This document shows positions 1 to 60,424 of a stretch of 60,424 nt of DNA, piece by piece. The notes under the pieces are model-generated. The model was not told where the DNA came from. It saw only the letters and a program-made list of their open reading frames with translations, and searched no databases. This stretch comes from a virus. Both the position numbers and the translations under genes were made by a program. Positions within the stretch are counted from its first letter, which is position 1, and every line of letters begins with the position of its first letter. Location: IMG/VR virus record IMGVR_UViG_3300030329_003758, positions 1 through 60,424 of that record; one strand, 5' to 3'.

Positions 1-98
1 CTGCTACAGAACGTGGTGAAGGTCGCAGGGCTCCAGGTCTTGTACAGCCGACTGTTGGGGCAGGTGCTCCCGAATATCACACAGGTAGTAGTGATGTT
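1..98. repeat. Terminal overlap, left edge (identical to 59605-59702)
   Basis: These 98 bases are identical to 59605-59702; the first mismatch is at base 99. Together with the identity of 647-718 and 60353-60424, this shows that the two window ends are the same genomic locus. Between the edges the copies diverge strongly, so this is not a simple exact terminal repeat. Confidence 0.93.
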
Positions 99-650
99 AA
101 AAGCGCAGCACGAAAACTTCTTAATCAAGCAGTAATAGAAAAAGCATTGACTCCTGAAGAAGCTGATACGATTCTAAAAACTATAAAGGATCCTGGAGAA
201 ATTGCTCAGACAATTATTTTGTGGGCTCGGGACAAGGAAGTGCCTCTTTCTCCTGAATTCTCTGCTGATCTAGCTGGTAATATTCAAACATCTTGGTCTT
301 CTGCTGATCTTGCTGAGCCCACAGCGGGTAGCCAGCGAATGCTTGAAGCAGAAACAGGTGGGGAGATGGTTGGAGAGGTCCAGGAAGAAGCACTTAAAGG
401 TACTTCTGATGAGCCGAGTATCCAGGAAGTGAAGAATCGTGAAGCGGTCTACCGTAGTCTGATGGAAGACACCGAGGAGGATCCTGACGATCCCATGCCT
501 AAAACTCTCGGAGCACTTAGAGAGAAGACAGGACAGCTTCAGCTTCCAGATCGTAGACTTGAACCGAACCCAAATGCGACGGGCACTATGAAAGATGCTT
601 ATGAGACTAAGGGTCGAGCCCGTCGTCGTAGTAGGGGTTGGTATCCATGA
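1..650 (+). CDS. C-terminal part of putative ejection protein, variant copy A (5' end cut by window edge)
   Basis: The window opens inside a frame (codons from base 3) that stays open to the TGA at 648-650. It is a second version of the end of the 967-residue protein at 57444-60347. Bases 1-98 equal 59605-59702, and peptides such as AEPTAGSQRMLEAET and NREAVYRSLMED are shared. The stretches between the shared blocks differ, and this copy is 102 bases shorter overall, still in frame. It ends in a basic run (KGRARRRSRGWYP). Its stop overlaps the next gene's ATG as ATGA, while copy B stops five bases before that ATG because of one base change. I read it as the same gene seen through the circular junction, not as an extra gene. 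Confidence 0.8.
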   Translation, partial: ATERGEGRRAPGLVQPTVGAGAPEYHTGSSDVKSAARKLLNQAVIEKALTPEEADTILKTIKDPGEIAQTIILWARDKEVPLSPEFSADLAGNIQTSWSSADLAEPTAGSQRMLEAETGGEMVGEVQEEALKGTSDEPSIQEVKNREAVYRSLMEDTEEDPDDPMPKTLGALREKTGQLQLPDRRLEPNPNATGTMKDAYETKGRARRRSRGWYP

Positions 651-3600
651 GCCGTGATGTTGTTGCAGAGTATAAAGCTTATCGGCAGGCTCAACAGGCT
701 GCCCAGGGGGCTCTATATGAACAACAAAAAGCAGATGAAGAGTCAAACCCAGATCGGACAACTACGCAAGCTCGCTACCAAGCAGTCCAAGAAATCGGTG
801 GACCAATTACGATACCGGAGGATTCCGGCTATACACCTGAACAACACCGCGTACTCACAGGATCTGTCTATGATCCGGCCTACCCTAAGATGGATGAAGA
901 TCTAGATATAGATCGAAATGCAGGAATTAGGAGGCTGTACCAAAAATTGGGACACATCCCTGCAGATTTTAGGTGGGGAAAGGCTGATGATATTGATTGG
1001 GAAGATTTCCCCGATGATGTCCAACCCGACTCTGAACTTCAACCTTCTGTTAAAAGGCGGACTCAACCGCAGTATGGAGCAATCCGTTGGCGTCCTGAGG
1101 ATGAACAGCGAGTTCAGCGCGGTGTTGCAGCAGGAGAACTTGTTGCGGAAAGGTTTGAAGTAGCCCCAGCAAAAGGCTACCAGTGGGCCACTTCTCCTCA
1201 GGCTGGGCAGCCGCTTCCAAAAGTCGAAAGAAGTAGAGATCTAGAGGTAGAGCGGGGTGTCGCTCGCCCAGAGATGTTCGATTACGAGCCTCAGGGTGTC
1301 GATATACCAACACTGTTATCTAAGACATTTGATTGGAATCAAATTGGGAATCAAATCCCTGTACTACAAGAGGCATTTGATCAGTTTACGCTATCTCGGA
1401 ATCAAGATGCCCTGCGGGCTTTGAATGAGTCTCGTGCACTTGCGAAAAAACCAGCGCAGATTGCTCCTATCGATTTTGAGTATAAATTCGATGATATGGG
1501 TCGGGGTTGGTATGAAAGTAAAGATCCCGAGATTCAAGAAGCTCTAGATGATCCGATTATTGGTCAACAACTTGAGGGCTCTCCCGGCATTCCTGGAAGA
1601 TCTTGGCAGTACCTCAAGGATATTAACGATGAGGTAGATAGGCTCAATGCTCTTGGCTTTCATTCCGCTGCTCGACGGGAGTCTTATGAAAGATTTATTC
1701 CAGTCATTTCCGAGATTGGTTGGGATCTATTAGAGCTTTCGATCTGGACGCTTGATGCGCTTCCTATTCCATCTAGGATCGATCCATTCCCTATTCTCCA
1801 ACAAATCATGCCTACGGATCAGGAGCGTGAAAGCTTCAAGAACCTACGCTTGAAGACTTGGGATAATCTTACCCCTGAAGCTAAAGAGAAGGCAGCTACT
1901 GACCCTGAATATTTTATTCGTATGATGTATAACCAGAGAGAAGCAGACATTAGGTTTGAAGTCTCATCTGGGCACATCACTGAATACTTAGAGCAGTTGG
2001 TTAACTCCATGCCTACTGAGTTTCCTGTCTCTGATCCTGTATCTTGGGCTGAGAAACTCGGACCAGGAGAGCCTTATGAGGAAGATCCTGCAAAGATTGT
2101 AGAGGGTCGAGATAGAGGTATCGAAATCAATTGGCGACCTGGAGCAGGCCTCGATATCGCAGAATATAGGCGTGGTCGAGTAGATCATCTAATGAGAAAT
2201 TGGTTTAACCAATATCTTGAATTCGATGATGCCGGAACTCCAGACGATACTAGGGATGATAAAACTTTTCTCGTTTGGAACGGCGAAAGAATTCCAGTCA
2301 AAAATGTGACTTGGAAGCATATGATGGCTCAGCTGTCAGAAGAATCTCAATGGCAAGTACATGCGGATGTTAGCCGCCGTCTTGCAGCTGAGACTTCATT
2401 CCTGATCCACCAAGGTGCTCTAAAAGCTCAAGAGCTTGCAGAAAAAACAGCTTGGCGAGAGGGTGAGGGGTTTAAGGCTGTTGGAACAGGTTTTAGTTTC
2501 TTTGACGATGATTATATGAGGACTACGAATGAGATCGCCAAGGGCCTAAATCCCTATAATGACGATGCTCCTTGGATTAAAGATATTCCTCTTCTTGGAA
2601 AGCATCTAGAAGGCCCATATCGAGTTGCTCGGGCAGCGACTGCGCGACGACCTGGAATGTTTCTGAAGTACTACCCAAGTGCTCAAGCGTGGCGTCCAGG
2701 GAGAGATGGTCCTACTCAGTGGGAAATTAGACACAGAACGGGATTAGACTGGCTCATGGGCTGGGTCGGTACGACCTGGGAAGCAGGAATGCTAGAGCCC
2801 ATGATCGATAAGCTGCGTCAGAACGAGTCGGATGCAGGTGATCTGGTGTATCGATATATGCGGTCCCTTACCGATTCTCCCTATGAGTACACGCTAGTTG
2901 ATGATGAGGGTAAAGAAGAGTCCTACCGCCTTTTGGCAATGGATACGCCAAATCATGAGTGGTTTAATGACATAGTTGATGGACAAATTGCTATTACAGA
3001 TGAGCGTAGACTTGCAGAACATCTTGGCGATATTCCTTGGGGAGCTGAAAGAGAATCAACACTCCGTAAGGTATTGAGAGGAATTGAACCAAAGGGGATT
3101 CATCGGCCTTTTGTCGGGTATCGACAGTTCAATAAAGATACTGGAAAGATTGAACTAATTACGAAGAAGGAGGTTCTAGACGACTTTGTAAAAGTTCTAG
3201 AAGAAACCTATAATGCGACTCTTGGTCCTGAGATGTCGCCAGAAGATCGGGTTCGTCAGGTTGAGTCTATACGACAGCATAAGTTTCTAGCTCATGAGAT
3301 GGGGGCTGTTTGGGCTGAGTTGGCAGATGCTTTAGAAGTAGACCAAGAAACTAAGAACGCCATGGTAATTGGCGGTTCAATTGTGACAGGATTTGGGCAG
3401 GAGTTTGCTAATCCAATTGATCCTATCTTGGCTGGAATGCGACTAACTGGGAAGGGTTTGAAGTATGCCAAGAGGACTAAGCAGTGGAAGCGAGAGACGC
3501 GACCTGCCTATCTAGATCAAGTATCTGATGAACTAAGAAAAGAGCTAGACGATGAACTAGCTAAGATCAAAGATCACGTATACACCAACCGAGAAGACCG

Positions 3601-6600
3601 AATTAAGGATGAAGCGGTCATATTTGATATGATCAACACAAGGGCACACGAGCGGGGCATGAAGATTGATCATGTTGCTCAGCTAATTGTCGAGGCTCGA
3701 ATTGCCCATCAAGAAGGATATCGACATTCCATCTCCTGGTCGCTAGATAAGGCAAGAGCAAACACACTTAAATCAGAACAGAAAGCTAGAGCATTGATGG
3801 GTGAATGGGGCTATCAAGAGCCTCGGTGGATCCTTTCTGGTGGTGATTATGCTACTCCAACAGACCGAGCTTTTCGGTCTGAAGACTACCTTAGAGGTGT
3901 CGTAAAATATAATCCGAGACAATCCAAGCAGTACTCTATTGAGAACCCAGCCCAACCAGGACTCTTGGAAGCGGGTCTTCGTCCTGCAGAAGCTCGAATC
4001 CAAGCGAAAGGAATGGTTAGTGATGATATTCAAAGGTTCTCTAAGGAAGTCGCCGAGGATACCCAAGATCTAGATGTGTATGTAGTCTTTCGAACTGAGG
4101 ACTATATTAAAGAGAATTTCTCTACTGAAGTTTGGGAGATTGCTAAGCGAGATCAGTCGATTTCTCTCGATCTCCAACCTGGAGATACCAGTAAGTTGTA
4201 CCCAGTCTATCTAGGTAGACTAGAAACTGATGTTGTTGGCCAGGCAGTACGTAATCCAACAAGATCATCCTGGGCAGATAAGGTCGGTCAGTCATCAAGA
4301 GCCGATGATGCTCGATGGGCACCAATCAATCCAATTCGGGATGCGGAAGATTCACGGAAAGTTACGCAGTGGAAGCTTGCAGAGGTAGAAGATCAACCAA
4401 CACTTGGTCTAGTTCCAACTTCAAAAGCTCGGTCTTATACTTCTGACTTTGTATTCGGTGGGAGATTCCAGGGAACAAACAGTCTTCCTTCTCCAAATAA
4501 GAATATCTACGGACGTACCTTTGATCCTCGAACTAAAGAGGGGGCTCTCCCTCAATGGCGTAATCCTTTAACTCGGGAGTGGGAGAGCCCGACAACACAA
4601 GGGCTAAAGGAAGCCGGTCAACTAAAGCAGTATGAGCGGTGGATCGATATTAGAATTGAGATTGAGAGGAATGTAGAAGAGGGACTGAAGTTGGCCCATG
4701 CGAAGGCATCTCATGAGGCTAATGAGTGGTTTAGTGTTAGAGGGAGCTTTGCTAGGAAGTTCCAAGCTGTTTCTGATGAACTCGATATTCTTGAGAAAGA
4801 TCTGAAACAGGTGAATGGTGAGCTGGCAAAGGTAGTTTCGCAGATAGAACCTTCTGTCATCGCTTTGAATGGCCTCTCATTGAAGAGGGGAGACATCAAT
4901 CGCCGAATAGCCGAAGTACTAGAGAAGATTAAAATCACTTCTAAACCTCTCAGGGGGAAAGGAAAGAAGCGGTTCAAGAGGGGAACAGTCAGAGGCGATA
5001 GAATTCGATCAGAGCTGACTGGGTATCAATCAGATTTGGCGAGTTTGCGTGGTGATCTTGCAGTTGTGGAAGCTTCGCAAGCCGAGATCTTTGCAAATCG
5101 TAACTTCAGAAACCTAGAGTCTAAAAGACGGGAGCTTACTGCTAGGCAAATCGAATTGGGGGCTCGACAAACTATCGCTATGGACGAGATGTTAAAGGTC
5201 GATGAGCTATTTGCTTCACTCCCTCGGGCGACCCCAATAACTACAGTTAAGGGTGCTGCTGAGTTAGAGATGAGTATTGGAAAGGGTCTTCGTGCGACTG
5301 AAAGTAGAACTCTTCAACAACTCAGAGCCCAGCAGAAACACCGCCGTAGATACGAGCATGCTGCGAGAAAGTCATCTCCTAAGAAAAGAGAAGCAGCTTT
5401 TAGGGCAGCTGAGGAAGCAGCTAATGCATCAAAGCAAAGACTTTATTCAATGCTTGATGCGTATAAAGAGGTAGCTGAGGATCTGAGAAAAGGCCTAGAA
5501 GCTGTTGACAGTATGCCAAAAGATACGGGGCGGTTTGTTAATATCCTCGAAGAGTCTGGGGCTATCTCTGAGACGAAGAGCCCCGATCCAGTAACTTGGT
5601 TTAGGTCTAAGATCTTAAGGTCTATTACAGCCTATAATGATGATGGAAGCCGCGCTGTCGATGTAGATAAGCTTATGGACTATCTCCGAAATAGTTGGGG
5701 AGATCGTGCTGTTGACTACATTACTGAGAGCATCATTGGAGGACCAAAACAGCTTCATCAGGCAAAGATCGATGGGAGGACGCTTCAAGCTTCTGAGCTT
5801 AAGAAGATGTCTGATACCTATGAGCAGACTGTAGAGAAGATCAAAAAAGTTAATGAAGAGATGGTTGAGTGGAGAAGGTCTGATGAGTATCGGACATCGA
5901 CTGAAGCTGAAAAGAGAAGACAGCTAGATCTTTATGTTGAGAAGCTAACCGATCTTAACCAGATCAAGGCTCAAAATGAGGTTGTACAAGCTACCGTTAT
6001 TGGGACTCGTGGTGGTCAAGCTGGTGACGTTCTTCATAGGATCAAAGCGGCGCAAGAAAAGGGGATCAAAACAGTCGATCTTAGTCTAGAAGAGATTGAG
6101 AATTTTCAGCATATCAATAATGGCCTTCGGCATGCCTACCGAGAAACTCATGAGGCTCGACGTGGACTCTCATACTTGGAAGCCATGGATCAAGCAGACC
6201 AAGATGTATTTGGCTCTCTGATTCTTCGATCTACTTACTACCTAAAACCCCTAAAAGAGCGGAATAAACTAAACTTTTATATCTTTCCCAGTATTCTCCA
6301 AAAAGCTCTCTACCATAAGGATGTAGTTTCATATATTAGCTACATCGCTAAGAGATATATGAGAATCTTTAATCCGATTTCCGCTCGGATTGGAGAAGTT
6401 AGCAAGGATGTAGAGAACGTCTTTAGAGCGTCTGAAAATCTTCGAGATCATGTACATACTGAAATGTACGAGTACCTCCGAATGATGGATAGAGCCCACA
6501 AGGGGATGTCTCCATCCGTTCGGGAGGAAATCTACTTCGACGGTGTTGTCGAGATGATGTCGAAAACAGAGGCTGACGAGCCTCTATCGATTGCGTATAA

Positions 6601-9600
6601 GTCACCCTTAAAGTCTGCTAAGGTTTGGATGCACTCTGGAGGGGCGGTCCATCCACAAGCAAGGCAGAGTGTTGTAAATAATCTATCTCTCCAAGATGAT
6701 CTCAGCATCATTAAGGAGCAGATGGAACTCCTTAGATTTATTGAGACAGAAGCCAAGAGACTCAATCCAGTGGGGAATGTTGAGTCACTCAAAAATTCTA
6801 TTACTAAAGCTTTCGAAACTGGCAAGTTTAAGAACATGCCAAATGGAAAATCGGTTCTTCAGTATATTATCAATCAGATAGATCTTTGGAAGACACCACC
6901 CCAAGGGCAAAAGAGGAGTATTGATACACTTATTGGGTCATACTCAGAAGGAACTCGTGGTATCCGCGACATATCGAAAATCAAGGCAACGGGAGATGAA
7001 GCGATTAAGCAGATGGATGATATCCTCCGGGAATCAGAACCCATTACGCTAAACCGACTTTTGGCTACCAGATGGAACATGGGAGATTATGATAATTGGT
7101 TTGCCCGTGCGAAGAATTTTCGTGAATCCAACATCGTTCTATCTTGGTCCCGCGCCTTTATCCCTCATGGGCACGCCCCCAGCCCATCAAGAGCGGCTTA
7201 CTATTACGCTAGAACCTTGCGCCTCTTCCATGATCCCAGATCAACCGACTTCAAGTGGCTGCTCGAACAGGTGCAGAAGATGCACATGCGAGACTTTGGG
7301 CCTGAGACAAACAAGACTCGGGCTTACGCTATTGCAGCTCTCGCTTCTATCGATGGCATGGTTATCTTCCGTACAAATCGACTAATGGAAAGAGCTATTG
7401 GAGGGTTCCTAACACCAGATCAGGTAAGGTCAGGGAATGCTTGGCTCCAGCAGACAGAGAATTCAATTAAAGGTTGGGATGCAGCGCTCGACGCCAACAT
7501 CCGAGCCGGTCGCCCCATTAAACAAGACCGGATTAGAACAGGCGATAAGAAGAAGCTGACAGACTATGTTCTTTCTGGGATGGACGAGAGCGGAAGAGGC
7601 TTCTGGACATCAAGACCAATCTCTGAAGCTGCTGATGAAGTAACAGAGCGTATTGTCAAAGAGACTGCAATGCAGTACTCCAAAGCGAGGACTCCTGAAG
7701 AGGCTTTTCGGACAGGGGCTCAATGGAGTGTTGGCCGATTGTGGCGAACTTCAATTGTTACCGGTCTAGTAGTCCCCCAGCCGCGTTACTTTTACAACAA
7801 CTACTGGGGTGATTTCTCCCAGATTTGGCTCACAGAAGGCCTATATAGAGCTGGGAAGATTAACTTCCAGTTGATGACAGATATTCCTTGGTGGAGTGAT
7901 AAGCTCGATAATTACCAAAGGCGGATCACTGAGTGGGTACATAAGAAAAACCCGAACGCCCCAGTCTTGGGATCGACTTTTAATGCTCTAATGAACCCCT
8001 GGGCTAATAGGGTGTGGAGAGGGGAGAAAGGGTATTTGAGGCTACCTGATGGGCGTTTGAAGTCGTTCGATTCGATTCGAATGGATCTCGTCAATAGCGG
8101 AGTCTTAGATACCCAGGCTAATCATGATCTTCTTTCTTCTATGGCTAGAGTTACTCCACACTCCTGGAAAGAAGTTCCTGGGATTGGATCCCCTTTCCGT
8201 AAATCGGAAGAGTATCTAGATAAGTATTACCGAGGCCAAGCTCCTGGAATTACTGGGGAGATGAAAGCTCTAGGGGCTATGGGTGTCACTGGGTTGGGTA
8301 GAGGGCTCCAAGCAACGACTGATATAGCTACAGATTGGCGGCAAAATATTAGTTGGTGGGCCACCTATGTACAACAACGTCAGCGTGGCAACTTTTATAT
8401 GGAGATGCTTCGCCTGGGCTATACCGAAAAAGAAGCTATTCGCCGCACCTTCAATGCTCTGTATGATTGGAGAAATGGAATCACAGAGTATGAGATCAAA
8501 TGGCTTGCTAAATACGTTCCATTCTATCGATTTTGGCGGCTCGCCCTAAGCCAGATGGGCAGAGAGTTGTCCCAACCTCTTCTTCGTCCCAGCGAAAAGA
8601 TGGTTGACCTGCATATGCTTGGAATGAAAGCCCGAATTCCAGGTGAGTATGTCGGCCAGAGTGGCTTGGGGCGTGTTCGTCAGCAGCACGTATTTAGAGA
8701 GATGCTTCCCTACTGGACAGAGCCAGAGATGTGGGAAGAACTGGCACAAGATGAACAGCAGCTTATCCGCTATGCTCATGCTCTCCGCCCTGAGTGGCTC
8801 TATTCTCGCCCAACCTGGGGCTGGAAGGTTCTCCCTGAAGACCAGAGAAAGTTCTATATGGAGAATCGAGGTAGGGCGTTGGGCTATAGCGTTAATGCTC
8901 TTGGGCCATTTACAGCTCTCGACACAGCTGAATTTTTTATGTCGACCAATAAGGCATGGATGGGGCTCCTACTAAAGGCGATGCCGGGCGACACCATGAA
9001 CTCTCACATAGCCCCTGATTTTGAGGAGAATTTCTTTCGGAACTCTTTGGATATGCTGATGCCCATTCAGAAAGAGATGGCTCAGCAGTTTCTTATGGAC
9101 AATGGGTTTGATGCTGGTGGCCACCATAAAGGGCCAGTTACTCGTCTCCGACCGGGAGAAGCGACTATGGCGAACAGCCCAACTTTTGGTATTGAAGCTT
9201 GGTTGGATCCAGATCTAGGGACTCCTGTTGCGCAGAGAGGAGCGGTAGCCCTCTATAGAATGCTCCCTGTTGTTGGGACAGAACTCCCTGGGCTAATGAA
9301 TGCAGCTTGGTCGGATAACTATAGGATGCAGAAGTTCACCCGAGACTACCTAAACAGCGCTAAAACTCCAGATTCGAAGGATTTCATCCGGGGCTTGCAA
9401 TTTGCTTTCGGTCGGCTTGGAGGATTTGCTCAACAATATCCGATTGATCCACACCAAAGACTTCGGCATATGGCTGCTGATAAGCAGAAAGCTTTCAATA
9501 AAGCTTCGCAGAAGATTGGTAGACCAGATCTCATCTCAGATCAGCCTTATCCATATCCTTACAACTGGAGACTGGATCAGCCTATGGAGGAACAGGAGCC

Positions 9601-9619
9601 TGAGGATGAAGATAAGTAG
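647..9619 (+). CDS. Giant 2990-residue putative virion-internal / ejection protein
   Basis: This is by far the largest gene. The ATG at 647 overlaps the stop of the upstream gene (ATGA); a TTG nine bases earlier is possible but less likely. The protein is soluble-looking and charged, with no signal peptide. Its middle (about residues 1350-1620) is Lys/Glu/Arg-rich and probably coiled-coil, and the last third is rich in Trp and Tyr. It follows a 967-residue Ala/Glu/Arg-rich protein and sits between tail appendage and fibre genes, the usual place of podovirus internal virion (ejection) proteins. I see no lysozyme, transglycosylase, protease or polymerase motif that I trust. Function is inferred only from size and position; an alternative is a large polyvalent protein with several enzymatic domains I cannot recognise by eye. 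Confidence 0.75.
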   Translation: MSRDVVAEYKAYRQAQQAAQGALYEQQKADEESNPDRTTTQARYQAVQEIGGPITIPEDSGYTPEQHRVLTGSVYDPAYPKMDEDLDIDRNAGIRRLYQKLGHIPADFRWGKADDIDWEDFPDDVQPDSELQPSVKRRTQPQYGAIRWRPEDEQRVQRGVAAGELVAERFEVAPAKGYQWATSPQAGQPLPKVERSRDLEVERGVARPEMFDYEPQGVDIPTLLSKTFDWNQIGNQIPVLQEAFDQFTLSRNQDALRALNESRALAKKPAQIAPIDFEYKFDDMGRGWYESKDPEIQEALDDPIIGQQLEGSPGIPGRSWQYLKDINDEVDRLNALGFHSAARRESYERFIPVISEIGWDLLELSIWTLDALPIPSRIDPFPILQQIMPTDQERESFKNLRLKTWDNLTPEAKEKAATDPEYFIRMMYNQREADIRFEVSSGHITEYLEQLVNSMPTEFPVSDPVSWAEKLGPGEPYEEDPAKIVEGRDRGIEINWRPGAGLDIAEYRRGRVDHLMRNWFNQYLEFDDAGTPDDTRDDKTFLVWNGERIPVKNVTWKHMMAQLSEESQWQVHADVSRRLAAETSFLIHQGALKAQELAEKTAWREGEGFKAVGTGFSFFDDDYMRTTNEIAKGLNPYNDDAPWIKDIPLLGKHLEGPYRVARAATARRPGMFLKYYPSAQAWRPGRDGPTQWEIRHRTGLDWLMGWVGTTWEAGMLEPMIDKLRQNESDAGDLVYRYMRSLTDSPYEYTLVDDEGKEESYRLLAMDTPNHEWFNDIVDGQIAITDERRLAEHLGDIPWGAERESTLRKVLRGIEPKGIHRPFVGYRQFNKDTGKIELITKKEVLDDFVKVLEETYNATLGPEMSPEDRVRQVESIRQHKFLAHEMGAVWAELADALEVDQETKNAMVIGGSIVTGFGQEFANPIDPILAGMRLTGKGLKYAKRTKQWKRETRPAYLDQVSDELRKELDDELAKIKDHVYTNREDRIKDEAVIFDMINTRAHERGMKIDHVAQLIVEARIAHQEGYRHSISWSLDKARANTLKSEQKARALMGEWGYQEPRWILSGGDYATPTDRAFRSEDYLRGVVKYNPRQSKQYSIENPAQPGLLEAGLRPAEARIQAKGMVSDDIQRFSKEVAEDTQDLDVYVVFRTEDYIKENFSTEVWEIAKRDQSISLDLQPGDTSKLYPVYLGRLETDVVGQAVRNPTRSSWADKVGQSSRADDARWAPINPIRDAEDSRKVTQWKLAEVEDQPTLGLVPTSKARSYTSDFVFGGRFQGTNSLPSPNKNIYGRTFDPRTKEGALPQWRNPLTREWESPTTQGLKEAGQLKQYERWIDIRIEIERNVEEGLKLAHAKASHEANEWFSVRGSFARKFQAVSDELDILEKDLKQVNGELAKVVSQIEPSVIALNGLSLKRGDINRRIAEVLEKIKITSKPLRGKGKKRFKRGTVRGDRIRSELTGYQSDLASLRGDLAVVEASQAEIFANRNFRNLESKRRELTARQIELGARQTIAMDEMLKVDELFASLPRATPITTVKGAAELEMSIGKGLRATESRTLQQLRAQQKHRRRYEHAARKSSPKKREAAFRAAEEAANASKQRLYSMLDAYKEVAEDLRKGLEAVDSMPKDTGRFVNILEESGAISETKSPDPVTWFRSKILRSITAYNDDGSRAVDVDKLMDYLRNSWGDRAVDYITESIIGGPKQLHQAKIDGRTLQASELKKMSDTYEQTVEKIKKVNEEMVEWRRSDEYRTSTEAEKRRQLDLYVEKLTDLNQIKAQNEVVQATVIGTRGGQAGDVLHRIKAAQEKGIKTVDLSLEEIENFQHINNGLRHAYRETHEARRGLSYLEAMDQADQDVFGSLILRSTYYLKPLKERNKLNFYIFPSILQKALYHKDVVSYISYIAKRYMRIFNPISARIGEVSKDVENVFRASENLRDHVHTEMYEYLRMMDRAHKGMSPSVREEIYFDGVVEMMSKTEADEPLSIAYKSPLKSAKVWMHSGGAVHPQARQSVVNNLSLQDDLSIIKEQMELLRFIETEAKRLNPVGNVESLKNSITKAFETGKFKNMPNGKSVLQYIINQIDLWKTPPQGQKRSIDTLIGSYSEGTRGIRDISKIKATGDEAIKQMDDILRESEPITLNRLLATRWNMGDYDNWFARAKNFRESNIVLSWSRAFIPHGHAPSPSRAAYYYARTLRLFHDPRSTDFKWLLEQVQKMHMRDFGPETNKTRAYAIAALASIDGMVIFRTNRLMERAIGGFLTPDQVRSGNAWLQQTENSIKGWDAALDANIRAGRPIKQDRIRTGDKKKLTDYVLSGMDESGRGFWTSRPISEAADEVTERIVKETAMQYSKARTPEEAFRTGAQWSVGRLWRTSIVTGLVVPQPRYFYNNYWGDFSQIWLTEGLYRAGKINFQLMTDIPWWSDKLDNYQRRITEWVHKKNPNAPVLGSTFNALMNPWANRVWRGEKGYLRLPDGRLKSFDSIRMDLVNSGVLDTQANHDLLSSMARVTPHSWKEVPGIGSPFRKSEEYLDKYYRGQAPGITGEMKALGAMGVTGLGRGLQATTDIATDWRQNISWWATYVQQRQRGNFYMEMLRLGYTEKEAIRRTFNALYDWRNGITEYEIKWLAKYVPFYRFWRLALSQMGRELSQPLLRPSEKMVDLHMLGMKARIPGEYVGQSGLGRVRQQHVFREMLPYWTEPEMWEELAQDEQQLIRYAHALRPEWLYSRPTWGWKVLPEDQRKFYMENRGRALGYSVNALGPFTALDTAEFFMSTNKAWMGLLLKAMPGDTMNSHIAPDFEENFFRNSLDMLMPIQKEMAQQFLMDNGFDAGGHHKGPVTRLRPGEATMANSPTFGIEAWLDPDLGTPVAQRGAVALYRMLPVVGTELPGLMNAAWSDNYRMQKFTRDYLNSAKTPDSKDFIRGLQFAFGRLGGFAQQYPIDPHQRLRHMAADKQKAFNKASQKIGRPDLISDQPYPYPYNWRLDQPMEEQEPEDEDK

Positions 9620-9626
9620 TTCTACA

Positions 9627-9656
9627 TTGACAGAAATGCCCAAAAAGCAGTATGTT
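9627..9656 (+). promoter_or_regulatory. Candidate sigma-70-like promoter before fibre genes
   Basis: A perfect -35 TTGACA at 9627-9632 is followed after 18 bases by TATGTT at 9651-9656, in the short gap between the giant gene and the fibre cluster. It would drive the genes from 9676 to 15114. The -35 is consensus and the -10 moderate. Confidence 0.45.
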
Positions 9657-9675
9657 TTCACACAAGGAATAGATA

Positions 9676-10062
9676 ATGGATAGTCGATATTACAGAGTTC
9701 GGTTGAGCGTTACCAACACAGGAACAAGCGACAACCAGACCGTTCAGCTTCCGACCACTGCTGAGTCTGCCAATAAAGTCTGGCTACTCTCTTCTTTTAC
9801 CTTTGTGCGTAGCGGCGGCTCTGGCTCCACCTGGGCTCCTCGCTTGATGCAGACGAGTTCGGCAGCCAACGACAGTATTGATCAGCGTATGGTCTACTCG
9901 GCTGGAAGCGCTGTCATTAATGACGTGTTTGCTCAGCCTATGCCCTGTTTGGCTGATGCCGATGGCAGGCTTTATTTCAAAGCTGGATTTAATTCAGGTA
10001 GCGATAATGACTATGATGCTGAGCTGTGGTTCATTCGCGCCAAGGGTGGAGCTAAATCATAA
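9676..10062 (+). CDS. Small beta-rich virion/fibre-associated protein (128 aa)
   Basis: No family recognised by name. The protein is short, rich in Ser, Thr, Gly and Asn, and has alternating hydrophobic strands, the look of a beta-sandwich phage surface protein. It begins with MDSRYYRVRLSV and ends FIRAKGGAKS. A Shine-Dalgarno AAGGAA precedes the ATG, and the stop overlaps the start of the long fibre gene (TAATG). Size and style resemble the proteins at 11772, 43165 and 43545, which may be relatives. It probably sits on the particle next to the fibre, as collar, connector or decoration. Confidence 0.7.
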   Translation: MDSRYYRVRLSVTNTGTSDNQTVQLPTTAESANKVWLLSSFTFVRSGGSGSTWAPRLMQTSSAANDSIDQRMVYSAGSAVINDVFAQPMPCLADADGRLYFKAGFNSGSDNDYDAELWFIRAKGGAKS

Positions 10063-11762
10063 TGGGACTTTCTAAGCCGGGTTTTCCAAATAGTACGACA
10101 GGTCAGGTTGGTGTACTGTCAGACTTAGAAGTCGATGGAACCACCGTTGTGGTCGATGAGACCAATAATAGACTTGGTGTTGGCCTGGCTGATCCCAAAA
10201 CCAAACTGACGGTCGAGGGCGCAGTAACTCTAAAGGAACAGGCTAACGCAGATGGAAACACTGCGGCTTACGGGCAACTGTGGGTGAAGACTGCTACTCC
10301 AAACGAGCTTTATTTCACGACCGATGCCGATGACGATATCCAGATTACGTCAGGCACATCAGTCGTCGGACCCGCAAGCGCGGTATCAATGTCCAACGGT
10401 TCGGACAACCGTGTCACCACAGCAACAGGCGCTTCGGCCCTGAACGGTGAAGCCAACCTGACGTTTGACGGTACGACGTTGGCGGTGAATACAGACGTTA
10501 CAGCTACGACGAACCATACGACTGTCGGCTCTCAAATCGATTACGACGCAACAGGAATTATCGCCTCTGGGCAAACCGGCCAGAACATTGCCCTCGATAT
10601 CGATATAAACTCAGACACTCCGACCATGGTTGGTACTGTCGTCAACTACGGAATCGACGTTGATGTCGTTGGTGGTACATCAGGAACCCAGACCTGCGTA
10701 GGTCTCGATGTTTCTGCCACTGGTGGAGATCTTAATTACGGGGGTATCTTTACAGGGTCTTCAGCGGACATTGTTGTAGGAGCGTCAGGAACCGCCGATG
10801 CGTGCAACATCTCCGCCAGGACGCACACCAGCGGAACTACAGCGGGTAAGAACCTCACCGTCCAGGCCGGAAGCGCGGTCACTGGTGGAAGTAACAACAT
10901 CAACGGTGGTGACCTGATCCTGAAGTCAGGAAGCGGAGACGGGACAGGAACCTCGTCTATGCAGTTCCACACCAAGGTGAGCGGAACTGACGGCGTTGCC
11001 GAGCGCATGCGTATTCACACTGATGGAAGTGTTGGTATCGGAACAAACGCACCTAGTGCTTTATTGCACGTCAAGGGTGCCACCCCAACTGTCTACTTCG
11101 AAGACACGGATACAAACTATGCGCTGAGTTTCAAGGATGGCTTGACCATGGGTTGGGGCTCGGTCGCTGACACAGACTCCTTCATGGAATTCGGCCCGAA
11201 TGCTGGCACTGGCTACAATCATCTCGACACTGCCGCTCGTGACTTCCACCTGTTTGGAACAAACACCACAACGGGATTCTTTATGGACGAGGGTTCCGGG
11301 CTCTTTGGCTTTGGAACCACCGCTCCCAGTACAACAGTGGTTGTTGAAGGCGCTGTTTCTCTTAAGGAGAGGTCTGCTGCGGAGAATAAGTTCACAGACT
11401 CAACCTGTGATTACAACAACGATCCCACGATTACGATGGACTCCACCGCAAACCTGCGGGTGGGATTGGCTGTCTCGGGCACAGGTATTCCAGCTGGTGC
11501 CACCGTCGCATCCATTACGAACTCGACCACCTTTGAGTTGAGTGCCTCTACTACGGGTGGCGCGGTTACAAACGGAACACTTACGTTCACCCCCAAAGCA
11601 GCGTATGGCCAGCTTTGGGTAAAGACCGCCACTCCAAACCAACTCTATTTCACGACCGACGCTGGGGATGATATTCAGCTTACGTCAGGAACATCTGCTG
11701 CTGGCGGCGGTGGCTCTAACGATGACCTCGATCTTGTCCTCCACATGCAAGTTTTCTCATAG
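10062..11762 (+). CDS. Tail fibre protein with internal repeats (566 aa)
   Basis: A Gly/Thr/Ser/Ala-rich, beta-repetitive protein typical of trimeric fibres. Two kinds of repeat are visible. A VGIGTNAPSALLHV-type unit, common in phage fibres, occurs near residues 38-52, 325-340 and 416-430 in diverged forms. A unit containing YGQLWVKTATPN and LYFTTDA occurs near residues 70-100 and again near 515-545. The second pair is also alike at the DNA level (about 10265-10357 and 11602-11694), so it arose by duplication. It presumably contacts the host surface. The gene overlaps its upstream neighbour by one base and is followed by two smaller fibre-cluster genes. Confidence 0.85.
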   Translation: MGLSKPGFPNSTTGQVGVLSDLEVDGTTVVVDETNNRLGVGLADPKTKLTVEGAVTLKEQANADGNTAAYGQLWVKTATPNELYFTTDADDDIQITSGTSVVGPASAVSMSNGSDNRVTTATGASALNGEANLTFDGTTLAVNTDVTATTNHTTVGSQIDYDATGIIASGQTGQNIALDIDINSDTPTMVGTVVNYGIDVDVVGGTSGTQTCVGLDVSATGGDLNYGGIFTGSSADIVVGASGTADACNISARTHTSGTTAGKNLTVQAGSAVTGGSNNINGGDLILKSGSGDGTGTSSMQFHTKVSGTDGVAERMRIHTDGSVGIGTNAPSALLHVKGATPTVYFEDTDTNYALSFKDGLTMGWGSVADTDSFMEFGPNAGTGYNHLDTAARDFHLFGTNTTTGFFMDEGSGLFGFGTTAPSTTVVVEGAVSLKERSAAENKFTDSTCDYNNDPTITMDSTANLRVGLAVSGTGIPAGATVASITNSTTFELSASTTGGAVTNGTLTFTPKAAYGQLWVKTATPNQLYFTTDAGDDIQLTSGTSAAGGGGSNDDLDLVLHMQVFS

Positions 11763-11771
11763 GATTTCACG

Positions 11772-12137
11772 ATGGCGACTATTAGTAAGGTACTCCTTAG
11801 CGGGTCTACGCAGGGAAAAGGCATCAAGCTGACGGATACAAGCACGTCTGGAAATACAGATGCTGGGTATCTTATCCATACCGCTGTGTCCGGTACGACT
11901 GATATTGATGAGGTCTGGATATACGCATCTAATACCCACACTGGGGCCGTAACTCTCACTCTAGAATGGGGTGGTGTTACCTCGCCCGACGACCACATCA
12001 AAGCGGTTATCAACCCCAACGAGACAGTTCTTGTAGCTCCAGGGCTTCCTCTCCAGAACGGCTTGCTTATCAAAGCTTTCGCATCTGTGGCTGATAAGCT
12101 CATACTCTTTGGATATGTCAACCGGATGGATATCTAA
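11772..12137 (+). CDS. Small beta-rich fibre-cluster protein (121 aa)
   Basis: Starts MATISKVLLSG. The sequence has the run of short strands and polar loops of phage beta-sandwich accessory proteins, with a pattern of conserved features near the C-terminal half (an INPNETVLVAPGLPLQNGL stretch) that parallels the PxGLxFxNG region of the 43545 protein. That similarity is by eye only. It lies between the fibre gene and the 323-residue gene with almost no spacing, so it is probably part of the same tail or head-surface assembly. Confidence 0.65.
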   Translation: MATISKVLLSGSTQGKGIKLTDTSTSGNTDAGYLIHTAVSGTTDIDEVWIYASNTHTGAVTLTLEWGGVTSPDDHIKAVINPNETVLVAPGLPLQNGLLIKAFASVADKLILFGYVNRMDI

Positions 12138-13108
12138 TGGGCCGTAGACAAATCAATCCTGGGCCAATCAAGACCGGCCCAACAGCACAAAACAGCCGTG
12201 ACTATGTTCCTGGTATTAGTGATTGGATCTGCGTGAACCCGGTCCCCAACGGTGTGATGCCGGTAAACGTAAGCACGATTAGCGACGACTTAGCCAACGC
12301 TGTCGAGGGAGTTTGGTACTACTACGATCCGCACACTGTCGCTGATATTAGTGGGCATTCAAGTAACTGGGTCAGTGTTGGACCTAATGGGGTCGAGTTC
12401 TACGTAGACTTAGACAAGTCAAGCAGCATGAGAGCGGAGGAGAATCATGCGCTCTCGTGCCGTATTGCAACAATGTTTATGAAGCCAGACGGGACCGGCC
12501 AGTTCACTGCTGATGAAATACAGGGCATTGACTTCAGAATCGAAGCTGGAGAAAACATACCCCACGCAGATAACGAGCAGTTTGGAATCGGAATCGGTTT
12601 GGCAAAGGCTGAGATTTGCAGTACAGACAGCACCAACTCGAATGCTGAGAGAAAGTTCGGATTGTGTGCTTGCTACGGGGACACAGCCGTTGCTGGTGGT
12701 GCTGTCGGAAACGAACTTGGCTACCAAATGTATACTGCCTCTAATAATCAGGGAGACAATGGTGGGCCTCATACAGCGGTAACAGCCAGCTTTGAGTTCA
12801 GTCGAAAAGACGATGATGAGGTGGGCAGCGGATACGCGACCGGACACGGGATTGATTCGGATGGGGAATACAACACGGTCAAGAAGAACATGAACAACAC
12901 CCTATTTTGGGGTATTAACGACAAGATCTATCTTTGGATTCAGCCTTGGTCTTACAAGACCGTTTCAGCTACAGGGTCTGCCAACATCAAAAGAACCGGC
13001 GCGTTCAAACTCTGGTATAGGCTCCGCTATAGCTTGCATGGCCGCACACCTGATTGGATTGAAGGTCGTGTGAATAACCACTCTGGTGTCGTTTCGGATA
13101 GGTACTAA
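12137..13108 (+). CDS. Putative tail/fibre protein (323 aa), possible receptor-contact or carbohydrate-binding role
   Basis: Overlaps the previous stop (TAATG). The sequence is aromatic- and Gly/Asn/Asp-rich (for example VEGVWYYYDPHTVADISG and INDKIYLWIQPWSYKT), with the character of an extracellular beta-sandwich or jelly-roll. It has no membrane segment. Its place at the end of the fibre cluster suggests a receptor-binding or tip protein. I do not recognise a named family, and the binding role is inference from position and composition. Confidence 0.6.
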   Translation: MGRRQINPGPIKTGPTAQNSRDYVPGISDWICVNPVPNGVMPVNVSTISDDLANAVEGVWYYYDPHTVADISGHSSNWVSVGPNGVEFYVDLDKSSSMRAEENHALSCRIATMFMKPDGTGQFTADEIQGIDFRIEAGENIPHADNEQFGIGIGLAKAEICSTDSTNSNAERKFGLCACYGDTAVAGGAVGNELGYQMYTASNNQGDNGGPHTAVTASFEFSRKDDDEVGSGYATGHGIDSDGEYNTVKKNMNNTLFWGINDKIYLWIQPWSYKTVSATGSANIKRTGAFKLWYRLRYSLHGRTPDWIEGRVNNHSGVVSDRY

Positions 13109-13410
13109 TGTCAGTAATCACCCAAAGCGATGTACTCAAAGCAGCCGTATGGCTTGCTCCGATTATCTTCACAGCCGGTGGGTTGTTGTGGCAGTCGGGA
13201 GAGGTACGCGCCGAGTTGGTGACCCTCACCGCTGACTTCGATGACCATGAAAGATTGGAAGCTCATCCCGTCAGTGCTGTGCAGTTGGAAGAACACAATG
13301 CTGTACTTGAAGAACTCATGGTAGAACAGAGAGCAATGCGAGAAGAACAGACCGAACAGGCTGTGAACATCGCTGCTATCTGTCAGGCCACCGGAGCGAG
13401 GTGTAAGTAA
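13108..13410 (+). CDS. Membrane protein with one N-terminal TM segment and coiled coil, lysis cassette (100 aa)
   Basis: Residues about 11-28 form one hydrophobic segment (AAVWLAPIIFTAGGLLW). The rest is charged and heptad-like (AVLEELMVEQRAMREEQ). It is the first gene of a group that ends with a muralytic enzyme, so a holin, antiholin or i-spanin-like role is likely. A single TM with a long soluble coiled coil fits a spanin-type or class III holin-like protein better than a classical two- or three-TM holin. Confidence 0.6.
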   Translation: MSVITQSDVLKAAVWLAPIIFTAGGLLWQSGEVRAELVTLTADFDDHERLEAHPVSAVQLEEHNAVLEELMVEQRAMREEQTEQAVNIAAICQATGARCK

Positions 13411-13814
13411 TGGAATACCAGTTTGTTATCGAGAAGCCTGGGAGAGGAGCGTGGCTCTACCAGTTCCTATCCAATAATCTAGACACCTTTGATACAGCTT
13501 CTTTCGACTTGAAGTCAGTATCTCGTGATGGGGATAAGGTTATTCTTGATGTTGAGATTGATATTGATCGTCTTGTATCTAGACTGGCTCAAGGAATTTT
13601 CCTTGGGAATCTGTATTTTCGGGAGGAAGGCTTCATAGTAAAGGCAGTAAGAACTATTAAACGAGCCCGTTCGCGTGGGAAGTTTAAGTCTGATGATCCT
13701 AAGACACCTGAGAATGAAGCCTGGGAGGGGGGGAAGGCACCGCCAAAGAAGAAAAAAGCAGCTCCCCGCAAACGAAAAGTGGTAGCTAAGAAGGCACCTG
13801 CCAAGAAGAAATAG
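13410..13814 (+). CDS. Hypothetical protein with Lys/Ala-rich basic tail (134 aa)
   Basis: The first 90 residues look folded (VLDVEIDIDRLVSRLAQGIFL). The last 40 are highly basic and low in complexity (KKKKAAPRKRKVVAKKAP), resembling histone-H1-like or nucleic-acid-binding tails. It overlaps the upstream gene (TAATG). I do not recognise it. It could bind DNA or the negatively charged inner membrane face. It sits oddly inside an otherwise lysis-type cassette. Confidence 0.6.
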   Translation: MEYQFVIEKPGRGAWLYQFLSNNLDTFDTASFDLKSVSRDGDKVILDVEIDIDRLVSRLAQGIFLGNLYFREEGFIVKAVRTIKRARSRGKFKSDDPKTPENEAWEGGKAPPKKKKAAPRKRKVVAKKAPAKKK

Positions 13815-13825
13815 CCGGGGGGACA

Positions 13826-14086
13826 GTGGAATCGCAATTTTTCGCCCAGCTTGTAGACCTGGGAATCACAGGACTGTTTATTGGTTACCTTCTCTGGAAG
13901 GACAAAGCCCAAACAAAAGCTCTTGCTGACTTTGTAGACCGGCTTCTTGAGACGCTGGCCAGCATAGAAAAAGAAAGAGAGGAAGGCTACGATAAGATCC
14001 GTGATCGATACGATGAGGTTATCGCCAAGTACGATGCAGAGCGCGATAAACTTCTCATGGATATCGCACGCAAACTGGATGGGTAA
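13826..14086 (+). CDS. Small one-TM protein with coiled coil, holin-like (86 aa)
   Basis: GTG start with a strong purine-rich site (GGGGGGACAG). A hydrophobic segment lies near residues 7-24 (LVDLGITGLFIGYLLW), followed by a long charged helix (EKEREEGYDKIRDRYDEV). Its stop overlaps the start of the endolysin gene. The small size, single TM and position directly before the muralytic enzyme make a holin or holin-partner role likely. Confidence 0.6.
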   Translation: MESQFFAQLVDLGITGLFIGYLLWKDKAQTKALADFVDRLLETLASIEKEREEGYDKIRDRYDEVIAKYDAERDKLLMDIARKLDG

Positions 14087-14871
14087 TGATGCTGCTTAAA
14101 AGCTGGCCTGTTCCCTCACGAGGGGATGCTGTCCGTTCTGTCCAGCGAGCGCTGAACCGGTTGGGCTTCGGCCCGTTGGATGAGGATGGGATCTTTGGAC
14201 GTGCTACTGACAATGCAGTGCGCCTGTTTCAGAAAGCAGAGAAGCTAGACATCGATGGGATCGTAGGCCCCAAGACACTTGCCATTCTTCAGAAGCCACT
14301 AACACCAGAAGATGAACCTACTGTCCTAAAAGCCCTCCGCAAGTTGGGTTACTCAGTTCATGAGAATGGGCAGTGCAATATTATTGGTGTTCGTAGCTCC
14401 AATGCTAAGGCGAATAGTTTTGATGATGAGATCCATCTGATCTGGAAAGAGGATGGGTGGCAACACAAGACTTATCCATGCACCTGTGATCCAGGCATGT
14501 ACTGGTTGGAGAACCCAAGTAAAGTCGAAGGGACCGCTATCCTAATCCCTGGGCAGTATGTCGATACCTATAAGTTTGATCTACATGCAGGGAGATATGA
14601 GACTCTGTGCCAACGTGGTGGGACTGTAAAGGTTTGGCGTGACAACAATAGAGACTCAACACTTGACCATAATGGCGAGGAAGATGAGGGCTGGTTTGGG
14701 ATTAATATCCACCACGCGGGCACGGACTCTACCAATGTAGAGAAGTGGAGTGCTGGTTGTCAGGTGTTTAAACGCTTGGAAGATTGGGAAGAAGCAGTAC
14801 AGATCTGGAAAGCTACAGGATCAGAGTGGTTTACCTATACGCTGATTAATGATAAAGATTTGGATTCCTAG
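14086..14871 (+). CDS. Endolysin-like protein: peptidoglycan-binding domain plus L,D-transpeptidase-like C-terminus
   Basis: Residues about 10-65 match the three-helix peptidoglycan-binding domain (RSVQRALNRLGFGP, then LDIDGIVGPKTLAIL). The C-terminal half contains GINIHHAG near residue 205 and WSAGCQVF near 222. This His...Ser-x-Gly-Cys arrangement is like YkuD-type L,D-transpeptidases and related phage enzymes. It most likely remodels or cuts cell-wall peptides during lysis or entry. No signal peptide is visible, which fits export through a holin. The domain call is good; the exact reaction is inferred. Confidence 0.7.
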   Translation: MMLLKSWPVPSRGDAVRSVQRALNRLGFGPLDEDGIFGRATDNAVRLFQKAEKLDIDGIVGPKTLAILQKPLTPEDEPTVLKALRKLGYSVHENGQCNIIGVRSSNAKANSFDDEIHLIWKEDGWQHKTYPCTCDPGMYWLENPSKVEGTAILIPGQYVDTYKFDLHAGRYETLCQRGGTVKVWRDNNRDSTLDHNGEEDEGWFGINIHHAGTDSTNVEKWSAGCQVFKRLEDWEEAVQIWKATGSEWFTYTLINDKDLDS

Positions 14872-14880
14872 GAGGAAAGC

Positions 14881-15114
14881 ATGGATATCAAAGCACTCAT
14901 GCAGAAGTATGGTGTGACCGTTGGCGTTGCCGGTGGTTGCCTTGTAGTTGGATCTCAGTTCGGATCCTGTACCGTGGACCCCATACCACCAGCACCAAAA
15001 GCAGAAACGGCCCCTGCCGAAGCAGAGGCCGAAAAACCAGAAGAGGCTGAAGAGACTGAAGAGACTGAAGAGTCAGTCGTCGTCGCACCCGCAAGCGGGG
15101 AGGGGAGCGAATAG
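14881..15114 (+). CDS. Small acidic protein with N-terminal hydrophobic segment; possible outer-membrane lipoprotein/spanin (77 aa)
   Basis: A strong AGGAGG site precedes the ATG. Residues 11-27 are hydrophobic and contain VAGGC and FGSC, either of which could be a weak lipobox. The remainder is Pro/Glu/Ala/Thr-rich (EEAEETEETEES). Such short Pro/Glu-rich lipoproteins at the end of lysis cassettes are often o-spanins; here the lipobox is imperfect, so this is only a suggestion. The last 42 bases overlap a convergent leftward gene. Confidence 0.5.
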   Translation: MDIKALMQKYGVTVGVAGGCLVVGSQFGSCTVDPIPPAPKAETAPAEAEAEKPEEAEETEETEESVVVAPASGEGSE

Positions 15115-15342
15115 CTTTCCACCTGATTGAATCAGGTGATACAGAAACCCACACAGGCGATCCACATCGTCGTGTGGGTCTTCTGTTTTTGGAGTCGTAG
15201 CTAGTACTCGACCTAAGGACACAACTTGAAGAGCATCTCCAGTGTCTATGACTTCGGAGCCCTCCAGAAAATCCTCTATCTCACGTACAAGACTTATTGT
15301 GTAGTGGAGCTTAAGCTTCTCTAGTCGTTCTGTATCTTCCAT
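15073..15342 (-). CDS. Hypothetical small acidic protein, last leftward gene (89 aa)
   Basis: Starts MEDTERLEKLKL two bases after the stop of the SMC-like gene. It is acidic and mostly helical in appearance, and ends with CGCDDD. No family recognised. The 3' part of the frame contains the terminator hairpin of the opposite strand and overlaps the rightward 14881-15114 gene by 42 bases. Tight spacing to the upstream gene supports it; the overlap with a terminator is unusual and lowers confidence. Confidence 0.5.
   Translation of the reverse strand: MEDTERLEKLKLHYTISLVREIEDFLEGSEVIDTGDALQVVSLGRVLATTPKTEDPHDDVDRLCGFLYHLIQSGGKLFAPLPACGCDDD
15120..15190 (+). terminator. Terminator of the rightward late block, with an adjacent small palindrome
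   Basis: A perfect CACCTGATT/AATCAGGTG hairpin (15120-15138) is followed by a strong stem: ACAGAAACCCACAC (15141-15154) pairs with GTGTGGGTCTTCTGT (15172-15186, one bulge), followed by TTTTT. This is a good intrinsic terminator for rightward transcription, at the meeting point of the two convergent blocks. Confidence 0.8.
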
Positions 15343-15344
15343 GA

Positions 15345-16742
15345 TTATCCCATTGGGTTTAGTGTTTCTTGTTTAGCTATCTCTTCATCAACTTCTAGGA
15401 ATACAGGGATGGGATCCTCCTGAAACTCAAGATCAGGACCGATCTGCACATACTCCCACTTAGCCCTCTGCTTGCCCTTGGGGCGTTGCGTCGACATAAT
15501 CACCACCTGGGCAGGACAGTCATCAAGCGCTGCGAGAGTGCGGTAGAGCGTCTTGGGATCCCACATCCGGTCATCCAGAATGACGACAGATGGGACGCCA
15601 GGACGGGTCAAAGCCGCTGCCATGGCTCCGAGCACCCTTGCCTCTGTGCTGCCTGACAGGGCAATATGGAGCCCATTGGAGCGCTTCAGCGCAGGCTGGA
15701 AAATACCAGATGTGTTGATTGTAAACTCATCACCATCTGGGAGATAGTCGTTTACCCGATTGATGTAGCCACGTAGGTAAGGAGCAACCAGATTTTTCAT
15801 GGCTGCTTCGAGAGACTTCTCAAGCAAGTCAAACTCTTCTGACAGATCATCAGAAGAGATCTTCTGTTGTCGAGTCTCAGAGGCTACCTTGTAGAGAGAT
15901 TGTGTTGCTAGCATCTCGGTAAGTTTATCAGCAATCTTTGCAGAGCCAAACTTCTCAATCCCGATTAGCTCTTCTTTATCTCCCAAGGCCTGAACCTCAG
16001 TAGCCAGTAGTCCTCGCAAGTCTGCCTTCTCTTTATACATGCGTTTGAACTCTTCATATTTCAAAGCCCGGAATAGGGATTTCCAAGTCTCGTAGATGTC
16101 TTCGCTAGGTACATCCTGAGCACCTTGAAGCTCTCTAGTCACGTCAGTCAAAGCTTTAGACTTTGCCCGGTACTCCCGCTTGAGCTTCCCAGCTTTGTCC
16201 AACATCTCGACTACTTGGTCAGGAGTCAAAGAACCATCATGCGCAGAAGGAAGCGCAGCATTGAAAGCTTCCTCACTTGGCATCCGATTGGATTTAGGGA
16301 AGGCATCCCTCAACTCTTTTTTATCTAAAGCCTCGGCCAGGTTTCGAAAGAAAAATTTATATGCTGTGAGCGGCGACCCCATGAGCGCCTCTTTTAGCTC
16401 TGATACGGGGGCAACATAGCCACTGTAGCCCGTTCTCTTAGCCCGCTTACCTGGGCTGACTTCCCATCGGGCAGTGGAACCATCCGATAGTTCGACCTCA
16501 GCAAAGACCACTTCCTCATTCTCAGGGCATAGAGCGGAAAGCTGAGCACCAGTCTTCACTGTCTTAGGTCGCATGAACAGACCACTGACACTACCGGTAA
16601 GTGCAAGCTGCAGGGCTTCAGCTACCGTGCTCTTGCCACACTCATTCGGACCAATCAGCAGAGTCTTACCTCCGATCTGTGTTGTTCTAGGCTGCCCATC
16701 AGGACTCTTTATATTTGTAATGACTCTTACGATCTTCATCAT
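15345..16742 (-). CDS. SMC/RecN-like AAA ATPase (465 aa)
   Basis: The Walker A motif GPNECGKST (residues 31-39) is preceded by beta strands typical of ABC/SMC-type ATPases. A signature-like LSGSTEARVLG precedes Walker B VVILDDRMWD (Asp near 390), and a sensor-like VVIMSTQRPKG follows. The region between is charged and helical and could form a short coiled coil. Such phage proteins resemble SbcC/RecF-family or AAA_23 ATPases that handle DNA ends or recombination. The start overlaps the polymerase stop, so the two are probably translated together. Partner nuclease (SbcD type) not seen. Confidence 0.75.
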   Translation of the reverse strand: MMKIVRVITNIKSPDGQPRTTQIGGKTLLIGPNECGKSTVAEALQLALTGSVSGLFMRPKTVKTGAQLSALCPENEEVVFAEVELSDGSTARWEVSPGKRAKRTGYSGYVAPVSELKEALMGSPLTAYKFFFRNLAEALDKKELRDAFPKSNRMPSEEAFNAALPSAHDGSLTPDQVVEMLDKAGKLKREYRAKSKALTDVTRELQGAQDVPSEDIYETWKSLFRALKYEEFKRMYKEKADLRGLLATEVQALGDKEELIGIEKFGSAKIADKLTEMLATQSLYKVASETRQQKISSDDLSEEFDLLEKSLEAAMKNLVAPYLRGYINRVNDYLPDGDEFTINTSGIFQPALKRSNGLHIALSGSTEARVLGAMAAALTRPGVPSVVILDDRMWDPKTLYRTLAALDDCPAQVVIMSTQRPKGKQRAKWEYVQIGPDLEFQEDPIPVFLEVDEEIAKQETLNPMG

Positions 16743-19267
16743 GTCTCCAACCAGTTAGTGCCGATCTCCGCTTCGGCTGTGTAATCAAGCTTATGGTTTG
16801 TCTTTCGACGGCGGTTCATTGCAGACTGGAGAATCTTTACAGCCTCCTCTGCATCATCCTCATGCACCTCAAAAAGAAGAGAGTCATGACATTGGTTTAC
16901 CAAGCCAGTCTTCTTGTTAAAGTTGAAAGGGAGGGCACCCCTGGTCGGCTCCAACATCGTGCCATCGATAGAATTAGTTGACCAACCAGGGATACCCAGA
17001 ACTAGTTCCAACATGGACTCGTGCACAATAGATGCACCACCAGATTGGATGGGATGATTTACAAGCTCATTCAGCTTTTCTTCATCCTTGAAGTCACGGC
17101 GTCGGTGCCACAAAGAATCATCGATGTAGCCCTGACGACGGTACAGTTGTTGAATCTTTCGCCACCACTTGGGGATCTCAGGGACTGCACGCTTCAGCCC
17201 ATTGACCACATCACGTACATCTCGGTGGGAAAGGTGTGCGTAGATTAGTGCGCCATCGTCATCCTCTACACTCACCACCTGCTGATGGATGGTGGGGATA
17301 CTCGCAGCGTACTGCCATGCATAGAAGACGTTCTTGGTAATACCGCGAGTAGTCTTGAAGACACCCTTGCCCTTATCAGCCCTGTTCTCAGGAGCACCAT
17401 CGAGTTCCCAGATGCTCTTACCATAGACAATCTCCATGTTCTCATTGTGAGGGTCGAGCTTGTCGTTAATGATTTTTAGGAGCCTCTCAGCATTAGCCTC
17501 CTCTGCCAACAAACGTAGCTCAAGCTGATCCATGTCAGCCCCAACGAACAAATGCCCCTCTTCAGGTATAAAGATGTCCCGCAGAAATGCTGGAATATTC
17601 TGCGCATTGGGCTCACTTGAAGAATATCTACCCGTGGCTGGCAATCTGTTGTAGGCTGGGTGAATCCGCCCATCGCTCATGATCAGCCTTTCCTTCATGG
17701 GCTTGATGTAGGTTCCAAGCAACTTGCTATACCTGCGAACCATCCGAACAGCCTGAACAAGCTCGCGCTGTTCCTCCTCCAGATTGTGGTGGGTGATCAT
17801 TGCCCGGAGAGTCTCATCATCCGTACTTGGGTCACCTGTCTTCTCGTTGTACTTCTCTGGAGTTAGCTTCCAGTTAGAGTAGAGAAGACTCCGCAGTTGG
17901 AGAGTAGAGTTAGCGTTGAACTCAGGACTGACAACCTGTGCACAGATCTTCTTGTTTTCTTCTAGCTTCCTCAAGAATTCAGACTCATGAAAAAAGAGTC
18001 GATCCTTGTCTACACGCATACCAAGGGTCTGCATGCCTACACCAACAGACTGTAGCTCATGCTCTCTCTGTAGAAGATGCCACTGACTTCTACCCCGAAC
18101 CACACGGGCAAGGGGTGCGGCTACCCTAGCGGTCGCGCAAGCATCCTTGGCGCAGTAGGTCCAAAGCTCTCTGTCATCCCGAGCATTTAGTGCAGTATGG
18201 TTTGCCTTCCATGCTTCTACAAAGTCTGTATAGACAGACGTGACGAAGCCCAGGTTGTGGGGCATTTCATTATCAGCCAACAGGTGTAGTAATAGAGTGT
18301 CGGCTGAGAGTTTGGGGGTGATGCCAATGGAGTTTTCAATGACAAGCCTGTCATATTGTCCAGCATTGTGCCCAATGATGGGGGGCTTACCCTCTTCTAG
18401 GAACCTAGCTAGCTCATCCCGAATCTTAATCTCTGTCTGTGGATCGAAGAACGAGGACTTGCCATCAATAGATAAGAACGGAATGACGATGCTACGGGTC
18501 AGGTTGGAGAGAGCTACACACCTGAGATTAGCGCTGATTGGATTACGAGAGTCAGTCTCAACGTCATAGGCAATCGGGTCACCAACTTCCTGGAAGTTTT
18601 TTAGGGCCGCTTTTAGAGCTGAGATTGACAAGATAAAATCTATCTCTGGATCCTTCCATGTTAGCTCGCCCTTGAAGAAGCGAAAGGCCCTAGCTATGTC
18701 GCCTTGAAAGACGCTCCTCCACTTAGGAGAGCGCAGCACAAATGCTGGGTGGACTGTGTAGGCTACCTTGACCTTTCCCCATGGCTTCTCGATTACCTCA
18801 CACGCCCCGCGTGTGCCCATGATGGATGTATAGGAACCCCGGATAGCAGTAGCAGCCGTCGAGCCCAGGCATATTATCTGAGTGAAGCCTTCAATCTCAT
18901 CATCAACACGCGGCTTACAGCACTCGTGTGGAGTGGGGTGCTCTGGCTTACCCTCTTTTCTCCTTTTTTTATTTGTCCTAGAGAGTCTCGTCATGAATGA
19001 ATCGAGTCTGTTCTGCGGAGGTCGGCAGGCCAGCACGTTATTTATCTGGCATTCATCTCGCTTGACACCGCAGTAATCTAAGGCTGCCTGAAGCTCCTGA
19101 CCTGATGGCCCAACGAAGGGTCTACCCTCTGCAACCTCATGACCACCAGGAGCCTCACCAATAATAAGGATCCGATCTTCAGGGTGGTGTTCTGTAAGGA
19201 CAGGAGCAAACTCCTCCTTACTCTTCCAAAGAGCCCCAAGGGGGCAGATGTCACATTTCGCTTTCAT
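16739..19267 (-). CDS. Uracil-DNA glycosylase (family 4 type) fused to family A DNA polymerase with 3'-5' exonuclease
   Basis: Residues 1-200 are a complete family 4 UDG: Fe-S cysteines C5, C8, C81 and C116/C117, motif GEAPG (37-41), GRPFVGPSG (48-56), CRPPQNR (81-87) and the HPAFVLR loop (173-179). Residues 230-390 are a DnaQ-like exonuclease with D235/E237, D306 and D375 present. Residues 400-842 are family A polymerase: TGRYSS (545-550), motif A D578 (DMDQLELRL), motif B R641-x3-K645 with Y649 and Y653, and motif C H794-D795. It is the replicative polymerase. UDG-PolA fusions are known in some phages such as SPO1. Position 649 matches E. coli Pol I F762; Tyr there is typical of lytic phage enzymes. 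No Shine-Dalgarno is visible, but TATAGT lies two bases before the ATG. Confidence 0.95.
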   Translation of the reverse strand: MKAKCDICPLGALWKSKEEFAPVLTEHHPEDRILIIGEAPGGHEVAEGRPFVGPSGQELQAALDYCGVKRDECQINNVLACRPPQNRLDSFMTRLSRTNKKRRKEGKPEHPTPHECCKPRVDDEIEGFTQIICLGSTAATAIRGSYTSIMGTRGACEVIEKPWGKVKVAYTVHPAFVLRSPKWRSVFQGDIARAFRFFKGELTWKDPEIDFILSISALKAALKNFQEVGDPIAYDVETDSRNPISANLRCVALSNLTRSIVIPFLSIDGKSSFFDPQTEIKIRDELARFLEEGKPPIIGHNAGQYDRLVIENSIGITPKLSADTLLLHLLADNEMPHNLGFVTSVYTDFVEAWKANHTALNARDDRELWTYCAKDACATARVAAPLARVVRGRSQWHLLQREHELQSVGVGMQTLGMRVDKDRLFFHESEFLRKLEENKKICAQVVSPEFNANSTLQLRSLLYSNWKLTPEKYNEKTGDPSTDDETLRAMITHHNLEEEQRELVQAVRMVRRYSKLLGTYIKPMKERLIMSDGRIHPAYNRLPATGRYSSSEPNAQNIPAFLRDIFIPEEGHLFVGADMDQLELRLLAEEANAERLLKIINDKLDPHNENMEIVYGKSIWELDGAPENRADKGKGVFKTTRGITKNVFYAWQYAASIPTIHQQVVSVEDDDGALIYAHLSHRDVRDVVNGLKRAVPEIPKWWRKIQQLYRRQGYIDDSLWHRRRDFKDEEKLNELVNHPIQSGGASIVHESMLELVLGIPGWSTNSIDGTMLEPTRGALPFNFNKKTGLVNQCHDSLLFEVHEDDAEEAVKILQSAMNRRRKTNHKLDYTAEAEIGTNWLET

Positions 19268-19309
19268 TTACTATAGGTGCCAAAGAGAGAAAGTTTGCGA
19301 AGAAAACTG

Positions 19310-19360
19310 AAAAAAGTCTTGAGGTCCAGTCAGGGAGAATTACGCCACTCCCTGACTGGA
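19310..19360 (-). terminator. Second leftward terminator-like hairpin before the polymerase gene
   Basis: A 13-base perfect stem (TCCAGTCAGGGAG at 19325-19337, CTCCCTGACTGGA at 19348-19360) with a 10-base loop. On the leftward RNA a T6 run follows nine bases later (19310-19315). The gap between stem and T-run is longer than usual, so it may be an attenuator or processing site. Confidence 0.5.
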
Positions 19361-19623
19361 ACCAGTGAAAACAAAACCACTGGTATGACAACCCAAAAAC
19401 ATCCTCAAGATCCGCCTCCACCTGCCCATTCGCACATTACAATTTTGTCCATCCCTTTCGGGCCACAACGCCCCCTGCCGACAAACAAAAATAGCAGGAG
19501 TTGGACACAAAGACATGGCATCTGCCTCTGCGGAGTAATACCGGGGGAGGAATTGACTTCTGCTGTACCACTCCCCTACGGTCTGCATGTGCTTAGCAGT
19601 ATGTAACAATAGGTACAGCATAG

Positions 19624-19655
19624 TAAAAAGGGGCAGACTATGACACCGGTCTGCC
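19624..19655 (-). terminator. Leftward intrinsic terminator after the SSB-like gene
   Basis: The stem GGCAGAC/GTCTGCC (19632-19638 with 19649-19655) is followed on the leftward strand by CC and TTTTT (19625-19629). A classic rho-independent terminator closing unit D about 50 bases after its last gene. Confidence 0.75.
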
Positions 19656-19705
19656 AGCGGTCGGGGGACATTGCTAAAACCCCCTGGGAGGCTCGATCAG
19701 ACTCC

Positions 19706-20230
19706 CTATGAAAGAAGGTACTCAAACTCGTCGCCCGAGTCATTGTCTTTCGCCTTGCCATTCACGGGTGCGGAGTCTTCAGAAGAAGACAGTGCAGTGT
19801 TCATGGCTTCGAACCGGCTCTGTGGGTAGAAGGTGTACTTGGCATAGGAGCCCGTTACAGCCTTGCCCTTCTCATCTACTTGGGGTGGGGTGTAGCTGAA
19901 GTACACAGTCCGACCATAAAGCTTGTGGAAGGGAACATCTTCCGTACCCATAAGCTTAGCTTCTGGAACACCAGCCGAGATAAGGAAAGACTTCAGGTAT
20001 CGCTTAGCAGTGGGACTATCCAAGTCATACCGCTCACGATGGCGGAGCCCATCCGTGTTCATGTAGGCATAGAGAACTCCATTCAACTCTTTGCACTCGG
20101 GATCTTTATCATCCGGGAAGTGCTGAAAGTCTACGATTGAGCCTGTATGCATACCTGCTGGAAGTACTGCGATTCCGCCAGTAGCAGCGGAGACTCCGGT
20201 GAAATCAATCTTGATGTTTAGGGGATTCAT
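19706..20230 (-). CDS. SSB-like / replication accessory protein with acidic tail (174 aa)
   Basis: I chose the ATG at 20230 (MNPLNIKIDF), which has an upstream AGGAGA site; a longer frame to 20293 lacks this. The body has the strand-rich, Tyr- and Phe-containing pattern seen in phage single-strand-binding proteins (for example GRTVYFSYTPPQ), then a low-complexity segment and a strongly acidic end (DNDSGDEFEYLL), as SSBs use to recruit partners. It directly follows a Sak4-like ATPase gene, a frequent pairing. The SSB role is inference from architecture and context, not from a recognised OB-fold motif. Confidence 0.6.
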   Translation of the reverse strand: MNPLNIKIDFTGVSAATGGIAVLPAGMHTGSIVDFQHFPDDKDPECKELNGVLYAYMNTDGLRHRERYDLDSPTAKRYLKSFLISAGVPEAKLMGTEDVPFHKLYGRTVYFSYTPPQVDEKGKAVTGSYAKYTFYPQSRFEAMNTALSSSEDSAPVNGKAKDNDSGDEFEYLLS

Positions 20231-20258
20231 TTTAGTTTTAGTTCTCCTGTGGCTGGGG

Positions 20259-21140
20259 TTACCAACCACTGTTTGATTCGATGAACAACTCATCGATCAT
20301 GTTTTCCCTGGACTCCGTAAGCACTGCCCTATGCAACGCATCCTGCAGAGCCCATCGAACATGGGGTACGGAATGCTTCTTACGGAGAACAAGAGAAGCT
20401 TTTTGTAGAACCTCTCTCCAGTTTTCAATCCCACTATCTAGGATTGCCTTGGAGAGTCCTTCTACTGTAGTAGTTTGCCACGCCAAATCTTTGGGGCGGG
20501 GAATGTCATAGCCAGCAAGACGCATGGCTTCTGCTAGATTCATTGGAGCATTGCTAGGAAAGACAGACAGTCTATCGCCAGCAATGTATTGAGCATCGGA
20601 GACTGTACGGAGTACAAAGCTCCAGGGCTTAGCAGTCTCCTCATAAACAACACGGGCTACAACATCTGAGAACGCACTGAACTGCTCTGGTAACTGACCC
20701 GGCAGGGCAGGACCGCCACGTACAAACTTACCAGATGAAGTCTTAGGTGGAGCTTCATGGCAGTTGAAGATTACGTGGGTTCCTTTTTCTGTCGCCGCAC
20801 GAGCCGCATCTCTCATCTTTAAAACCTGATGCCTAAGGGCACGCCACATCTCACCGAAAGAGTGTGACTGTTCAAGCTGTGCAATGGTCTGCTCTACGAG
20901 AATAGAGAAGTCATCCATTACTATAGTGGGATGCTTACCAGCCTCTGCCTCTACAATCTTTGCAGCAGCTTCTACGTTATGTGCCGAGGCTACCTTCAGA
21001 TCCTCTAGACCTAGGAAGTTCTTTAGTGGGAGAAGACCACCGGGCTGAGCAATAAACAAACCAGTAGCTCCTACTGCACCTGTGCAAGTACTCTTACCAG
21101 TCTTGGCAGGTCCGTAGACTGTAACGAATACCCCGTTCAT
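20259..21140 (-). CDS. Sak4-like RecA-fold ATPase (293 aa)
   Basis: Walker A GPAKTGKST (10-18), Walker B PTIVMDD (71-77), and a later strand THVIFNCHEAPP typical of phage RecA-core ATPases of the Sak4 type. These assist single-strand annealing recombination together with SSB, and the next gene downstream is SSB-like. The start overlaps the previous stop (ATGA). The protein is longer than a minimal RecA core, with about 100 extra C-terminal residues of unknown role. Confidence 0.75.
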   Translation of the reverse strand: MNGVFVTVYGPAKTGKSTCTGAVGATGLFIAQPGGLLPLKNFLGLEDLKVASAHNVEAAAKIVEAEAGKHPTIVMDDFSILVEQTIAQLEQSHSFGEMWRALRHQVLKMRDAARAATEKGTHVIFNCHEAPPKTSSGKFVRGGPALPGQLPEQFSAFSDVVARVVYEETAKPWSFVLRTVSDAQYIAGDRLSVFPSNAPMNLAEAMRLAGYDIPRPKDLAWQTTTVEGLSKAILDSGIENWREVLQKASLVLRKKHSVPHVRWALQDALHRAVLTESRENMIDELFIESNSGW

Positions 21141-21634
21141 GACCGCACCTCGAACAGTTCAAGCTGTCCTAGAGCTTCCTCATCACAAGGTACAGATGGG
21201 TGCAGTAGATCTATGATCTCAAAGGGAGCAAGCCGGTAGCCGTTAGCCCAGTCTTCAGGATCTTCTACAATCACATCTCCGATTCTTTCCAGGCTATTCT
21301 CTGCCCACTTGAATACAGCCTTATTCTCAAGCAGTGCCATCTTGAGAATGGCAGCGGTGGCCTTACCACATGTATCGCCCGTTGCGATGAAGAGATCATA
21401 GACAGGCTTTCCTGTCATGAAGTCCTTTCGGGTTACGATGCCTGTCTGCCATGCATCCCAATCCCCGTGAGCATTCTTCTCGAAGTCCTCACGACCTGAA
21501 ACAACACGGATATGGTCGGAGGTATCAGCACCCTGCTTACTTGCAATGAAGTCACGGATGTCGATGCAAGCATCCCAGATGTCATCGTAAGGCATCGAGG
21601 ATGGGTGGGCAAAAAAGGCTCTTGTACTAATCAC
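21137..21634 (-). CDS. Hypothetical protein (165 aa), recombination operon
   Basis: GTG start overlapping the HNH-gene stop (GTGA) with AGAAGGA upstream. The protein is acidic, without membrane segments, and has a middle part TGDTCGKATAAILKM and an acidic C-terminus. I do not recognise it. Tight overlaps on both sides place it in the same translation-coupled operon as the nuclease and the Sak4-like ATPase. Confidence 0.7.
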   Translation of the reverse strand: MISTRAFFAHPSSMPYDDIWDACIDIRDFIASKQGADTSDHIRVVSGREDFEKNAHGDWDAWQTGIVTRKDFMTGKPVYDLFIATGDTCGKATAAILKMALLENKAVFKWAENSLERIGDVIVEDPEDWANGYRLAPFEIIDLLHPSVPCDEEALGQLELFEVRS

Positions 21635-21879
21635 TTCTTTTTCCTTCTGTATTTGAGTTTTCTTCTTCGGTTAGTTTTCTGGTCAACAACTCTGATGTTG
21701 TCTTTGGAATCTGACCCGCCCTTAGAGATGGGTACTTTGTGGTCGACTTCTTTTCCTTGGGGTGGGTCTAGTTCTCGGTGGAGTTTATTCCTACGAGCCC
21801 TCTCCCTCTTGGCCTTCCGGTCTGAATGGTCCCTGTCGTACTCTTTCCTGTAGTTCCGGTCCTCTGGTTTCTGCGGCAT
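21631..21879 (-). CDS. Small HNH endonuclease-like protein (82 aa)
   Basis: I place the start at 21879 (MPQKPEDRNY). The region EVDHKVPISKGG, then DNIRVV and KTNRRR, gives the HNH layout D46-H47, N61, N70. The rest is very basic (KAKRERARRNK and a C-terminal KLKYRRKKK), consistent with DNA binding. It overlaps the upstream small gene by about 89 bases in another frame. It could be a homing-type or replication-linked nuclease; no zinc-knuckle cysteines are present. Confidence 0.7.
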   Translation of the reverse strand: MPQKPEDRNYRKEYDRDHSDRKAKRERARRNKLHRELDPPQGKEVDHKVPISKGGSDSKDNIRVVDQKTNRRRKLKYRRKKK

Positions 21880-22102
21880 TGTTTTGTTCCTCCAATGAAC
21901 GTGCATAGTCTGCAAGTGTAGGTATATCCATGGGTCTTGAACCACGATCATACTTCTTTAGAGGTATACCCTTGCGACGATATTGAGCAGCCCTACTAGC
22001 AACTGCTGTCTTCTTCATGCTCAGACGCTGTGCTGCTTCAGCGGTGCAGCTAGAGGTTTGCCATACTTGGATAAACTTCTTGGGATCGATACGCTTGGTC
22101 AT
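21791..22102 (-). CDS. Small helix-turn-helix-like protein (103 aa)
   Basis: Starts at 22102 with ATGA overlapping the nuclease stop. Residues about 5-45 (QVWQTSSCTAEAAQRLSMKKTAVASRAAQYRRKG) show the spacing of a helix-turn-helix DNA-binding domain of the kind found in phage small regulators; the C-terminal half is Glu/Arg/Gln-rich. The 3' third overlaps the HNH gene in another frame. Translational coupling supports it. The exact binding role is unknown. Confidence 0.6.
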   Translation of the reverse strand: MTKRIDPKKFIQVWQTSSCTAEAAQRLSMKKTAVASRAAQYRRKGIPLKKYDRGSRPMDIPTLADYARSLEEQNNAAETRGPELQERVRQGPFRPEGQEGEGS

Positions 22103-22947
22103 TGGGATTCTCCCCATTGGCAGGTTTCAAAGGCTGGACATGGACCGTACTTCCCATAGCAAATCTGTTCGCTAAAGACAGGTGGGTAGTCCAGTGGTTT
22201 TTCCAGATGTGCATACTTCTGGATTCTTTCTTCAGTCTGCTTGAGACTGTGAATGAAATGAGAGAGGGCAGAAGGAGCAGGTTCAATAGGACACCGATGG
22301 TATCCATAGGGCTCGCTCATCTTCACCCTGTTGATGATTACTCCCCGGAACCGTCCAGGGTATGCAACTCTACCGAGGCACTGATAGCCCAGGAACTGCC
22401 CATTAAGAATATGCTGGCGAAGACTCTTGGAATCAATACGCGAACAAGTTTTGTGGTCAACAATCCAGACTCCTCCGCCGACATCCTCAATGATTAGATC
22501 AGCACGCTGTGTATATAGAAAGGTTCCCTCTCCATTAAGGTTAGGGATGTGGGCTCTTAGCTCTCGCTCAACTTCCAGGATCTTCCAGTCACAGGAGGAG
22601 TCGTAGCGCATTGTGTAGTCTTTGATTACCCTCTGCACAGGCTCAATCTGATCCTTCCAAAGCTGTGCTTCAGCACCTGTAGTTTCGGCCCACTCTGTCA
22701 TACCAAGACGCTTCACGGCATCTAGTTGGTGCAGGTAACCAGGGGCATGGTTGTTATTTTGTCTATGCAGGTAGTAGTGAGCTAGACCCACATGAAAAAG
22801 ACTGCCTCTCACCAGGGGCATGGTCAGGGGGAAGTTCATATCAGCCTTGTGATTGAAAGCCCACCAGCGCATGCAGCGGTTCGCCTGCTCAAACTGGTGC
22901 CACCCGCGCTCAGAGGGGCCAGCATCTAGCAGCTTGTCCGGTTCCAT
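22099..22947 (-). CDS. Cas4/RecB-like PD-(D/E)XK nuclease with predicted Fe-S cluster (282 aa)
   Basis: The nuclease core is visible: H53, D150 (RADLIIED), D164-H-K166 (WIVDHKT) and Q186-x-x-Y (QFLGYQ region). C25 near the N-terminus and C263, C270 and C276 near the end (ICYGKYGPCPAFETC) fit the four-cysteine Fe-S arrangement of Cas4 and AddB nucleases. It should act as a single-strand exonuclease in recombination or end processing. A Shine-Dalgarno GGAG lies before the ATG, and a consensus promoter lies 55-80 bases upstream, so it heads unit D. Confidence 0.85.
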   Translation of the reverse strand: MEPDKLLDAGPSERGWHQFEQANRCMRWWAFNHKADMNFPLTMPLVRGSLFHVGLAHYYLHRQNNNHAPGYLHQLDAVKRLGMTEWAETTGAEAQLWKDQIEPVQRVIKDYTMRYDSSCDWKILEVERELRAHIPNLNGEGTFLYTQRADLIIEDVGGGVWIVDHKTCSRIDSKSLRQHILNGQFLGYQCLGRVAYPGRFRGVIINRVKMSEPYGYHRCPIEPAPSALSHFIHSLKQTEERIQKYAHLEKPLDYPPVFSEQICYGKYGPCPAFETCQWGESQ

Positions 22948-23001
22948 ATCAACTCCATATTAGCCTTGGTGATGGGGAGGATTTTCCCCGCTCTCTCTAC
23001 T

Positions 23002-23030
23002 GTTATAGCAAGGGGGTAGAGTGGTGTCAA
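23002..23030 (-). promoter_or_regulatory. Strong sigma-70 promoter for the nuclease/recombination operon (unit D)
   Basis: On the leftward strand TTGACA (23025-23030) and TATAAC (23002-23007) are separated by exactly 17 bases. The -35 context GCTTGACACCACT is repeated at the promoter of unit C. It partly overlaps the end of the SNF2-type helicase gene. Confidence 0.85.
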
Positions 23031-24640
23031 GCACTATTTGACCCCAGCCCCGATATTCTTTCGAGCAGGTCGCCCTGCGTTTGACTCATGCTCTCCTCTA
23101 AATCTACGAGCGTAGCATCGTCCTCAATAGTAGACACAGCAGGTAGTTTATCGAGAAGAATGTCTGCTACATGCTCGTCCACAGTCCCTCTAGATATAAT
23201 GTAGGAGACTAGAACAGGACGTTTCTGCCCTGTACGAGAGAAGCGTCCTTCCCACTGTCGAATGGAGCGGGGGGTCCAGGGTAGCATAACAAACAATGCA
23301 AGATCAGTGTCCTGGAGGTTGACACTTTCCCCCCACGCATCTCCTGTACCAACAAGAACACAGGGGTCAGTAGATTCCATGTATTCTATACGAATCTTGT
23401 CACGCTCAGATGTAGATGTACCACCATGGGCACACCACACAGCTACATCAACTGCGTTCTGGATTTCTTTTCCTAGCCGATCACAGTCAGAGCGGCGGCC
23501 AGTAAAAACAACCACCTTCTGTCCAAACCCAACAGCTTCCTTCACTCTGCCAATGACATACTTTCTCTTGCGGGATGCAGCCTCAAACAGCATCGTCTCA
23601 AAGATGCTGGATTTGTCTCCAGACTTGTTAGCATTCTGGATGTCTCTCTTGAAAGCTGATGGAGAGTTCTGCTCATCTCTATCCAAATATACAAACTGTC
23701 TACGCTTAGGGGGCAGATTTGCAAGGATGGCTTTCTGGTCTGTCTTGTACCTCACCCACTCAAGGCGAGAGACAAGCTCATCTTCGTTGGATATCCCATC
23801 ATACTTCCAGCCATAAAGATCTTTGAAGCCAGCGCAGTAGCGCTCCCCAAACTTATGGAACGTACCCCACTGCCAAGGCTCAACTAGATCAAGCTGTGCC
23901 CACAGATCTTTTGGTCTGTTTGGTATGGGTGTAGCAGTCAGCCCAAACCTGCGCTCTGCTACCTTGGATATCTCAGCCGCGCACGACGCCGTGTTTCCCA
24001 GTCGATCAAACCTTGTCTTCCCGTTCGGGAGTAGTACAGGTTTGACTCGCTTCGGGTTCTTCGCCCAATGAATCTCATCATAAACAACGGAATGTGGTCG
24101 TAGTTTGAGTAGTGCATCTTCCCACGCAATCAGTGTTTCCCAAGCCACGATGTAGATACACCGTGGGTCGTGTTGAATCTTTTCTATGTCTTTGATGCCG
24201 CTCAGGACTTTAGGCTGGAAGCGAGTAAACTTTCGGATTTCCTCGCGCCAAGTTCCACGGGCAGCAGCCTTAGTTATAACCAGCTTTGGTTTCTTGACAG
24301 CAGCAGCCAACCAAAGAAGTCCACAAAGAGTCTTGCCCGAGCCTGGGGGTGACCATGCATGGTAGCCAGGACGGACGATAGCGCGACTAACGATCTCCAT
24401 CTGGTGTGGCATGACCACATCTCTCACCCAGGGCAGGAATGCTGAAGACTCCAAGATTTTTTCAACACGGGCTGTATCAGATTTGACACAGCCTATTTTA
24501 GAAAAAAGATCTAGACCCAAAAAGTCCAGTGAATTCAATGGGATACGGCACCCAAAGTTATGCTTGTTTTTCCACATTCCTGGGATTTCTTCAGCACCAG
24601 CAGGCACCATGGGATGCCGCACGAATAGCGGATAGAGCAT
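23027..24640 (-). CDS. SNF2-type superfamily 2 helicase (537 aa)
   Basis: Helicase motifs are complete: motif I PPGSGKT (98-104), motif II DEIH (188-191), motif III GLTATPIPNRPKDLW (from about 233), and a C-terminal motif VI RQWEGRFSRTGQ. This matches phage SNF2/DEAD-like helicases that act at replication or recombination forks. A GGGGG site precedes the ATG, ten bases after the primase stop, so it is co-transcribed with the primase-helicase. Confidence 0.9.
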   Translation of the reverse strand: MLYPLFVRHPMVPAGAEEIPGMWKNKHNFGCRIPLNSLDFLGLDLFSKIGCVKSDTARVEKILESSAFLPWVRDVVMPHQMEIVSRAIVRPGYHAWSPPGSGKTLCGLLWLAAAVKKPKLVITKAAARGTWREEIRKFTRFQPKVLSGIKDIEKIQHDPRCIYIVAWETLIAWEDALLKLRPHSVVYDEIHWAKNPKRVKPVLLPNGKTRFDRLGNTASCAAEISKVAERRFGLTATPIPNRPKDLWAQLDLVEPWQWGTFHKFGERYCAGFKDLYGWKYDGISNEDELVSRLEWVRYKTDQKAILANLPPKRRQFVYLDRDEQNSPSAFKRDIQNANKSGDKSSIFETMLFEAASRKRKYVIGRVKEAVGFGQKVVVFTGRRSDCDRLGKEIQNAVDVAVWCAHGGTSTSERDKIRIEYMESTDPCVLVGTGDAWGESVNLQDTDLALFVMLPWTPRSIRQWEGRFSRTGQKRPVLVSYIISRGTVDEHVADILLDKLPAVSTIEDDATLVDLEESMSQTQGDLLERISGLGSNSA

Positions 24641-24649
24641 GAGTACCCC

Positions 24650-26875
24650 CTAAGCTTGTGGCGCGATGTTGATTAGCTGGCCTTTTTTAGGCTCACCCTT
24701 CGGAATTGGGATGCCTACATAAACATCAAGCTTCTTGCCGCTGATGCGTGCAGTGCGAATGGCTACCCCATCCACGTCACGAACAGCGAGACGAAGAATG
24801 GTTTCACTGCGTAGGTCTACTCTACCTTTACGTTGGCACCACTCACGGTAGGCACCATACAAAGTCTCACAGGGCACAGCTCTAGCTGCCGCTGAGTCAG
24901 AGATCTTAAAGTAGGCAGGAGGGGGCGGGTAGTCTGCCAGAATAGAGGTGACTCCACTCTGTAGTACATCGAACACGAAAGCATCCACACTACTCATGCT
25001 TGCGTTTTGTAGTTCAGACTTAATCGAAGAGTTGTAGGGTCTAGAGATTAGATCCCAATCAACAGTCATGTTCTTTAGTTCGTCTGCGAACGCCTGAACC
25101 TCAGCATAAAAAGTCGGTGCAAACTTAGAGGTCTTTGGATCAAAGCATTCTTTAAGCATGTTCCGATAAGTCTTGGATGCTTTCTCTGGTGCCAAGATAG
25201 TAAACCGTCTGTCGTCTGCCTCTACAAGGAAGGGACGACGATGGTTACTAGTCATCCACCATGTCATTCGATTGACCACAGTAGTACGGGCAGCGTAGGG
25301 CGCGGAGCAGTGGATGCGGTCGTCAGTAACAGAAGCTTTAATCTCAGAGATTACATCTACTGCATTCTTCTCGATGCCTACCTCATCTGCTAGCACCAAT
25401 AGGCTGGTGACATAGTGTGAGTTGAAGTTGTCCCGCAGTGCTCTGTTGCTAACTACTACAGCATTACCCTTACCGATAATCTCTGCGAGTAGTCTTCCAT
25501 ACAAACTCTTACCGATACCCTGTTGAGGTGACAGCACAAGCACAGCTACCATAGACCGGCGCTCTGGATTCTGGATCAAAGATGCTGACCAATGGAGCAG
25601 CCACTTCTTTGCGTTGGAATCTCCAGCACACAGCAGGTCAAGAATCTTTTCTATCCGAGCCCACGGGCCAGCTACTGGTAACAGGTCAGGCCACCCATAG
25701 AGATTCAGCATTGGAATCTCATTTCTATTTACAATGGGATCCTTGGAGGGCTGGCAATCAAACCCGTATACCTGCCTTGATATGATGTGGTCAATCAGTG
25801 CAGAAGCGTGGTGTTTGTTGCACCCCTTCGGTAGCAATCCAATGAGGTGATCCTGTAGGGTTTCCTTTCGCATGGGTAGAGAGATCTGCCATGCTCCGTC
25901 AGCATGTCGGTAGAAGACACCCTGCAGTGCGTTGTATGCCAGTCGTACCTCGGCATACTCAAGGATTGTTTGGGGTACTTCACCTAGTCTTGCCTCTCTA
26001 TCTTCAACGCTACGAGAAGAGAATCCACCTGACTTGCCTTGGGATAGCCAGAACTGATTTCCCTCATGGTCGTGGCGCTCACTAGTACATTGTAAAAAAC
26101 ATCTACCATCTTTGGTGACCCGAACGAAAGCGCTACCCGGAGATGCATCCTTCTGGAATGGGCAAGCACACTTGTACTTACCAGCACCACGGGCAAGCAC
26201 ATCGGATACCGGAGTAGCACCACCTGAGTCCAGGACTACAGTTAGATCAAGCTTAAGCTCTGGCTTGTTAGAGCTACTCTTCTTTGCTGCACCAGCAGTA
26301 GTAGGAGCTTGACTAATCTTATCCGAGTTCAACAGTCGGCCATCCCATTTGGTGTAGCAGGTGTACTCTTCGCCATCACAATGAGCGGGCAAAGCATAAT
26401 GCCTGGAGATGTTCCGCGCTTGTCTATCGACACCTGCATCATAACCTACAAGCCTCAATCCATTCTCCCATGCAGCCGAATATTCCTTGGGCAAGAGGGG
26501 TCGGGAGAGGAAGAGGATTACTCTGTATCGGGGCTCACTAGAACGGTGGCTCCATGTAGTATGTATAGCATATGCAACCCCAAATTGGCCGAGCCGGACT
26601 GCAATTTTTTCTGGTGGCTCAGTAGTGTGATCAAAGTCATAGACTAGAGCTGTGACTCGCTGGACATTAGAGTTACCACGCTTATCGCCGGGGTCATAGA
26701 TTGCTGGTGACCAACAGGGCAGTTGCTTCTTTGGGAAGGTCGGGTCACGTATCGGAGGGTGAGAAAATATCTTATCCAGATCTACTTGCGATTTGACAGT
26801 AGCAGCCTTAGGTACTACGCTAGTCATACCGGGGAAGAGCGCAATCTCCCACGGTAGCACATGGTTAGTGTTCAT
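24650..26875 (-). CDS. Primase-helicase: AEP-like primase, zinc motif and SF3-like helicase (741 aa)
   Basis: Residues about 70-180 resemble an archaeo-eukaryotic-type primase: DFDH (80-83), then THTTWSH-like residues around 105-110 and RYRVI. A zinc motif with C236, C238, C259, C263 and nearby H268/H270 follows. The C-terminal half is a D5/DUF5906-type helicase with Walker A SPQQGIGKS (449-457) and Walker B LLVLADEV (D497, E498). It should lay primers and unwind the fork. The start has GGAG seven bases upstream. A hairpin lies in its leader. Confidence 0.85.
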   Translation of the reverse strand: MNTNHVLPWEIALFPGMTSVVPKAATVKSQVDLDKIFSHPPIRDPTFPKKQLPCWSPAIYDPGDKRGNSNVQRVTALVYDFDHTTEPPEKIAVRLGQFGVAYAIHTTWSHRSSEPRYRVILFLSRPLLPKEYSAAWENGLRLVGYDAGVDRQARNISRHYALPAHCDGEEYTCYTKWDGRLLNSDKISQAPTTAGAAKKSSSNKPELKLDLTVVLDSGGATPVSDVLARGAGKYKCACPFQKDASPGSAFVRVTKDGRCFLQCTSERHDHEGNQFWLSQGKSGGFSSRSVEDREARLGEVPQTILEYAEVRLAYNALQGVFYRHADGAWQISLPMRKETLQDHLIGLLPKGCNKHHASALIDHIISRQVYGFDCQPSKDPIVNRNEIPMLNLYGWPDLLPVAGPWARIEKILDLLCAGDSNAKKWLLHWSASLIQNPERRSMVAVLVLSPQQGIGKSLYGRLLAEIIGKGNAVVVSNRALRDNFNSHYVTSLLVLADEVGIEKNAVDVISEIKASVTDDRIHCSAPYAARTTVVNRMTWWMTSNHRRPFLVEADDRRFTILAPEKASKTYRNMLKECFDPKTSKFAPTFYAEVQAFADELKNMTVDWDLISRPYNSSIKSELQNASMSSVDAFVFDVLQSGVTSILADYPPPPAYFKISDSAAARAVPCETLYGAYREWCQRKGRVDLRSETILRLAVRDVDGVAIRTARISGKKLDVYVGIPIPKGEPKKGQLINIAPQA

Positions 26876-26891
26876 TATCTACTCCGCGAGT

Positions 26892-26923
26892 CCCCGACTG
26901 TACCATCCAACCGGCAGTCGGGG
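26892..26923 (-). other. Hairpin in the primase-helicase leader
   Basis: Nine-base perfect stem CCCCGACTG (26892-26900) with CAGTCGGGG (26915-26923), ending about 16 bases before the primase ATG. No T-run follows in the leftward direction. It could modulate translation or mRNA processing between the small genes and the primase. Confidence 0.55.
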
Positions 26924-26937
26924 GCTTCCTTTTGGTG

Positions 26938-27222
26938 TTAACTATTCTGGACTTTCTTAGACCTCAGTGGTGTGTCATCCGTCAGGACATTGGAAAGTCC
27001 CTCTGAAATAAGAAACTCCACAGTTGAGTTCAATGTGACGTAACGACTGGGAAAGGCAGACTGCAAGTGCTTTGCGAGATTCTCTACTGCATCCCAAGTA
27101 GCCTGGGGTAGTCGCAAAGGCTTACGGAAGCGCTCCCGCGCACTCTTCTGTGTAGCATCAAGGTTCGGAAACTCTTGTGCTCTCATAAGAGCTGCCATCT
27201 TTGGGATTTTATTATCACTCAT
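26938..27222 (-). CDS. Hypothetical small protein, possible DNA-binding (94 aa)
   Basis: I use the ATG at 27222 (MSDNKIPKM), which overlaps the upstream stop as ATGA. The sequence has a basic N-terminal part and a central region RLPQATWDAVENLAKHLQ followed by YVTLNSTVEFLI, a pattern compatible with a ribbon-helix-helix-like regulator. No firm family. It lies between the first gene of unit C and the primase, so may regulate or assist replication. Confidence 0.6.
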   Translation of the reverse strand: MSDNKIPKMAALMRAQEFPNLDATQKSARERFRKPLRLPQATWDAVENLAKHLQSAFPSRYVTLNSTVEFLISEGLSNVLTDDTPLRSKKVQNS

Positions 27223-27581
27223 ACAGCCTCCGAGTCTCTTAGCCAAAGAAGGGGGCGACTCGATCCCCGTCTGTATTGTCTTCGCACAAACCCAGAAGCA
27301 GTAAGGATCTTTGCTGCAAAGATCTTAACCTTATGGGGTGAGAACACTGGTTGATCACCGAAAGCATCATCAATGAGATCATCCATTGTAAATGCTCCGA
27401 GAGAATTGGAAAGTTTATCCGCTGCGCAAAGAATGCCGACAGCAGACATGCCTTCAACATCTTCTTTACCTGCAGCGATGATTAGACGCAGGCCATACTC
27501 GATGGCCTCTCTTCGGTCGACACCTAATACAGACGCAGCCTGATCTGAGAGGCGTCCGAGGTCTTCATTACTCAAGCTCAT
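27219..27581 (-). CDS. Hypothetical protein, first gene of unit C, probably leaderless (120 aa)
   Basis: Start set at the ATG at 27581 (MSLSNEDLGRL); a GTG at 27587 falls right at the promoter -10 edge. The -10 TACTAT ends six bases before the ATG, so transcription would begin at or next to the start codon and no Shine-Dalgarno is present. The protein is mixed alpha/beta with a basic end (RRQYRRGSSRPLLWLR). Two winged-helix-like segments are conceivable. Function unknown; it may be an early regulator. Confidence 0.6.
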   Translation of the reverse strand: MSLSNEDLGRLSDQAASVLGVDRREAIEYGLRLIIAAGKEDVEGMSAVGILCAADKLSNSLGAFTMDDLIDDAFGDQPVFSPHKVKIFAAKILTASGFVRRQYRRGSSRPLLWLRDSEAV

Positions 27582-27587
27582 GACCAC

Positions 27588-27616
27588 ATAGTATCAGGTA
27601 AAAATAGTGGTGTCAA
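27588..27616 (-). promoter_or_regulatory. Sigma-70 promoter for unit C (replication genes)
   Basis: TTGACA (27611-27616), 17 bases, then TGA and TACTAT (27588-27593), an extended -10. The upstream context GCTTGACACCACT matches the unit D promoter exactly. The start codon of the first gene begins six bases after the -10. Confidence 0.8.
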
Positions 27617-28004
27617 GCTATAAAGTGTGGCACCACACTGCTCACTTAGTGCTCCTCTGGGGGGGCAAGGAAGTTATTAGTACAAAGGCATGTTGGGAGA
27701 GGTTGCGTAACCACCTGAAATCACTGGGAGAATCAGAACTACTCTTGTCTAATAAGTCAGTAGTACTCCTATATGAGGGGGGGTATATACCTACCTACCT
27801 CTACTCTCTATAGGTGGTAGGTATTTTATTATGGAGGGTACTATTCGCTGGTTTTTGCTCCCTGACCCGATTGTTCGCTAAGTGCCTAATATAGCAGCAT
27901 TATCCCCCTGTCTAATCATGTCAAATCAGATGGCTGGTGACTCGTTAGCCGCAGACACGGGTTTTTTGGTCCTGAGGGTGAATTCAGGGACCAAGATTAA
28001 AAGA

Positions 28005-28034
28005 TTGGACAGCCCGAACGCGCTTTGCTATCTT
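28005..28034 (+). promoter_or_regulatory. Rightward promoter for the lone 28114-28572 gene
   Basis: TTGGAC (28005-28010), 18 bases, then TGC and TATCTT (28029-28034), an extended -10. It would give a leader of about 75 bases containing a CCCTT/AAGGG hairpin and a CGGG/CCCG hairpin before a GAGG ribosome site. Confidence 0.45.
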
Positions 28035-28113
28035 CTAACTACCCTTTCATCTAAGGGCAGGTATCCCGGGATTAACCTGGGCGGGCGAAGTCCCGTAAGA
28101 GTGAGGATTCACG

Positions 28114-28572
28114 ATGCCACATATCAAACCACGTTATCTCAATGGGCAGCGCGGCACAGGCCACCATGCTTCTTTTGACGGAATCGCAGACCATGCGCTG
28201 GCAGCAAACGATATTGTTATTGCTACTGGGTACGATGGAGATCGAATCAAGTGGTCAAAAGCAGATGCAAATACGACCCGTAGATATTCCGGTGTGATGG
28301 GTATTGCCGATCATGCTGCTCCTGCTGCTGGTGATCGAGTCCGTGTTGTTTCCCACAAGCTTGTCACTGGCGTAGATACAGATGCATCTGGTGGTGTCGG
28401 ATCTGTAGTTTACCTTAGCAATGACGCAGGAGAATGGTCTGTTAGTGCTGGAACGCGAGAAGTTTGCGTTGGTACTGTTGTTGCTGACCACGCCACTACA
28501 GGTGCAGTGCTACTCGCACCAGCACATGTTGCTTGTGCTTATGATGCTGATGGTGACGTAGAAGTCGCCTAA
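28114..28572 (+). CDS. Decoration/DUF2190-like protein, isolated rightward gene (152 aa)
   Basis: The sequence alternates short strands and small residues (DIVIATGYDGDRIKWS, GVMGIADHAAPAAGDRVRVVSHKLV, AVLLAPAHVA), like DUF2190-type head decoration or head-fibre trimer proteins and like the 49796 gene product beside the capsid gene. It is the only rightward gene inside the leftward block, has its own promoter and is closed by a strong bidirectional terminator, so it behaves as a moron-type cargo. It probably decorates capsids or is displayed at low copy. Confidence 0.65.
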   Translation: MPHIKPRYLNGQRGTGHHASFDGIADHALAANDIVIATGYDGDRIKWSKADANTTRRYSGVMGIADHAAPAAGDRVRVVSHKLVTGVDTDASGGVGSVVYLSNDAGEWSVSAGTREVCVGTVVADHATTGAVLLAPAHVACAYDADGDVEVA

Positions 28573-28684
28573 AAAGGGCGTTACAGAGCACACGAGCTAA
28601 GACCTATCATCCTGTGGATGGGGCTGCGGATACACGCTGCGCCAATAAAACGGGGCTCCGATACGGGATTAGTACACATAAGAA

Positions 28685-28723
28685 AACCCCCACCGGAAAT
28701 GAATCCGATGGGGGTTCTTTTTT
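28685..28723. terminator. Strong bidirectional terminator
   Basis: Stem of about 13 bases (AACCCCCACCGGA with TCCGATGGGGGTT, one mismatch), a six-base loop, then T6 rightward and a short T-run leftward. It separates the lone rightward gene from the end of the leftward MoxR/VWA module. Confidence 0.9.
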
Positions 28724-28760
28724 AGGCTTGTTTTTAGATCAGGTCATGCCTGACAAAAAC

Positions 28761-29633
28761 TCACGCAACACTACCAAGCCTACTAAGGGCAGTAAGGACA
28801 CGAGCAGACTTGAGATCTTTGGTCGAGTCTTTCAGGTTCGTAAGAGTCTTGTTGAAGATAGACTCATAGTGTTGAACCTTAGCCTGTAGATCTGCTGCAG
28901 CATCATTCTGCGTAGTCTTACCTCTCTTAGTCTTAGCCTTACTAAGACGCTCACGGATCTGGCCCATTTCAGACTCAACATTCTGGGCAAGCCAGTCCAT
29001 TGCCATGTTCACCAGATTATCATCCATCAAAGTACGCGGACCATAGATCTTGTTTCGTCGACTTGGAGAAGCACCCTCTACAACAGATACAACCTTATCC
29101 CAAAGGGCCAATGAGTCTTGTGGAACCCAATAGATTCCACCCGTCTCACGTAGACAGATACCATTGGCTTCTCTCGAAACAATGGCCTTCAGTGAACGTG
29201 CAACATTATCACGGGGTACTTTGTCCAACTCACGCCAGAACAAGTCACGGACAGAGTGAGCATGGGTTGGATCTGGGATCAAGTCTCCAGTATCTGGATC
29301 CATGAAGGAAATACCATCACCAGGACCAACATCCAGCTCAACACTGAATAGTTTGTTGTAGTCCAAACCTGACTTGTTTTCTCCCGAGCTAATCTCTTGT
29401 ACAACCTGGAAACCCTTACGCGGAGATTCCAGCTTACGTACCAGACAACGCCTTGAACCATAGACTTCAACAAGAGCAGACTTGAGACTCATAAGAACAG
29501 ATTGCTCTGCAGGTATGTACTGAGCCAAGTCAAGATTCTCAAAGCCTTCTTCTAGAGCTTTAAACTCAGAGTCATTTCCAAGTGACCAGAAGACGATTCG
29601 ACCGTTGACACCAAATGTAGTTTGCTTGTTCAT
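28761..29633 (-). CDS. Unknown protein of the MoxR/VWA module (290 aa)
   Basis: Start at 29633 (MNKQTTFGVN), preceded by the module's purine-rich leader with AAAGGAAAG; an upstream TTG at 29732 would be in frame but has poor spacing. The protein is soluble, with a helical charged C-terminus ending VLTALSRLGSVA. A similar VLQALSRLG occurs in the 420-residue module protein. I do not recognise the family. As last gene of the unit it is probably a client, substrate or effector of the ATPase/VWA pair. Confidence 0.7.
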   Translation of the reverse strand: MNKQTTFGVNGRIVFWSLGNDSEFKALEEGFENLDLAQYIPAEQSVLMSLKSALVEVYGSRRCLVRKLESPRKGFQVVQEISSGENKSGLDYNKLFSVELDVGPGDGISFMDPDTGDLIPDPTHAHSVRDLFWRELDKVPRDNVARSLKAIVSREANGICLRETGGIYWVPQDSLALWDKVVSVVEGASPSRRNKIYGPRTLMDDNLVNMAMDWLAQNVESEMGQIRERLSKAKTKRGKTTQNDAAADLQAKVQHYESIFNKTLTNLKDSTKDLKSARVLTALSRLGSVA

Positions 29634-29728
29634 TTTACTTTTCTTTCCTTTCTTTTGTTTTGATACAGAACAGGATTGTTTGTACCCATCGACCCACCGG
29701 GCAGAACCCGATGGATCGAAAGTTACCG

Positions 29729-31195
29729 TCAATCCTCCACTCGAACGGTTCGCATCCAGTCTGGGGTATCTTCATCTACCCAACGACCAACAAGGCAACA
29801 GATGATACGAACATTTCGTGGAGCCTTCTCAGGCCAATCAGTCCAACCGTCAGTAAAGACAACAATGATATCAGGGCAAGGCCGCTGTTCCATAGTAGCC
29901 TTGATACCAACCCTCATGTCAGTACCTCCACCACCTTCTACCTTTAGGTCAGAGATCCTAGTTAGTTTGGACACTCCATAGGACACAGAATCACAACAGC
30001 AGTATGTGATCTTTGCCATGGGATCGATGGTTCGCATGATCCCTTGCGCCTCACTACCTGCAGCTCGAAGCTCTTCTCCTGACATAGAACCAGACGTATC
30101 AAACACCATTGCAATGTCAGGTACAGGTTCAACATCACCGGGCAAGATACAGTCTGGCATTTCCCTACGTGACCTAACCCTATAGCTCTTGTCATATTGA
30201 CCACGAGCCCATGTGTCGCAGTTTCTAAACATAGACATGAAGGTACGCTTCCAGTTGATCTTAGGTGGAGTGAGTAGTTGTTCCAATAGAATCAACATTC
30301 CAGCCGGGGCATCACCCCTTTGCTTTTCAGTAAGAGACTTAGCTTTGATTGCAATCTTCTGTCGGATGACTTCCTGGTCTTCAGGCAAAGTACCAACACC
30401 AGATTCATCTGGAGGTGGAAGCTCATACCCACGTTCTTGTCCATCCACACCAGACCCACAGTCACCATTGGCAACACCGGGGCTGTTAGACGATCCCTTA
30501 CCAGAAGATCCATCATTAGAAGAGTCTTCAGATCCACCTGAATCAGATTCGCCTTGATCTGAATCGTCAGATTGTTCAGAACTATCACCCGGAAGGGTTG
30601 AATCGGACTCTTCTTCACTTTTCAATCCGGGTTCACCTTCTGGACCTGACTTATCTTCTTCTTCTTCCTGCTCATCACGCTGTTCTTTCCAGTAGCGTGC
30701 ATACCATTCCATGGTCTTACCCGTAGGAACATCCATCCATACGCCTTCAACCTCAAGCTGATACCTCCATCCATGATTGGCATTACACCAGACTGGGAGG
30801 ATCCCTCCAGCGATCCCATCCAATAGTTCAATCAGCTTGGGTTCATCATTGATCTCCATATCAGCAAAGATATTGCCTAACCGTGGAGATAATCCCAATG
30901 CTGCCATACGTTCCATGTGTCGCATGAGTGGATGCAATGCTTCATGGGCAACAACTCCAGCTCTTTGTCTAGTGGTAAGGGTAGCCCACCATGTTGGGTT
31001 GATGTAGACACGACAGTACTTGTCGACACCAGCAGTACCTGCTTTAGGTTCGACAATGAAGTCAAGTGCTCCGATTATATCGAACCACCAGTCGAATGTA
31101 TGGATAGCAAGTAGTCTCGCTGAGCGAGTGCTTTCCAAGCATTGCGCAGCAAGTAGCTTTACTTCTTCTTCTGGGGCTATGTGTTGAGTCTGCAT
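29729..31195 (-). CDS. VWA-domain metallopeptidase-like protein, DUF2201 type (488 aa)
   Basis: The N-terminal domain has HEALH (84-88) followed by NIFADMEIND (108-117), the HExxH plus N..D..N pattern of DUF2201 putative zinc metallopeptidases. A long acidic Ser/Gly linker (about 172-262) follows. The C-terminal VWA domain has a full MIDAS: DTSGS (366-370), GGGGTD (T425) and TDG (D449). VWA proteins of this kind work with a MoxR AAA+ ATPase, and one is encoded upstream in the same unit. Its leader matches the other module genes. Likely a metal-dependent assembly, chaperone or protease factor. Confidence 0.85.
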   Translation of the reverse strand: MQTQHIAPEEEVKLLAAQCLESTRSARLLAIHTFDWWFDIIGALDFIVEPKAGTAGVDKYCRVYINPTWWATLTTRQRAGVVAHEALHPLMRHMERMAALGLSPRLGNIFADMEINDEPKLIELLDGIAGGILPVWCNANHGWRYQLEVEGVWMDVPTGKTMEWYARYWKEQRDEQEEEEDKSGPEGEPGLKSEEESDSTLPGDSSEQSDDSDQGESDSGGSEDSSNDGSSGKGSSNSPGVANGDCGSGVDGQERGYELPPPDESGVGTLPEDQEVIRQKIAIKAKSLTEKQRGDAPAGMLILLEQLLTPPKINWKRTFMSMFRNCDTWARGQYDKSYRVRSRREMPDCILPGDVEPVPDIAMVFDTSGSMSGEELRAAGSEAQGIMRTIDPMAKITYCCCDSVSYGVSKLTRISDLKVEGGGGTDMRVGIKATMEQRPCPDIIVVFTDGWTDWPEKAPRNVRIICCLVGRWVDEDTPDWMRTVRVED

Positions 31196-31225
31196 TTGAG
31201 TTTCCTTTTTGGTTTGTTGGTTTGT

Positions 31226-32488
31226 TTAGTGTTGAATACGGAAAATGTTGGTGAGGTTCCATCCATCTTGGATGGTGGTTTCTGTAGAGTCACCAAGAAA
31301 CAGCTCTACTTGTTTCCTGGTTACTTGACGCTTACGGGGACGCCATGAGTAGTTCACTGCCACTGGCCCACGCTTACAGTCAGCAAAGAAAAGCTTATCT
31401 GTACTATTCCAAGCCAGAACACGAGTAGGTCTGTTGGAGTAGGCCATTTCAAGTAGCTGCATCCAACTTTCTTGTAGTGTGCTACCCAGCTTTACCAGTT
31501 CATTCCATTCATTGATGGCTTCATCACACATGTTGAAATCAAACCAAGTTAGAACATCCTTTTCTGGGGCTGTCGCTTCACTACCTACTTGACCTCGACT
31601 CTTTGGGTCCGCTGCAAGTATTATTGAGCGTCTCCCATGGTATCCCTCTTCATCAGTCTGAGCCCATAGAAGTCGGGTTCTTAGATAGAGACGAACCCAG
31701 ACACGCGGATGCATTGTTCCGAACCCACCGCCCCAACACTCAGCACGCCAGAGAAGACTTCTCCATGTCTCGTAGCATTCATGCAATACAGAATGGTATC
31801 GATCCTCAATAGTTGTGTTGGTGTATGCATTGTTCCAGATTGAAGTGTCACGTATGTAGTCCAGATCATGAGGTCTGAAACCATAGCCAGTAGCCAACTT
31901 AGCCATTGAACCCCTGGCAACCACTACACGTTGAATCCAACCTGGAAGCTTTGCCTTTTCAGAATCACTTAGATTCCTTAGACCATTCCGTGGGTTCTCC
32001 ATAGCTTTGTTATAGAGACGCTTGATCTCAGCACACCTATGCTCAGATTTATTTGCATTGGTTCGATGGCTGTTTCCACCACCAAGCCTACTCAAAGCCT
32101 GGAGTACTTGGGTTTTCTTTTCATCGTCATTATCAATGTCATGGGCATGGAGAATCATCTCACCACTGGGCAAGATGGAGATCTCATGGTGTGCTCCATT
32201 GCACTTACAACGACTGTTCTCATATCCATCAACAAACCCAAGCTTGTTGAAGGCAACCATGTCCTTCTTCTTCCCACCTGGATTAGCTACAGATACATAG
32301 TTGTTAGTAGTCGTAGCAATGTGGGAAGCAATCCCATCGAATGACCTAATCTTATATGTATCTCTAATATTAGAGTCAGCCATTAGGATCTTAGCAAAGT
32401 ACTTTCTATCGATAGCTCCTGGTCTTTCAATAGTATCTATCTTTGCCATTTCATACTTCTTTCGATTTGCGATTTGTCTTTTGTTCAT
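31226..32488 (-). CDS. Unknown protein of the MoxR/VWA module (420 aa)
   Basis: Start 32488 with a shortened form of the module leader (AAAAGGTAAACTCAAATG). No recognised domain. Visible traits: an N-terminal basic stretch, a CKCNGAHHE cluster near residue 95 that could bind metal, the VLQALSRLG motif near residue 130, and a Trp/Arg-rich C-terminal half (RSLLWRAECWGGGF, RVWVRLYLRTRLLW). It has no signal or TM segment. Retained between ATPase and VWA genes, it is probably a specific partner. Confidence 0.7.
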   Translation of the reverse strand: MNKRQIANRKKYEMAKIDTIERPGAIDRKYFAKILMADSNIRDTYKIRSFDGIASHIATTTNNYVSVANPGGKKKDMVAFNKLGFVDGYENSRCKCNGAHHEISILPSGEMILHAHDIDNDDEKKTQVLQALSRLGGGNSHRTNANKSEHRCAEIKRLYNKAMENPRNGLRNLSDSEKAKLPGWIQRVVVARGSMAKLATGYGFRPHDLDYIRDTSIWNNAYTNTTIEDRYHSVLHECYETWRSLLWRAECWGGGFGTMHPRVWVRLYLRTRLLWAQTDEEGYHGRRSIILAADPKSRGQVGSEATAPEKDVLTWFDFNMCDEAINEWNELVKLGSTLQESWMQLLEMAYSNRPTRVLAWNSTDKLFFADCKRGPVAVNYSWRPRKRQVTRKQVELFLGDSTETTIQDGWNLTNIFRIQH

Positions 32489-32501
32489 TTGAGTTTACCT
32501 T

Positions 32502-32579
32502 TTAGATTAGTGTGAATAGGATTTTGTAGAAGTAGTAAGTACCAGCGATGATGATGTAGATGTTTAGAACGTCAATCAT
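32502..32579 (-). CDS. 25-residue single-TM micropeptide of the MoxR/VWA module
   Basis: Encoded from the ATG at 32579, which overlaps the stop of the 301-residue gene as TAATG, to a TAA at 32502, just before the next gene's ribosome site. The peptide begins MIDVLNIYIIIAG and is almost entirely hydrophobic with a Lys near the C-terminus, a typical single membrane helix. Stop-start overlap and exact filling of the gap between two genes argue that it is translated. It could anchor the module to the membrane. It is shorter than usual gene-calling limits. Confidence 0.6.
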   Translation of the reverse strand: MIDVLNIYIIIAGTYYFYKILFTLI

Positions 32580-33484
32580 TATCTGCCCCTGCCAAACACA
32601 CTTATTCGAGGCAAGTACTCAATGGTTCCATCACGATAAAGCCTTACCAGTAGGTCACCATGTGAGAGTGTGTCGAATGTTCCTGATTGGACAAAGTAGA
32701 TGTAGTCGGAATCCTCCAAAGTGTCGGCTTCAGTCCAAAGGGCACCACGCTTTTCACATAGTGGGATTGCTTCTCTTATTTCTTCCCAATGACCCCTAGC
32801 GTAATCTCCATTGACGCCAGAAACGTATCTTCTGTTTTTACGAGTGGGCCATTCATCACCTTCAAACCAGTTCATGATTTGGAGATACGCAGCAGCTCGT
32901 TCAGGATGCATTCGAGTACGAGCATTAGATGGTCTACTGAACAGTGAGTCAAACTGTGATTCAGGGTTTGAAAACTTCTTTAGTTTGTTCTGTAGGATCC
33001 AACCAAGTCTCATAGATTGTGACTGGTATTCATATATTGGACAGTCTGGTGACTTTCCTTTCAACATCCAAGAGTCTTGGTCTTGTTTCTTCCAAACTTC
33101 TGCACTCTCTTTACAGACAGACAAATGATCACAACCTGAAAAGTTGTTCTCACGACGGAAGCTCTCACGTTCTTTCTTCACTGCATATGCAGATCTAATA
33201 AACTCTTTGAGTGCTTCAGGTAGGATACCTCTTGGGTGAGTATATACAACACCATCGAACTGCCAGACTGCTCTTTTGAGAGCACCATAAAACTCCTCTT
33301 TGATTACTTTGCATCTACCTTCATTACATTCAACACGCTCACCATCGACAAGCTTGTATGTATGGATACGATTGTTCTCCACGCTGATATAGTGCTTCTT
33401 TTTACCTTTCACATTTCTGTTGTAGTGACTGTATTGAGGGCTACACATTGTAGTAGCTTTAATCTTGATATCTTTGGGGTTCAT
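32579..33484 (-). CDS. Unknown protein of the MoxR/VWA module (301 aa)
   Basis: Start 33484, directly after the stop of the 56-residue gene (TAAATG) and behind the module leader (AGAAGGAAAGTAAATG). No recognised domain. It is Lys/Arg-rich at the N-terminus, Cys-containing in the middle (CDHLSVC, CPIYEY) and ends VFGRGR. It has no membrane segment. Position between the ATPase and VWA genes suggests a dedicated adaptor or substrate. Confidence 0.7.
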   Translation of the reverse strand: MNPKDIKIKATTMCSPQYSHYNRNVKGKKKHYISVENNRIHTYKLVDGERVECNEGRCKVIKEEFYGALKRAVWQFDGVVYTHPRGILPEALKEFIRSAYAVKKERESFRRENNFSGCDHLSVCKESAEVWKKQDQDSWMLKGKSPDCPIYEYQSQSMRLGWILQNKLKKFSNPESQFDSLFSRPSNARTRMHPERAAAYLQIMNWFEGDEWPTRKNRRYVSGVNGDYARGHWEEIREAIPLCEKRGALWTEADTLEDSDYIYFVQSGTFDTLSHGDLLVRLYRDGTIEYLPRISVFGRGR

Positions 33485-33655
33485 TTACTTTCCTTCTTTG
33501 TTTGATTGTTGGATTGATTCTTCATCTTCAATAAGGCAGTCCTGACCGCCAAGTACAAACTTGTTGTCACGCACTTCCCATAGCTCCATGCATCCCTGGC
33601 ATTGACAGTAGATGTCACCTGAACAGGGCTCTTGATATTTATTTAGCTCTTTCAT
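33485..33655 (-). CDS. 56-residue Cys-rich (zinc-ribbon-like) protein of the MoxR/VWA module
   Basis: ATG at 33655 with the module leader AATAAAGGAAAGTAAATG upstream, TAA at 33485-33487, and the next gene starting at once. The peptide begins MKELNKYQEPCSGDIY and contains CSGDIYCQCQGC, then a further Cys (C40), with an acidic, Gln-rich end. The cysteine spacing suggests a small zinc ribbon or treble-clef knuckle. Too short for many gene callers. Probably a zinc-binding adaptor of the module. Confidence 0.7.
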   Translation of the reverse strand: MKELNKYQEPCSGDIYCQCQGCMELWEVRDNKFVLGGQDCLIEDEESIQQSNKEGK

Positions 33656-33699
33656 TTACTTTCCTTTATTGTTTGGGTTTGACACTGATTAGCATCATT

Positions 33700-33727
33700 G
33701 GATGCATCGAATCTCTCCGATGCATCC
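33700..33727 (-). other. Ten-base perfect hairpin between the MoxR gene and the 56-residue gene
   Basis: GGATGCATCG (33700-33709) pairs with CGATGCATCC (33718-33727) around an eight-base loop, inside an outer TTGACA/TGTCAA pair (near 33679 and 33732). No T-run follows. Likely an RNA stability, processing or partial-termination element that could lower downstream expression relative to MoxR. Confidence 0.6.
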
Positions 33728-33737
33728 TAGTTGTCAA

Positions 33738-34862
33738 TCAGGTGAGTCCAGCATCTTGCAAGATGTCAAACAACGCTTCCACATCGGGCAAGGTTCCGTT
33801 CCAACCCTTGGGGCTTCCAGCTTTGGCAAGGTCAATACAAGCCAGGGATGCATAGTCGGCATGTCCTGTTTCATACAGGGTTCCGATTAGATCCCAACAA
33901 GCCTGGACATTCTGACAAGTAAACTCACCATCGGAAAGTGTACCTGCAACACAAGCCTTGGCCATAGTCAGGATCTGATCTCCACGCTTGGGCCAGTTAG
34001 GACTGTGTTGGTTGACCCTACCAGAAAGAACATCACGCCAATCTGGAATGTCTTGTTGCTTCTCCCAGTTTACATACTTGAGAGCCAGTTCTTCTCCAAT
34101 GCAACCAGCCAATAGAATCATACGTGCTTCCATATGTCCGGTTCCTTTGCATAGAGCATTGTAGAGAGCAACATGTGTCCATTGTCTTGGACATGGTGCA
34201 GCTAAATGTGCTTCTGCTGCATCCTGGTCAAGGTATTCAGGAGCGCTCCGAATGAACGCGGATACCATCACACGTTCTTGGGGAATACGGTCAGTCCAGG
34301 ATGAATCAAACTCAACAACGTCTATGTTTTCAAACCCAGACTCATTGCCATCGGCCCATGCATTGGCATCTACATCAGCATTAATACAACAGACACGCTT
34401 TCTTACTGGGATTGACATGGCTCCACCAGTAGTAGAGATTTCAGGTGGATTCCCAGCACCACATAGTGCAGTCAATAGTGGAAGTTGTTCGATTCCAAAT
34501 GTCTTCCCACAGAACACAGGATGTACTGCACGCTGGACAGATGGAACAAGATCACAGACTTCATCAAAGAAGACAATGCATGAACCCTCGGGCAAGTCCA
34601 GAATGGAACGGACATATGCATCTGGATAGAAACGCATGGTTCCGGTTGTATGGTCGGGTACACCATAGCCTGAGATATCTTCAGCACACTTACCAGACAT
34701 CTCAAACCCAAAGAGCTTCTTACGCATGGCCTTTGCGATGGCTTTGGTAACTGCAGTTTTACCAATACCAGACCTTCCAATGATTATGATGGGTGGAAGC
34801 TCAGGATGATGAAACTGTCCGATAATAGCGATCTGATACGCAAGAAGTTGGTTCTTGTTCAC
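33738..34862 (-). CDS. MoxR-family AAA+ ATPase (374 aa)
   Basis: Walker A GRSGIGKT (29-36), Walker B CIVFFDEV (D100, E101) and sensor-1 GAGNPP (N138) give a complete AAA+ core of the MoxR/RavA type; a C-terminal lid region follows. GTG start at 34862 behind the module leader. First gene of unit B, downstream of the TGACGTCA-containing promoter. MoxR ATPases remodel VWA-bearing partners, and the DUF2201-VWA protein at 29729 is the obvious partner. In other genomes such pairs mature metalloenzymes or act in conflict systems. Confidence 0.85.
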   Translation of the reverse strand: MNKNQLLAYQIAIIGQFHHPELPPIIIIGRSGIGKTAVTKAIAKAMRKKLFGFEMSGKCAEDISGYGVPDHTTGTMRFYPDAYVRSILDLPEGSCIVFFDEVCDLVPSVQRAVHPVFCGKTFGIEQLPLLTALCGAGNPPEISTTGGAMSIPVRKRVCCINADVDANAWADGNESGFENIDVVEFDSSWTDRIPQERVMVSAFIRSAPEYLDQDAAEAHLAAPCPRQWTHVALYNALCKGTGHMEARMILLAGCIGEELALKYVNWEKQQDIPDWRDVLSGRVNQHSPNWPKRGDQILTMAKACVAGTLSDGEFTCQNVQACWDLIGTLYETGHADYASLACIDLAKAGSPKGWNGTLPDVEALFDILQDAGLT

Positions 34863-34928
34863 TTTACTTTCCTTTGTTTGGTTTGTTTAGTTGTGAAGTG
34901 GGGTCAGAAGAAACTAACCCCACAGTCC

Positions 34929-34957
34929 AATGTGCTCTGTTTGACGTCACTTGTCAA
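34929..34957 (-). promoter_or_regulatory. Promoter of the MoxR/VWA module with TGACGTCA operator
   Basis: TTGACA (34952-34957), 17 bases, then a weak CACATT (34929-34934). A TGACGTCA palindrome (34942-34949) lies two bases after the -35, and TTTGAC/GTCAAA arms (34940-34958) form a wider inverted repeat. The same arrangement occurs at unit A. Confidence 0.6.
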
Positions 34958-35138
34958 ATAATTCGAGTTTTCCCAGTGATTTCAAGTAGTTACAGCGGCG
35001 ACCAAAAACTGTCCGCGGGGCGCGTTTCGCTAAGTACCTGAAATCACTGCATTTTTCGGCCCGACCCTCTGCGAGAAGCCCCAATATAAGATTTCAACCC
35101 TAAACAGGGACTATTCCCTCGCAATACTACAACCATAG

Positions 35139-35190
35139 ATTAGCGCTGATACATAGCCGCCAATATTAGCGCTGATATATTGCCGCCAAT
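35139..35190. repeat. Tandem 26-base direct repeat (two copies)
   Basis: Two copies of ATTAGCGCTGATACATAGCC-type sequence (35139-35164 and 35165-35190) lie end to end with only a few differences in the middle, each containing the palindrome AGCGCT and ending GCCGCCAAT. Iteron-like. Confidence 0.85.
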
Positions 35191-35280
35191 GGTTGAGGCA
35201 TGCCCCGTGCTGCCCATGCCCGGGACCGAGCCCATGTGCTGCGCATGCCCCGGATCGCCCCCATATCCGCGGGAGGAAAA

Positions 35281-35379
35281 GGGCGTTACCACACCAGGAG
35301 TCGGCAGCCCCCCCTTAACCTCACCTACTTGATGATAGGTCCGTCTCAGGGCGTTACCACCCCCGAGGGGCGTTACCAC
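35281..35379. repeat. Three GGGCGTTACCAC repeats
   Basis: Identical 12-base copies start at 35281, 35349 and 35368, in the same orientation, within a GC-rich gene-free stretch. Spacing 68 and 19 bases. They look like protein-binding sites (iterons) for replication or regulation. Confidence 0.8.
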
Positions 35380-35473
35380 CTCCTAGCCCTCCCTCTGCCC
35401 TCGTACCTTCCGCACCCACCTTGGGCTAAGAAGGGGAGGGAGGCCACCTCTCGGTGACCCCCCGTCTCCTCTC

Positions 35474-35674
35474 TCAGTCGTCATCCACTAAGTAATCAAT
35501 CATCCGCATGAGTCTCTCTTCTTTGTACCGACTGACTTCTGCATCGATTTTTATCTCGATCTCCTTACGGTGTCTGTCCTTTGGGTCGCATCCACACATC
35601 GTTCCACCAGCGGCATAGTGTCCGCTAGTGACTCGTGTGCAGAGATTACAAATAGGGCAGTATCCATTGGGCAT
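35474..35674 (-). CDS. Small zinc-finger-like protein, unit A (66 aa)
   Basis: ATG at 35674 with an AAGGAGG site; a longer frame to 35716 is not needed. The N-terminal part has MPNGYCPICNLCTRV followed by GTMCGCD, a likely zinc site. The C-terminal part is helical and charged (EERLMRMIDYLVDDD). Last gene of unit A. Role unknown, possibly an early host-modulating factor. Confidence 0.65.
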   Translation of the reverse strand: MPNGYCPICNLCTRVTSGHYAAGGTMCGCDPKDRHRKEIEIKIDAEVSRYKEERLMRMIDYLVDDD

Positions 35675-35699
35675 GATGCCCTCCTTTCTTGGGTTGTGT

Positions 35700-35729
35700 G
35701 GGGAGCGGAGCATCATTGCCCCGCCCCCC
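35700..35729 (-). other. Intergenic RNA hairpin with G-U wobble pairs (third spacer of unit A)
   Basis: On the leftward strand GGGGGGCGGGGC, loop AATGAT, GCTCCGCTCCCC: 12 pairs with two G-U wobbles. On the other strand those would be A-C mismatches, so the structure belongs to the leftward RNA. No T-run follows. Confidence 0.7.
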
Positions 35730-35744
35730 GGTTGTTGAAGTTAG

Positions 35745-36032
35745 CTACGCTTCATTGACGACAAGCTTGGTACACGCAGTGAGCAGCCTCTTAAAGTCTG
35801 CCTTGCGCCTCTCTTCCAGCCTCTTCAGTTTCCATTCGTAGCGGGTAGGCATGCGAGTTGTTGGATACTCACCTTTATCTACCATCTCAGAAGAGGCTAG
35901 GATCTCGACGGGTTCATCATTCTCCCGCCTCTGCATAGCCTTCTTTCTTGCACTGTCTCTCAGTGCAGCAAGAAGGTCCATTGCCAAGCCAGCGGCTTCC
36001 TCCGTCAAGTTCTCCATACTAGGGTCGATCAT
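35745..36032 (-). CDS. Hypothetical helical protein, unit A (95 aa)
   Basis: Starts MIDPSMENLTEE behind GGAGTAAGCTATG, the same ribosome-site cassette as the gene at 36312. Helical and charged, with a basic middle (SARKKAMQRREN) and a basic C-terminal part (RLEERRKADFKRLLTACTK). No TM. Unknown function; small early phage proteins of this type often bind host proteins. Confidence 0.6.
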   Translation of the reverse strand: MIDPSMENLTEEAAGLAMDLLAALRDSARKKAMQRRENDEPVEILASSEMVDKGEYPTTRMPTRYEWKLKRLEERRKADFKRLLTACTKLVVNEA

Positions 36033-36129
36033 AGCTTACTCCAGTGAGGCTATTGCCTCGTTTATCCCGTGCGTTATTGCAGGGAAGATGGAGCGGGGGA
36101 GGGTGCTGTCCCCTCCCCCTTGGTTGCAT
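36033..36129 (-). ncRNA. Structured spacer RNA, copy 1 (two hairpins)
   Basis: Leftward, a GGGGGAGGG/CCCTCCCCC hairpin with loop GACAGCA (36095-36119) is followed by a conserved stretch, then GAGGC/GCCTC (36046-36059) just before the GGAGTAAGCTATG site. The spacer at 36313-36403 has the same order with compensatory base changes. No T-runs, so not intrinsic terminators. Confidence 0.7.
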
Positions 36130-36312
36130 CTATCGATGCGGGTGGGAGTTGAGATAGATTGAGGCTGTAACGCTCAACTGTCCCAACTTGTGGTTAGTGA
36201 AGCACTCACTACACACCTTATTGCCCCGGATTAGCATCCAGGTGTTGGGTGGGTAAGGGTGCTTGCATGGACTGTCTAAGTCCTTCTTAGTTACGGGTTT
36301 GAAATAACCCAT
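36130..36312 (-). CDS. Small CxxC-type protein, unit A (60 aa)
   Basis: ATG at 36312 behind GGAGTAAGCTATG. Contains SPCKHPYPPNTW and KVCSECFTNH, so C16, C34 and C37 with nearby His could bind zinc. Basic and small. Between two copies of the structured spacer. Unknown function. Confidence 0.65.
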   Translation of the reverse strand: MGYFKPVTKKDLDSPCKHPYPPNTWMLIRGNKVCSECFTNHKLGQLSVTASIYLNSHPHR

Positions 36313-36403
36313 AGCTTACTCCAAATGGGGCTTAGCCCCGGCTTATCCCTGCGGTATTGCAAGGAAGGCAAGGAGAGGGGGGCAGGTATTGTCCCTGCCC
36401 CCC
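36313..36403 (-). ncRNA. Structured spacer RNA, copy 2 (two hairpins)
   Basis: GGGGGGCAGG/CCTGCCCCCC with loop GACAATA on the leftward strand (36377-36403), then a conserved stretch including TGCAATACCGCAGGGATAA, then GGGGC/GCCCC (36327-36339) and the ribosome site. Matches 36033-36129 in order, spacing and loop, with paired changes in both stems. Confidence 0.75.
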
Positions 36404-36456
36404 AGTGCTTCTAAAGGATCATCAGTGCCAGTAGCAGTATGATCCAGAAGAGCACT
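36404..36456 (-). other. Long bulged hairpin after the first unit A gene
   Basis: Arms AGTGCTTCT...GGATCAT (36404-36422) and ATGATCC...AGCACT (36439-36456) pair with small internal loops. It lies between the stop of the 156-residue gene and spacer copy 2. A 14-residue hydrophobic frame on the same strand is probably coincidental. Confidence 0.65.
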
Positions 36457-36471
36457 CCACGGGGTGAGGTG

Positions 36472-36942
36472 CTATTCAGCATCGGATGCGTCCTCCGCAT
36501 CCTCCTCTGACGTCTCAACAACGTCAGCCTCACTCTCGGATGACTCGTCGCCACCCTCTTGCTCTGCCTTTACTTCCGCATCGTATTCAGCTAGCATGGC
36601 TGCCTTTCTCGCGGCAGCCTCAGCCGCTAGCTGTCTATCGATTGCAGCCTCGTAAGATGTCCGGTCAAAGCGAGCTTCTGGGAACTCGCCAGAGTCTTTC
36701 ACCTTCTTGATTGCAGTCTGGAAGTTAGGCGCAAGCTCAACCTCTCCGTTTGCTCCGATTAGAAGCTTGACTTTCCCCGTAGGGTTCCCGTCCTTGTCTT
36801 CCTCCTGGATGCAGGGGATAAGGCCTTGGGTTTCGGAGTACTTAGTACCCTTCTTCTCGCCTCCTTTACCCTTCTGCTTGCGGGTGTGGATTGTGCATGC
36901 GCTGAGCGCCGTGATTGTCCAAGTGGCTTTTGATTGAGCCAT
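36472..36942 (-). CDS. Acidic-tailed early protein, first gene of unit A (156 aa)
   Basis: ATG at 36942 with a strong AAGGAGG site. The N-terminal 90 residues are compact and Lys/Gly-rich (RKQKGKGGEKKGTKYSE), the middle is Ala-rich helical and the end is very acidic (SSESEADVVETSEEDAED). An acidic tail on a basic, strand-rich body resembles SSBs or host-factor inhibitors. It has the highest-ranked position in the earliest leftward unit, so strong early expression is likely. Confidence 0.65.
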   Translation of the reverse strand: MAQSKATWTITALSACTIHTRKQKGKGGEKKGTKYSETQGLIPCIQEEDKDGNPTGKVKLLIGANGEVELAPNFQTAIKKVKDSGEFPEARFDRTSYEAAIDRQLAAEAAARKAAMLAEYDAEVKAEQEGGDESSESEADVVETSEEDAEDASDAE

Positions 36943-37517
36943 CTGAACCTCCTTGTGGCCCTTTCGGGCCGTTTATTCCCGAGCCGACATTGGCCGGGAA
37001 AGCCTTAGGAGTTTTGTCCACCATCGTATTGAGATTTGAAAGATCAGTGCGGTTTGACACCGGCTCAGCCTCTCGGCTTGAACTGCATTTAACCATGTGA
37101 CGTCACAGTGCAACAAAATAGTTTGAATCTCAAGCTAAAAACACCCGAAAATGGGCCATTTTTACCAAGCTGAGACACCCATTTTTCTGCCCATAATCGG
37201 CCATTCAAGCGAGTATGGGGGGATATGACCCTCTAAAAGTGGTCTATTAGGAGAAGGCACGAAAAAAGTTTGAATTAGAGGGTAGGGTGACGCCAAATAC
37301 CAGCCCCCTCACGGGGCATAGGGGCTACCCTTTCCTTTCCACGGGACAAGCTATGCGCGGGCTTTCCTTTACCTCAGTCCCCAGCACAGCCCTACCAGCA
37401 CAGCCCCATGTCCCATGTCACGCCACGAAAAACCGCCACCACGCGGAAGCATCCCCCTTTTTTCGCCCCCCCAGGCTTTCCTGGGGAGTCTCTTTCGAAT
37501 ACAATTAGTTTTGCAAA
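36943..37517. other. 575-base divergent switch region between early and late blocks
   Basis: No credible gene. It separates the leftward unit A from the rightward late block. It contains the unit A promoter with a TGTGACGTCACA palindrome (37096-37107), repeated AGTTTGAATTAGAGGG / TAGTTTGAATCTC words, ATGGGCC/CCCATTTTT-like repeats, a CCCCAGG/CCTGGGG hairpin (near 37468-37485) and TACAAT (37500-37505) before the late gene start. Confidence 0.7.
37087..37116 (-). promoter_or_regulatory. Promoter of unit A with TGACGTCA operator
   Basis: A TGACGTCA core (37098-37105, inside the 12-base palindrome TGTGACGTCACA) lies two bases after TTGCAC, the same geometry as TTGACA-AG-TGACGTCA at unit B. The best -10 is TTAAAT (37087-37092), 18 bases from TTGTTG or 15 from TTGCAC, so the exact boxes are uncertain. 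Confidence 0.5.
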
Positions 37518-38435
37518 ATGACTGACGCCACATGCACGAAGAAAGGTGGATACACGCATTGGCTGTTGCACTCGGCTGAAATCCCGAGGAAGCAGTTCAA
37601 TCAGAGTAATCTCAGCTTCTACCACCTAGCGCTAGCTTTCGGATTCTGTACTCCGTACATGCAGGATCAGAAATCATGGCGAATGGTGTCAATTCCCCAG
37701 TTTCAGGCCGCAATGCGCAATCTGAGGTGGGCGATTTGGAGGGATCGCAGGATTCTGCACGGGGTCTACAGTAAGGCCATGTTCGTGGCACCAGAGAAGT
37801 GGCCTAAAGATGTTAGGGAATCATTTAGATTAGTAGATCCGCCCACGCCCTATGAGGTCGCATGCGTGCTATTGGTTGAGCCCCATGCGAATTTCTGGTC
37901 CCTGCACGTAGGTGCGCCCAAATATGTCCAGTGTGCGCTGTCTACCCTGAAGTGGTGGCTGATGGGAATGCCCGAGGAGGCTTTATCGACTGTCCTGGGC
38001 ATAGGGGGGAGCGCGTTACATGAGATCCTGGCTATTGCTGTCAAACACGCTATGGACAAGCCGAAGTTCGCAATCTGGGCGCTCGGTGGAAGCCTGATTC
38101 CGGTGTGTACGAACAGAACCATGCTCCAGGTCGCGGAATCTTTCGCGCTGGGAAAGTCTCTCCCGTCGAACTCTAAGGGCAGCGGCGCAACGCAACAGGC
38201 GCGAACAGCACAAAACCGTCTTTTCAATCACCCATATGTACAAGCTCAGCTTAAATCTGGTGTACGTATCGGACCATTGTGTAGGCCAATCTTTCTTCCG
38301 GGCATCGTTTGGGATTCTTCGGCGGATAAAAAACAATGGGAAGTCTCAGAAGATCGTGGAGCTAAACAGATTCTAAAGGTTCGGACGCAAATTTCCAAGT
38401 ATCCCGAACAACACCCTGAATGGTTAGATCTTTGA
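37518..38435 (+). CDS. Unknown protein, first late-block gene (305 aa)
   Basis: Starts MTDATCTKKGGYTHW. No Shine-Dalgarno; TAGTTT lies six bases before the ATG and TACAAT 12 bases before, so a leaderless or short-leader start is likely. The protein is mixed, with Trp-rich N-terminal parts and a possible helix-turn-helix near residue 155 (PEEALSTVLGIGGSALHEILA). It is followed by packaging-side genes. It could be a small-terminase-like or regulatory protein, but no family is recognised. Confidence 0.6.
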   Translation: MTDATCTKKGGYTHWLLHSAEIPRKQFNQSNLSFYHLALAFGFCTPYMQDQKSWRMVSIPQFQAAMRNLRWAIWRDRRILHGVYSKAMFVAPEKWPKDVRESFRLVDPPTPYEVACVLLVEPHANFWSLHVGAPKYVQCALSTLKWWLMGMPEEALSTVLGIGGSALHEILAIAVKHAMDKPKFAIWALGGSLIPVCTNRTMLQVAESFALGKSLPSNSKGSGATQQARTAQNRLFNHPYVQAQLKSGVRIGPLCRPIFLPGIVWDSSADKKQWEVSEDRGAKQILKVRTQISKYPEQHPEWLDL

Positions 38436-38525
38436 GTACCCCTTCGGGTCAAAAAGGGAGGCGCGGAGGGAGTCAACTGTCTTATTAGACACAACTGCAG
38501 GGGAAACATCCGTTATACTGGACGC

Positions 38526-38861
38526 ATGGACAAAAAAGAAGATCTTGTGCCCATCGAGGAATCCGCTGCGCTAACTCGCGTTTCTACCACACTTCAGAAG
38601 AAGAAGGTACGCGAGTTGAATGACATAACGGACTTATGCGCTGACGCGATGACCGCAATTGTCAAAAAAGAAATGTCTACTGGTGTTGCCAGAGAACTCC
38701 GCCAGTGGGCTGAACTTATGTATACTTGCGTTCAGGCTCAACGTGTTTCTGGTGAAGGTGGTGGTGTGAACTTCGTTACTCAGCTAATTCAGATGAACGG
38801 CGCGACAGAAGAAGCCCGTGAGCGCGTCGAGGAAGTTTTCGACATTAAGGATGTTGGATGA
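38526..38861 (+). CDS. Hypothetical small helical protein, possible small terminase subunit (111 aa)
   Basis: ATG at 38526 with TATACT ending six bases upstream, so it may be leaderless. Helical, with a basic stretch and an acidic tail ending VFDIKDVG. Small terminase subunits of short-tailed phages are of this size and lie upstream of the large subunit, but no DNA-binding motif is clear. The stop overlaps the next start. Confidence 0.5.
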   Translation: MDKKEDLVPIEESAALTRVSTTLQKKKVRELNDITDLCADAMTAIVKKEMSTGVARELRQWAELMYTCVQAQRVSGEGGGVNFVTQLIQMNGATEEARERVEEVFDIKDVG

Positions 38862-40597
38862 AGATTGTTCCCTGGTCCTGGATGACGAAGATTGAGCAGA
38901 AGTGGTTTGAAACACTTTCTCCTGACGATCTTGAGGATCTCAAGTCATTCGGAATGGAGATTTCTCAGAGCGATCACCCTGAGTATGGCGGTCGTGTTCT
39001 TCAGGTGGGGAATCCTAATAAAGCCAATCAGTATTTTGATGAGGTTTGGGAGTCCTGGGAGCGTAGCGTCGGTGAGGCAGATGTATTAGACGAGCCTCCT
39101 CGTACATTCGATCCAACTATGAGGGATCCAGGCCGCTATAATGAGATGGCAACAGATCTTCCTCACTTCTCAGCACGCTATTTGTCGCCTGATGAGTATG
39201 AGCCATATCGTTATCGCCCTCCTGAGAGTCGAGAACAATTCGAGAATCGGCATCGTCCTCAGCGGAAAGTAGTGCCTATTGACGCTCCAGATCGATCAGG
39301 TGCTGGTGAGTTTTATTATCCTCATGGCACTAAGAAGGAGGCGCTTCAGCGGAAGCGAGAGCAGATCAGACAGGGGGTGATCGATTCACATGTCGAAGAA
39401 AATCTCATGCGGAATCTTAGGCCCGAAGATGCAATTCCTGGGACTGGAGATCCTGTACCCCCTTCTGAGGCAATTGATCTAGAAGTACGCCGACATCGAA
39501 AGAAGCTTCACAGCCTATTTGATGATCTTGCTGTTGCTTCTACTGATGATGAGATCTATGAAGCTATACGAGCTGCTGATCAGTATATTTATGATCGAGA
39601 AGTCAAATACTCTGCGAAAAGCTCTAACCGAAGGAAAGAGTGGCAACTTAAGCTGGCTAATGAGTTTGAGGAGAGCGCACTGGATTCTGATGCGTTTAGG
39701 CAAAGACTCCAGCCTATGGATGGTCCACCCATCAAGGGATCTCCAGGAGCCCGAGGGGAAATTATAGATAAAGCTATTGATGTAGGTGTTTTAGAAGAAG
39801 CAGCTGGAATCGATAAGTCCGATTTTGATCAGATTGAAGCCATGATTGAGATGAGGCGCAATCTGGGCTTGAATTTGGGTGGTGGGGCAGATGAGTCTTT
39901 GGACTTTATCCACCAAGTGCGGACGACTTTTGGGGAGCTGCCACCAGAAGAATTCGCTGTTTCTCAGGAAGAAGTAGATGCTTTCATGGAGAAGCTACAG
40001 AAGTATGGAGAACGTCAGTACTCAGATCTCTCTCCCGCCTCTCAACAGGCTAGGGCTCATTGGGGATATGGTCAGCCTGGAGATGTTCGCCAGTTTCCGA
40101 CAGAAGAGCGGAGGAAGTCTCAGTCAGCCCAATTGAGCAAAGAAGCTCAAGAAGCTATAGCGAAGCACCAAGAAGAGTTCTCTAAAGCAATTACAGAGAT
40201 GAAGCAGCCGGGTCTACGCGCAGCTACCCTCAAGGGTGTTTTTAAGAAGCTTGGAACAGTGGGAGCAAAGCTGGGTGGTGTCGGTACTGCTGTTGATCTT
40301 CTTTGGCCAGCTAAGCTTGAAGGAGATCCCTACAAAGCTTCGGAGAGTGCTACTGGAGTTCCCAAAGGATGGACTGGTCCTGAGTGGAGAGAGCGTCAAG
40401 AGCGGGATGTAGCAGGGGCAGAGTGGCTATCCCAACAACCAGGATATGGAGATACTCCACCTTGGGCCAATGTTCCTTCTCGCCCTAGAGATCCTGAAGC
40501 GTATGAAATGCTTGCTCCTGGACAACAGAAGCAAGAAGATCGTTTAAAAGCGGTGGAAGAAGCTGTTAGGATGGATGAGATGAGGAAGAGACGGTAG
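38858..40597 (+). CDS. Structural/packaging-linked protein of unknown function (579 aa)
   Basis: Overlaps the previous stop (ATGA) with AAGGA upstream. Acidic and Arg/Glu-rich, low in hydrophobic runs, with Pro- and Tyr-rich parts (SPDEYEPYRYRPPESREQF) and an Ala/Lys-rich helical region near the C-terminus. It looks like an extended head or ejection component. No domain recognised. Lies between the packaging-side genes. Confidence 0.6.
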   Translation: MKIVPWSWMTKIEQKWFETLSPDDLEDLKSFGMEISQSDHPEYGGRVLQVGNPNKANQYFDEVWESWERSVGEADVLDEPPRTFDPTMRDPGRYNEMATDLPHFSARYLSPDEYEPYRYRPPESREQFENRHRPQRKVVPIDAPDRSGAGEFYYPHGTKKEALQRKREQIRQGVIDSHVEENLMRNLRPEDAIPGTGDPVPPSEAIDLEVRRHRKKLHSLFDDLAVASTDDEIYEAIRAADQYIYDREVKYSAKSSNRRKEWQLKLANEFEESALDSDAFRQRLQPMDGPPIKGSPGARGEIIDKAIDVGVLEEAAGIDKSDFDQIEAMIEMRRNLGLNLGGGADESLDFIHQVRTTFGELPPEEFAVSQEEVDAFMEKLQKYGERQYSDLSPASQQARAHWGYGQPGDVRQFPTEERRKSQSAQLSKEAQEAIAKHQEEFSKAITEMKQPGLRAATLKGVFKKLGTVGAKLGGVGTAVDLLWPAKLEGDPYKASESATGVPKGWTGPEWRERQERDVAGAEWLSQQPGYGDTPPWANVPSRPRDPEAYEMLAPGQQKQEDRLKAVEEAVRMDEMRKRR

Positions 40598-41172
40598 TGG
40601 CTACTCTAGAAGAGAAACAACAGGCTCTCGAAGCCGGTCCTCCAGAAGAATACGACGCTTCCAGTTTTGGCGATGCAGGTGAGCTTGCTGCCCATCAAGC
40701 CGGAGATCCAGCCGAGATGTCTAAGGCTGAAGCTGTTGGTCGGATGCTTGATGAGGCTCGGAATACTCCAGAGCCTCCTCCACCCGCTCCGCCCGCTCCT
40801 CCTGATCCTCCAGCTGCCGAGTCTCCTTCTGCTGATTGGACGTACATTAACGACTTCATAAGCAGACATGCTCAGAAGGCAGTTGAGGAGATCGGTGATA
40901 CTGAGGATGCCGGGGATACGGGCGATTTTGAAGATACTGGCGATTTTGAAGATACTGGGGATACTGGAGATCCAGACTACGATTTCAATGAAGAAATGGA
41001 TCGTATGTTTGAGAACATGACTCTCGGTCCTGACTATGAAGAGCTTCCTGGTGAGGGTGGCGATAGGCAGGTAGCAGCAAGAGATGCCCTCCGATTCCAA
41101 CAGCTCCGAGACTTTCTGGCAGAGGGTGGTATCGAAATGTTCGAACCGATAGAACCGATAGAACCGAGGTAA
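40597..41172 (+). CDS. Acidic low-complexity protein with DTGDF-type repeats (191 aa)
   Basis: GTG start overlapping the upstream TAG. A proline-rich stretch is followed by repeats DTGDFEDTGDFEDTGDTGDP (about residues 108-130) and a terminal EPIEPIEP. The repeat is also direct at the DNA level. It is intrinsically disordered and strongly acidic; in virions such proteins can act as DNA mimics, scaffolds or flexible linkers. Function unknown. Confidence 0.6.
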   Translation: MATLEEKQQALEAGPPEEYDASSFGDAGELAAHQAGDPAEMSKAEAVGRMLDEARNTPEPPPPAPPAPPDPPAAESPSADWTYINDFISRHAQKAVEEIGDTEDAGDTGDFEDTGDFEDTGDTGDPDYDFNEEMDRMFENMTLGPDYEELPGEGGDRQVAARDALRFQQLRDFLAEGGIEMFEPIEPIEPR

Positions 41173-41174
41173 GA

Positions 41175-41507
41175 ATGGCTGGAGATTACACACAGCAACG
41201 ACATGCAGCCGCAGCAGATGCAGTTCAAATGGGCCAAGTTCTGAAGGATCTTCAGATGGCTGAGGTAGGACTATATCGAGAGCTTAGTAATGAGCAGGAT
41301 CCAATTCGAATCCAGCAGCTTATGGAAGAATTGAAGGATATCCAGAAGGCAATTAAGCAGGCTCAGAAGGCTGCTATGAGTCCAGAGGGGGCGCAGGAAG
41401 AGGCAGTGATGGAAGCCCCTCCCCCTGAGATGGCTCCAGCACCTGCAGGACCGCCCCCTGAAATGGCCCCCGAAATGGCCCCTGCTCCTGTGATGCCTCC
41501 CGAATGA
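41175..41507 (+). CDS. Pro/Met/Ala-rich hypothetical protein before the terminase (110 aa)
   Basis: ATG with GAGGTAAGA upstream. The N-terminal 75 residues are helical and charged (EELKDIQKAIKQAQKA); the rest is a low-complexity PPEMAPAPAGPPPEMAPEM stretch. It overlaps the terminase start by four bases. Possible small terminase or packaging adaptor; no DNA-binding motif is clear. Confidence 0.55.
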   Translation: MAGDYTQQRHAAAADAVQMGQVLKDLQMAEVGLYRELSNEQDPIRIQQLMEELKDIQKAIKQAQKAAMSPEGAQEEAVMEAPPPEMAPAPAGPPPEMAPEMAPAPVMPPE

Positions 41508-43162
41508 GTACTGCCCAGCAAGTTCTGGATTTTCTGCGTTCGCCAGAGCAATCTTTGCCGAAGCTGGGGAAAGTGCATGACCAGAAGACTGGCCAATTCG
41601 TTCCATACGATCCATACCGCATTACGGAAACGATGCAGGCTGAGATCTTAGCCTATATGAGCAACCCCCCAAGAACACCAGACGGGCAGACGCGGTTTCT
41701 AACACTTCTGACCGCTCGGCAGATGGGGAAGTCTCTAACTTCAGAATATGCCTGCTATCCAAAAGCAGCTTTCAATCCTGGATGGGACCATGTGTGTATT
41801 GCTGACACGAGTGACCGTGCTGAGTATTTGCATAAGCGTGTTCACCATCTCCATGGGAATTGGCCGAGTGAAGTCCGAACTCGAACGATGGTCAGCCGAG
41901 AAAGCCGACAATTGACGTTTCGGCCCTTAGAGGGCGGAAAAATGCGTATTTTGTCGGCAGAGGCAGGGGCTGTTGGTATTGGACAGTCTCCTGACAGTTT
42001 CCATGCTTCAGAGTGCGCATTCTGGGCAGATTTCTCAGGGTCTATGTTTTTGATCAACCCTAGTCTTGCAAATCGTGATCATGCACTTGTGATCTTCGAA
42101 TGTACGCCTTGGGAAGCTCGAACGGACTGGCATGATCATTGTGTTTCCGCCAAGAAGCAAGAAGGTCGCCATTTCTATAAATTCTACCCATTTTGGGATG
42201 GAAAACTGAATCGACGAAAATGGGAGTTCGATTGGGTTCTAGATAATGAAGAAATCGGGCTTTTGAATCGATATGGGGGAGAAGGGCTAACTTTGGAGAA
42301 TCTATCCTTTCGTCGGTTCATGATGGAGACAGATTCGGAACTTCGGCGTCGTCCAGAGCTATTTGGTGTTTTTTATCCCTATGATGATCTGAGCTGTTGG
42401 CTACAAGCGTCAAACGCTGCAATTCCTAGCCATGCTCTTGAGAAGCATCTGAAGAAGCCTACAACTCCTTGGACTGGCCCATATATGGAATATGAGCAGC
42501 CAGAAGCTGATGCCATCTACGTTATCGGTGTTGACCCTTCTGGCCACTCGGCTCGTGACCATGCCGCCTTTCAAGTCTTGAAATGCTGGGATGGGGAGTG
42601 GACTCAGGTTGCATGCTTTGCTGACCACATTGATCCGCTAGCATTCTCTCGTAAGCTTGCAGATGTCGGTTTGAAGTATAATCGGGCTCTGGTTGTTGTA
42701 GAGTCAAACGGTGTGGGTCAATCTGTTCTCGCTTTGCTTCGAGAGTGGGATTATCCCAACATTTTCTTTGAGAAGGTCCGTCGTCCTGGATTTACTTCTA
42801 CGGCGAAAAGTATAGACTTATGTTTGGGCTATCTGGTAGATGCTCTTCTAGATGAGCTAGACTTTAACGATAAAGATACGGTGGAGCAGTTGACGACATA
42901 TCGCCACGATAAGCGGATTGAAGAAGGACCAGGACCAGAAATTGCTCGTGGTCAGCCTTCTCGCCGCCGTAGGGATCGTCACCACTGGGATAAGGTCAGT
43001 GCTTTGATTATGGCTATTGTTGGTTCGAGATACGCGCCACGTCGCCATCGTCCCGTTATTGATGAGAACGGGGAGAATGTAATCGTGTTTCGCCCACTCA
43101 CTTACGATGAAAAAACAGCTCTTCACCGGAAACGGCGGAAGCGTAGCAAATACTGGATTTAA
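41504..43162 (+). CDS. Terminase large subunit (552 aa)
   Basis: ATPase motifs: Walker A TARQMGKS (70-77), followed by a Walker-B-type FHASECAFW with Ser169-Glu170, as in the group of terminases that use SE instead of DE. Nuclease motifs: D344 (IGVDPSGHSARD, second Asp D352), E400 (VVVESNGVG) and a later Asp in HHWDKVSAL. It packages DNA through the portal encoded two kilobases downstream. The packaging mode (headful or cos) is not decidable from the protein alone; the overlapping window ends fit a headful or circularly permuted system. Confidence 0.92.
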   Translation: MSTAQQVLDFLRSPEQSLPKLGKVHDQKTGQFVPYDPYRITETMQAEILAYMSNPPRTPDGQTRFLTLLTARQMGKSLTSEYACYPKAAFNPGWDHVCIADTSDRAEYLHKRVHHLHGNWPSEVRTRTMVSRESRQLTFRPLEGGKMRILSAEAGAVGIGQSPDSFHASECAFWADFSGSMFLINPSLANRDHALVIFECTPWEARTDWHDHCVSAKKQEGRHFYKFYPFWDGKLNRRKWEFDWVLDNEEIGLLNRYGGEGLTLENLSFRRFMMETDSELRRRPELFGVFYPYDDLSCWLQASNAAIPSHALEKHLKKPTTPWTGPYMEYEQPEADAIYVIGVDPSGHSARDHAAFQVLKCWDGEWTQVACFADHIDPLAFSRKLADVGLKYNRALVVVESNGVGQSVLALLREWDYPNIFFEKVRRPGFTSTAKSIDLCLGYLVDALLDELDFNDKDTVEQLTTYRHDKRIEEGPGPEIARGQPSRRRRDRHHWDKVSALIMAIVGSRYAPRRHRPVIDENGENVIVFRPLTYDEKTALHRKRRKRSKYWI

Positions 43163-43164
43163 CT

Positions 43165-43530
43165 ATGGCTACTTCTTCAACTAAGACAGCTAATCCGATG
43201 GCCTACAACATTATGATCGAAACCGATCTGACGAGTACGATGCTTCAGGATGTTGGAAATGGCTCTATTACGATCTATTCCATGCATTTGAACAATGCCG
43301 CCAACTCAGGCTCGGTCTATGTGAAGTGCTACAACAATACTAGTGCTACTACAGGCTCAGACAATCCAGAGCTTATCTTCCGCTTGTTTGGAACTCAGGT
43401 TCTCGATGTGGTTTTTCCAGCTGGGCTAACGATGTCCACTGGACTCTGCATTGCTTGTGTAGATTCTGTGGGTACGGCTGGTACAACGAGCCCAACTAAC
43501 GATGTCAAAATACGCTTGGTGACTTCCTAA
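43165..43530 (+). CDS. Beta-rich small capsid-associated protein (121 aa)
   Basis: Starts MATSSTKTANPMAYNIM. Ser/Thr/Asn-rich with strands and small loops, ending VTSPTND-like then VKIRLVTS. Lies between terminase and portal. The style and size match the proteins at 9676, 11772 and 43545, suggesting a paralogous beta-sandwich set that may decorate or connect the particle. No family is firmly recognised. Confidence 0.6.
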   Translation: MATSSTKTANPMAYNIMIETDLTSTMLQDVGNGSITIYSMHLNNAANSGSVYVKCYNNTSATTGSDNPELIFRLFGTQVLDVVFPAGLTMSTGLCIACVDSVGTAGTTSPTNDVKIRLVTS

Positions 43531-43544
43531 AGGGGCAATGAATC

Positions 43545-43949
43545 ATGGCAACTACTACATTCACTTTCAGTTCTAATGCTGCATCGGCTGTAATTACAGA
43601 TACCGATAGTGATACTACTGTTGAAGCCAATGTGGCTTCGGGTGGTGGAAACATCTTGCAGGTGACTATCGATAACTCTGCGAATACTGTTCCTCATACG
43701 ACTGTACTTTGGGATTCAACTTCAGTTATTGGCTACGACGGTGCAGACTGGAATAGTGGTCCTCAGGTTTGTCTCTTGGCACCAGCAAGTACATCTCAGA
43801 CATATGTATTCCCCCAGGGAATCAAGTTTGAGAATGGCATTAGTTTCGCAACGACTACTGCAGGCGGCACACAAAGAGGCTCTGCTCCATCGAGTAATGT
43901 CACTGTTACTATAATGGTGGCTGCTGTCGACCTTGCAACTACACCGTAG
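43545..43949 (+). CDS. Beta-rich small capsid-associated protein, possible paralogue (134 aa)
   Basis: ATG with AAAGGGGC upstream. Ser/Thr/Ala/Val-rich strands, a VFPQGIKFENGISFAT segment near residue 88 and a C-terminal VTVTIMVAAVDL. The pattern parallels its upstream neighbour and the fibre-cluster protein at 11772. Likely a head decoration or head-tail region protein. Confidence 0.6.
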   Translation: MATTTFTFSSNAASAVITDTDSDTTVEANVASGGGNILQVTIDNSANTVPHTTVLWDSTSVIGYDGADWNSGPQVCLLAPASTSQTYVFPQGIKFENGISFATTTAGGTQRGSAPSSNVTVTIMVAAVDLATTP

Positions 43950-43957
43950 GAGATCTC

Positions 43958-44215
43958 ATGGCTCTCTGGAATAGAGATAAAGATAATAAGAAAGCCGCAC
44001 GTAAGGCAATCCGTGAAGGTCGACAGGAAGCACGCCAAGCGGGTCGCCAAGCCCGTGATGAGACGCTGGCTGCTGGTGGAACTCGTCGGCAAGCTCGCGC
44101 AGAGAAGCGACTGGCAAAGCGTGCTGCAAAGCAATCTTCGCCTGAGGATGAGAAGCAAAAAGCGAACCTAACGAGCCAAGTTGCCATTATCTATAAGAAC
44201 AAGAAGAAGAAGTAA
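43958..44215 (+). CDS. Very basic small protein (85 aa)
   Basis: Starts MALWNRDKDNKKAARK with GGAG upstream. Lys/Arg/Ala/Gln-rich throughout, ending IYKNKKKK. It overlaps the portal start (TAATG). Probably binds DNA or acts as a head-internal or packaging-linked protein. No motif beyond composition. Confidence 0.6.
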   Translation: MALWNRDKDNKKAARKAIREGRQEARQAGRQARDETLAAGGTRRQARAEKRLAKRAAKQSSPEDEKQKANLTSQVAIIYKNKKKK

Positions 44216-46038
44216 TGTCTTTAGACTCTAAAACTCTGACTTCGATTATTGAAGCCCATGTAACTCGGGCTCAAAAAGAGCACCCTACTTGGGATAAGTG
44301 GCGTGCTTGGTATCGTTCAGAGTTTTGGGGGGATTACAGCTTCTCGAATGATGATGCTCTACTAGTAGAGAATAACTACCTCTACTCCTTCTGCGATACG
44401 ATGGTAGCTAGTGTCACTCCACCGAATCCAAGAGTGACGTGTGTATCTCGCCGTAATGATGATGAATCTCGTATGGCAGCCAAGTATAGAGAATCATTGG
44501 TAAATGATGTTCTTTATCGAGTGTCTGCTCATAATACGCTTTGGCAGATGGCTACTCATGCCTCTGTATATGGTCGATCCATTGTAAAGACTGTCTGGAA
44601 CTTCAATCGAAAGCGCCCTGACTTTATTGTGCTCGATCCACGCTATGTCTTCTTTGATATGAGTGCATCCCGGTGGGACGACATTCGTTACGTTATCGAA
44701 GTTACAACACTTACAAAGTCTGAATTCTATGCTCGCACTAAAACAAAACTCAAGGGCAAGAGCCGAAAGAAGCAGTACGATGGCGGTGTTGCTAAGCAAG
44801 CTCAGTTTGGGAGTTTTCCTGGTTGGTTGAAGGATAAAGAAGAAACTTCTACTGAGTTGAGTGAGAAGATTCGAGAAGTCTTTGAATGGGTTACTGTTTA
44901 TGAAGTCTATGACTTCACTAATGACCGTTACTACCACATGCTGGAAGGGATCGAAGACCCACTATTTATGGGCGATCTTCCTTACGTTTTTGTACGTAAT
45001 CCTTTTTCCATTCTCTCTTTCAATGACAATCTTGCTGACATTGGTGGATTGGCTGACAGCCAGCTAGTTGAGCGTCAGCAACGCCGTCTAAACGAACTAG
45101 ATACACTTGAGCTTCGGCATGCTCAGTCAAGTATTCCAGTTACGGTTGTTAATGAGGCTCTCTGCGATAATCCTGAAGATTTCATGGATCAGGTTGCGGA
45201 GGCTACAAGCCCTGGTGATGTTGTACGCCTTCATGGGAAGAACGCTGCTCCCCTAGGCGAGATCCTGGGCAATACGCCCACGTCATCATTGACTCCTGAT
45301 TTCAGTCAGATTCGAGATCGGATCGAGTCTTCAATCCAGTTTGTATTGGGTATTCCTGAATATGCCCGTGGTGTTGCTGGCTCTACTGAGGTAGCGACTG
45401 AGCTTGCTCTGGTTGACGCTGCTATGCGTACCCGACTGGGCCGACGTACTAAGCGTATTAATGATGTAATCGTCTCATTGGCTGAGGGGATTATTGGTCT
45501 ATATGAAGAGTATCTAGATTCAGCAGAAGAGATTCCAGTTCGCGTATCAGGAACTCAGAAGGCTGCAAAGGTTGCTCGGAAGCATTTGATTGCCCGTAGT
45601 CCTCAGATGGCTGAAGACATGAAAGCGAATGGGGAGCCGATTGAAGATCCTCTTGAGATCGATTTTGAGGTTGTCCCATATAGTCCCACTGAGAATAGTA
45701 AGACTGCTCAGGTCAAGAAGCTGACTCAATTCATGGAGATTCTGATTCAGAATCCACATATTGACCAGAGAAAGCTGACAACACATCTTCTAGAAGTCTT
45801 GGATATTCAGAACGATGTCATGGTTTCTGAAGAGGAGATGCAAGCTGCTCAGCAACAGCAGATTGATATGTCTCAGATGGAAGCCCAAGCTGGTCAAATG
45901 GCAGCACAAGACATGGGCCAAGATTCTATTGCAACAGGTGGAATGCCCGAAGGAGTCTCTGAGATTCCTGTAGGCGGCATGGGTGCAATGGCAGGTGGGG
46001 CTGGTTCTCCCACTCCAGAACCTAAGGGATTCGCATAA
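44215..46038 (+). CDS. Portal protein (607 aa)
   Basis: The N-terminal part (HPTWDKWRAWYRSEFWG, ENNYLYSFCDTMVASVTPPNP) and the middle (VYGRSIVKTVWNFNRKRPDF, DPRYVFFDM) have the features of podovirus-type portal proteins, and the C-terminal 100 residues are Gln/Met/Gly-rich, as in portal barrels. It sits between terminase and scaffold/capsid genes, the standard place. It forms the dodecameric DNA gate of the head. Confidence 0.85.
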   Translation: MSLDSKTLTSIIEAHVTRAQKEHPTWDKWRAWYRSEFWGDYSFSNDDALLVENNYLYSFCDTMVASVTPPNPRVTCVSRRNDDESRMAAKYRESLVNDVLYRVSAHNTLWQMATHASVYGRSIVKTVWNFNRKRPDFIVLDPRYVFFDMSASRWDDIRYVIEVTTLTKSEFYARTKTKLKGKSRKKQYDGGVAKQAQFGSFPGWLKDKEETSTELSEKIREVFEWVTVYEVYDFTNDRYYHMLEGIEDPLFMGDLPYVFVRNPFSILSFNDNLADIGGLADSQLVERQQRRLNELDTLELRHAQSSIPVTVVNEALCDNPEDFMDQVAEATSPGDVVRLHGKNAAPLGEILGNTPTSSLTPDFSQIRDRIESSIQFVLGIPEYARGVAGSTEVATELALVDAAMRTRLGRRTKRINDVIVSLAEGIIGLYEEYLDSAEEIPVRVSGTQKAAKVARKHLIARSPQMAEDMKANGEPIEDPLEIDFEVVPYSPTENSKTAQVKKLTQFMEILIQNPHIDQRKLTTHLLEVLDIQNDVMVSEEEMQAAQQQQIDMSQMEAQAGQMAAQDMGQDSIATGGMPEGVSEIPVGGMGAMAGGAGSPTPEPKGFA

Positions 46039-46622
46039 TGGCACTCGCTATCGGTGCAGGTGTATCGGCTGCCTTGGCAGCTTTGAAAGCGGGTGCAGCA
46101 GCTGGAGGTGCGGCGGGCGCAGCAGGTGCGGCGGGTGCTGGCGGAGGGGGGTTGGCTGCAGGTCTTAAGACGGCTGGCTCTGCTATAAAAGCTGGGGCAA
46201 AAGCTGCGAAGATAGCAAAAGGGGTGAATAAGGCTGCCCGTGCTGCCAAAATAGCAAAGGCTGCTCCTAAGGTAACTACTCGACTTCAGGCTGCTCAGTC
46301 CGCCCTACAAAATCAAGGGCTTCGTACAAAGGTAGGAGACTGGAGCCAAAAGGCTGTTGAGGCTGCTCCTGAAGGCCTCCAAGAAAAGATTTCGGGAACC
46401 CAAAATAGAATTCAGAAAGCTAAAGATTGGCGAGATAAGACTTTCTGGGATTTTGAGGGTGGGGATGCAGCCCGAGAGAAGTTCCAAAAACGTGCCATTG
46501 GAAACATCCAAGATCAGCTTCAACAAGCATCTGAACCAGCTGCGGCTCCTTCAAGTGAGCCTACTATGGATCAATATGGCCAAGATGTAGCTGACCTTAG
46601 GCGTATGCAGCGAGGATATTAA
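46038..46622 (+). CDS. Ala/Gly-rich head- or virion-internal protein (194 aa)
   Basis: Overlaps the portal stop. Long Ala/Gly/Lys-rich stretch (residues about 5-80: GAAAGGAAGAAGAGGGG, then KAGAKAAKIAKG) followed by a charged tail. It is probably membrane-active or an ejected internal protein, and could also be a linker. Not a signal peptide. Confidence 0.6.
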   Translation: MALAIGAGVSAALAALKAGAAAGGAAGAAGAAGAGGGGLAAGLKTAGSAIKAGAKAAKIAKGVNKAARAAKIAKAAPKVTTRLQAAQSALQNQGLRTKVGDWSQKAVEAAPEGLQEKISGTQNRIQKAKDWRDKTFWDFEGGDAAREKFQKRAIGNIQDQLQQASEPAAAPSSEPTMDQYGQDVADLRRMQRGY

Positions 46623-47008
46623 TGCCAATTTACGATCAGAATTGCCCGAAGTGTGGTGTGCATGAAGTTTTCTGTCGTAAGGAAGAACGCCATAACTGCC
46701 GTAAGTGTGGCGAGCCCTGCTCTAGAATTCCAGGCGTAATGCATGCTCAAGGCATCATTTGGGATAATGCTGAAACCAATAAGCAACTTGGGGTCACTTG
46801 GCATACCAATGAGGAGAAGCGTCAGTGGATGAAGAGACATCCCAATGCTATTCCCATGGAAAAAGGCAGTAAGGAAGACCGAGATTTTAAGCAGGCAATC
46901 CGTACTCGGGAAGATCGAGTACTTAAGAATGCTGGCTTCAATGATGTTGAGGACTTTAAGCGTGAAGCTAAGAAGAAAAAGTCTCTTGACATAAATGCAG
47001 CTAAGTAG
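46622..47008 (+). CDS. FmdB-like zinc-ribbon protein (128 aa)
   Basis: Starts MPIYDQNCPKCGVHEVFC; C8, C11, C26 and C29 form a classic CxxC...CxxC ribbon, like the FmdB family. The C-terminal part is Lys-rich. It overlaps the previous stop (TAATG). In phages such ribbons are of uncertain role, often near head genes. Ends with a KKKKS-type basic stretch. Confidence 0.75.
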   Translation: MPIYDQNCPKCGVHEVFCRKEERHNCRKCGEPCSRIPGVMHAQGIIWDNAETNKQLGVTWHTNEEKRQWMKRHPNAIPMEKGSKEDRDFKQAIRTREDRVLKNAGFNDVEDFKREAKKKKSLDINAAK

Positions 47009-47015
47009 GTAAAAA
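46986..47015 (+). promoter_or_regulatory. Possible promoter before the small head-cluster genes
   Basis: TTGACA (46986-46991) with a weak TAAAAA-like -10 (47010-47015) at 18 bases. It overlaps the end of the FmdB-like gene. The -35 is perfect, the -10 weak. Confidence 0.3.
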
Positions 47016-47040
47016 TACTTGCGTAGGGGATTATATTATA

Positions 47041-47289
47041 ATGGCTGAAGACGCTTTGCTTTCTCGACTCGGTTCTGTCTTGGACCGTTTTGGTCGAGTT
47101 CCAAGCCCGGTTGAGGCGCAGATGCAAGAAGCTCAGCCAGAGCCTCCTGTTCCGCCAGAAACTCCTGAAGCAGTGCCTCAGGGCGCTCTCGATAAGATGG
47201 GAGGATCTGAAATGCCCCAGCGCTCCATAGATACTCTAGATGCTGCCCGCGCTGCTCTAGAGAATTATAGAAATCGTAGAGGTGTATAG
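47041..47289 (+). CDS. Hypothetical Pro/Glu/Ala-rich small protein (82 aa)
   Basis: ATG with TAGGGGATTATATTATA upstream. Starts MAEDALLSRLGSVLDRFG, then proline-rich and disordered. Its stop overlaps the GTG start of the next gene. Unknown function, probably head-associated. Confidence 0.55.
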   Translation: MAEDALLSRLGSVLDRFGRVPSPVEAQMQEAQPEPPVPPETPEAVPQGALDKMGGSEMPQRSIDTLDAARAALENYRNRRGV

Positions 47290-47702
47290 TGCCGGGATCA
47301 TATAGTGATTATTTGGCAGATCCGGCTACGGATGAAGCAGAAGGCCTCTTGAACGATCTGATCGCTCAAGATGCAAGTGGCCTTGAAATCATTAAAGCAT
47401 TGGAAACTGCAGGCCTTCGTATTTACAATACAGCTGATATTGAAGAGTATGAAGAAGAGCCGGAAACAGGAGAGATGGGAATGGAACCCTCTCCAGCGAT
47501 GGCTGAAGAGGTTGAAGAAGAGGAAGAGGGGGATGAATATGAAGGCGGACCAATGTATGATGAAGAGCTTGCTGACTCTGGTCCTGGCCCCTCCATGGTT
47601 GGAGGTGATGAAAATGGGAATCGTGCTTTGATTATTGAAGCTGTTCGGTTCGGCATGGATGAAGATAAGAAAAGGAAGTCTAAGTCTGGTAAGTCTGAAT
47701 AG
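47289..47702 (+). CDS. Acidic protein upstream of scaffold (137 aa)
   Basis: GTG start inside the upstream stop (TAGTG). Very acidic middle (EEVEEEEEGDEYEGG) and a basic Lys/Ser-rich end. Such proteins near the scaffold are often assembly helpers or part of the scaffold complex. Unknown family. Confidence 0.6.
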   Translation: MPGSYSDYLADPATDEAEGLLNDLIAQDASGLEIIKALETAGLRIYNTADIEEYEEEPETGEMGMEPSPAMAEEVEEEEEGDEYEGGPMYDEELADSGPGPSMVGGDENGNRALIIEAVRFGMDEDKKRKSKSGKSE

Positions 47703-47723
47703 TCTGTTACATTTGGAATTGAT

Positions 47724-48677
47724 ATGAGTGAAGTTTCGACCAGCCCCACCGCTTCCGCCGCTCCCGCAGCGGAATCCTCTGCTCCCACATCTGCTGGAGT
47801 AGATGGTCCCGCTGCGGTGACCGGAACAGATTCGGTGGTGGAGTCACCCGCGCCATCAGGGGAACTGACGGCATCGACTGAAACACTTGCAGAGCCAATT
47901 TCTGCAGAAACACCGGAGGTGATGAGTAGCGCCGAGGAGCCTACATCCGCATTCAATCTTGATTCCTGGGATGGAAATATTGATGCACTACCTGAAAATC
48001 TTCGTGGCCCCATCCAATACCTACACCGCCAACTAGAAGGTGGTTACACCAAAAAGTTCCAAGAGCTAGCTGCTGAAAAAGAACAATTTGAGCGTGATCG
48101 AACTTCTTGGAAGGCGACGAAAGACAGTAGATCAGAAGAATCTAATTTTCTTCAATCTCTGATGTCAGATGAGGAAGATCCACGAATTGCTGAGATGACA
48201 GGCCAACTTGAAGAGTACAAGTCCAAAATGGAAGCTCTTCAAAGCGAGTACGATGGGTACAAAGAGACAGTAGATGCTGATCTCAATGAACAGGCTGAAA
48301 TCTATGCACAACAATTTCGGGATAAGAATGCCGATATTTTCGACAGCGAAGAGAAGAGAACTCAACTGTCTCGCCTCCTTAGCGATGGTTGGGATCCTGA
48401 AAGCGGTGTAAAGCTCGTTGGACAAAGCGAAGAAGTATTGTCCCTGGCAACAGATCTACTACAGAAGGGAACTCCACCAGCTATTGCTGTCGAGCATGCC
48501 CTCCTAAGTTTGAATGCCCAGGCCCGAACTCCTCGCCCTGCTGCTCGTCTGATCTCTGGTGCGGAAAGCCGAAATAATCCCGAGAGTGTTAGTCAAGAAT
48601 CGTTCGCAAATAATGACCCAAGAGAGGCTCGTTTTGCTGCTGCTCGCGCTGCTATGCAGTGGAAGCAACAGCAATAG
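47724..48677 (+). CDS. Head scaffolding protein (317 aa)
   Basis: Lies directly upstream of the capsid gene. A Ser/Ala/Pro/Thr-rich acidic N-terminal 100 residues are followed by a helical charged middle (QELAAEKEQFERDRTSWKA, EEYKSKMEALQSEYDGYK-like) and a basic end, the usual scaffold design of disordered acidic part plus coiled coil. It organises capsid protein during procapsid assembly and is probably removed later. Confidence 0.75.
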   Translation: MSEVSTSPTASAAPAAESSAPTSAGVDGPAAVTGTDSVVESPAPSGELTASTETLAEPISAETPEVMSSAEEPTSAFNLDSWDGNIDALPENLRGPIQYLHRQLEGGYTKKFQELAAEKEQFERDRTSWKATKDSRSEESNFLQSLMSDEEDPRIAEMTGQLEEYKSKMEALQSEYDGYKETVDADLNEQAEIYAQQFRDKNADIFDSEEKRTQLSRLLSDGWDPESGVKLVGQSEEVLSLATDLLQKGTPPAIAVEHALLSLNAQARTPRPAARLISGAESRNNPESVSQESFANNDPREARFAAARAAMQWKQQQ

Positions 48678-48709
48678 AGTTAATCTTATGACTCCACAAG
48701 GTTAAAGCA

Positions 48710-49783
48710 ATGGCTACTAATGCTGATGTACTAAACTTTGCCACTCAGAAGCTCATTCCCAAGTGGACTGAGCAGTTCTACCAGCACCACCCGGTTCTGG
48801 AGAAAGTAATCCTGAAGGGCAATATCGAGCGTTCCACCCAAGGTGGTCCGTATATTGAATTCCCGATTGTATCGAACGGTCCTGGAGCCGTCACTCGGAT
48901 CGAAAATGGATCCGAGGTCTACTCCTCGACTCGCCGTACTGTCGGTTCTCGTGGACAGATCTACTGTCCTCGGATGATCTATTCTTTTGTCATCCCTGGA
49001 AAGGATCTGGCCGAAGCCTCTGGTGAGACTGCAATCGCACGTCTGATCAAGGTCTATCCCGAAGCTGCGCTCATGGAATTCCATGAGTATATCGTCAGCC
49101 AATTCGTCAACGGTGATGGTGCTACCAACAACGTGCAGGGCTTCTGTACGCTGAATGGTGATACTACCTTCAACCCTCAGGGCAATGCGGTCCAGGGTGC
49201 GCTTGATCTTCGGACGGTTGCTAATCAGCTAACTCGTACTACATTTAATATTACGAAGACTGCGGCCAATGGCTGGCACAACCAGTATCAGAATGTCACT
49301 AGCTTTGCGACTGATGGTCGCTCTCAGATGCGTCGTGCATATTGGGATGCTTCTCTTCAGGGCAAGCAAGGTGGTCCGGTTGACGTAATGTTGGGCGACA
49401 TGGTTTCGTTCAACAACTACTACGACGATCTGGATGATCAGGTTCGCTACCAGATCAAGTTCGACGGTGAGAAGGGACGAGGCGTTCGCCAGGGACTTAT
49501 GTTCCAGGAAGCCGAGTTCTACGTCGAGCCCGAGCTTGATTACACACTGGCCCAGTTCTCTTCGAATCCGGTCGGCGTGATCTACATGCTCAAGGCTGAT
49601 ACTTGGCATCTGTATAACCAGGGCGAGAACTCCAGCATGGAAACGAAGGGCGACTTCGCCTTCCGTGGTCCTGTCAAGGTTCCTGGTCAGGACGCATGGG
49701 AATGGGAAATCGTTCTCTCGATGCAGATGTACTGTGATCGCCTCAACGCTAACGCTGTCGTCACCGGCACAGCTAACCCGTAA
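48710..49783 (+). CDS. Major capsid protein, HK97-like fold (357 aa)
   Basis: Starts MATNADVLNFATQKLIPKW and continues with an extended N-arm, then IEFPIVSNGPGAVTRIENG and strand-rich A/P-domain-like segments; size and place after the scaffold fit an HK97-fold capsid protein of podovirus type. AAGG in the leader. GC-rich codon choice is smoother here than in flanking genes, as expected for a highly expressed gene. Confidence 0.85.
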   Translation: MATNADVLNFATQKLIPKWTEQFYQHHPVLEKVILKGNIERSTQGGPYIEFPIVSNGPGAVTRIENGSEVYSSTRRTVGSRGQIYCPRMIYSFVIPGKDLAEASGETAIARLIKVYPEAALMEFHEYIVSQFVNGDGATNNVQGFCTLNGDTTFNPQGNAVQGALDLRTVANQLTRTTFNITKTAANGWHNQYQNVTSFATDGRSQMRRAYWDASLQGKQGGPVDVMLGDMVSFNNYYDDLDDQVRYQIKFDGEKGRGVRQGLMFQEAEFYVEPELDYTLAQFSSNPVGVIYMLKADTWHLYNQGENSSMETKGDFAFRGPVKVPGQDAWEWEIVLSMQMYCDRLNANAVVTGTANP

Positions 49784-49795
49784 AGGAAGGGAATC

Positions 49796-50323
49796 ATGTC
49801 TAGTACACGTACTATGGGAATTAACGTCACTGACGTTCATATTGCCTACTCTGCAACTGATGCTACTTCAGGTCCACAGCTTCCGCTTGGATTCGAGTAC
49901 CATGAGCCTGCTGATGGCACCAATGACTATGGTGAGCGGGTTTGGGTCTATATCGAAGCTGGTGGAGATCTCGCAAAGGGCGAGATCGTAATGCGTGCAA
50001 ACGGGGCCACTACGGCTAAGGGTGTTGTCACTACTGGTGCTACAATTCCAGCCATCCGTTGCCTTGGTGTTGCTCAACACACAATCGCTTCTGGCTCTTT
50101 TGGGTTCATTCTCAAGAGGGGTATGGGGGAGGTTGCTGTTCACGATACAGGAGAGGACCAAGCTAATGCTGCCTTGGTTACTCAAGCGTTGGGTCGAGCA
50201 GATGTGTTTGCTGACGGGTCAGAAGAATGTATTATTGCATTCTCTACTGAGAACCAGGACAAGGGCTCTGGGTCTGCTGCTGCTGGGCAGTTCTGCACCT
50301 CTATGATCAACTGTCCCGGATAG
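49796..50323 (+). CDS. Capsid decoration/DUF2190-like protein (175 aa)
   Basis: ATG with AAGGAAGG upstream. The segments WVYIEAGGDLAKGEIVM, KGVVTTGATIPAIRCLGVAQ and GSFGFILKRGMGEVAVHD have the DUF2190-like strand/Gly pattern. Placed right after the capsid gene, it should sit on the capsid exterior. The isolated protein at 28114 looks like a distant relative. Confidence 0.7.
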   Translation: MSSTRTMGINVTDVHIAYSATDATSGPQLPLGFEYHEPADGTNDYGERVWVYIEAGGDLAKGEIVMRANGATTAKGVVTTGATIPAIRCLGVAQHTIASGSFGFILKRGMGEVAVHDTGEDQANAALVTQALGRADVFADGSEECIIAFSTENQDKGSGSAAAGQFCTSMINCPG

Positions 50324-50326
50324 TAA

Positions 50327-51880
50327 ATGAACAAGGGTGAAATCCGCACCCGAATTCTTGAACAGGTGGACTGGTCCCCGGATCAGTCCACCGCGTTCAA
50401 GGATAAGGTTGATCGTCTGATCAATCGGGCCTACCAAGTTATGAGCTTGGAGGCCCCATTTACCTTTTTTGATGATGAAACTAAGATCATCACGCAAGCT
50501 GATTTTAGCAGTGATGGTACTGCAGCTGATGTTCTTCGCGTCATTCCTACGGATACGAATGTTCTAGAACGTCGATACTTGGCCTCAACTAGTCCACTTC
50601 CTCCAGCTTGGACTGATGGTCATAATGACAGCACGACTTCTACAGGTCGTTGGGATGGTCGAACTATTGAAGTAACGGATGGTACGATGACTTATCGTCG
50701 TAAGATCCGTGAGGTTTGGCGCACGACTTCTACAGATCTTGGCGCGGCTACGATCCATGATCGTCTATCCTTGGATATTCCCTGGCGGAATACGACATCA
50801 GACGACATGACATACCGGATCTATACGCCTGAGTATGGTATTCCTGCTGATGTTGTCGATCTTCGATCTGCTCGGGTTTATGCTGATACACACTACCCAC
50901 TTGCGATTAAAAATCAGTATTTTATGGAGCGCCATGAATATACTGACTACCAGGGCGATCAACTAGGCCGCCCTGAGACGATTTTCAGGGGTAGGCATTT
51001 TCAGATTGATGCTCCAACTGAGCCTCCGCAGATTATTGAGGTCGAACATAAAACTGGAGGTTGGACTGGTCCAGATCCGATTGGCTCTTGGGATTTCTGC
51101 TATACATGGTGTTGGGGCTATCTAGATGATGATCTTCGAACAGGTCGAGATCATCAGACACCACGATGGGAAAGTGCCCCATCCCCAATCTCCGAGATTG
51201 TTACTCACTCAGGCAATCCATACCATCGATATCGGATCTCTGTTCCTAATATCGACCATATGACGAATTATTGGAAGCAGGTACAGGATGATGGAACTGT
51301 TATTGAACCTGCTAGTTCTGGTCGTTCCGGGTTGTATGCTCGAATTTATATTCGTCGTCATTCAACTGCAGAGTTGCCCAGTGTTGGGGCAAAGGGTCTG
51401 ACAGAAACGAATATTGAAAAGACTCCAAAGATCTTCTATCTTCTCGATGTAGCCCATCTCGATACAAGCACTCAGTTTATAAGTGCGTTCTATCGAGGTG
51501 ACCGTCCTGATTATTATGTTCGATTGAAGGAGACTCATGGATACCAAACAGTCCGATTTTGGCCAATGCCGGATGACCGCTACGAGATTGATCTACGAGT
51601 CCTTCGTCGGCCTCAGCCTCTTGTGCATGATCACGATGCACCTCGTATTCATGAGGAAGCGGTCGATGCACTCATTGAACGAGTTCTAGTTCTTTTCTAT
51701 GAAATGCAAGGTATTGAGCAGAGCGCTGAGCTAGCTTCTATGCGGTATCAAGCCTTGCTACAGACACTCACTAAAAGATATGGGAATATAAGCGGCATGC
51801 GGGTCCAGAAACGGGCAGCCCGTGTTGGCAAGCGACCTCGTGAGACACGAGTTGTTCCCTTCGATATTTATGATCCCTGA
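50327..51880 (+). CDS. Tail adaptor (gp11-like) with inserted beta domain (517 aa)
   Basis: The N-terminal part (VDRLINRAYQVMSLEAPF) and the C-terminal part (RFWPMPDDRYEIDLRV, AVDALIERVLVLFYEMQG) carry the hallmarks of T7 gp11-type tail tubular protein A / portal adaptor proteins. Between them about residues 225-345 read as an extra beta domain (GSWDFCYTWCWGYLDDD, YHRYRISVPNI), so the protein is longer than a basic gp11. It joins portal to nozzle. Confidence 0.75.
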   Translation: MNKGEIRTRILEQVDWSPDQSTAFKDKVDRLINRAYQVMSLEAPFTFFDDETKIITQADFSSDGTAADVLRVIPTDTNVLERRYLASTSPLPPAWTDGHNDSTTSTGRWDGRTIEVTDGTMTYRRKIREVWRTTSTDLGAATIHDRLSLDIPWRNTTSDDMTYRIYTPEYGIPADVVDLRSARVYADTHYPLAIKNQYFMERHEYTDYQGDQLGRPETIFRGRHFQIDAPTEPPQIIEVEHKTGGWTGPDPIGSWDFCYTWCWGYLDDDLRTGRDHQTPRWESAPSPISEIVTHSGNPYHRYRISVPNIDHMTNYWKQVQDDGTVIEPASSGRSGLYARIYIRRHSTAELPSVGAKGLTETNIEKTPKIFYLLDVAHLDTSTQFISAFYRGDRPDYYVRLKETHGYQTVRFWPMPDDRYEIDLRVLRRPQPLVHDHDAPRIHEEAVDALIERVLVLFYEMQGIEQSAELASMRYQALLQTLTKRYGNISGMRVQKRAARVGKRPRETRVVPFDIYDP

Positions 51881-51894
51881 TTGGAGATAAGATT

Positions 51895-52329
51895 ATGAAG
51901 CCCACTCGTCCGATGACTGATCGAGTTCGACATCCTGCACCTGATCCTAGTGTTCTCTACTATACGAAGAAGCGAGAAGATGGCCGAGAAGAGATCGCCA
52001 CCCTTCAAGATCTTACCATCTTTGAGAAAGACGATGCCTGGAGAGGAAGGTTTCTCGTTCCAGGTATGGCTCCTATCGTCGTGGACCAGCACCACAATGA
52101 CTTGTCGGAATGGCAGCCAGTCTTTGCAGTTACTAAAGAAGACCTTGCTGGGATCATCGAAACCGTCGCACAAAGAGTAGTTGAGCTTCTTGCAGCTCAG
52201 TCTTCTACCCCTACTGATATTGTCACGGCAGGCATGGAAGTAGTAGAATCTGAAACAGTCGAAGAGGCCGTTGAGAAGGCTGTTGAAACTACTTCCCCTA
52301 AGAGGAAGAAGAACTCAATTAAGTCGTAA
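51895..52329 (+). CDS. Hypothetical virion-associated protein (144 aa)
   Basis: ATG with GGAG upstream. The first half is mixed and slightly basic (KPTRPMTDRVRHPAPDP); the C-terminal 40 residues are Glu/Val/Lys-rich with a basic end (SPKRKKNSIKS). Lies between adaptor and nozzle genes, so probably a tail component. No family recognised. Confidence 0.6.
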   Translation: MKPTRPMTDRVRHPAPDPSVLYYTKKREDGREEIATLQDLTIFEKDDAWRGRFLVPGMAPIVVDQHHNDLSEWQPVFAVTKEDLAGIIETVAQRVVELLAAQSSTPTDIVTAGMEVVESETVEEAVEKAVETTSPKRKKNSIKS

Positions 52330-52350
52330 TCGCCTGGAACGGAGAATGGT

Positions 52351-54663
52351 GTGCCCAATCCAAGCGCGAGGATTACGTCAGAACCTCTTCTACTTCGGAA
52401 TGAATCAGGACGCCTGATCCTCCCTGAAGAGATTGCGGAGAAGATTCATAACTTTGAGCTGACGGAAGAGAATACACTGATCACAATTCGTGGTCCGTGC
52501 CCGCTCATCCCCAAAAACTCAAAGGGTGCATATCCGCCTATTTATGCTGATAATATGCCTGGGATTTACCATTCGACTCTAAAGAATGGAACCCGAGAGC
52601 TACTTCTCGTACATAGTGGTACTTCTATCCATGTCTTTGAGGGCTGGAATGCAGAGTCATCAACTTCTGCAGGATGGTCTACTCTTATTGGACCGGCGAG
52701 TACAAACCCGCTCGTGGAGATGGATCTCCCTCATTACGAGGTGAGCTTCCCAACTCAGTTTGAGACTACTCCTCTTGGTGTTGTGATTGTTCCTCAGAGT
52801 GAAACCCGAGCGGTTTTCTATGATGGTTACTGCGCTGCCCCTCTGGGATATGAAGTATCTCCTACACCACCCCACGGGCATGGACCTGCCTCTCTTCCCT
52901 CAGGCGCTGATACGAAGATCCTCTCAACTGCGAATGACGAGGGATATTGTGTCGATGCTTCAGGTAAGACAGGGGGTGATCGATTTATTCTGGTCGACGA
53001 GATGGGCAAAGGCCGATTGGGCCATACAGAGAGTGTGTCGGCAACTTCGAATGATGGGAGTACTACGACAGAATACTTTGGGCAGTTGCTTCCAGGAACA
53101 TACCAAGGGGCTGTTCAATGGATTGATCGGTGGGGCAACTTTTCAGCCCTCTCTGGTCGATCTAACGAGATCCGATTCGAGGCAGAACGTACAAATGCGA
53201 AGGGCGATACACCAGATCGTCTGATGAAGCAGGTCATGTGGACAGGGATCGATCCTGGCCCAACTAGGACAGTCGGTCGAATTCTATGCCGAACTAGAGA
53301 TGTACTTCATGATGGAGATACAAAGCTGTACATCATGCCCGGTAATGTGGGGGCGGGTGTTTTTGGGGCATTTGCTACACTGCCAGACAATGTATCGACA
53401 CGGATGATGGATAATATTCCAGATGCTTGGCTAATTGCACCTCCTTTGGAGGTTATGCCAGTTCCAATCTTTAAGTTGTGTAGGTTGGCTTTTGGGCGTT
53501 TGTGGATTGCCAATTCGCCTGGGGATCCTGGTCTTGTAGTTCCATCATTGCCCGGTAGGTATGGGACTTTTCTCCATGATACGCAGATCTACCCAGATCC
53601 AAGCGGTGGTGAAATCACAGGTCTTTGGTCTACTGACTCGGGACTACTGGCTTTTACGGCGACGACTACTTTCATCATCACGCCTAACTCCGATGGAGAT
53701 GGCTGGGTTGTTCAACCTCTCCATCGGAGCGTTGGCTGCGTTGCTCCGTCTTCTTTGGCTACTCTTGATGACGGTCGCGTCGTATGGTTGGGTCGTGAGG
53801 GTTTTTATCAGTTTGGTCCCGAGGGGATTGAGTTTATCGGCATCGATATTCTTCCTTCTACTCGAAGAATTAATCGGGTTCGAGCCAAGCAATCTGTAGC
53901 TACTTATGCGCCTAAGAGTAAGGAATACCGCTGTTGGGTTCCCATGGATGCTTCAAAGGACAATAGTCTTTGTTTTATCTACGATGGAGCTGGTTGGCGG
54001 CAGAGAAAAAGAACACCAGTCCAGGCAGTCTGTACTACACAAGATCATAGGCAGTATGTATTGGCCACAGGAAGGCAACGTACTCCCGGTGAGGCTATTC
54101 CAGTTTATGAAGTAGGTAAACAAGGTCAGGCTCAGCAGGTTGGAGTCGAGTATCCGGGAGATATCGGAGTTTGGGTATTGGATCGAGAGGTCCAATCTTT
54201 TCAGCCTCTTATCGTTGACTCTGAGACGGAAACGGATCGAACATATCGATCTGTTATAGAGACTTCCTGGATCACATGGACTACATCGCAGAACCGAAAG
54301 ACTCTAAAGACTCTCTATTTTAATTTTAGGGAGACTCGAAAAGGTACGGCTACGATCAAGATCTACCGAGATTGGAGAATGACTGATCCAATCTACACAG
54401 ACACGACTAAAGCAACTCTCTATACTCCTGAGGATATCCCTCCTTTGTGGGGAGAGTATTCTTGGGATAGCTCAAAAGAGCCGAATAAGTATTCTAGAAG
54501 GCGTCCTTATTGGAAGCGTGTAGACGTAGATGTCCCTAGCTGCGAAGTCTATAAGATTGTGATCGATGTCTTCACTGAGAGTTCAGATGACCGCTGTGAA
54601 TTTATTGGTATGATGATTGACGAAGAACCCAAGCTGGGTGGGTTCGGAACTCGGGTGCCCTAA
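52351..54663 (+). CDS. Tail nozzle / tubular protein B-like (770 aa)
   Basis: GTG start behind GGAG. A long beta-strand-rich protein with repeated blade-like segments (for example PSLPGRYGTFLHDTQIYPD, FQPLIVDSETETDRTYRS), typical of the propeller-like nozzle (gp12/gp10-type) of short-tailed phages. It follows the adaptor gene, as in T7-like order. It forms the distal tail channel. Confidence 0.75.
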   Translation: MPNPSARITSEPLLLRNESGRLILPEEIAEKIHNFELTEENTLITIRGPCPLIPKNSKGAYPPIYADNMPGIYHSTLKNGTRELLLVHSGTSIHVFEGWNAESSTSAGWSTLIGPASTNPLVEMDLPHYEVSFPTQFETTPLGVVIVPQSETRAVFYDGYCAAPLGYEVSPTPPHGHGPASLPSGADTKILSTANDEGYCVDASGKTGGDRFILVDEMGKGRLGHTESVSATSNDGSTTTEYFGQLLPGTYQGAVQWIDRWGNFSALSGRSNEIRFEAERTNAKGDTPDRLMKQVMWTGIDPGPTRTVGRILCRTRDVLHDGDTKLYIMPGNVGAGVFGAFATLPDNVSTRMMDNIPDAWLIAPPLEVMPVPIFKLCRLAFGRLWIANSPGDPGLVVPSLPGRYGTFLHDTQIYPDPSGGEITGLWSTDSGLLAFTATTTFIITPNSDGDGWVVQPLHRSVGCVAPSSLATLDDGRVVWLGREGFYQFGPEGIEFIGIDILPSTRRINRVRAKQSVATYAPKSKEYRCWVPMDASKDNSLCFIYDGAGWRQRKRTPVQAVCTTQDHRQYVLATGRQRTPGEAIPVYEVGKQGQAQQVGVEYPGDIGVWVLDREVQSFQPLIVDSETETDRTYRSVIETSWITWTTSQNRKTLKTLYFNFRETRKGTATIKIYRDWRMTDPIYTDTTKATLYTPEDIPPLWGEYSWDSSKEPNKYSRRRPYWKRVDVDVPSCEVYKIVIDVFTESSDDRCEFIGMMIDEEPKLGGFGTRVP

Positions 54664-55400
54664 TGTCTTTTGTTTTTCCTCGTAATTGCGAGAAGGATAG
54701 CTGGCCTCTTGATTTGGAAGCCCTCAATGAGAACTTTCAAGATGTAGTTTCTGAGGTCCAAGGAAATCTGGGCGAGCATAATTGGAAGCAAGGTGCTTTT
54801 ACTAATCTGACAGATATGGAGATTAGTGAGAGTGAATCTCCAATTGTATGTCAGAGCACATTCAACTGGGGAAGCGCTCTAGGTTTTAAGAACCACTTAG
54901 ATCCTCCAGCTGTGCTTCAGCCCGGTACTGTCAGTATCGCTCTTAATCAATGGAAGGTTCCAAATACTTACGATTGGGCAGTAGTAGGCACAGATGTCGC
55001 TACAGGAAATACACCTGTTAATGCAATGTCTAAAACCGTAACAACTCGTTCTGGACTCCTCTGGATTATGGCTTCATTCCAACAACATGGGCAATGGAAG
55101 ACTTGGGCAGCAGAGCCTAATGAGATGCCGGGTGTCCAGTATGGTATTTCTATCGATGGCTCTATTATCCATGAGACTATTCCAGGCTCTCTAGATACCG
55201 GAAATGATCGAGGTGGTTCCGCGATTGGTGTGAGAAGATTCCCAATCGTAGTTGATACTCTCTATCCAATCACACCAGGGCAACATAAGATCGAACTAAA
55301 AGCCCGTCTGGGGCAAGGTCGGGTAGAAACATCCTATGATCCAGATGATGATTTCTATCAGATCGATGCTTACCAATTCATCATTATTGAGTTGCGATAA
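54663..55400 (+). CDS. Tail appendage protein 1 (245 aa)
   Basis: Overlaps the nozzle stop (TAATG). An N-terminal helical segment (ENFQDVVSEVQGNLGEHNW) is followed by a beta-rich body and a terminal strand ending YQFIIIELR. The layout recurs in the next two genes, so the three form a paralogous tandem set of short tail appendages, probably fibres or their anchors. Confidence 0.65.
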   Translation: MSFVFPRNCEKDSWPLDLEALNENFQDVVSEVQGNLGEHNWKQGAFTNLTDMEISESESPIVCQSTFNWGSALGFKNHLDPPAVLQPGTVSIALNQWKVPNTYDWAVVGTDVATGNTPVNAMSKTVTTRSGLLWIMASFQQHGQWKTWAAEPNEMPGVQYGISIDGSIIHETIPGSLDTGNDRGGSAIGVRRFPIVVDTLYPITPGQHKIELKARLGQGRVETSYDPDDDFYQIDAYQFIIIELR

Positions 55401-56275
55401 TGGCTGATTACACTCCAATCCCTAAAGGCGGACCAGTAACGGCTAATACGATCACAGATCGATTTACAGACGTTCAGGATGAGATCAATTCTCTTGATGA
55501 GATCATGATTGAGCCCCGGTCCTTGGACCATCAGCACTTTGAAAGCCAGATTATCTACTCTGGAAATAAGAGTATTTCTGGGTTCCCTAACCATGCCATC
55601 CAGGGCACAAGTCAGATTCATTATTACGCTAATATGGATCCTAGTGGTCAGGGTTTGAATGAGCCCTATACGTCTGGAACATCAAAGATAGATATGGGCT
55701 GGACTTCAATTAAAGAAGGTGGTCAATGGAGTACGCTCATGGGGGGATCGGCTCAGACAGGGCAGGAACTCCAGATTAACTTTCCTACATCATATATAGT
55801 TGGCGATACGCTAAACGGTGTTGCTGGGATCCTCGTAATGGCCAACATTGAGGTGGTTAAGCTCGGTCCGTCATACCTTGTCGATACGAGCACACACGGA
55901 TCTCCAGCTGTGCAGCATGGTACTGATCATCTTGCTCGGTTTGTTCTACAAGCTCGTATGGACCAGGGAAATGGCCCAACCTGGAGAAATATCCATGGCT
56001 CTCATCGATTCCTAGAATGCGATACGCTAGTTCAGCAGAATGGAATTTCAGGGTCGGGCGCAACAGCAATTATTGATAAGAATTGTGATGTAGCAATCCG
56101 TGCGATGGTCCATGACATGGGTGGTACAGCCCAAATTGATGCTGTTCGAGTTTTGGTCGCAGTTCGCCGCGCCCATTCGGGGGGGAATCAAGCTCTTCAA
56201 CCGACCTGTGTTGGTCTTAGGCATTGTGATTTGACATCGATTGTGTTCCATGGTCATTTTCGAGGTTCATGGTAA
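55400..56275 (+). CDS. Tail appendage protein 2 (291 aa)
   Basis: Starts MADYTPIPKGGPVTANT, overlaps its upstream neighbour (TAATG). A short helical N-terminal part (DRFTDVQDEINSLDE, EPRSLDHQHFES) precedes a beta-rich body ending with IDAVRVLVAVRRAH. Same plan as the genes on either side. Likely a tail fibre or spike subunit that contacts host surface structures. Confidence 0.65.
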   Translation: MADYTPIPKGGPVTANTITDRFTDVQDEINSLDEIMIEPRSLDHQHFESQIIYSGNKSISGFPNHAIQGTSQIHYYANMDPSGQGLNEPYTSGTSKIDMGWTSIKEGGQWSTLMGGSAQTGQELQINFPTSYIVGDTLNGVAGILVMANIEVVKLGPSYLVDTSTHGSPAVQHGTDHLARFVLQARMDQGNGPTWRNIHGSHRFLECDTLVQQNGISGSGATAIIDKNCDVAIRAMVHDMGGTAQIDAVRVLVAVRRAHSGGNQALQPTCVGLRHCDLTSIVFHGHFRGSW

Positions 56276-56934
56276 TGTCAACTCTAACTATTACATCTTT
56301 AACTAATGTAGTTCCAGACCAGAAAACCGAAGCATCTAAGGTAATGGAAGCCTTCTATGCAGAAGGAATGCTAAACAATAGTCTAGAGATCATTAATGGC
56401 CATCTAGACACTGTTAATCTACGGAATTCGGATTGTATCGGAATCTCCCAGATTAAGCAGAACGCTTTAGTTAATGGAAAGATGATCGGACAAACAGGGA
56501 ATCTAGACTATACAAGTCGTACTTTTCCCGACACTTCAGAGGATGCTGGGGCTTTCACACCAATTCCCGGCGCTTCAGTAGAGTTCTATCTCCCTTATGA
56601 CTGTTCTCTGGTAATCTTTACTTGGATGGTTACCGCTCTAAATACGATGAATTACTCAGTTTCAGGCACAACAACCGCGACAAGTGAGAATACTTTCCGG
56701 TTTGTTGTAGATGGAGATTCCAAGCAAGTTCGCAGTGCCCCACCAGGGCAGGATACCAGTAGTACTGGTAGCCCAGCTCAGCAGCATCGAACTCGGCTAT
56801 GGTCAGGTCAGTATCTGGCTCATGGGCCTTCTGCTCTAACTAAGGGTTGGCACTCAGCAGGTGTTGAGATTTTCATTAACGAGGGTATGTCCCGCGTTAG
56901 GATTCGCAATATGAAAGTACTGTGGTTTAAGTAG
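56275..56934 (+). CDS. Tail appendage protein 3 (219 aa)
   Basis: I set the start at 56275 (MSTLTITSLTN), overlapping the upstream stop as TAATG; an ATG at 56269 is also in frame. Helical N-terminal part, then beta-rich body with a terminal strand ending KVLWFK. Third of the tandem appendage set. Confidence 0.6.
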   Translation: MSTLTITSLTNVVPDQKTEASKVMEAFYAEGMLNNSLEIINGHLDTVNLRNSDCIGISQIKQNALVNGKMIGQTGNLDYTSRTFPDTSEDAGAFTPIPGASVEFYLPYDCSLVIFTWMVTALNTMNYSVSGTTTATSENTFRFVVDGDSKQVRSAPPGQDTSSTGSPAQQHRTRLWSGQYLAHGPSALTKGWHSAGVEIFINEGMSRVRIRNMKVLWFK

Positions 56935-56942
56935 GAGGCATC

Positions 56943-57434
56943 ATGGCAAAAGAAGATCGCCTAGCACGCCAAGCTGATAGAAGGCAGAAAAAGCTTGATA
57001 AGTGGCAACGGAAGGTCGAACAGGGTCGAGCAATCTCAGATAAAAAGGTTGCAAAGCTCGGTGCTGCTCAAGCTGCCCTAGCTCAACAAGAGCTTGAAAA
57101 GCCTCTAACTCGCGCTGATTTTACTGAGGCTCAGGAAGATGCTACCGCTGATGTCGGAGCCATGTATCAAGCTCAGATGGCTGGACAGCCAATGGGTATG
57201 TCAAACCAACCTGGGCAACTTGTACAGCAAGTACGTCGGATGCGGGAAGGAATGTCGGGAGATGTTCTTCAGAGAGCTGTATCTGAAGTAGATTTGAAAG
57301 AGCAGATCCGAGAGAAGCGACTCGCTGCAAAGAAGGCTGAGTATCTTAAGTGGATTGCAATGAAATCTGCCAATAAAAAACAACAAGCACAGATGGCGTC
57401 GATGGCAATGCAGGGCTCGATGACACAGGAGTAG
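56943..57434 (+). CDS. Small coiled-coil/basic internal protein (163 aa)
   Basis: AGGAGG site. Lys/Arg/Gln/Ala-rich helical sequence throughout (RQADRRQKKLDKWQRKVEQG), with Met/Gln-rich end. No signal. Placed before the large putative ejection proteins, it resembles small internal head proteins that precede ejection proteins in short-tailed phages. Confidence 0.6.
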   Translation: MAKEDRLARQADRRQKKLDKWQRKVEQGRAISDKKVAKLGAAQAALAQQELEKPLTRADFTEAQEDATADVGAMYQAQMAGQPMGMSNQPGQLVQQVRRMREGMSGDVLQRAVSEVDLKEQIREKRLAAKKAEYLKWIAMKSANKKQQAQMASMAMQGSMTQE

Positions 57435-57443
57435 GGGAATCCG

Positions 57444-60347
57444 ATGGCAGAGAAGATAAATAAGCAAGATCTCTTTGCTCAAGTAAGAGATATGCAGCGA
57501 GAGCGCCGTCGCTACGCAGCGAGACGGGGTGCAGAACAGCTACGTCGTACAGGTGCTGGTCTAATGGGCCAGACTTCTCAACAGATTCTTGCTGGGGCTC
57601 CTGCTGAGTTCCAAGGTGGGATGTCTAGAGCTGAGAAGATGAAAGAGAGATCTAGACTGGCTGAGATGATGGGTAATCTGTCAGAGATCGAAGCTAATCT
57701 TGCAAAGGAGCGTTCTGTCTCTCGTCGTGAGATGAGCCGCAATATGCTGACCATGGCAGGGAATCTCCTTGAATATGATCTAGGGCGGCAAGGACACCTA
57801 AGTGAACAGCAGACAGCTAAGATCACGGGTGAGTACCAGTCTTTCCAAGAAAGAATGAAGGCTCTAGAGACAGCTCAAAGAACTGATGGTTTCTACGGGA
57901 GATTCACTGACTCTGATGAGGCCAGAATGCAAGCAAACATCAGAGAGGTCTTCAAAGACTATGTTCGGGTTGTAACTAATGAGAAGGGTGAAACTGTACT
58001 TACTAATGTAGAAATTCCAATGGCAGACGGATCGAGCCGAACTGTACCACGCCCTCTGTGGGAAATTCGGGCGGCTCGAAGTGATGAGCATGTAAAAGCG
58101 GCAAAAGATCTCCAGAATTTCTTTATAGGTCTTTCTGATGACCAGAAGATCTTGTTTAGGAACGAGTTCTCTAAAGTTTATGGCGGAGTTGATCCACTTG
58201 AATGGCTGCTCCCCACCGCACCCGGTGAGGAAGCGCATAGAGAACACAGCGCGAACCTAGCAAAACTAGGAATTGATGACCAATCTTTGGGAGATGCTCT
58301 TCTGCAGGCAGAGAGGCAGAAGAATCTTCTGATTGATAAAGATCGGCAGTGGACTCAGAGAAAACAAGGCCTGATTGATGACCTAGAGAATGTCTATGTA
58401 CGGGAGGGTGCGAAGTCGCACGCTACTGATGAGGCCTTCCGTCTAATGCGTCAGGTCGAATTAGCTGAGCAAGACTCACCTCAGGTGATGTGGTCCCCCC
58501 CTCCAGAGGATGCTTCCCTGGAAGAGAAGAGGGCATATATCAAGAAAGAAATGGGTGAGGATTTCACCATCTCAGACGAAGGCCATCTCGGGGTAGTAGG
58601 CGATGGTGGCTCATTTATACCAGCACAACATCAAGAAGGTGGACCCCCTGTTGTATTCGATGAGTGGGCTACTGCTCAGAGAGTCCGTGCTGCTCAAGGG
58701 GCTCCGCAGGGCACTATTGAGAGGGGAAGAACTACAGCAGAAGATGCTCCTAGCCCCTATACAGCTACAGCTAGCGACTATATCGAGACACTTTGGGAGG
58801 AATTGAATCAGCCTGAACCTGGAACTCATATTGAAGAGTTCATTCAGGATCCATCTTTTATCCAGTGGATGAAGGATATGAACTATGGAGATGAATCTTC
58901 TAGTGAGTTGGATAAGCGATGGGCTGCTCGTCAGCTAATCAAGGAAGCTCGGATCTCTGGTCGTGAGCGTCGAGGAGATCGGAGAGAGATTCGAGACAGG
59001 AACATCGTAGAAGGCAAAGCTGTCGCAACTGAAGGCCAGATGAAGCGGGCAAAACGTCGTCTAGCAGCAGTCCAACGACGAGCGGGGGAGACGGGTACAG
59101 ACTCTGCTCAGGTCGCTGCGACTGGAGCAGGTGGAGATGCTGCATCTCCAGAGGCGTTACCAGCCACTCAAGTTACTGAGGGTGATGCTGCTGGAGGGGC
59201 TCCCCAAGATGTGAGGGGAGAGTCGAATGTAGCCCAAACAACTCAGAAGGCCCAAGAACCAGTCGAGATCAAAGGGACTGGAGGGTATACGTATCGACAT
59301 AATCCTGATGGATCAGTTGAGATTGTAAAAGCCCCCAAGGGCAAGGGCGTAGGTACAGTCCTTACAGAGGGTGTGGCATATGATGCCATTATGTCTGAAA
59401 TAGCAGACAAGATTCCTCAAGCTGCTGTAGAGGAAGCCGCTCCGGTGGAGGAAGCTGCTGTAGAAGCTGAGTATGATCAGATGGATGAGCGGGCTATGGA
59501 TGCGGGCTTGTTTGACCAGGGAGAAGCTCCTACAGCTGCCCCCGTCGAAGGCGAGGCTGGATTCACTGCTGGGGATCGTTTACCTGGAGAAGAAGATCCA
59601 CTGACTGCTACAGAACGTGGTGAAGGTCGCAGGGCTCCAGGTCTTGTACAGCCGACTGTTGGGGCAGGTGCTCCCGAATATCACACAGGTAGTAGTGATG
59701 TTGTTGATGCAGGTCAGCAGCTCTCTGCACAAGCCCAGAGACTTGTTGATCGTGCTGTCAGAGAAGAAGTTATCAAACCAGATCAAGCGCTTGTGATTTC
59801 TAAAAACATCACGAATCCGAGTGAGATCGCTCAGACTATTATTCTCTGGGCTCGGGATACTGGAGTTGACATACCTCCTGAGTTTGCTCGTGAGTTGGCT
59901 CTGAATATAGATACTTCTTGGTCTTCTGCTGATCTTGCTGAGCCCACAGCGGGTAGCCAGCGAATGCTTGAAGCAGAAACAGATGGAGAGATGGCTGGAG
60001 AGGTTCAGCAAAAATCGTTTATAGATGAGGAAGGTAAGGAAAGACCTTTGAACTGGGGTGATGAGCCGAGTATCCAGGAAGTGAAGAATCGTGAAGCGGT
60101 CTACCGTAGTCTGATGGAAGATACTGATGAGTCTGATTTTGAGACGAGAACTGGAGGTACGGGTCGAGTACTCCCTCAAGATCTTGAAGCTATGCGTGAG
60201 CAGACAGCAGTAGGGAAGACTATACTAAGGCGGAAGAAAGAACAAGAGGACGCTCTTCGAGAGGCAGTCGCTCCAAACGTACCAGGTACTATGAGAGATC
60301 CTTATGAGACTAAGGGTCGAGCCCGCCGCCGTCGTCGTAGGGGTTGA
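57444..60347 (+). CDS. Large putative ejection protein, variant copy B (967 aa)
   Basis: ATG behind GAGTAGGGGAATCCG. The N-terminal 120 residues are basic and helical (RERRRYAARRGAEQLRR); the middle is charged with coiled-coil character; residues about 600-800 are low-complexity Glu/Ala/Pro-rich (EEAAPVEEAAVEAEYDQ); the end is Arg-rich (KGRARRRRRRG). No membrane segments. With the following 2990-residue protein it probably forms the internal ejection complex. The last 250 residues exist in the window in a second version (1-650), so this C-terminus is variable. Confidence 0.75.
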   Translation: MAEKINKQDLFAQVRDMQRERRRYAARRGAEQLRRTGAGLMGQTSQQILAGAPAEFQGGMSRAEKMKERSRLAEMMGNLSEIEANLAKERSVSRREMSRNMLTMAGNLLEYDLGRQGHLSEQQTAKITGEYQSFQERMKALETAQRTDGFYGRFTDSDEARMQANIREVFKDYVRVVTNEKGETVLTNVEIPMADGSSRTVPRPLWEIRAARSDEHVKAAKDLQNFFIGLSDDQKILFRNEFSKVYGGVDPLEWLLPTAPGEEAHREHSANLAKLGIDDQSLGDALLQAERQKNLLIDKDRQWTQRKQGLIDDLENVYVREGAKSHATDEAFRLMRQVELAEQDSPQVMWSPPPEDASLEEKRAYIKKEMGEDFTISDEGHLGVVGDGGSFIPAQHQEGGPPVVFDEWATAQRVRAAQGAPQGTIERGRTTAEDAPSPYTATASDYIETLWEELNQPEPGTHIEEFIQDPSFIQWMKDMNYGDESSSELDKRWAARQLIKEARISGRERRGDRREIRDRNIVEGKAVATEGQMKRAKRRLAAVQRRAGETGTDSAQVAATGAGGDAASPEALPATQVTEGDAAGGAPQDVRGESNVAQTTQKAQEPVEIKGTGGYTYRHNPDGSVEIVKAPKGKGVGTVLTEGVAYDAIMSEIADKIPQAAVEEAAPVEEAAVEAEYDQMDERAMDAGLFDQGEAPTAAPVEGEAGFTAGDRLPGEEDPLTATERGEGRRAPGLVQPTVGAGAPEYHTGSSDVVDAGQQLSAQAQRLVDRAVREEVIKPDQALVISKNITNPSEIAQTIILWARDTGVDIPPEFARELALNIDTSWSSADLAEPTAGSQRMLEAETDGEMAGEVQQKSFIDEEGKERPLNWGDEPSIQEVKNREAVYRSLMEDTDESDFETRTGGTGRVLPQDLEAMREQTAVGKTILRRKKEQEDALREAVAPNVPGTMRDPYETKGRARRRRRRG

Positions 60348-60424
60348 TATCCATGAGCCGTGATGTTGTTGCAGAGTATAAAGCTTATCGGCAGGCTCAA
60401 CAGGCTGCCCAGGGGGCTCTATAT
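59605..60424. repeat. Right-hand copy of the terminal overlap (diverged from 1-718)
   Basis: Aligns with 1-718: exact over 98 bases at the left edge (59605-59702) and 72 bases at the right edge (60353-60424 equals 647-718), with shared blocks near 59921-59983 and 60060-60122, and different sequence, including a net 102-base in-frame excess here, elsewhere. Confidence 0.9.
60353..60424 (+). CDS. Start of the giant protein gene, cut by window end (duplicate of 647-718)
   Basis: These 72 bases, from ATG, are identical to 647-718 and encode the first 24 residues of the 2990-residue protein (MSRDVVAEYKAYRQAQ). They show that the map closes on itself here. Not a second gene. Confidence 0.9.
   Translation, partial: MSRDVVAEYKAYRQAQQAAQGALY

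Follow-up and report, generated by a model that had tools for sequence, protein, structure and literature searches.

Diverged ends of an uncultivated podovirus-like phage contig probably represent two mosaic alleles of one fast-evolving gene on a circular map

Why should the two ends of a single phage contig carry the same stretch of coding sequence, identical at its flanks but diverged in between? The question is raised by the window analyzed here (the whole stretch of 60,424 bases, an IMG/VR virus record), the ends of which a preliminary description had taken for alleles of one locus encoding the C-terminus of a putative ejection protein. Our analysis supports the core of this reading, namely that two alleles of one locus, lying in a mosaic, fast-evolving gene (gene X in the following), are displayed at the ends of a circular map. 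Four tests agree with it: gene X is single-copy in 14 relatives; the left contig end coincides with a branch point of an assembly graph at k = 99; the contig ends of relatives lie in unrelated genes and bear a 98-nt signature; and the internal blocks shared by the two alleles are devoid of synonymous changes. Taken as a whole, i.e. a circular map opened at a two-allele bubble, mosaic alleles of a fast-evolving gene and probably a gp15-type role of its product, this explanation has in our estimate a probability of about 0.88.

Direct comparison of the two ends showed that positions 1–98 are, as had been described, an exact copy of positions 59605–59702, both on the plus strand. The second identity, of 647–718 with 60353–60424, is likewise exact; the full run is 5 nt longer (642–718 and 60348–60424, plus strand, 77 nt) and begins immediately after a single G/A difference at 641/60347. 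An exact repeat of 98 nt in 60 kb is not a chance occurrence. Other repeats in the window are short and marginal; one of them, a 25-nt direct repeat with 92% identity (39362–39386 and 52961–52985, 13.6 kb apart), may be due to chance. Altogether, homology between the record ends spans 718 nt on the left and 820 nt on the right, with 565 of the 718 aligned bases identical (79%) and 102 gap columns. The proposed net in-frame indel of 102 bases was borne out, as the spacing between the copies increases from 59604 to 59706 (+102 nt) and both reading frames remain open. Identical and diverged runs do alternate in the interior, but the portions that had been called unalignable are mostly diverged yet alignable homologues, and true length differences between the alleles are confined to a few spots. 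Following the first diverged segment (59703–59915 in the right-hand copy, plus strand), the copies share a 67-nt block, TSWSSADLAEPTAGSQRMLEAET (291–357, identical to 59916–59982; plus strand), in a predicted unstructured linker, a 63-nt block, DEPSIQEVKNREAVYRSLMED (407–469, identical to 60059–60121; plus strand), in a mostly predicted helical region, and a 22-nt identical run (598–619 and 60301–60322).

The left-hand copy (allele A) encodes a 215-residue C-terminal fragment of gene X (3–650, plus strand), the N-terminus of which lies beyond the left contig end, while the right-hand copy (allele B) completes a gene X of 967 codons (57444–60347, plus strand), whose product is an alpha-helical, low-complexity, fast-diverging protein of the virion module. 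After both copies, the same giant gene begins (647–9619, plus strand; 2990 amino acids), its start being repeated at the contig end with the ATG at 60353. The G/A difference at 641/60347 sets the stop codon of gene X, which lies 5 bases ahead of the giant gene start in allele B or, in allele A, overlaps it as ATGA (TGA at 648–650).

The record is a closed map of about 59.6–59.7 kb of an uncultivated podovirus-like phage. PHROG matches on its minus strand comprise a DNA polymerase, a helicase, a primase, an exonuclease and a Sak4-like annealing protein, those on its plus strand a terminase, a podovirus-type portal/head-tail adaptor, a capsid protein and structural proteins. A search of viral contigs with the terminase large subunit (TerL; 41504–43162, plus strand) retrieved 77 related loci, whereas among sequenced phages only distant TerL matches, below 60%, were found. 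Fourteen relatives, 12 of which are 48–57 kb long, were compared at length, and they share a common gene order with the window. Read as a circle, the window thus exhibits the ordinary layout of its relatives, cut within gene X. Comparison of the locus in related phages, which the preliminary description had recommended, revealed, in each of the 14 relatives, a single gene immediately ahead of the giant gene and never two copies, the giant gene likewise being present once and at the same place. (In one of them, G029, the circle of which was likewise opened near the giant gene, gene X was read from the ORF map.) These observations bear on the idea that the window is a fragment of a larger genome in which the 3' part of gene X has been duplicated. 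Such paralogy would account for two differing in-frame copies on one record, but as the same giant gene start follows each of them, the whole 60 kb would have to be duplicated; given also the single copy in the relatives and the 52–59 kb size of near-complete relatives, which corresponds to one turn of the map, we consider a duplication highly improbable.

Several other genes of this layout deserve mention in their own right. A DUF2201 metallopeptidase/VWA-like protein (29729–31195) and an ATPase of PHROG 1297 (33738–34862) are encoded in the same minus-strand gene block; they recall ATPase-VWA pairs, and both recur in relatives. Two small proteins of about 125 residues (43165–43530 and 43545–43949) have several related copies near the endolysin and tail-fibre genes of relatives, up to four in G037 and G010. 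A 175-residue virion protein (49796–50323) is 86% identical to its homologue in G003 but only 39% identical to that in G013, an apparent swap of a single gene, although G003 and G013 are otherwise close relatives.

The contig ends of the relatives lie in differing genes, among them the primase gene, the capsid gene, the vicinity of the giant gene and other places. In G006, G034, G036, G037 and G048, the first 98 bases are repeated at the other end with a mismatch within the last 1–3 bases; the end repeats of other relatives measure 92 nt (G011), 96 nt (G029, exact), 123 nt (G014, exact) and 126 nt (G038), and G041 shows a 126-nt tail run. G006, G011, G034, G036, G037 and G048, with repeats of 92–98 nt that stop at a mismatch 1–3 bases from the contig end, are circular genomes that would go undetected by a test requiring exact terminal repeats. 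As the ends of relatives fall into unrelated genes and exhibit repeats of 92–98 nt, the window ends do not represent a physical terminal repeat. A linear genome with a genuine, long but imperfect direct terminal repeat, the copies of which have diverged, would indeed place homologous sequence at both record ends, and the ends of relatives would then be expected at one common site. However, every round of replication copies one terminal repeat from the other, so that 21% divergence and indels between the copies would be unexpected; moreover, relatives, whose ends often overlap by 98 nt only, carry gene X intact and away from their ends, and TerL is distantly related to T4-like gp17, which fits headful packaging. 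We therefore assign a diverged terminal repeat a very low probability.

A comparable situation was observed in one relative, G016 (IMGVR_UViG_3300030107_003944), both ends of which lie in the major capsid gene. Its positions 1–955 align with the last 961 bases at 86% identity over 955 nt; identity is 95–100% per 100 nt for about 400 nt and then falls to 52–84%. This pattern suggests that the ends of G016 represent two capsid alleles and that the capsid gene is mosaic among coexisting phages.

The lengths of 98 and 126 nt equal k − 1 for k = 99 and k = 127, which are common assembler settings. We built de Bruijn graphs from two circular haplotypes, one with either allele, at several values of k. 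At k = 99, the graph has three unitigs, namely two arms joined to a backbone, and base 1 of the window is exactly where the allele A arm starts. The contig start thus corresponds to the node at which a strain bubble branches, the left shared flank of 98 nt being the k − 1 node. At the contig end, 77 shared bases follow the point where the alleles rejoin, 21 fewer than the 98 predicted by an untrimmed walk at k = 99, a discrepancy that weighs against the bubble without contradicting it, since contig ends can be trimmed. Based on this geometry, the assembler would have opened a circular map, of 59,604 bp if it carries allele A and 59,706 bp if it carries allele B, at the bubble, and the contig path would lead from the branch node through allele A, once round the genome and into allele B. 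Both alleles would then stem from phages of the assembled sample whose genomes are merged into a single sequence everywhere else, and their presence in one assembly suggests that these phages coexisted in that sample. No near-identical genome carrying either allele alone was found among the viral contigs, from which very near records may have been withheld, when these were searched with gene X, the two-allele alignment and a 23-nt shared block.

Within gene X, the distribution of differences between the alleles is uneven. The two internal blocks comprise 42 identical codons, in runs of 22 and 20, with synonymous changes in 0 of the 42, while 32 of the 68 identical residues in the rest of the interior are encoded by different codons (Fisher's p = 8e-9, to be read with the blocks having been picked after seeing the data). 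No identical run of at least 20 codons arose when the interior codon columns were shuffled 100,000 times; the block structure is therefore not a product of chance. Purifying selection acting on the protein leaves the missing synonymous changes in such short blocks unexplained, whereas recent exchange accounts for them. Identical blocks of 63–98 nt separate anciently diverged segments, as expected if old alleles had recently recombined over short tracts. Gene X is also mosaic in the pair G003/G013, in which nearly unrelated sequence gives way abruptly, near alignment column 440, to largely identical sequence.

The mosaic could instead have been made by the assembler, as an inter-strain chimera joined at shared k-mers, or by chimeras formed during amplification, rather than by natural recombination. 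Inter-strain chimeras can be produced by standard assemblers (PMC11443906), and the 67- and 63-nt blocks form branch points in the graphs with k = 33 and 55, where an assembler could switch between strains. Strain switching could re-phase segments but cannot create identical blocks, however, and a stretch of 63–67 nt that lacks synonymous change amid strongly diverged neighbours must have existed beforehand; in addition, branching at the blocks disappears from k = 77 upward, and the independent pair G003/G013 is mosaic in the same gene. An artificial mosaic thus appears unlikely, and we regard the variation as real mosaicism in gene X, between phages that probably coexisted.

Programmed variation, by a diversity-generating retroelement or by invertible or cassette switching, would also limit changes to one end of one gene and set them between identical anchor blocks. 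No inverted repeats and no donor copies of the blocks occur elsewhere in the window, no reverse transcriptase or site-specific recombinase was seen among the ORFs scanned, and the differences are old, with indels and synonymous changes rather than adenine-directed substitutions. It is hence a remote prospect. Altogether, a true terminal repeat, a paralogous duplication, a diversity-generating retroelement and an inversion switch were rejected in favor of two naturally mosaic alleles of a single locus.

Gene X diverges fast beyond this pair of alleles. In every close pair of relatives it has the lowest identity of six virion genes, tied with the giant gene in one pair, and the giant gene is the next least conserved; gene X is 19–47% identical in these pairs, compared to 46–92% for the portal, and in the closest one, G003/G013, TerL is 96%, the portal 92% and gene X 47% identical. 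Homologues of gene X in relatives encode 512–1087 residues. Profile searches against PDB, Pfam and PHROGs yielded chance-level matches only for gene X and for the giant protein, which thus has no family match, and phage records contained no relative of gene X or of the conserved part of the giant protein. The closest relative of the giant gene that was found, L147 (IMGVR_UViG_3300025112_000773), is a 10.8-kb fragment with 82% amino acid identity over 467 residues and about 74% nucleotide identity over 5488 to 10136; it was excluded as a source of a third allele, as it ends before gene X. In an AlphaFold model of X (mean pLDDT 56.6), helices predominate, together with long disordered regions, and Foldseek searches with such low-confidence models gave no confident match, the results being meaningless. 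A helical bundle predicted with confidence, X residues 751–821, corresponds to the first diverged segment, and residues 29–93 of the allele A fragment show the same predicted helices, though many residues differ.

What might a protein of this kind do? Judged by position and character, the function of X most likely resembles that of an ejection protein of the T7 gp15 type. Homologues of gp15 comprise 431–982 residues, are usually matched by synteny and diverge much faster than the portal (PMC8954989). X shares with them its place before a larger, gp16-like gene and a tail fibre (a weak match at 10062–11762), its size (967 residues), its mainly helical character and its divergence, much faster than that of the portal. 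An injection role would accordingly be suggested by gene order, size, predicted helicity and divergence rate. X is classed here as working like gp15 and not as a member of that family, since searches matched it to gp15 neither by sequence nor by fold, and no protein clearly resembling the membrane protein gp14 was seen beside it: no segment with a 19-residue Kyte-Doolittle mean above 1.5 is present in the small upstream genes. The position of the giant gene suits a gp16-like ejection protein, although its product has about double the size of T7 gp16 and contains no strongly hydrophobic segment. A 770-residue protein of the tail module had no PDB match by profile, so that the T7-like layout rests on gene order.

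The phage encodes candidate agents of the exchanges. A Sak4-like single-strand annealing protein (PHROG 124; 20259–21140, minus strand) may have mediated recombination over short homologies, possibly partnered by an exonuclease (PHROG 1218; 22099–22947, minus strand). Among phage annealing proteins, Red beta recombines over 23–27 bp (PMC3945230), and members of the Sak4 family anneal in vitro (PMC5928155). Relaxed recombination by annealing proteins lets short identical stretches permit exchange between diverged genes, although this relaxed fidelity is established for Rad52-like recombinases (PMC3945230) and not for Sak4. We envision that coexisting phages might co-infect a host and exchange parts of gene X over short homologies, and that selection might then favor variety in a protein that meets the cell envelope. 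The sequence steps of this chain are those documented here, and its remainder we infer. The likely selective cause would be the host envelope or exclusion by resident prophages. We give little weight, as a speculation, to the further possibility that selection maintains a recombination hot spot at the 3' end of gene X, where short identical anchor blocks would allow members of this group to swap specificity segments of an ejection protein, and coexisting phages could thereby match different host envelopes or evade exclusion proteins. A mosaic, hypervariable gene X would agree with arms-race ideas on ejection proteins.

These data add an uncultivated podovirus-like group with a hypervariable, mosaic gene before a giant gene of the virion module. 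What looks like an imperfect "terminal repeat" in a metagenomic phage contig can thus represent a closed circle with two strain alleles, and such records are complete genomes that also hold population data, rather than fragments or genomes with true terminal repeats. Both the assembly outcome and the phage variation that it brings to light are of familiar kinds, whereas the phage group concerned is little known. The ejection proteins gp16 and gp20 of P22-like phages are among the most variable and highly mosaic virion genes, and SieA exclusion can be evaded through altered C-terminal regions of these proteins (PMC10883804); they resemble X in being variable and mosaic, but no homology to X was found. 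In microdiverse marine phages of the HTVC010P type, a hypervariable island includes an internal virion protein, and in tig404/HTVC010P and Polarivirus skadi, as here, short-read assembly is interrupted by variation among strains at a single virion locus (PMC6487183; PMC10504331). Those marine phages belong to another phage group, the giant gene of about 3,000 codons being a feature of the present one, and they differ in that here the break left both alleles readable at the ends of one contig.
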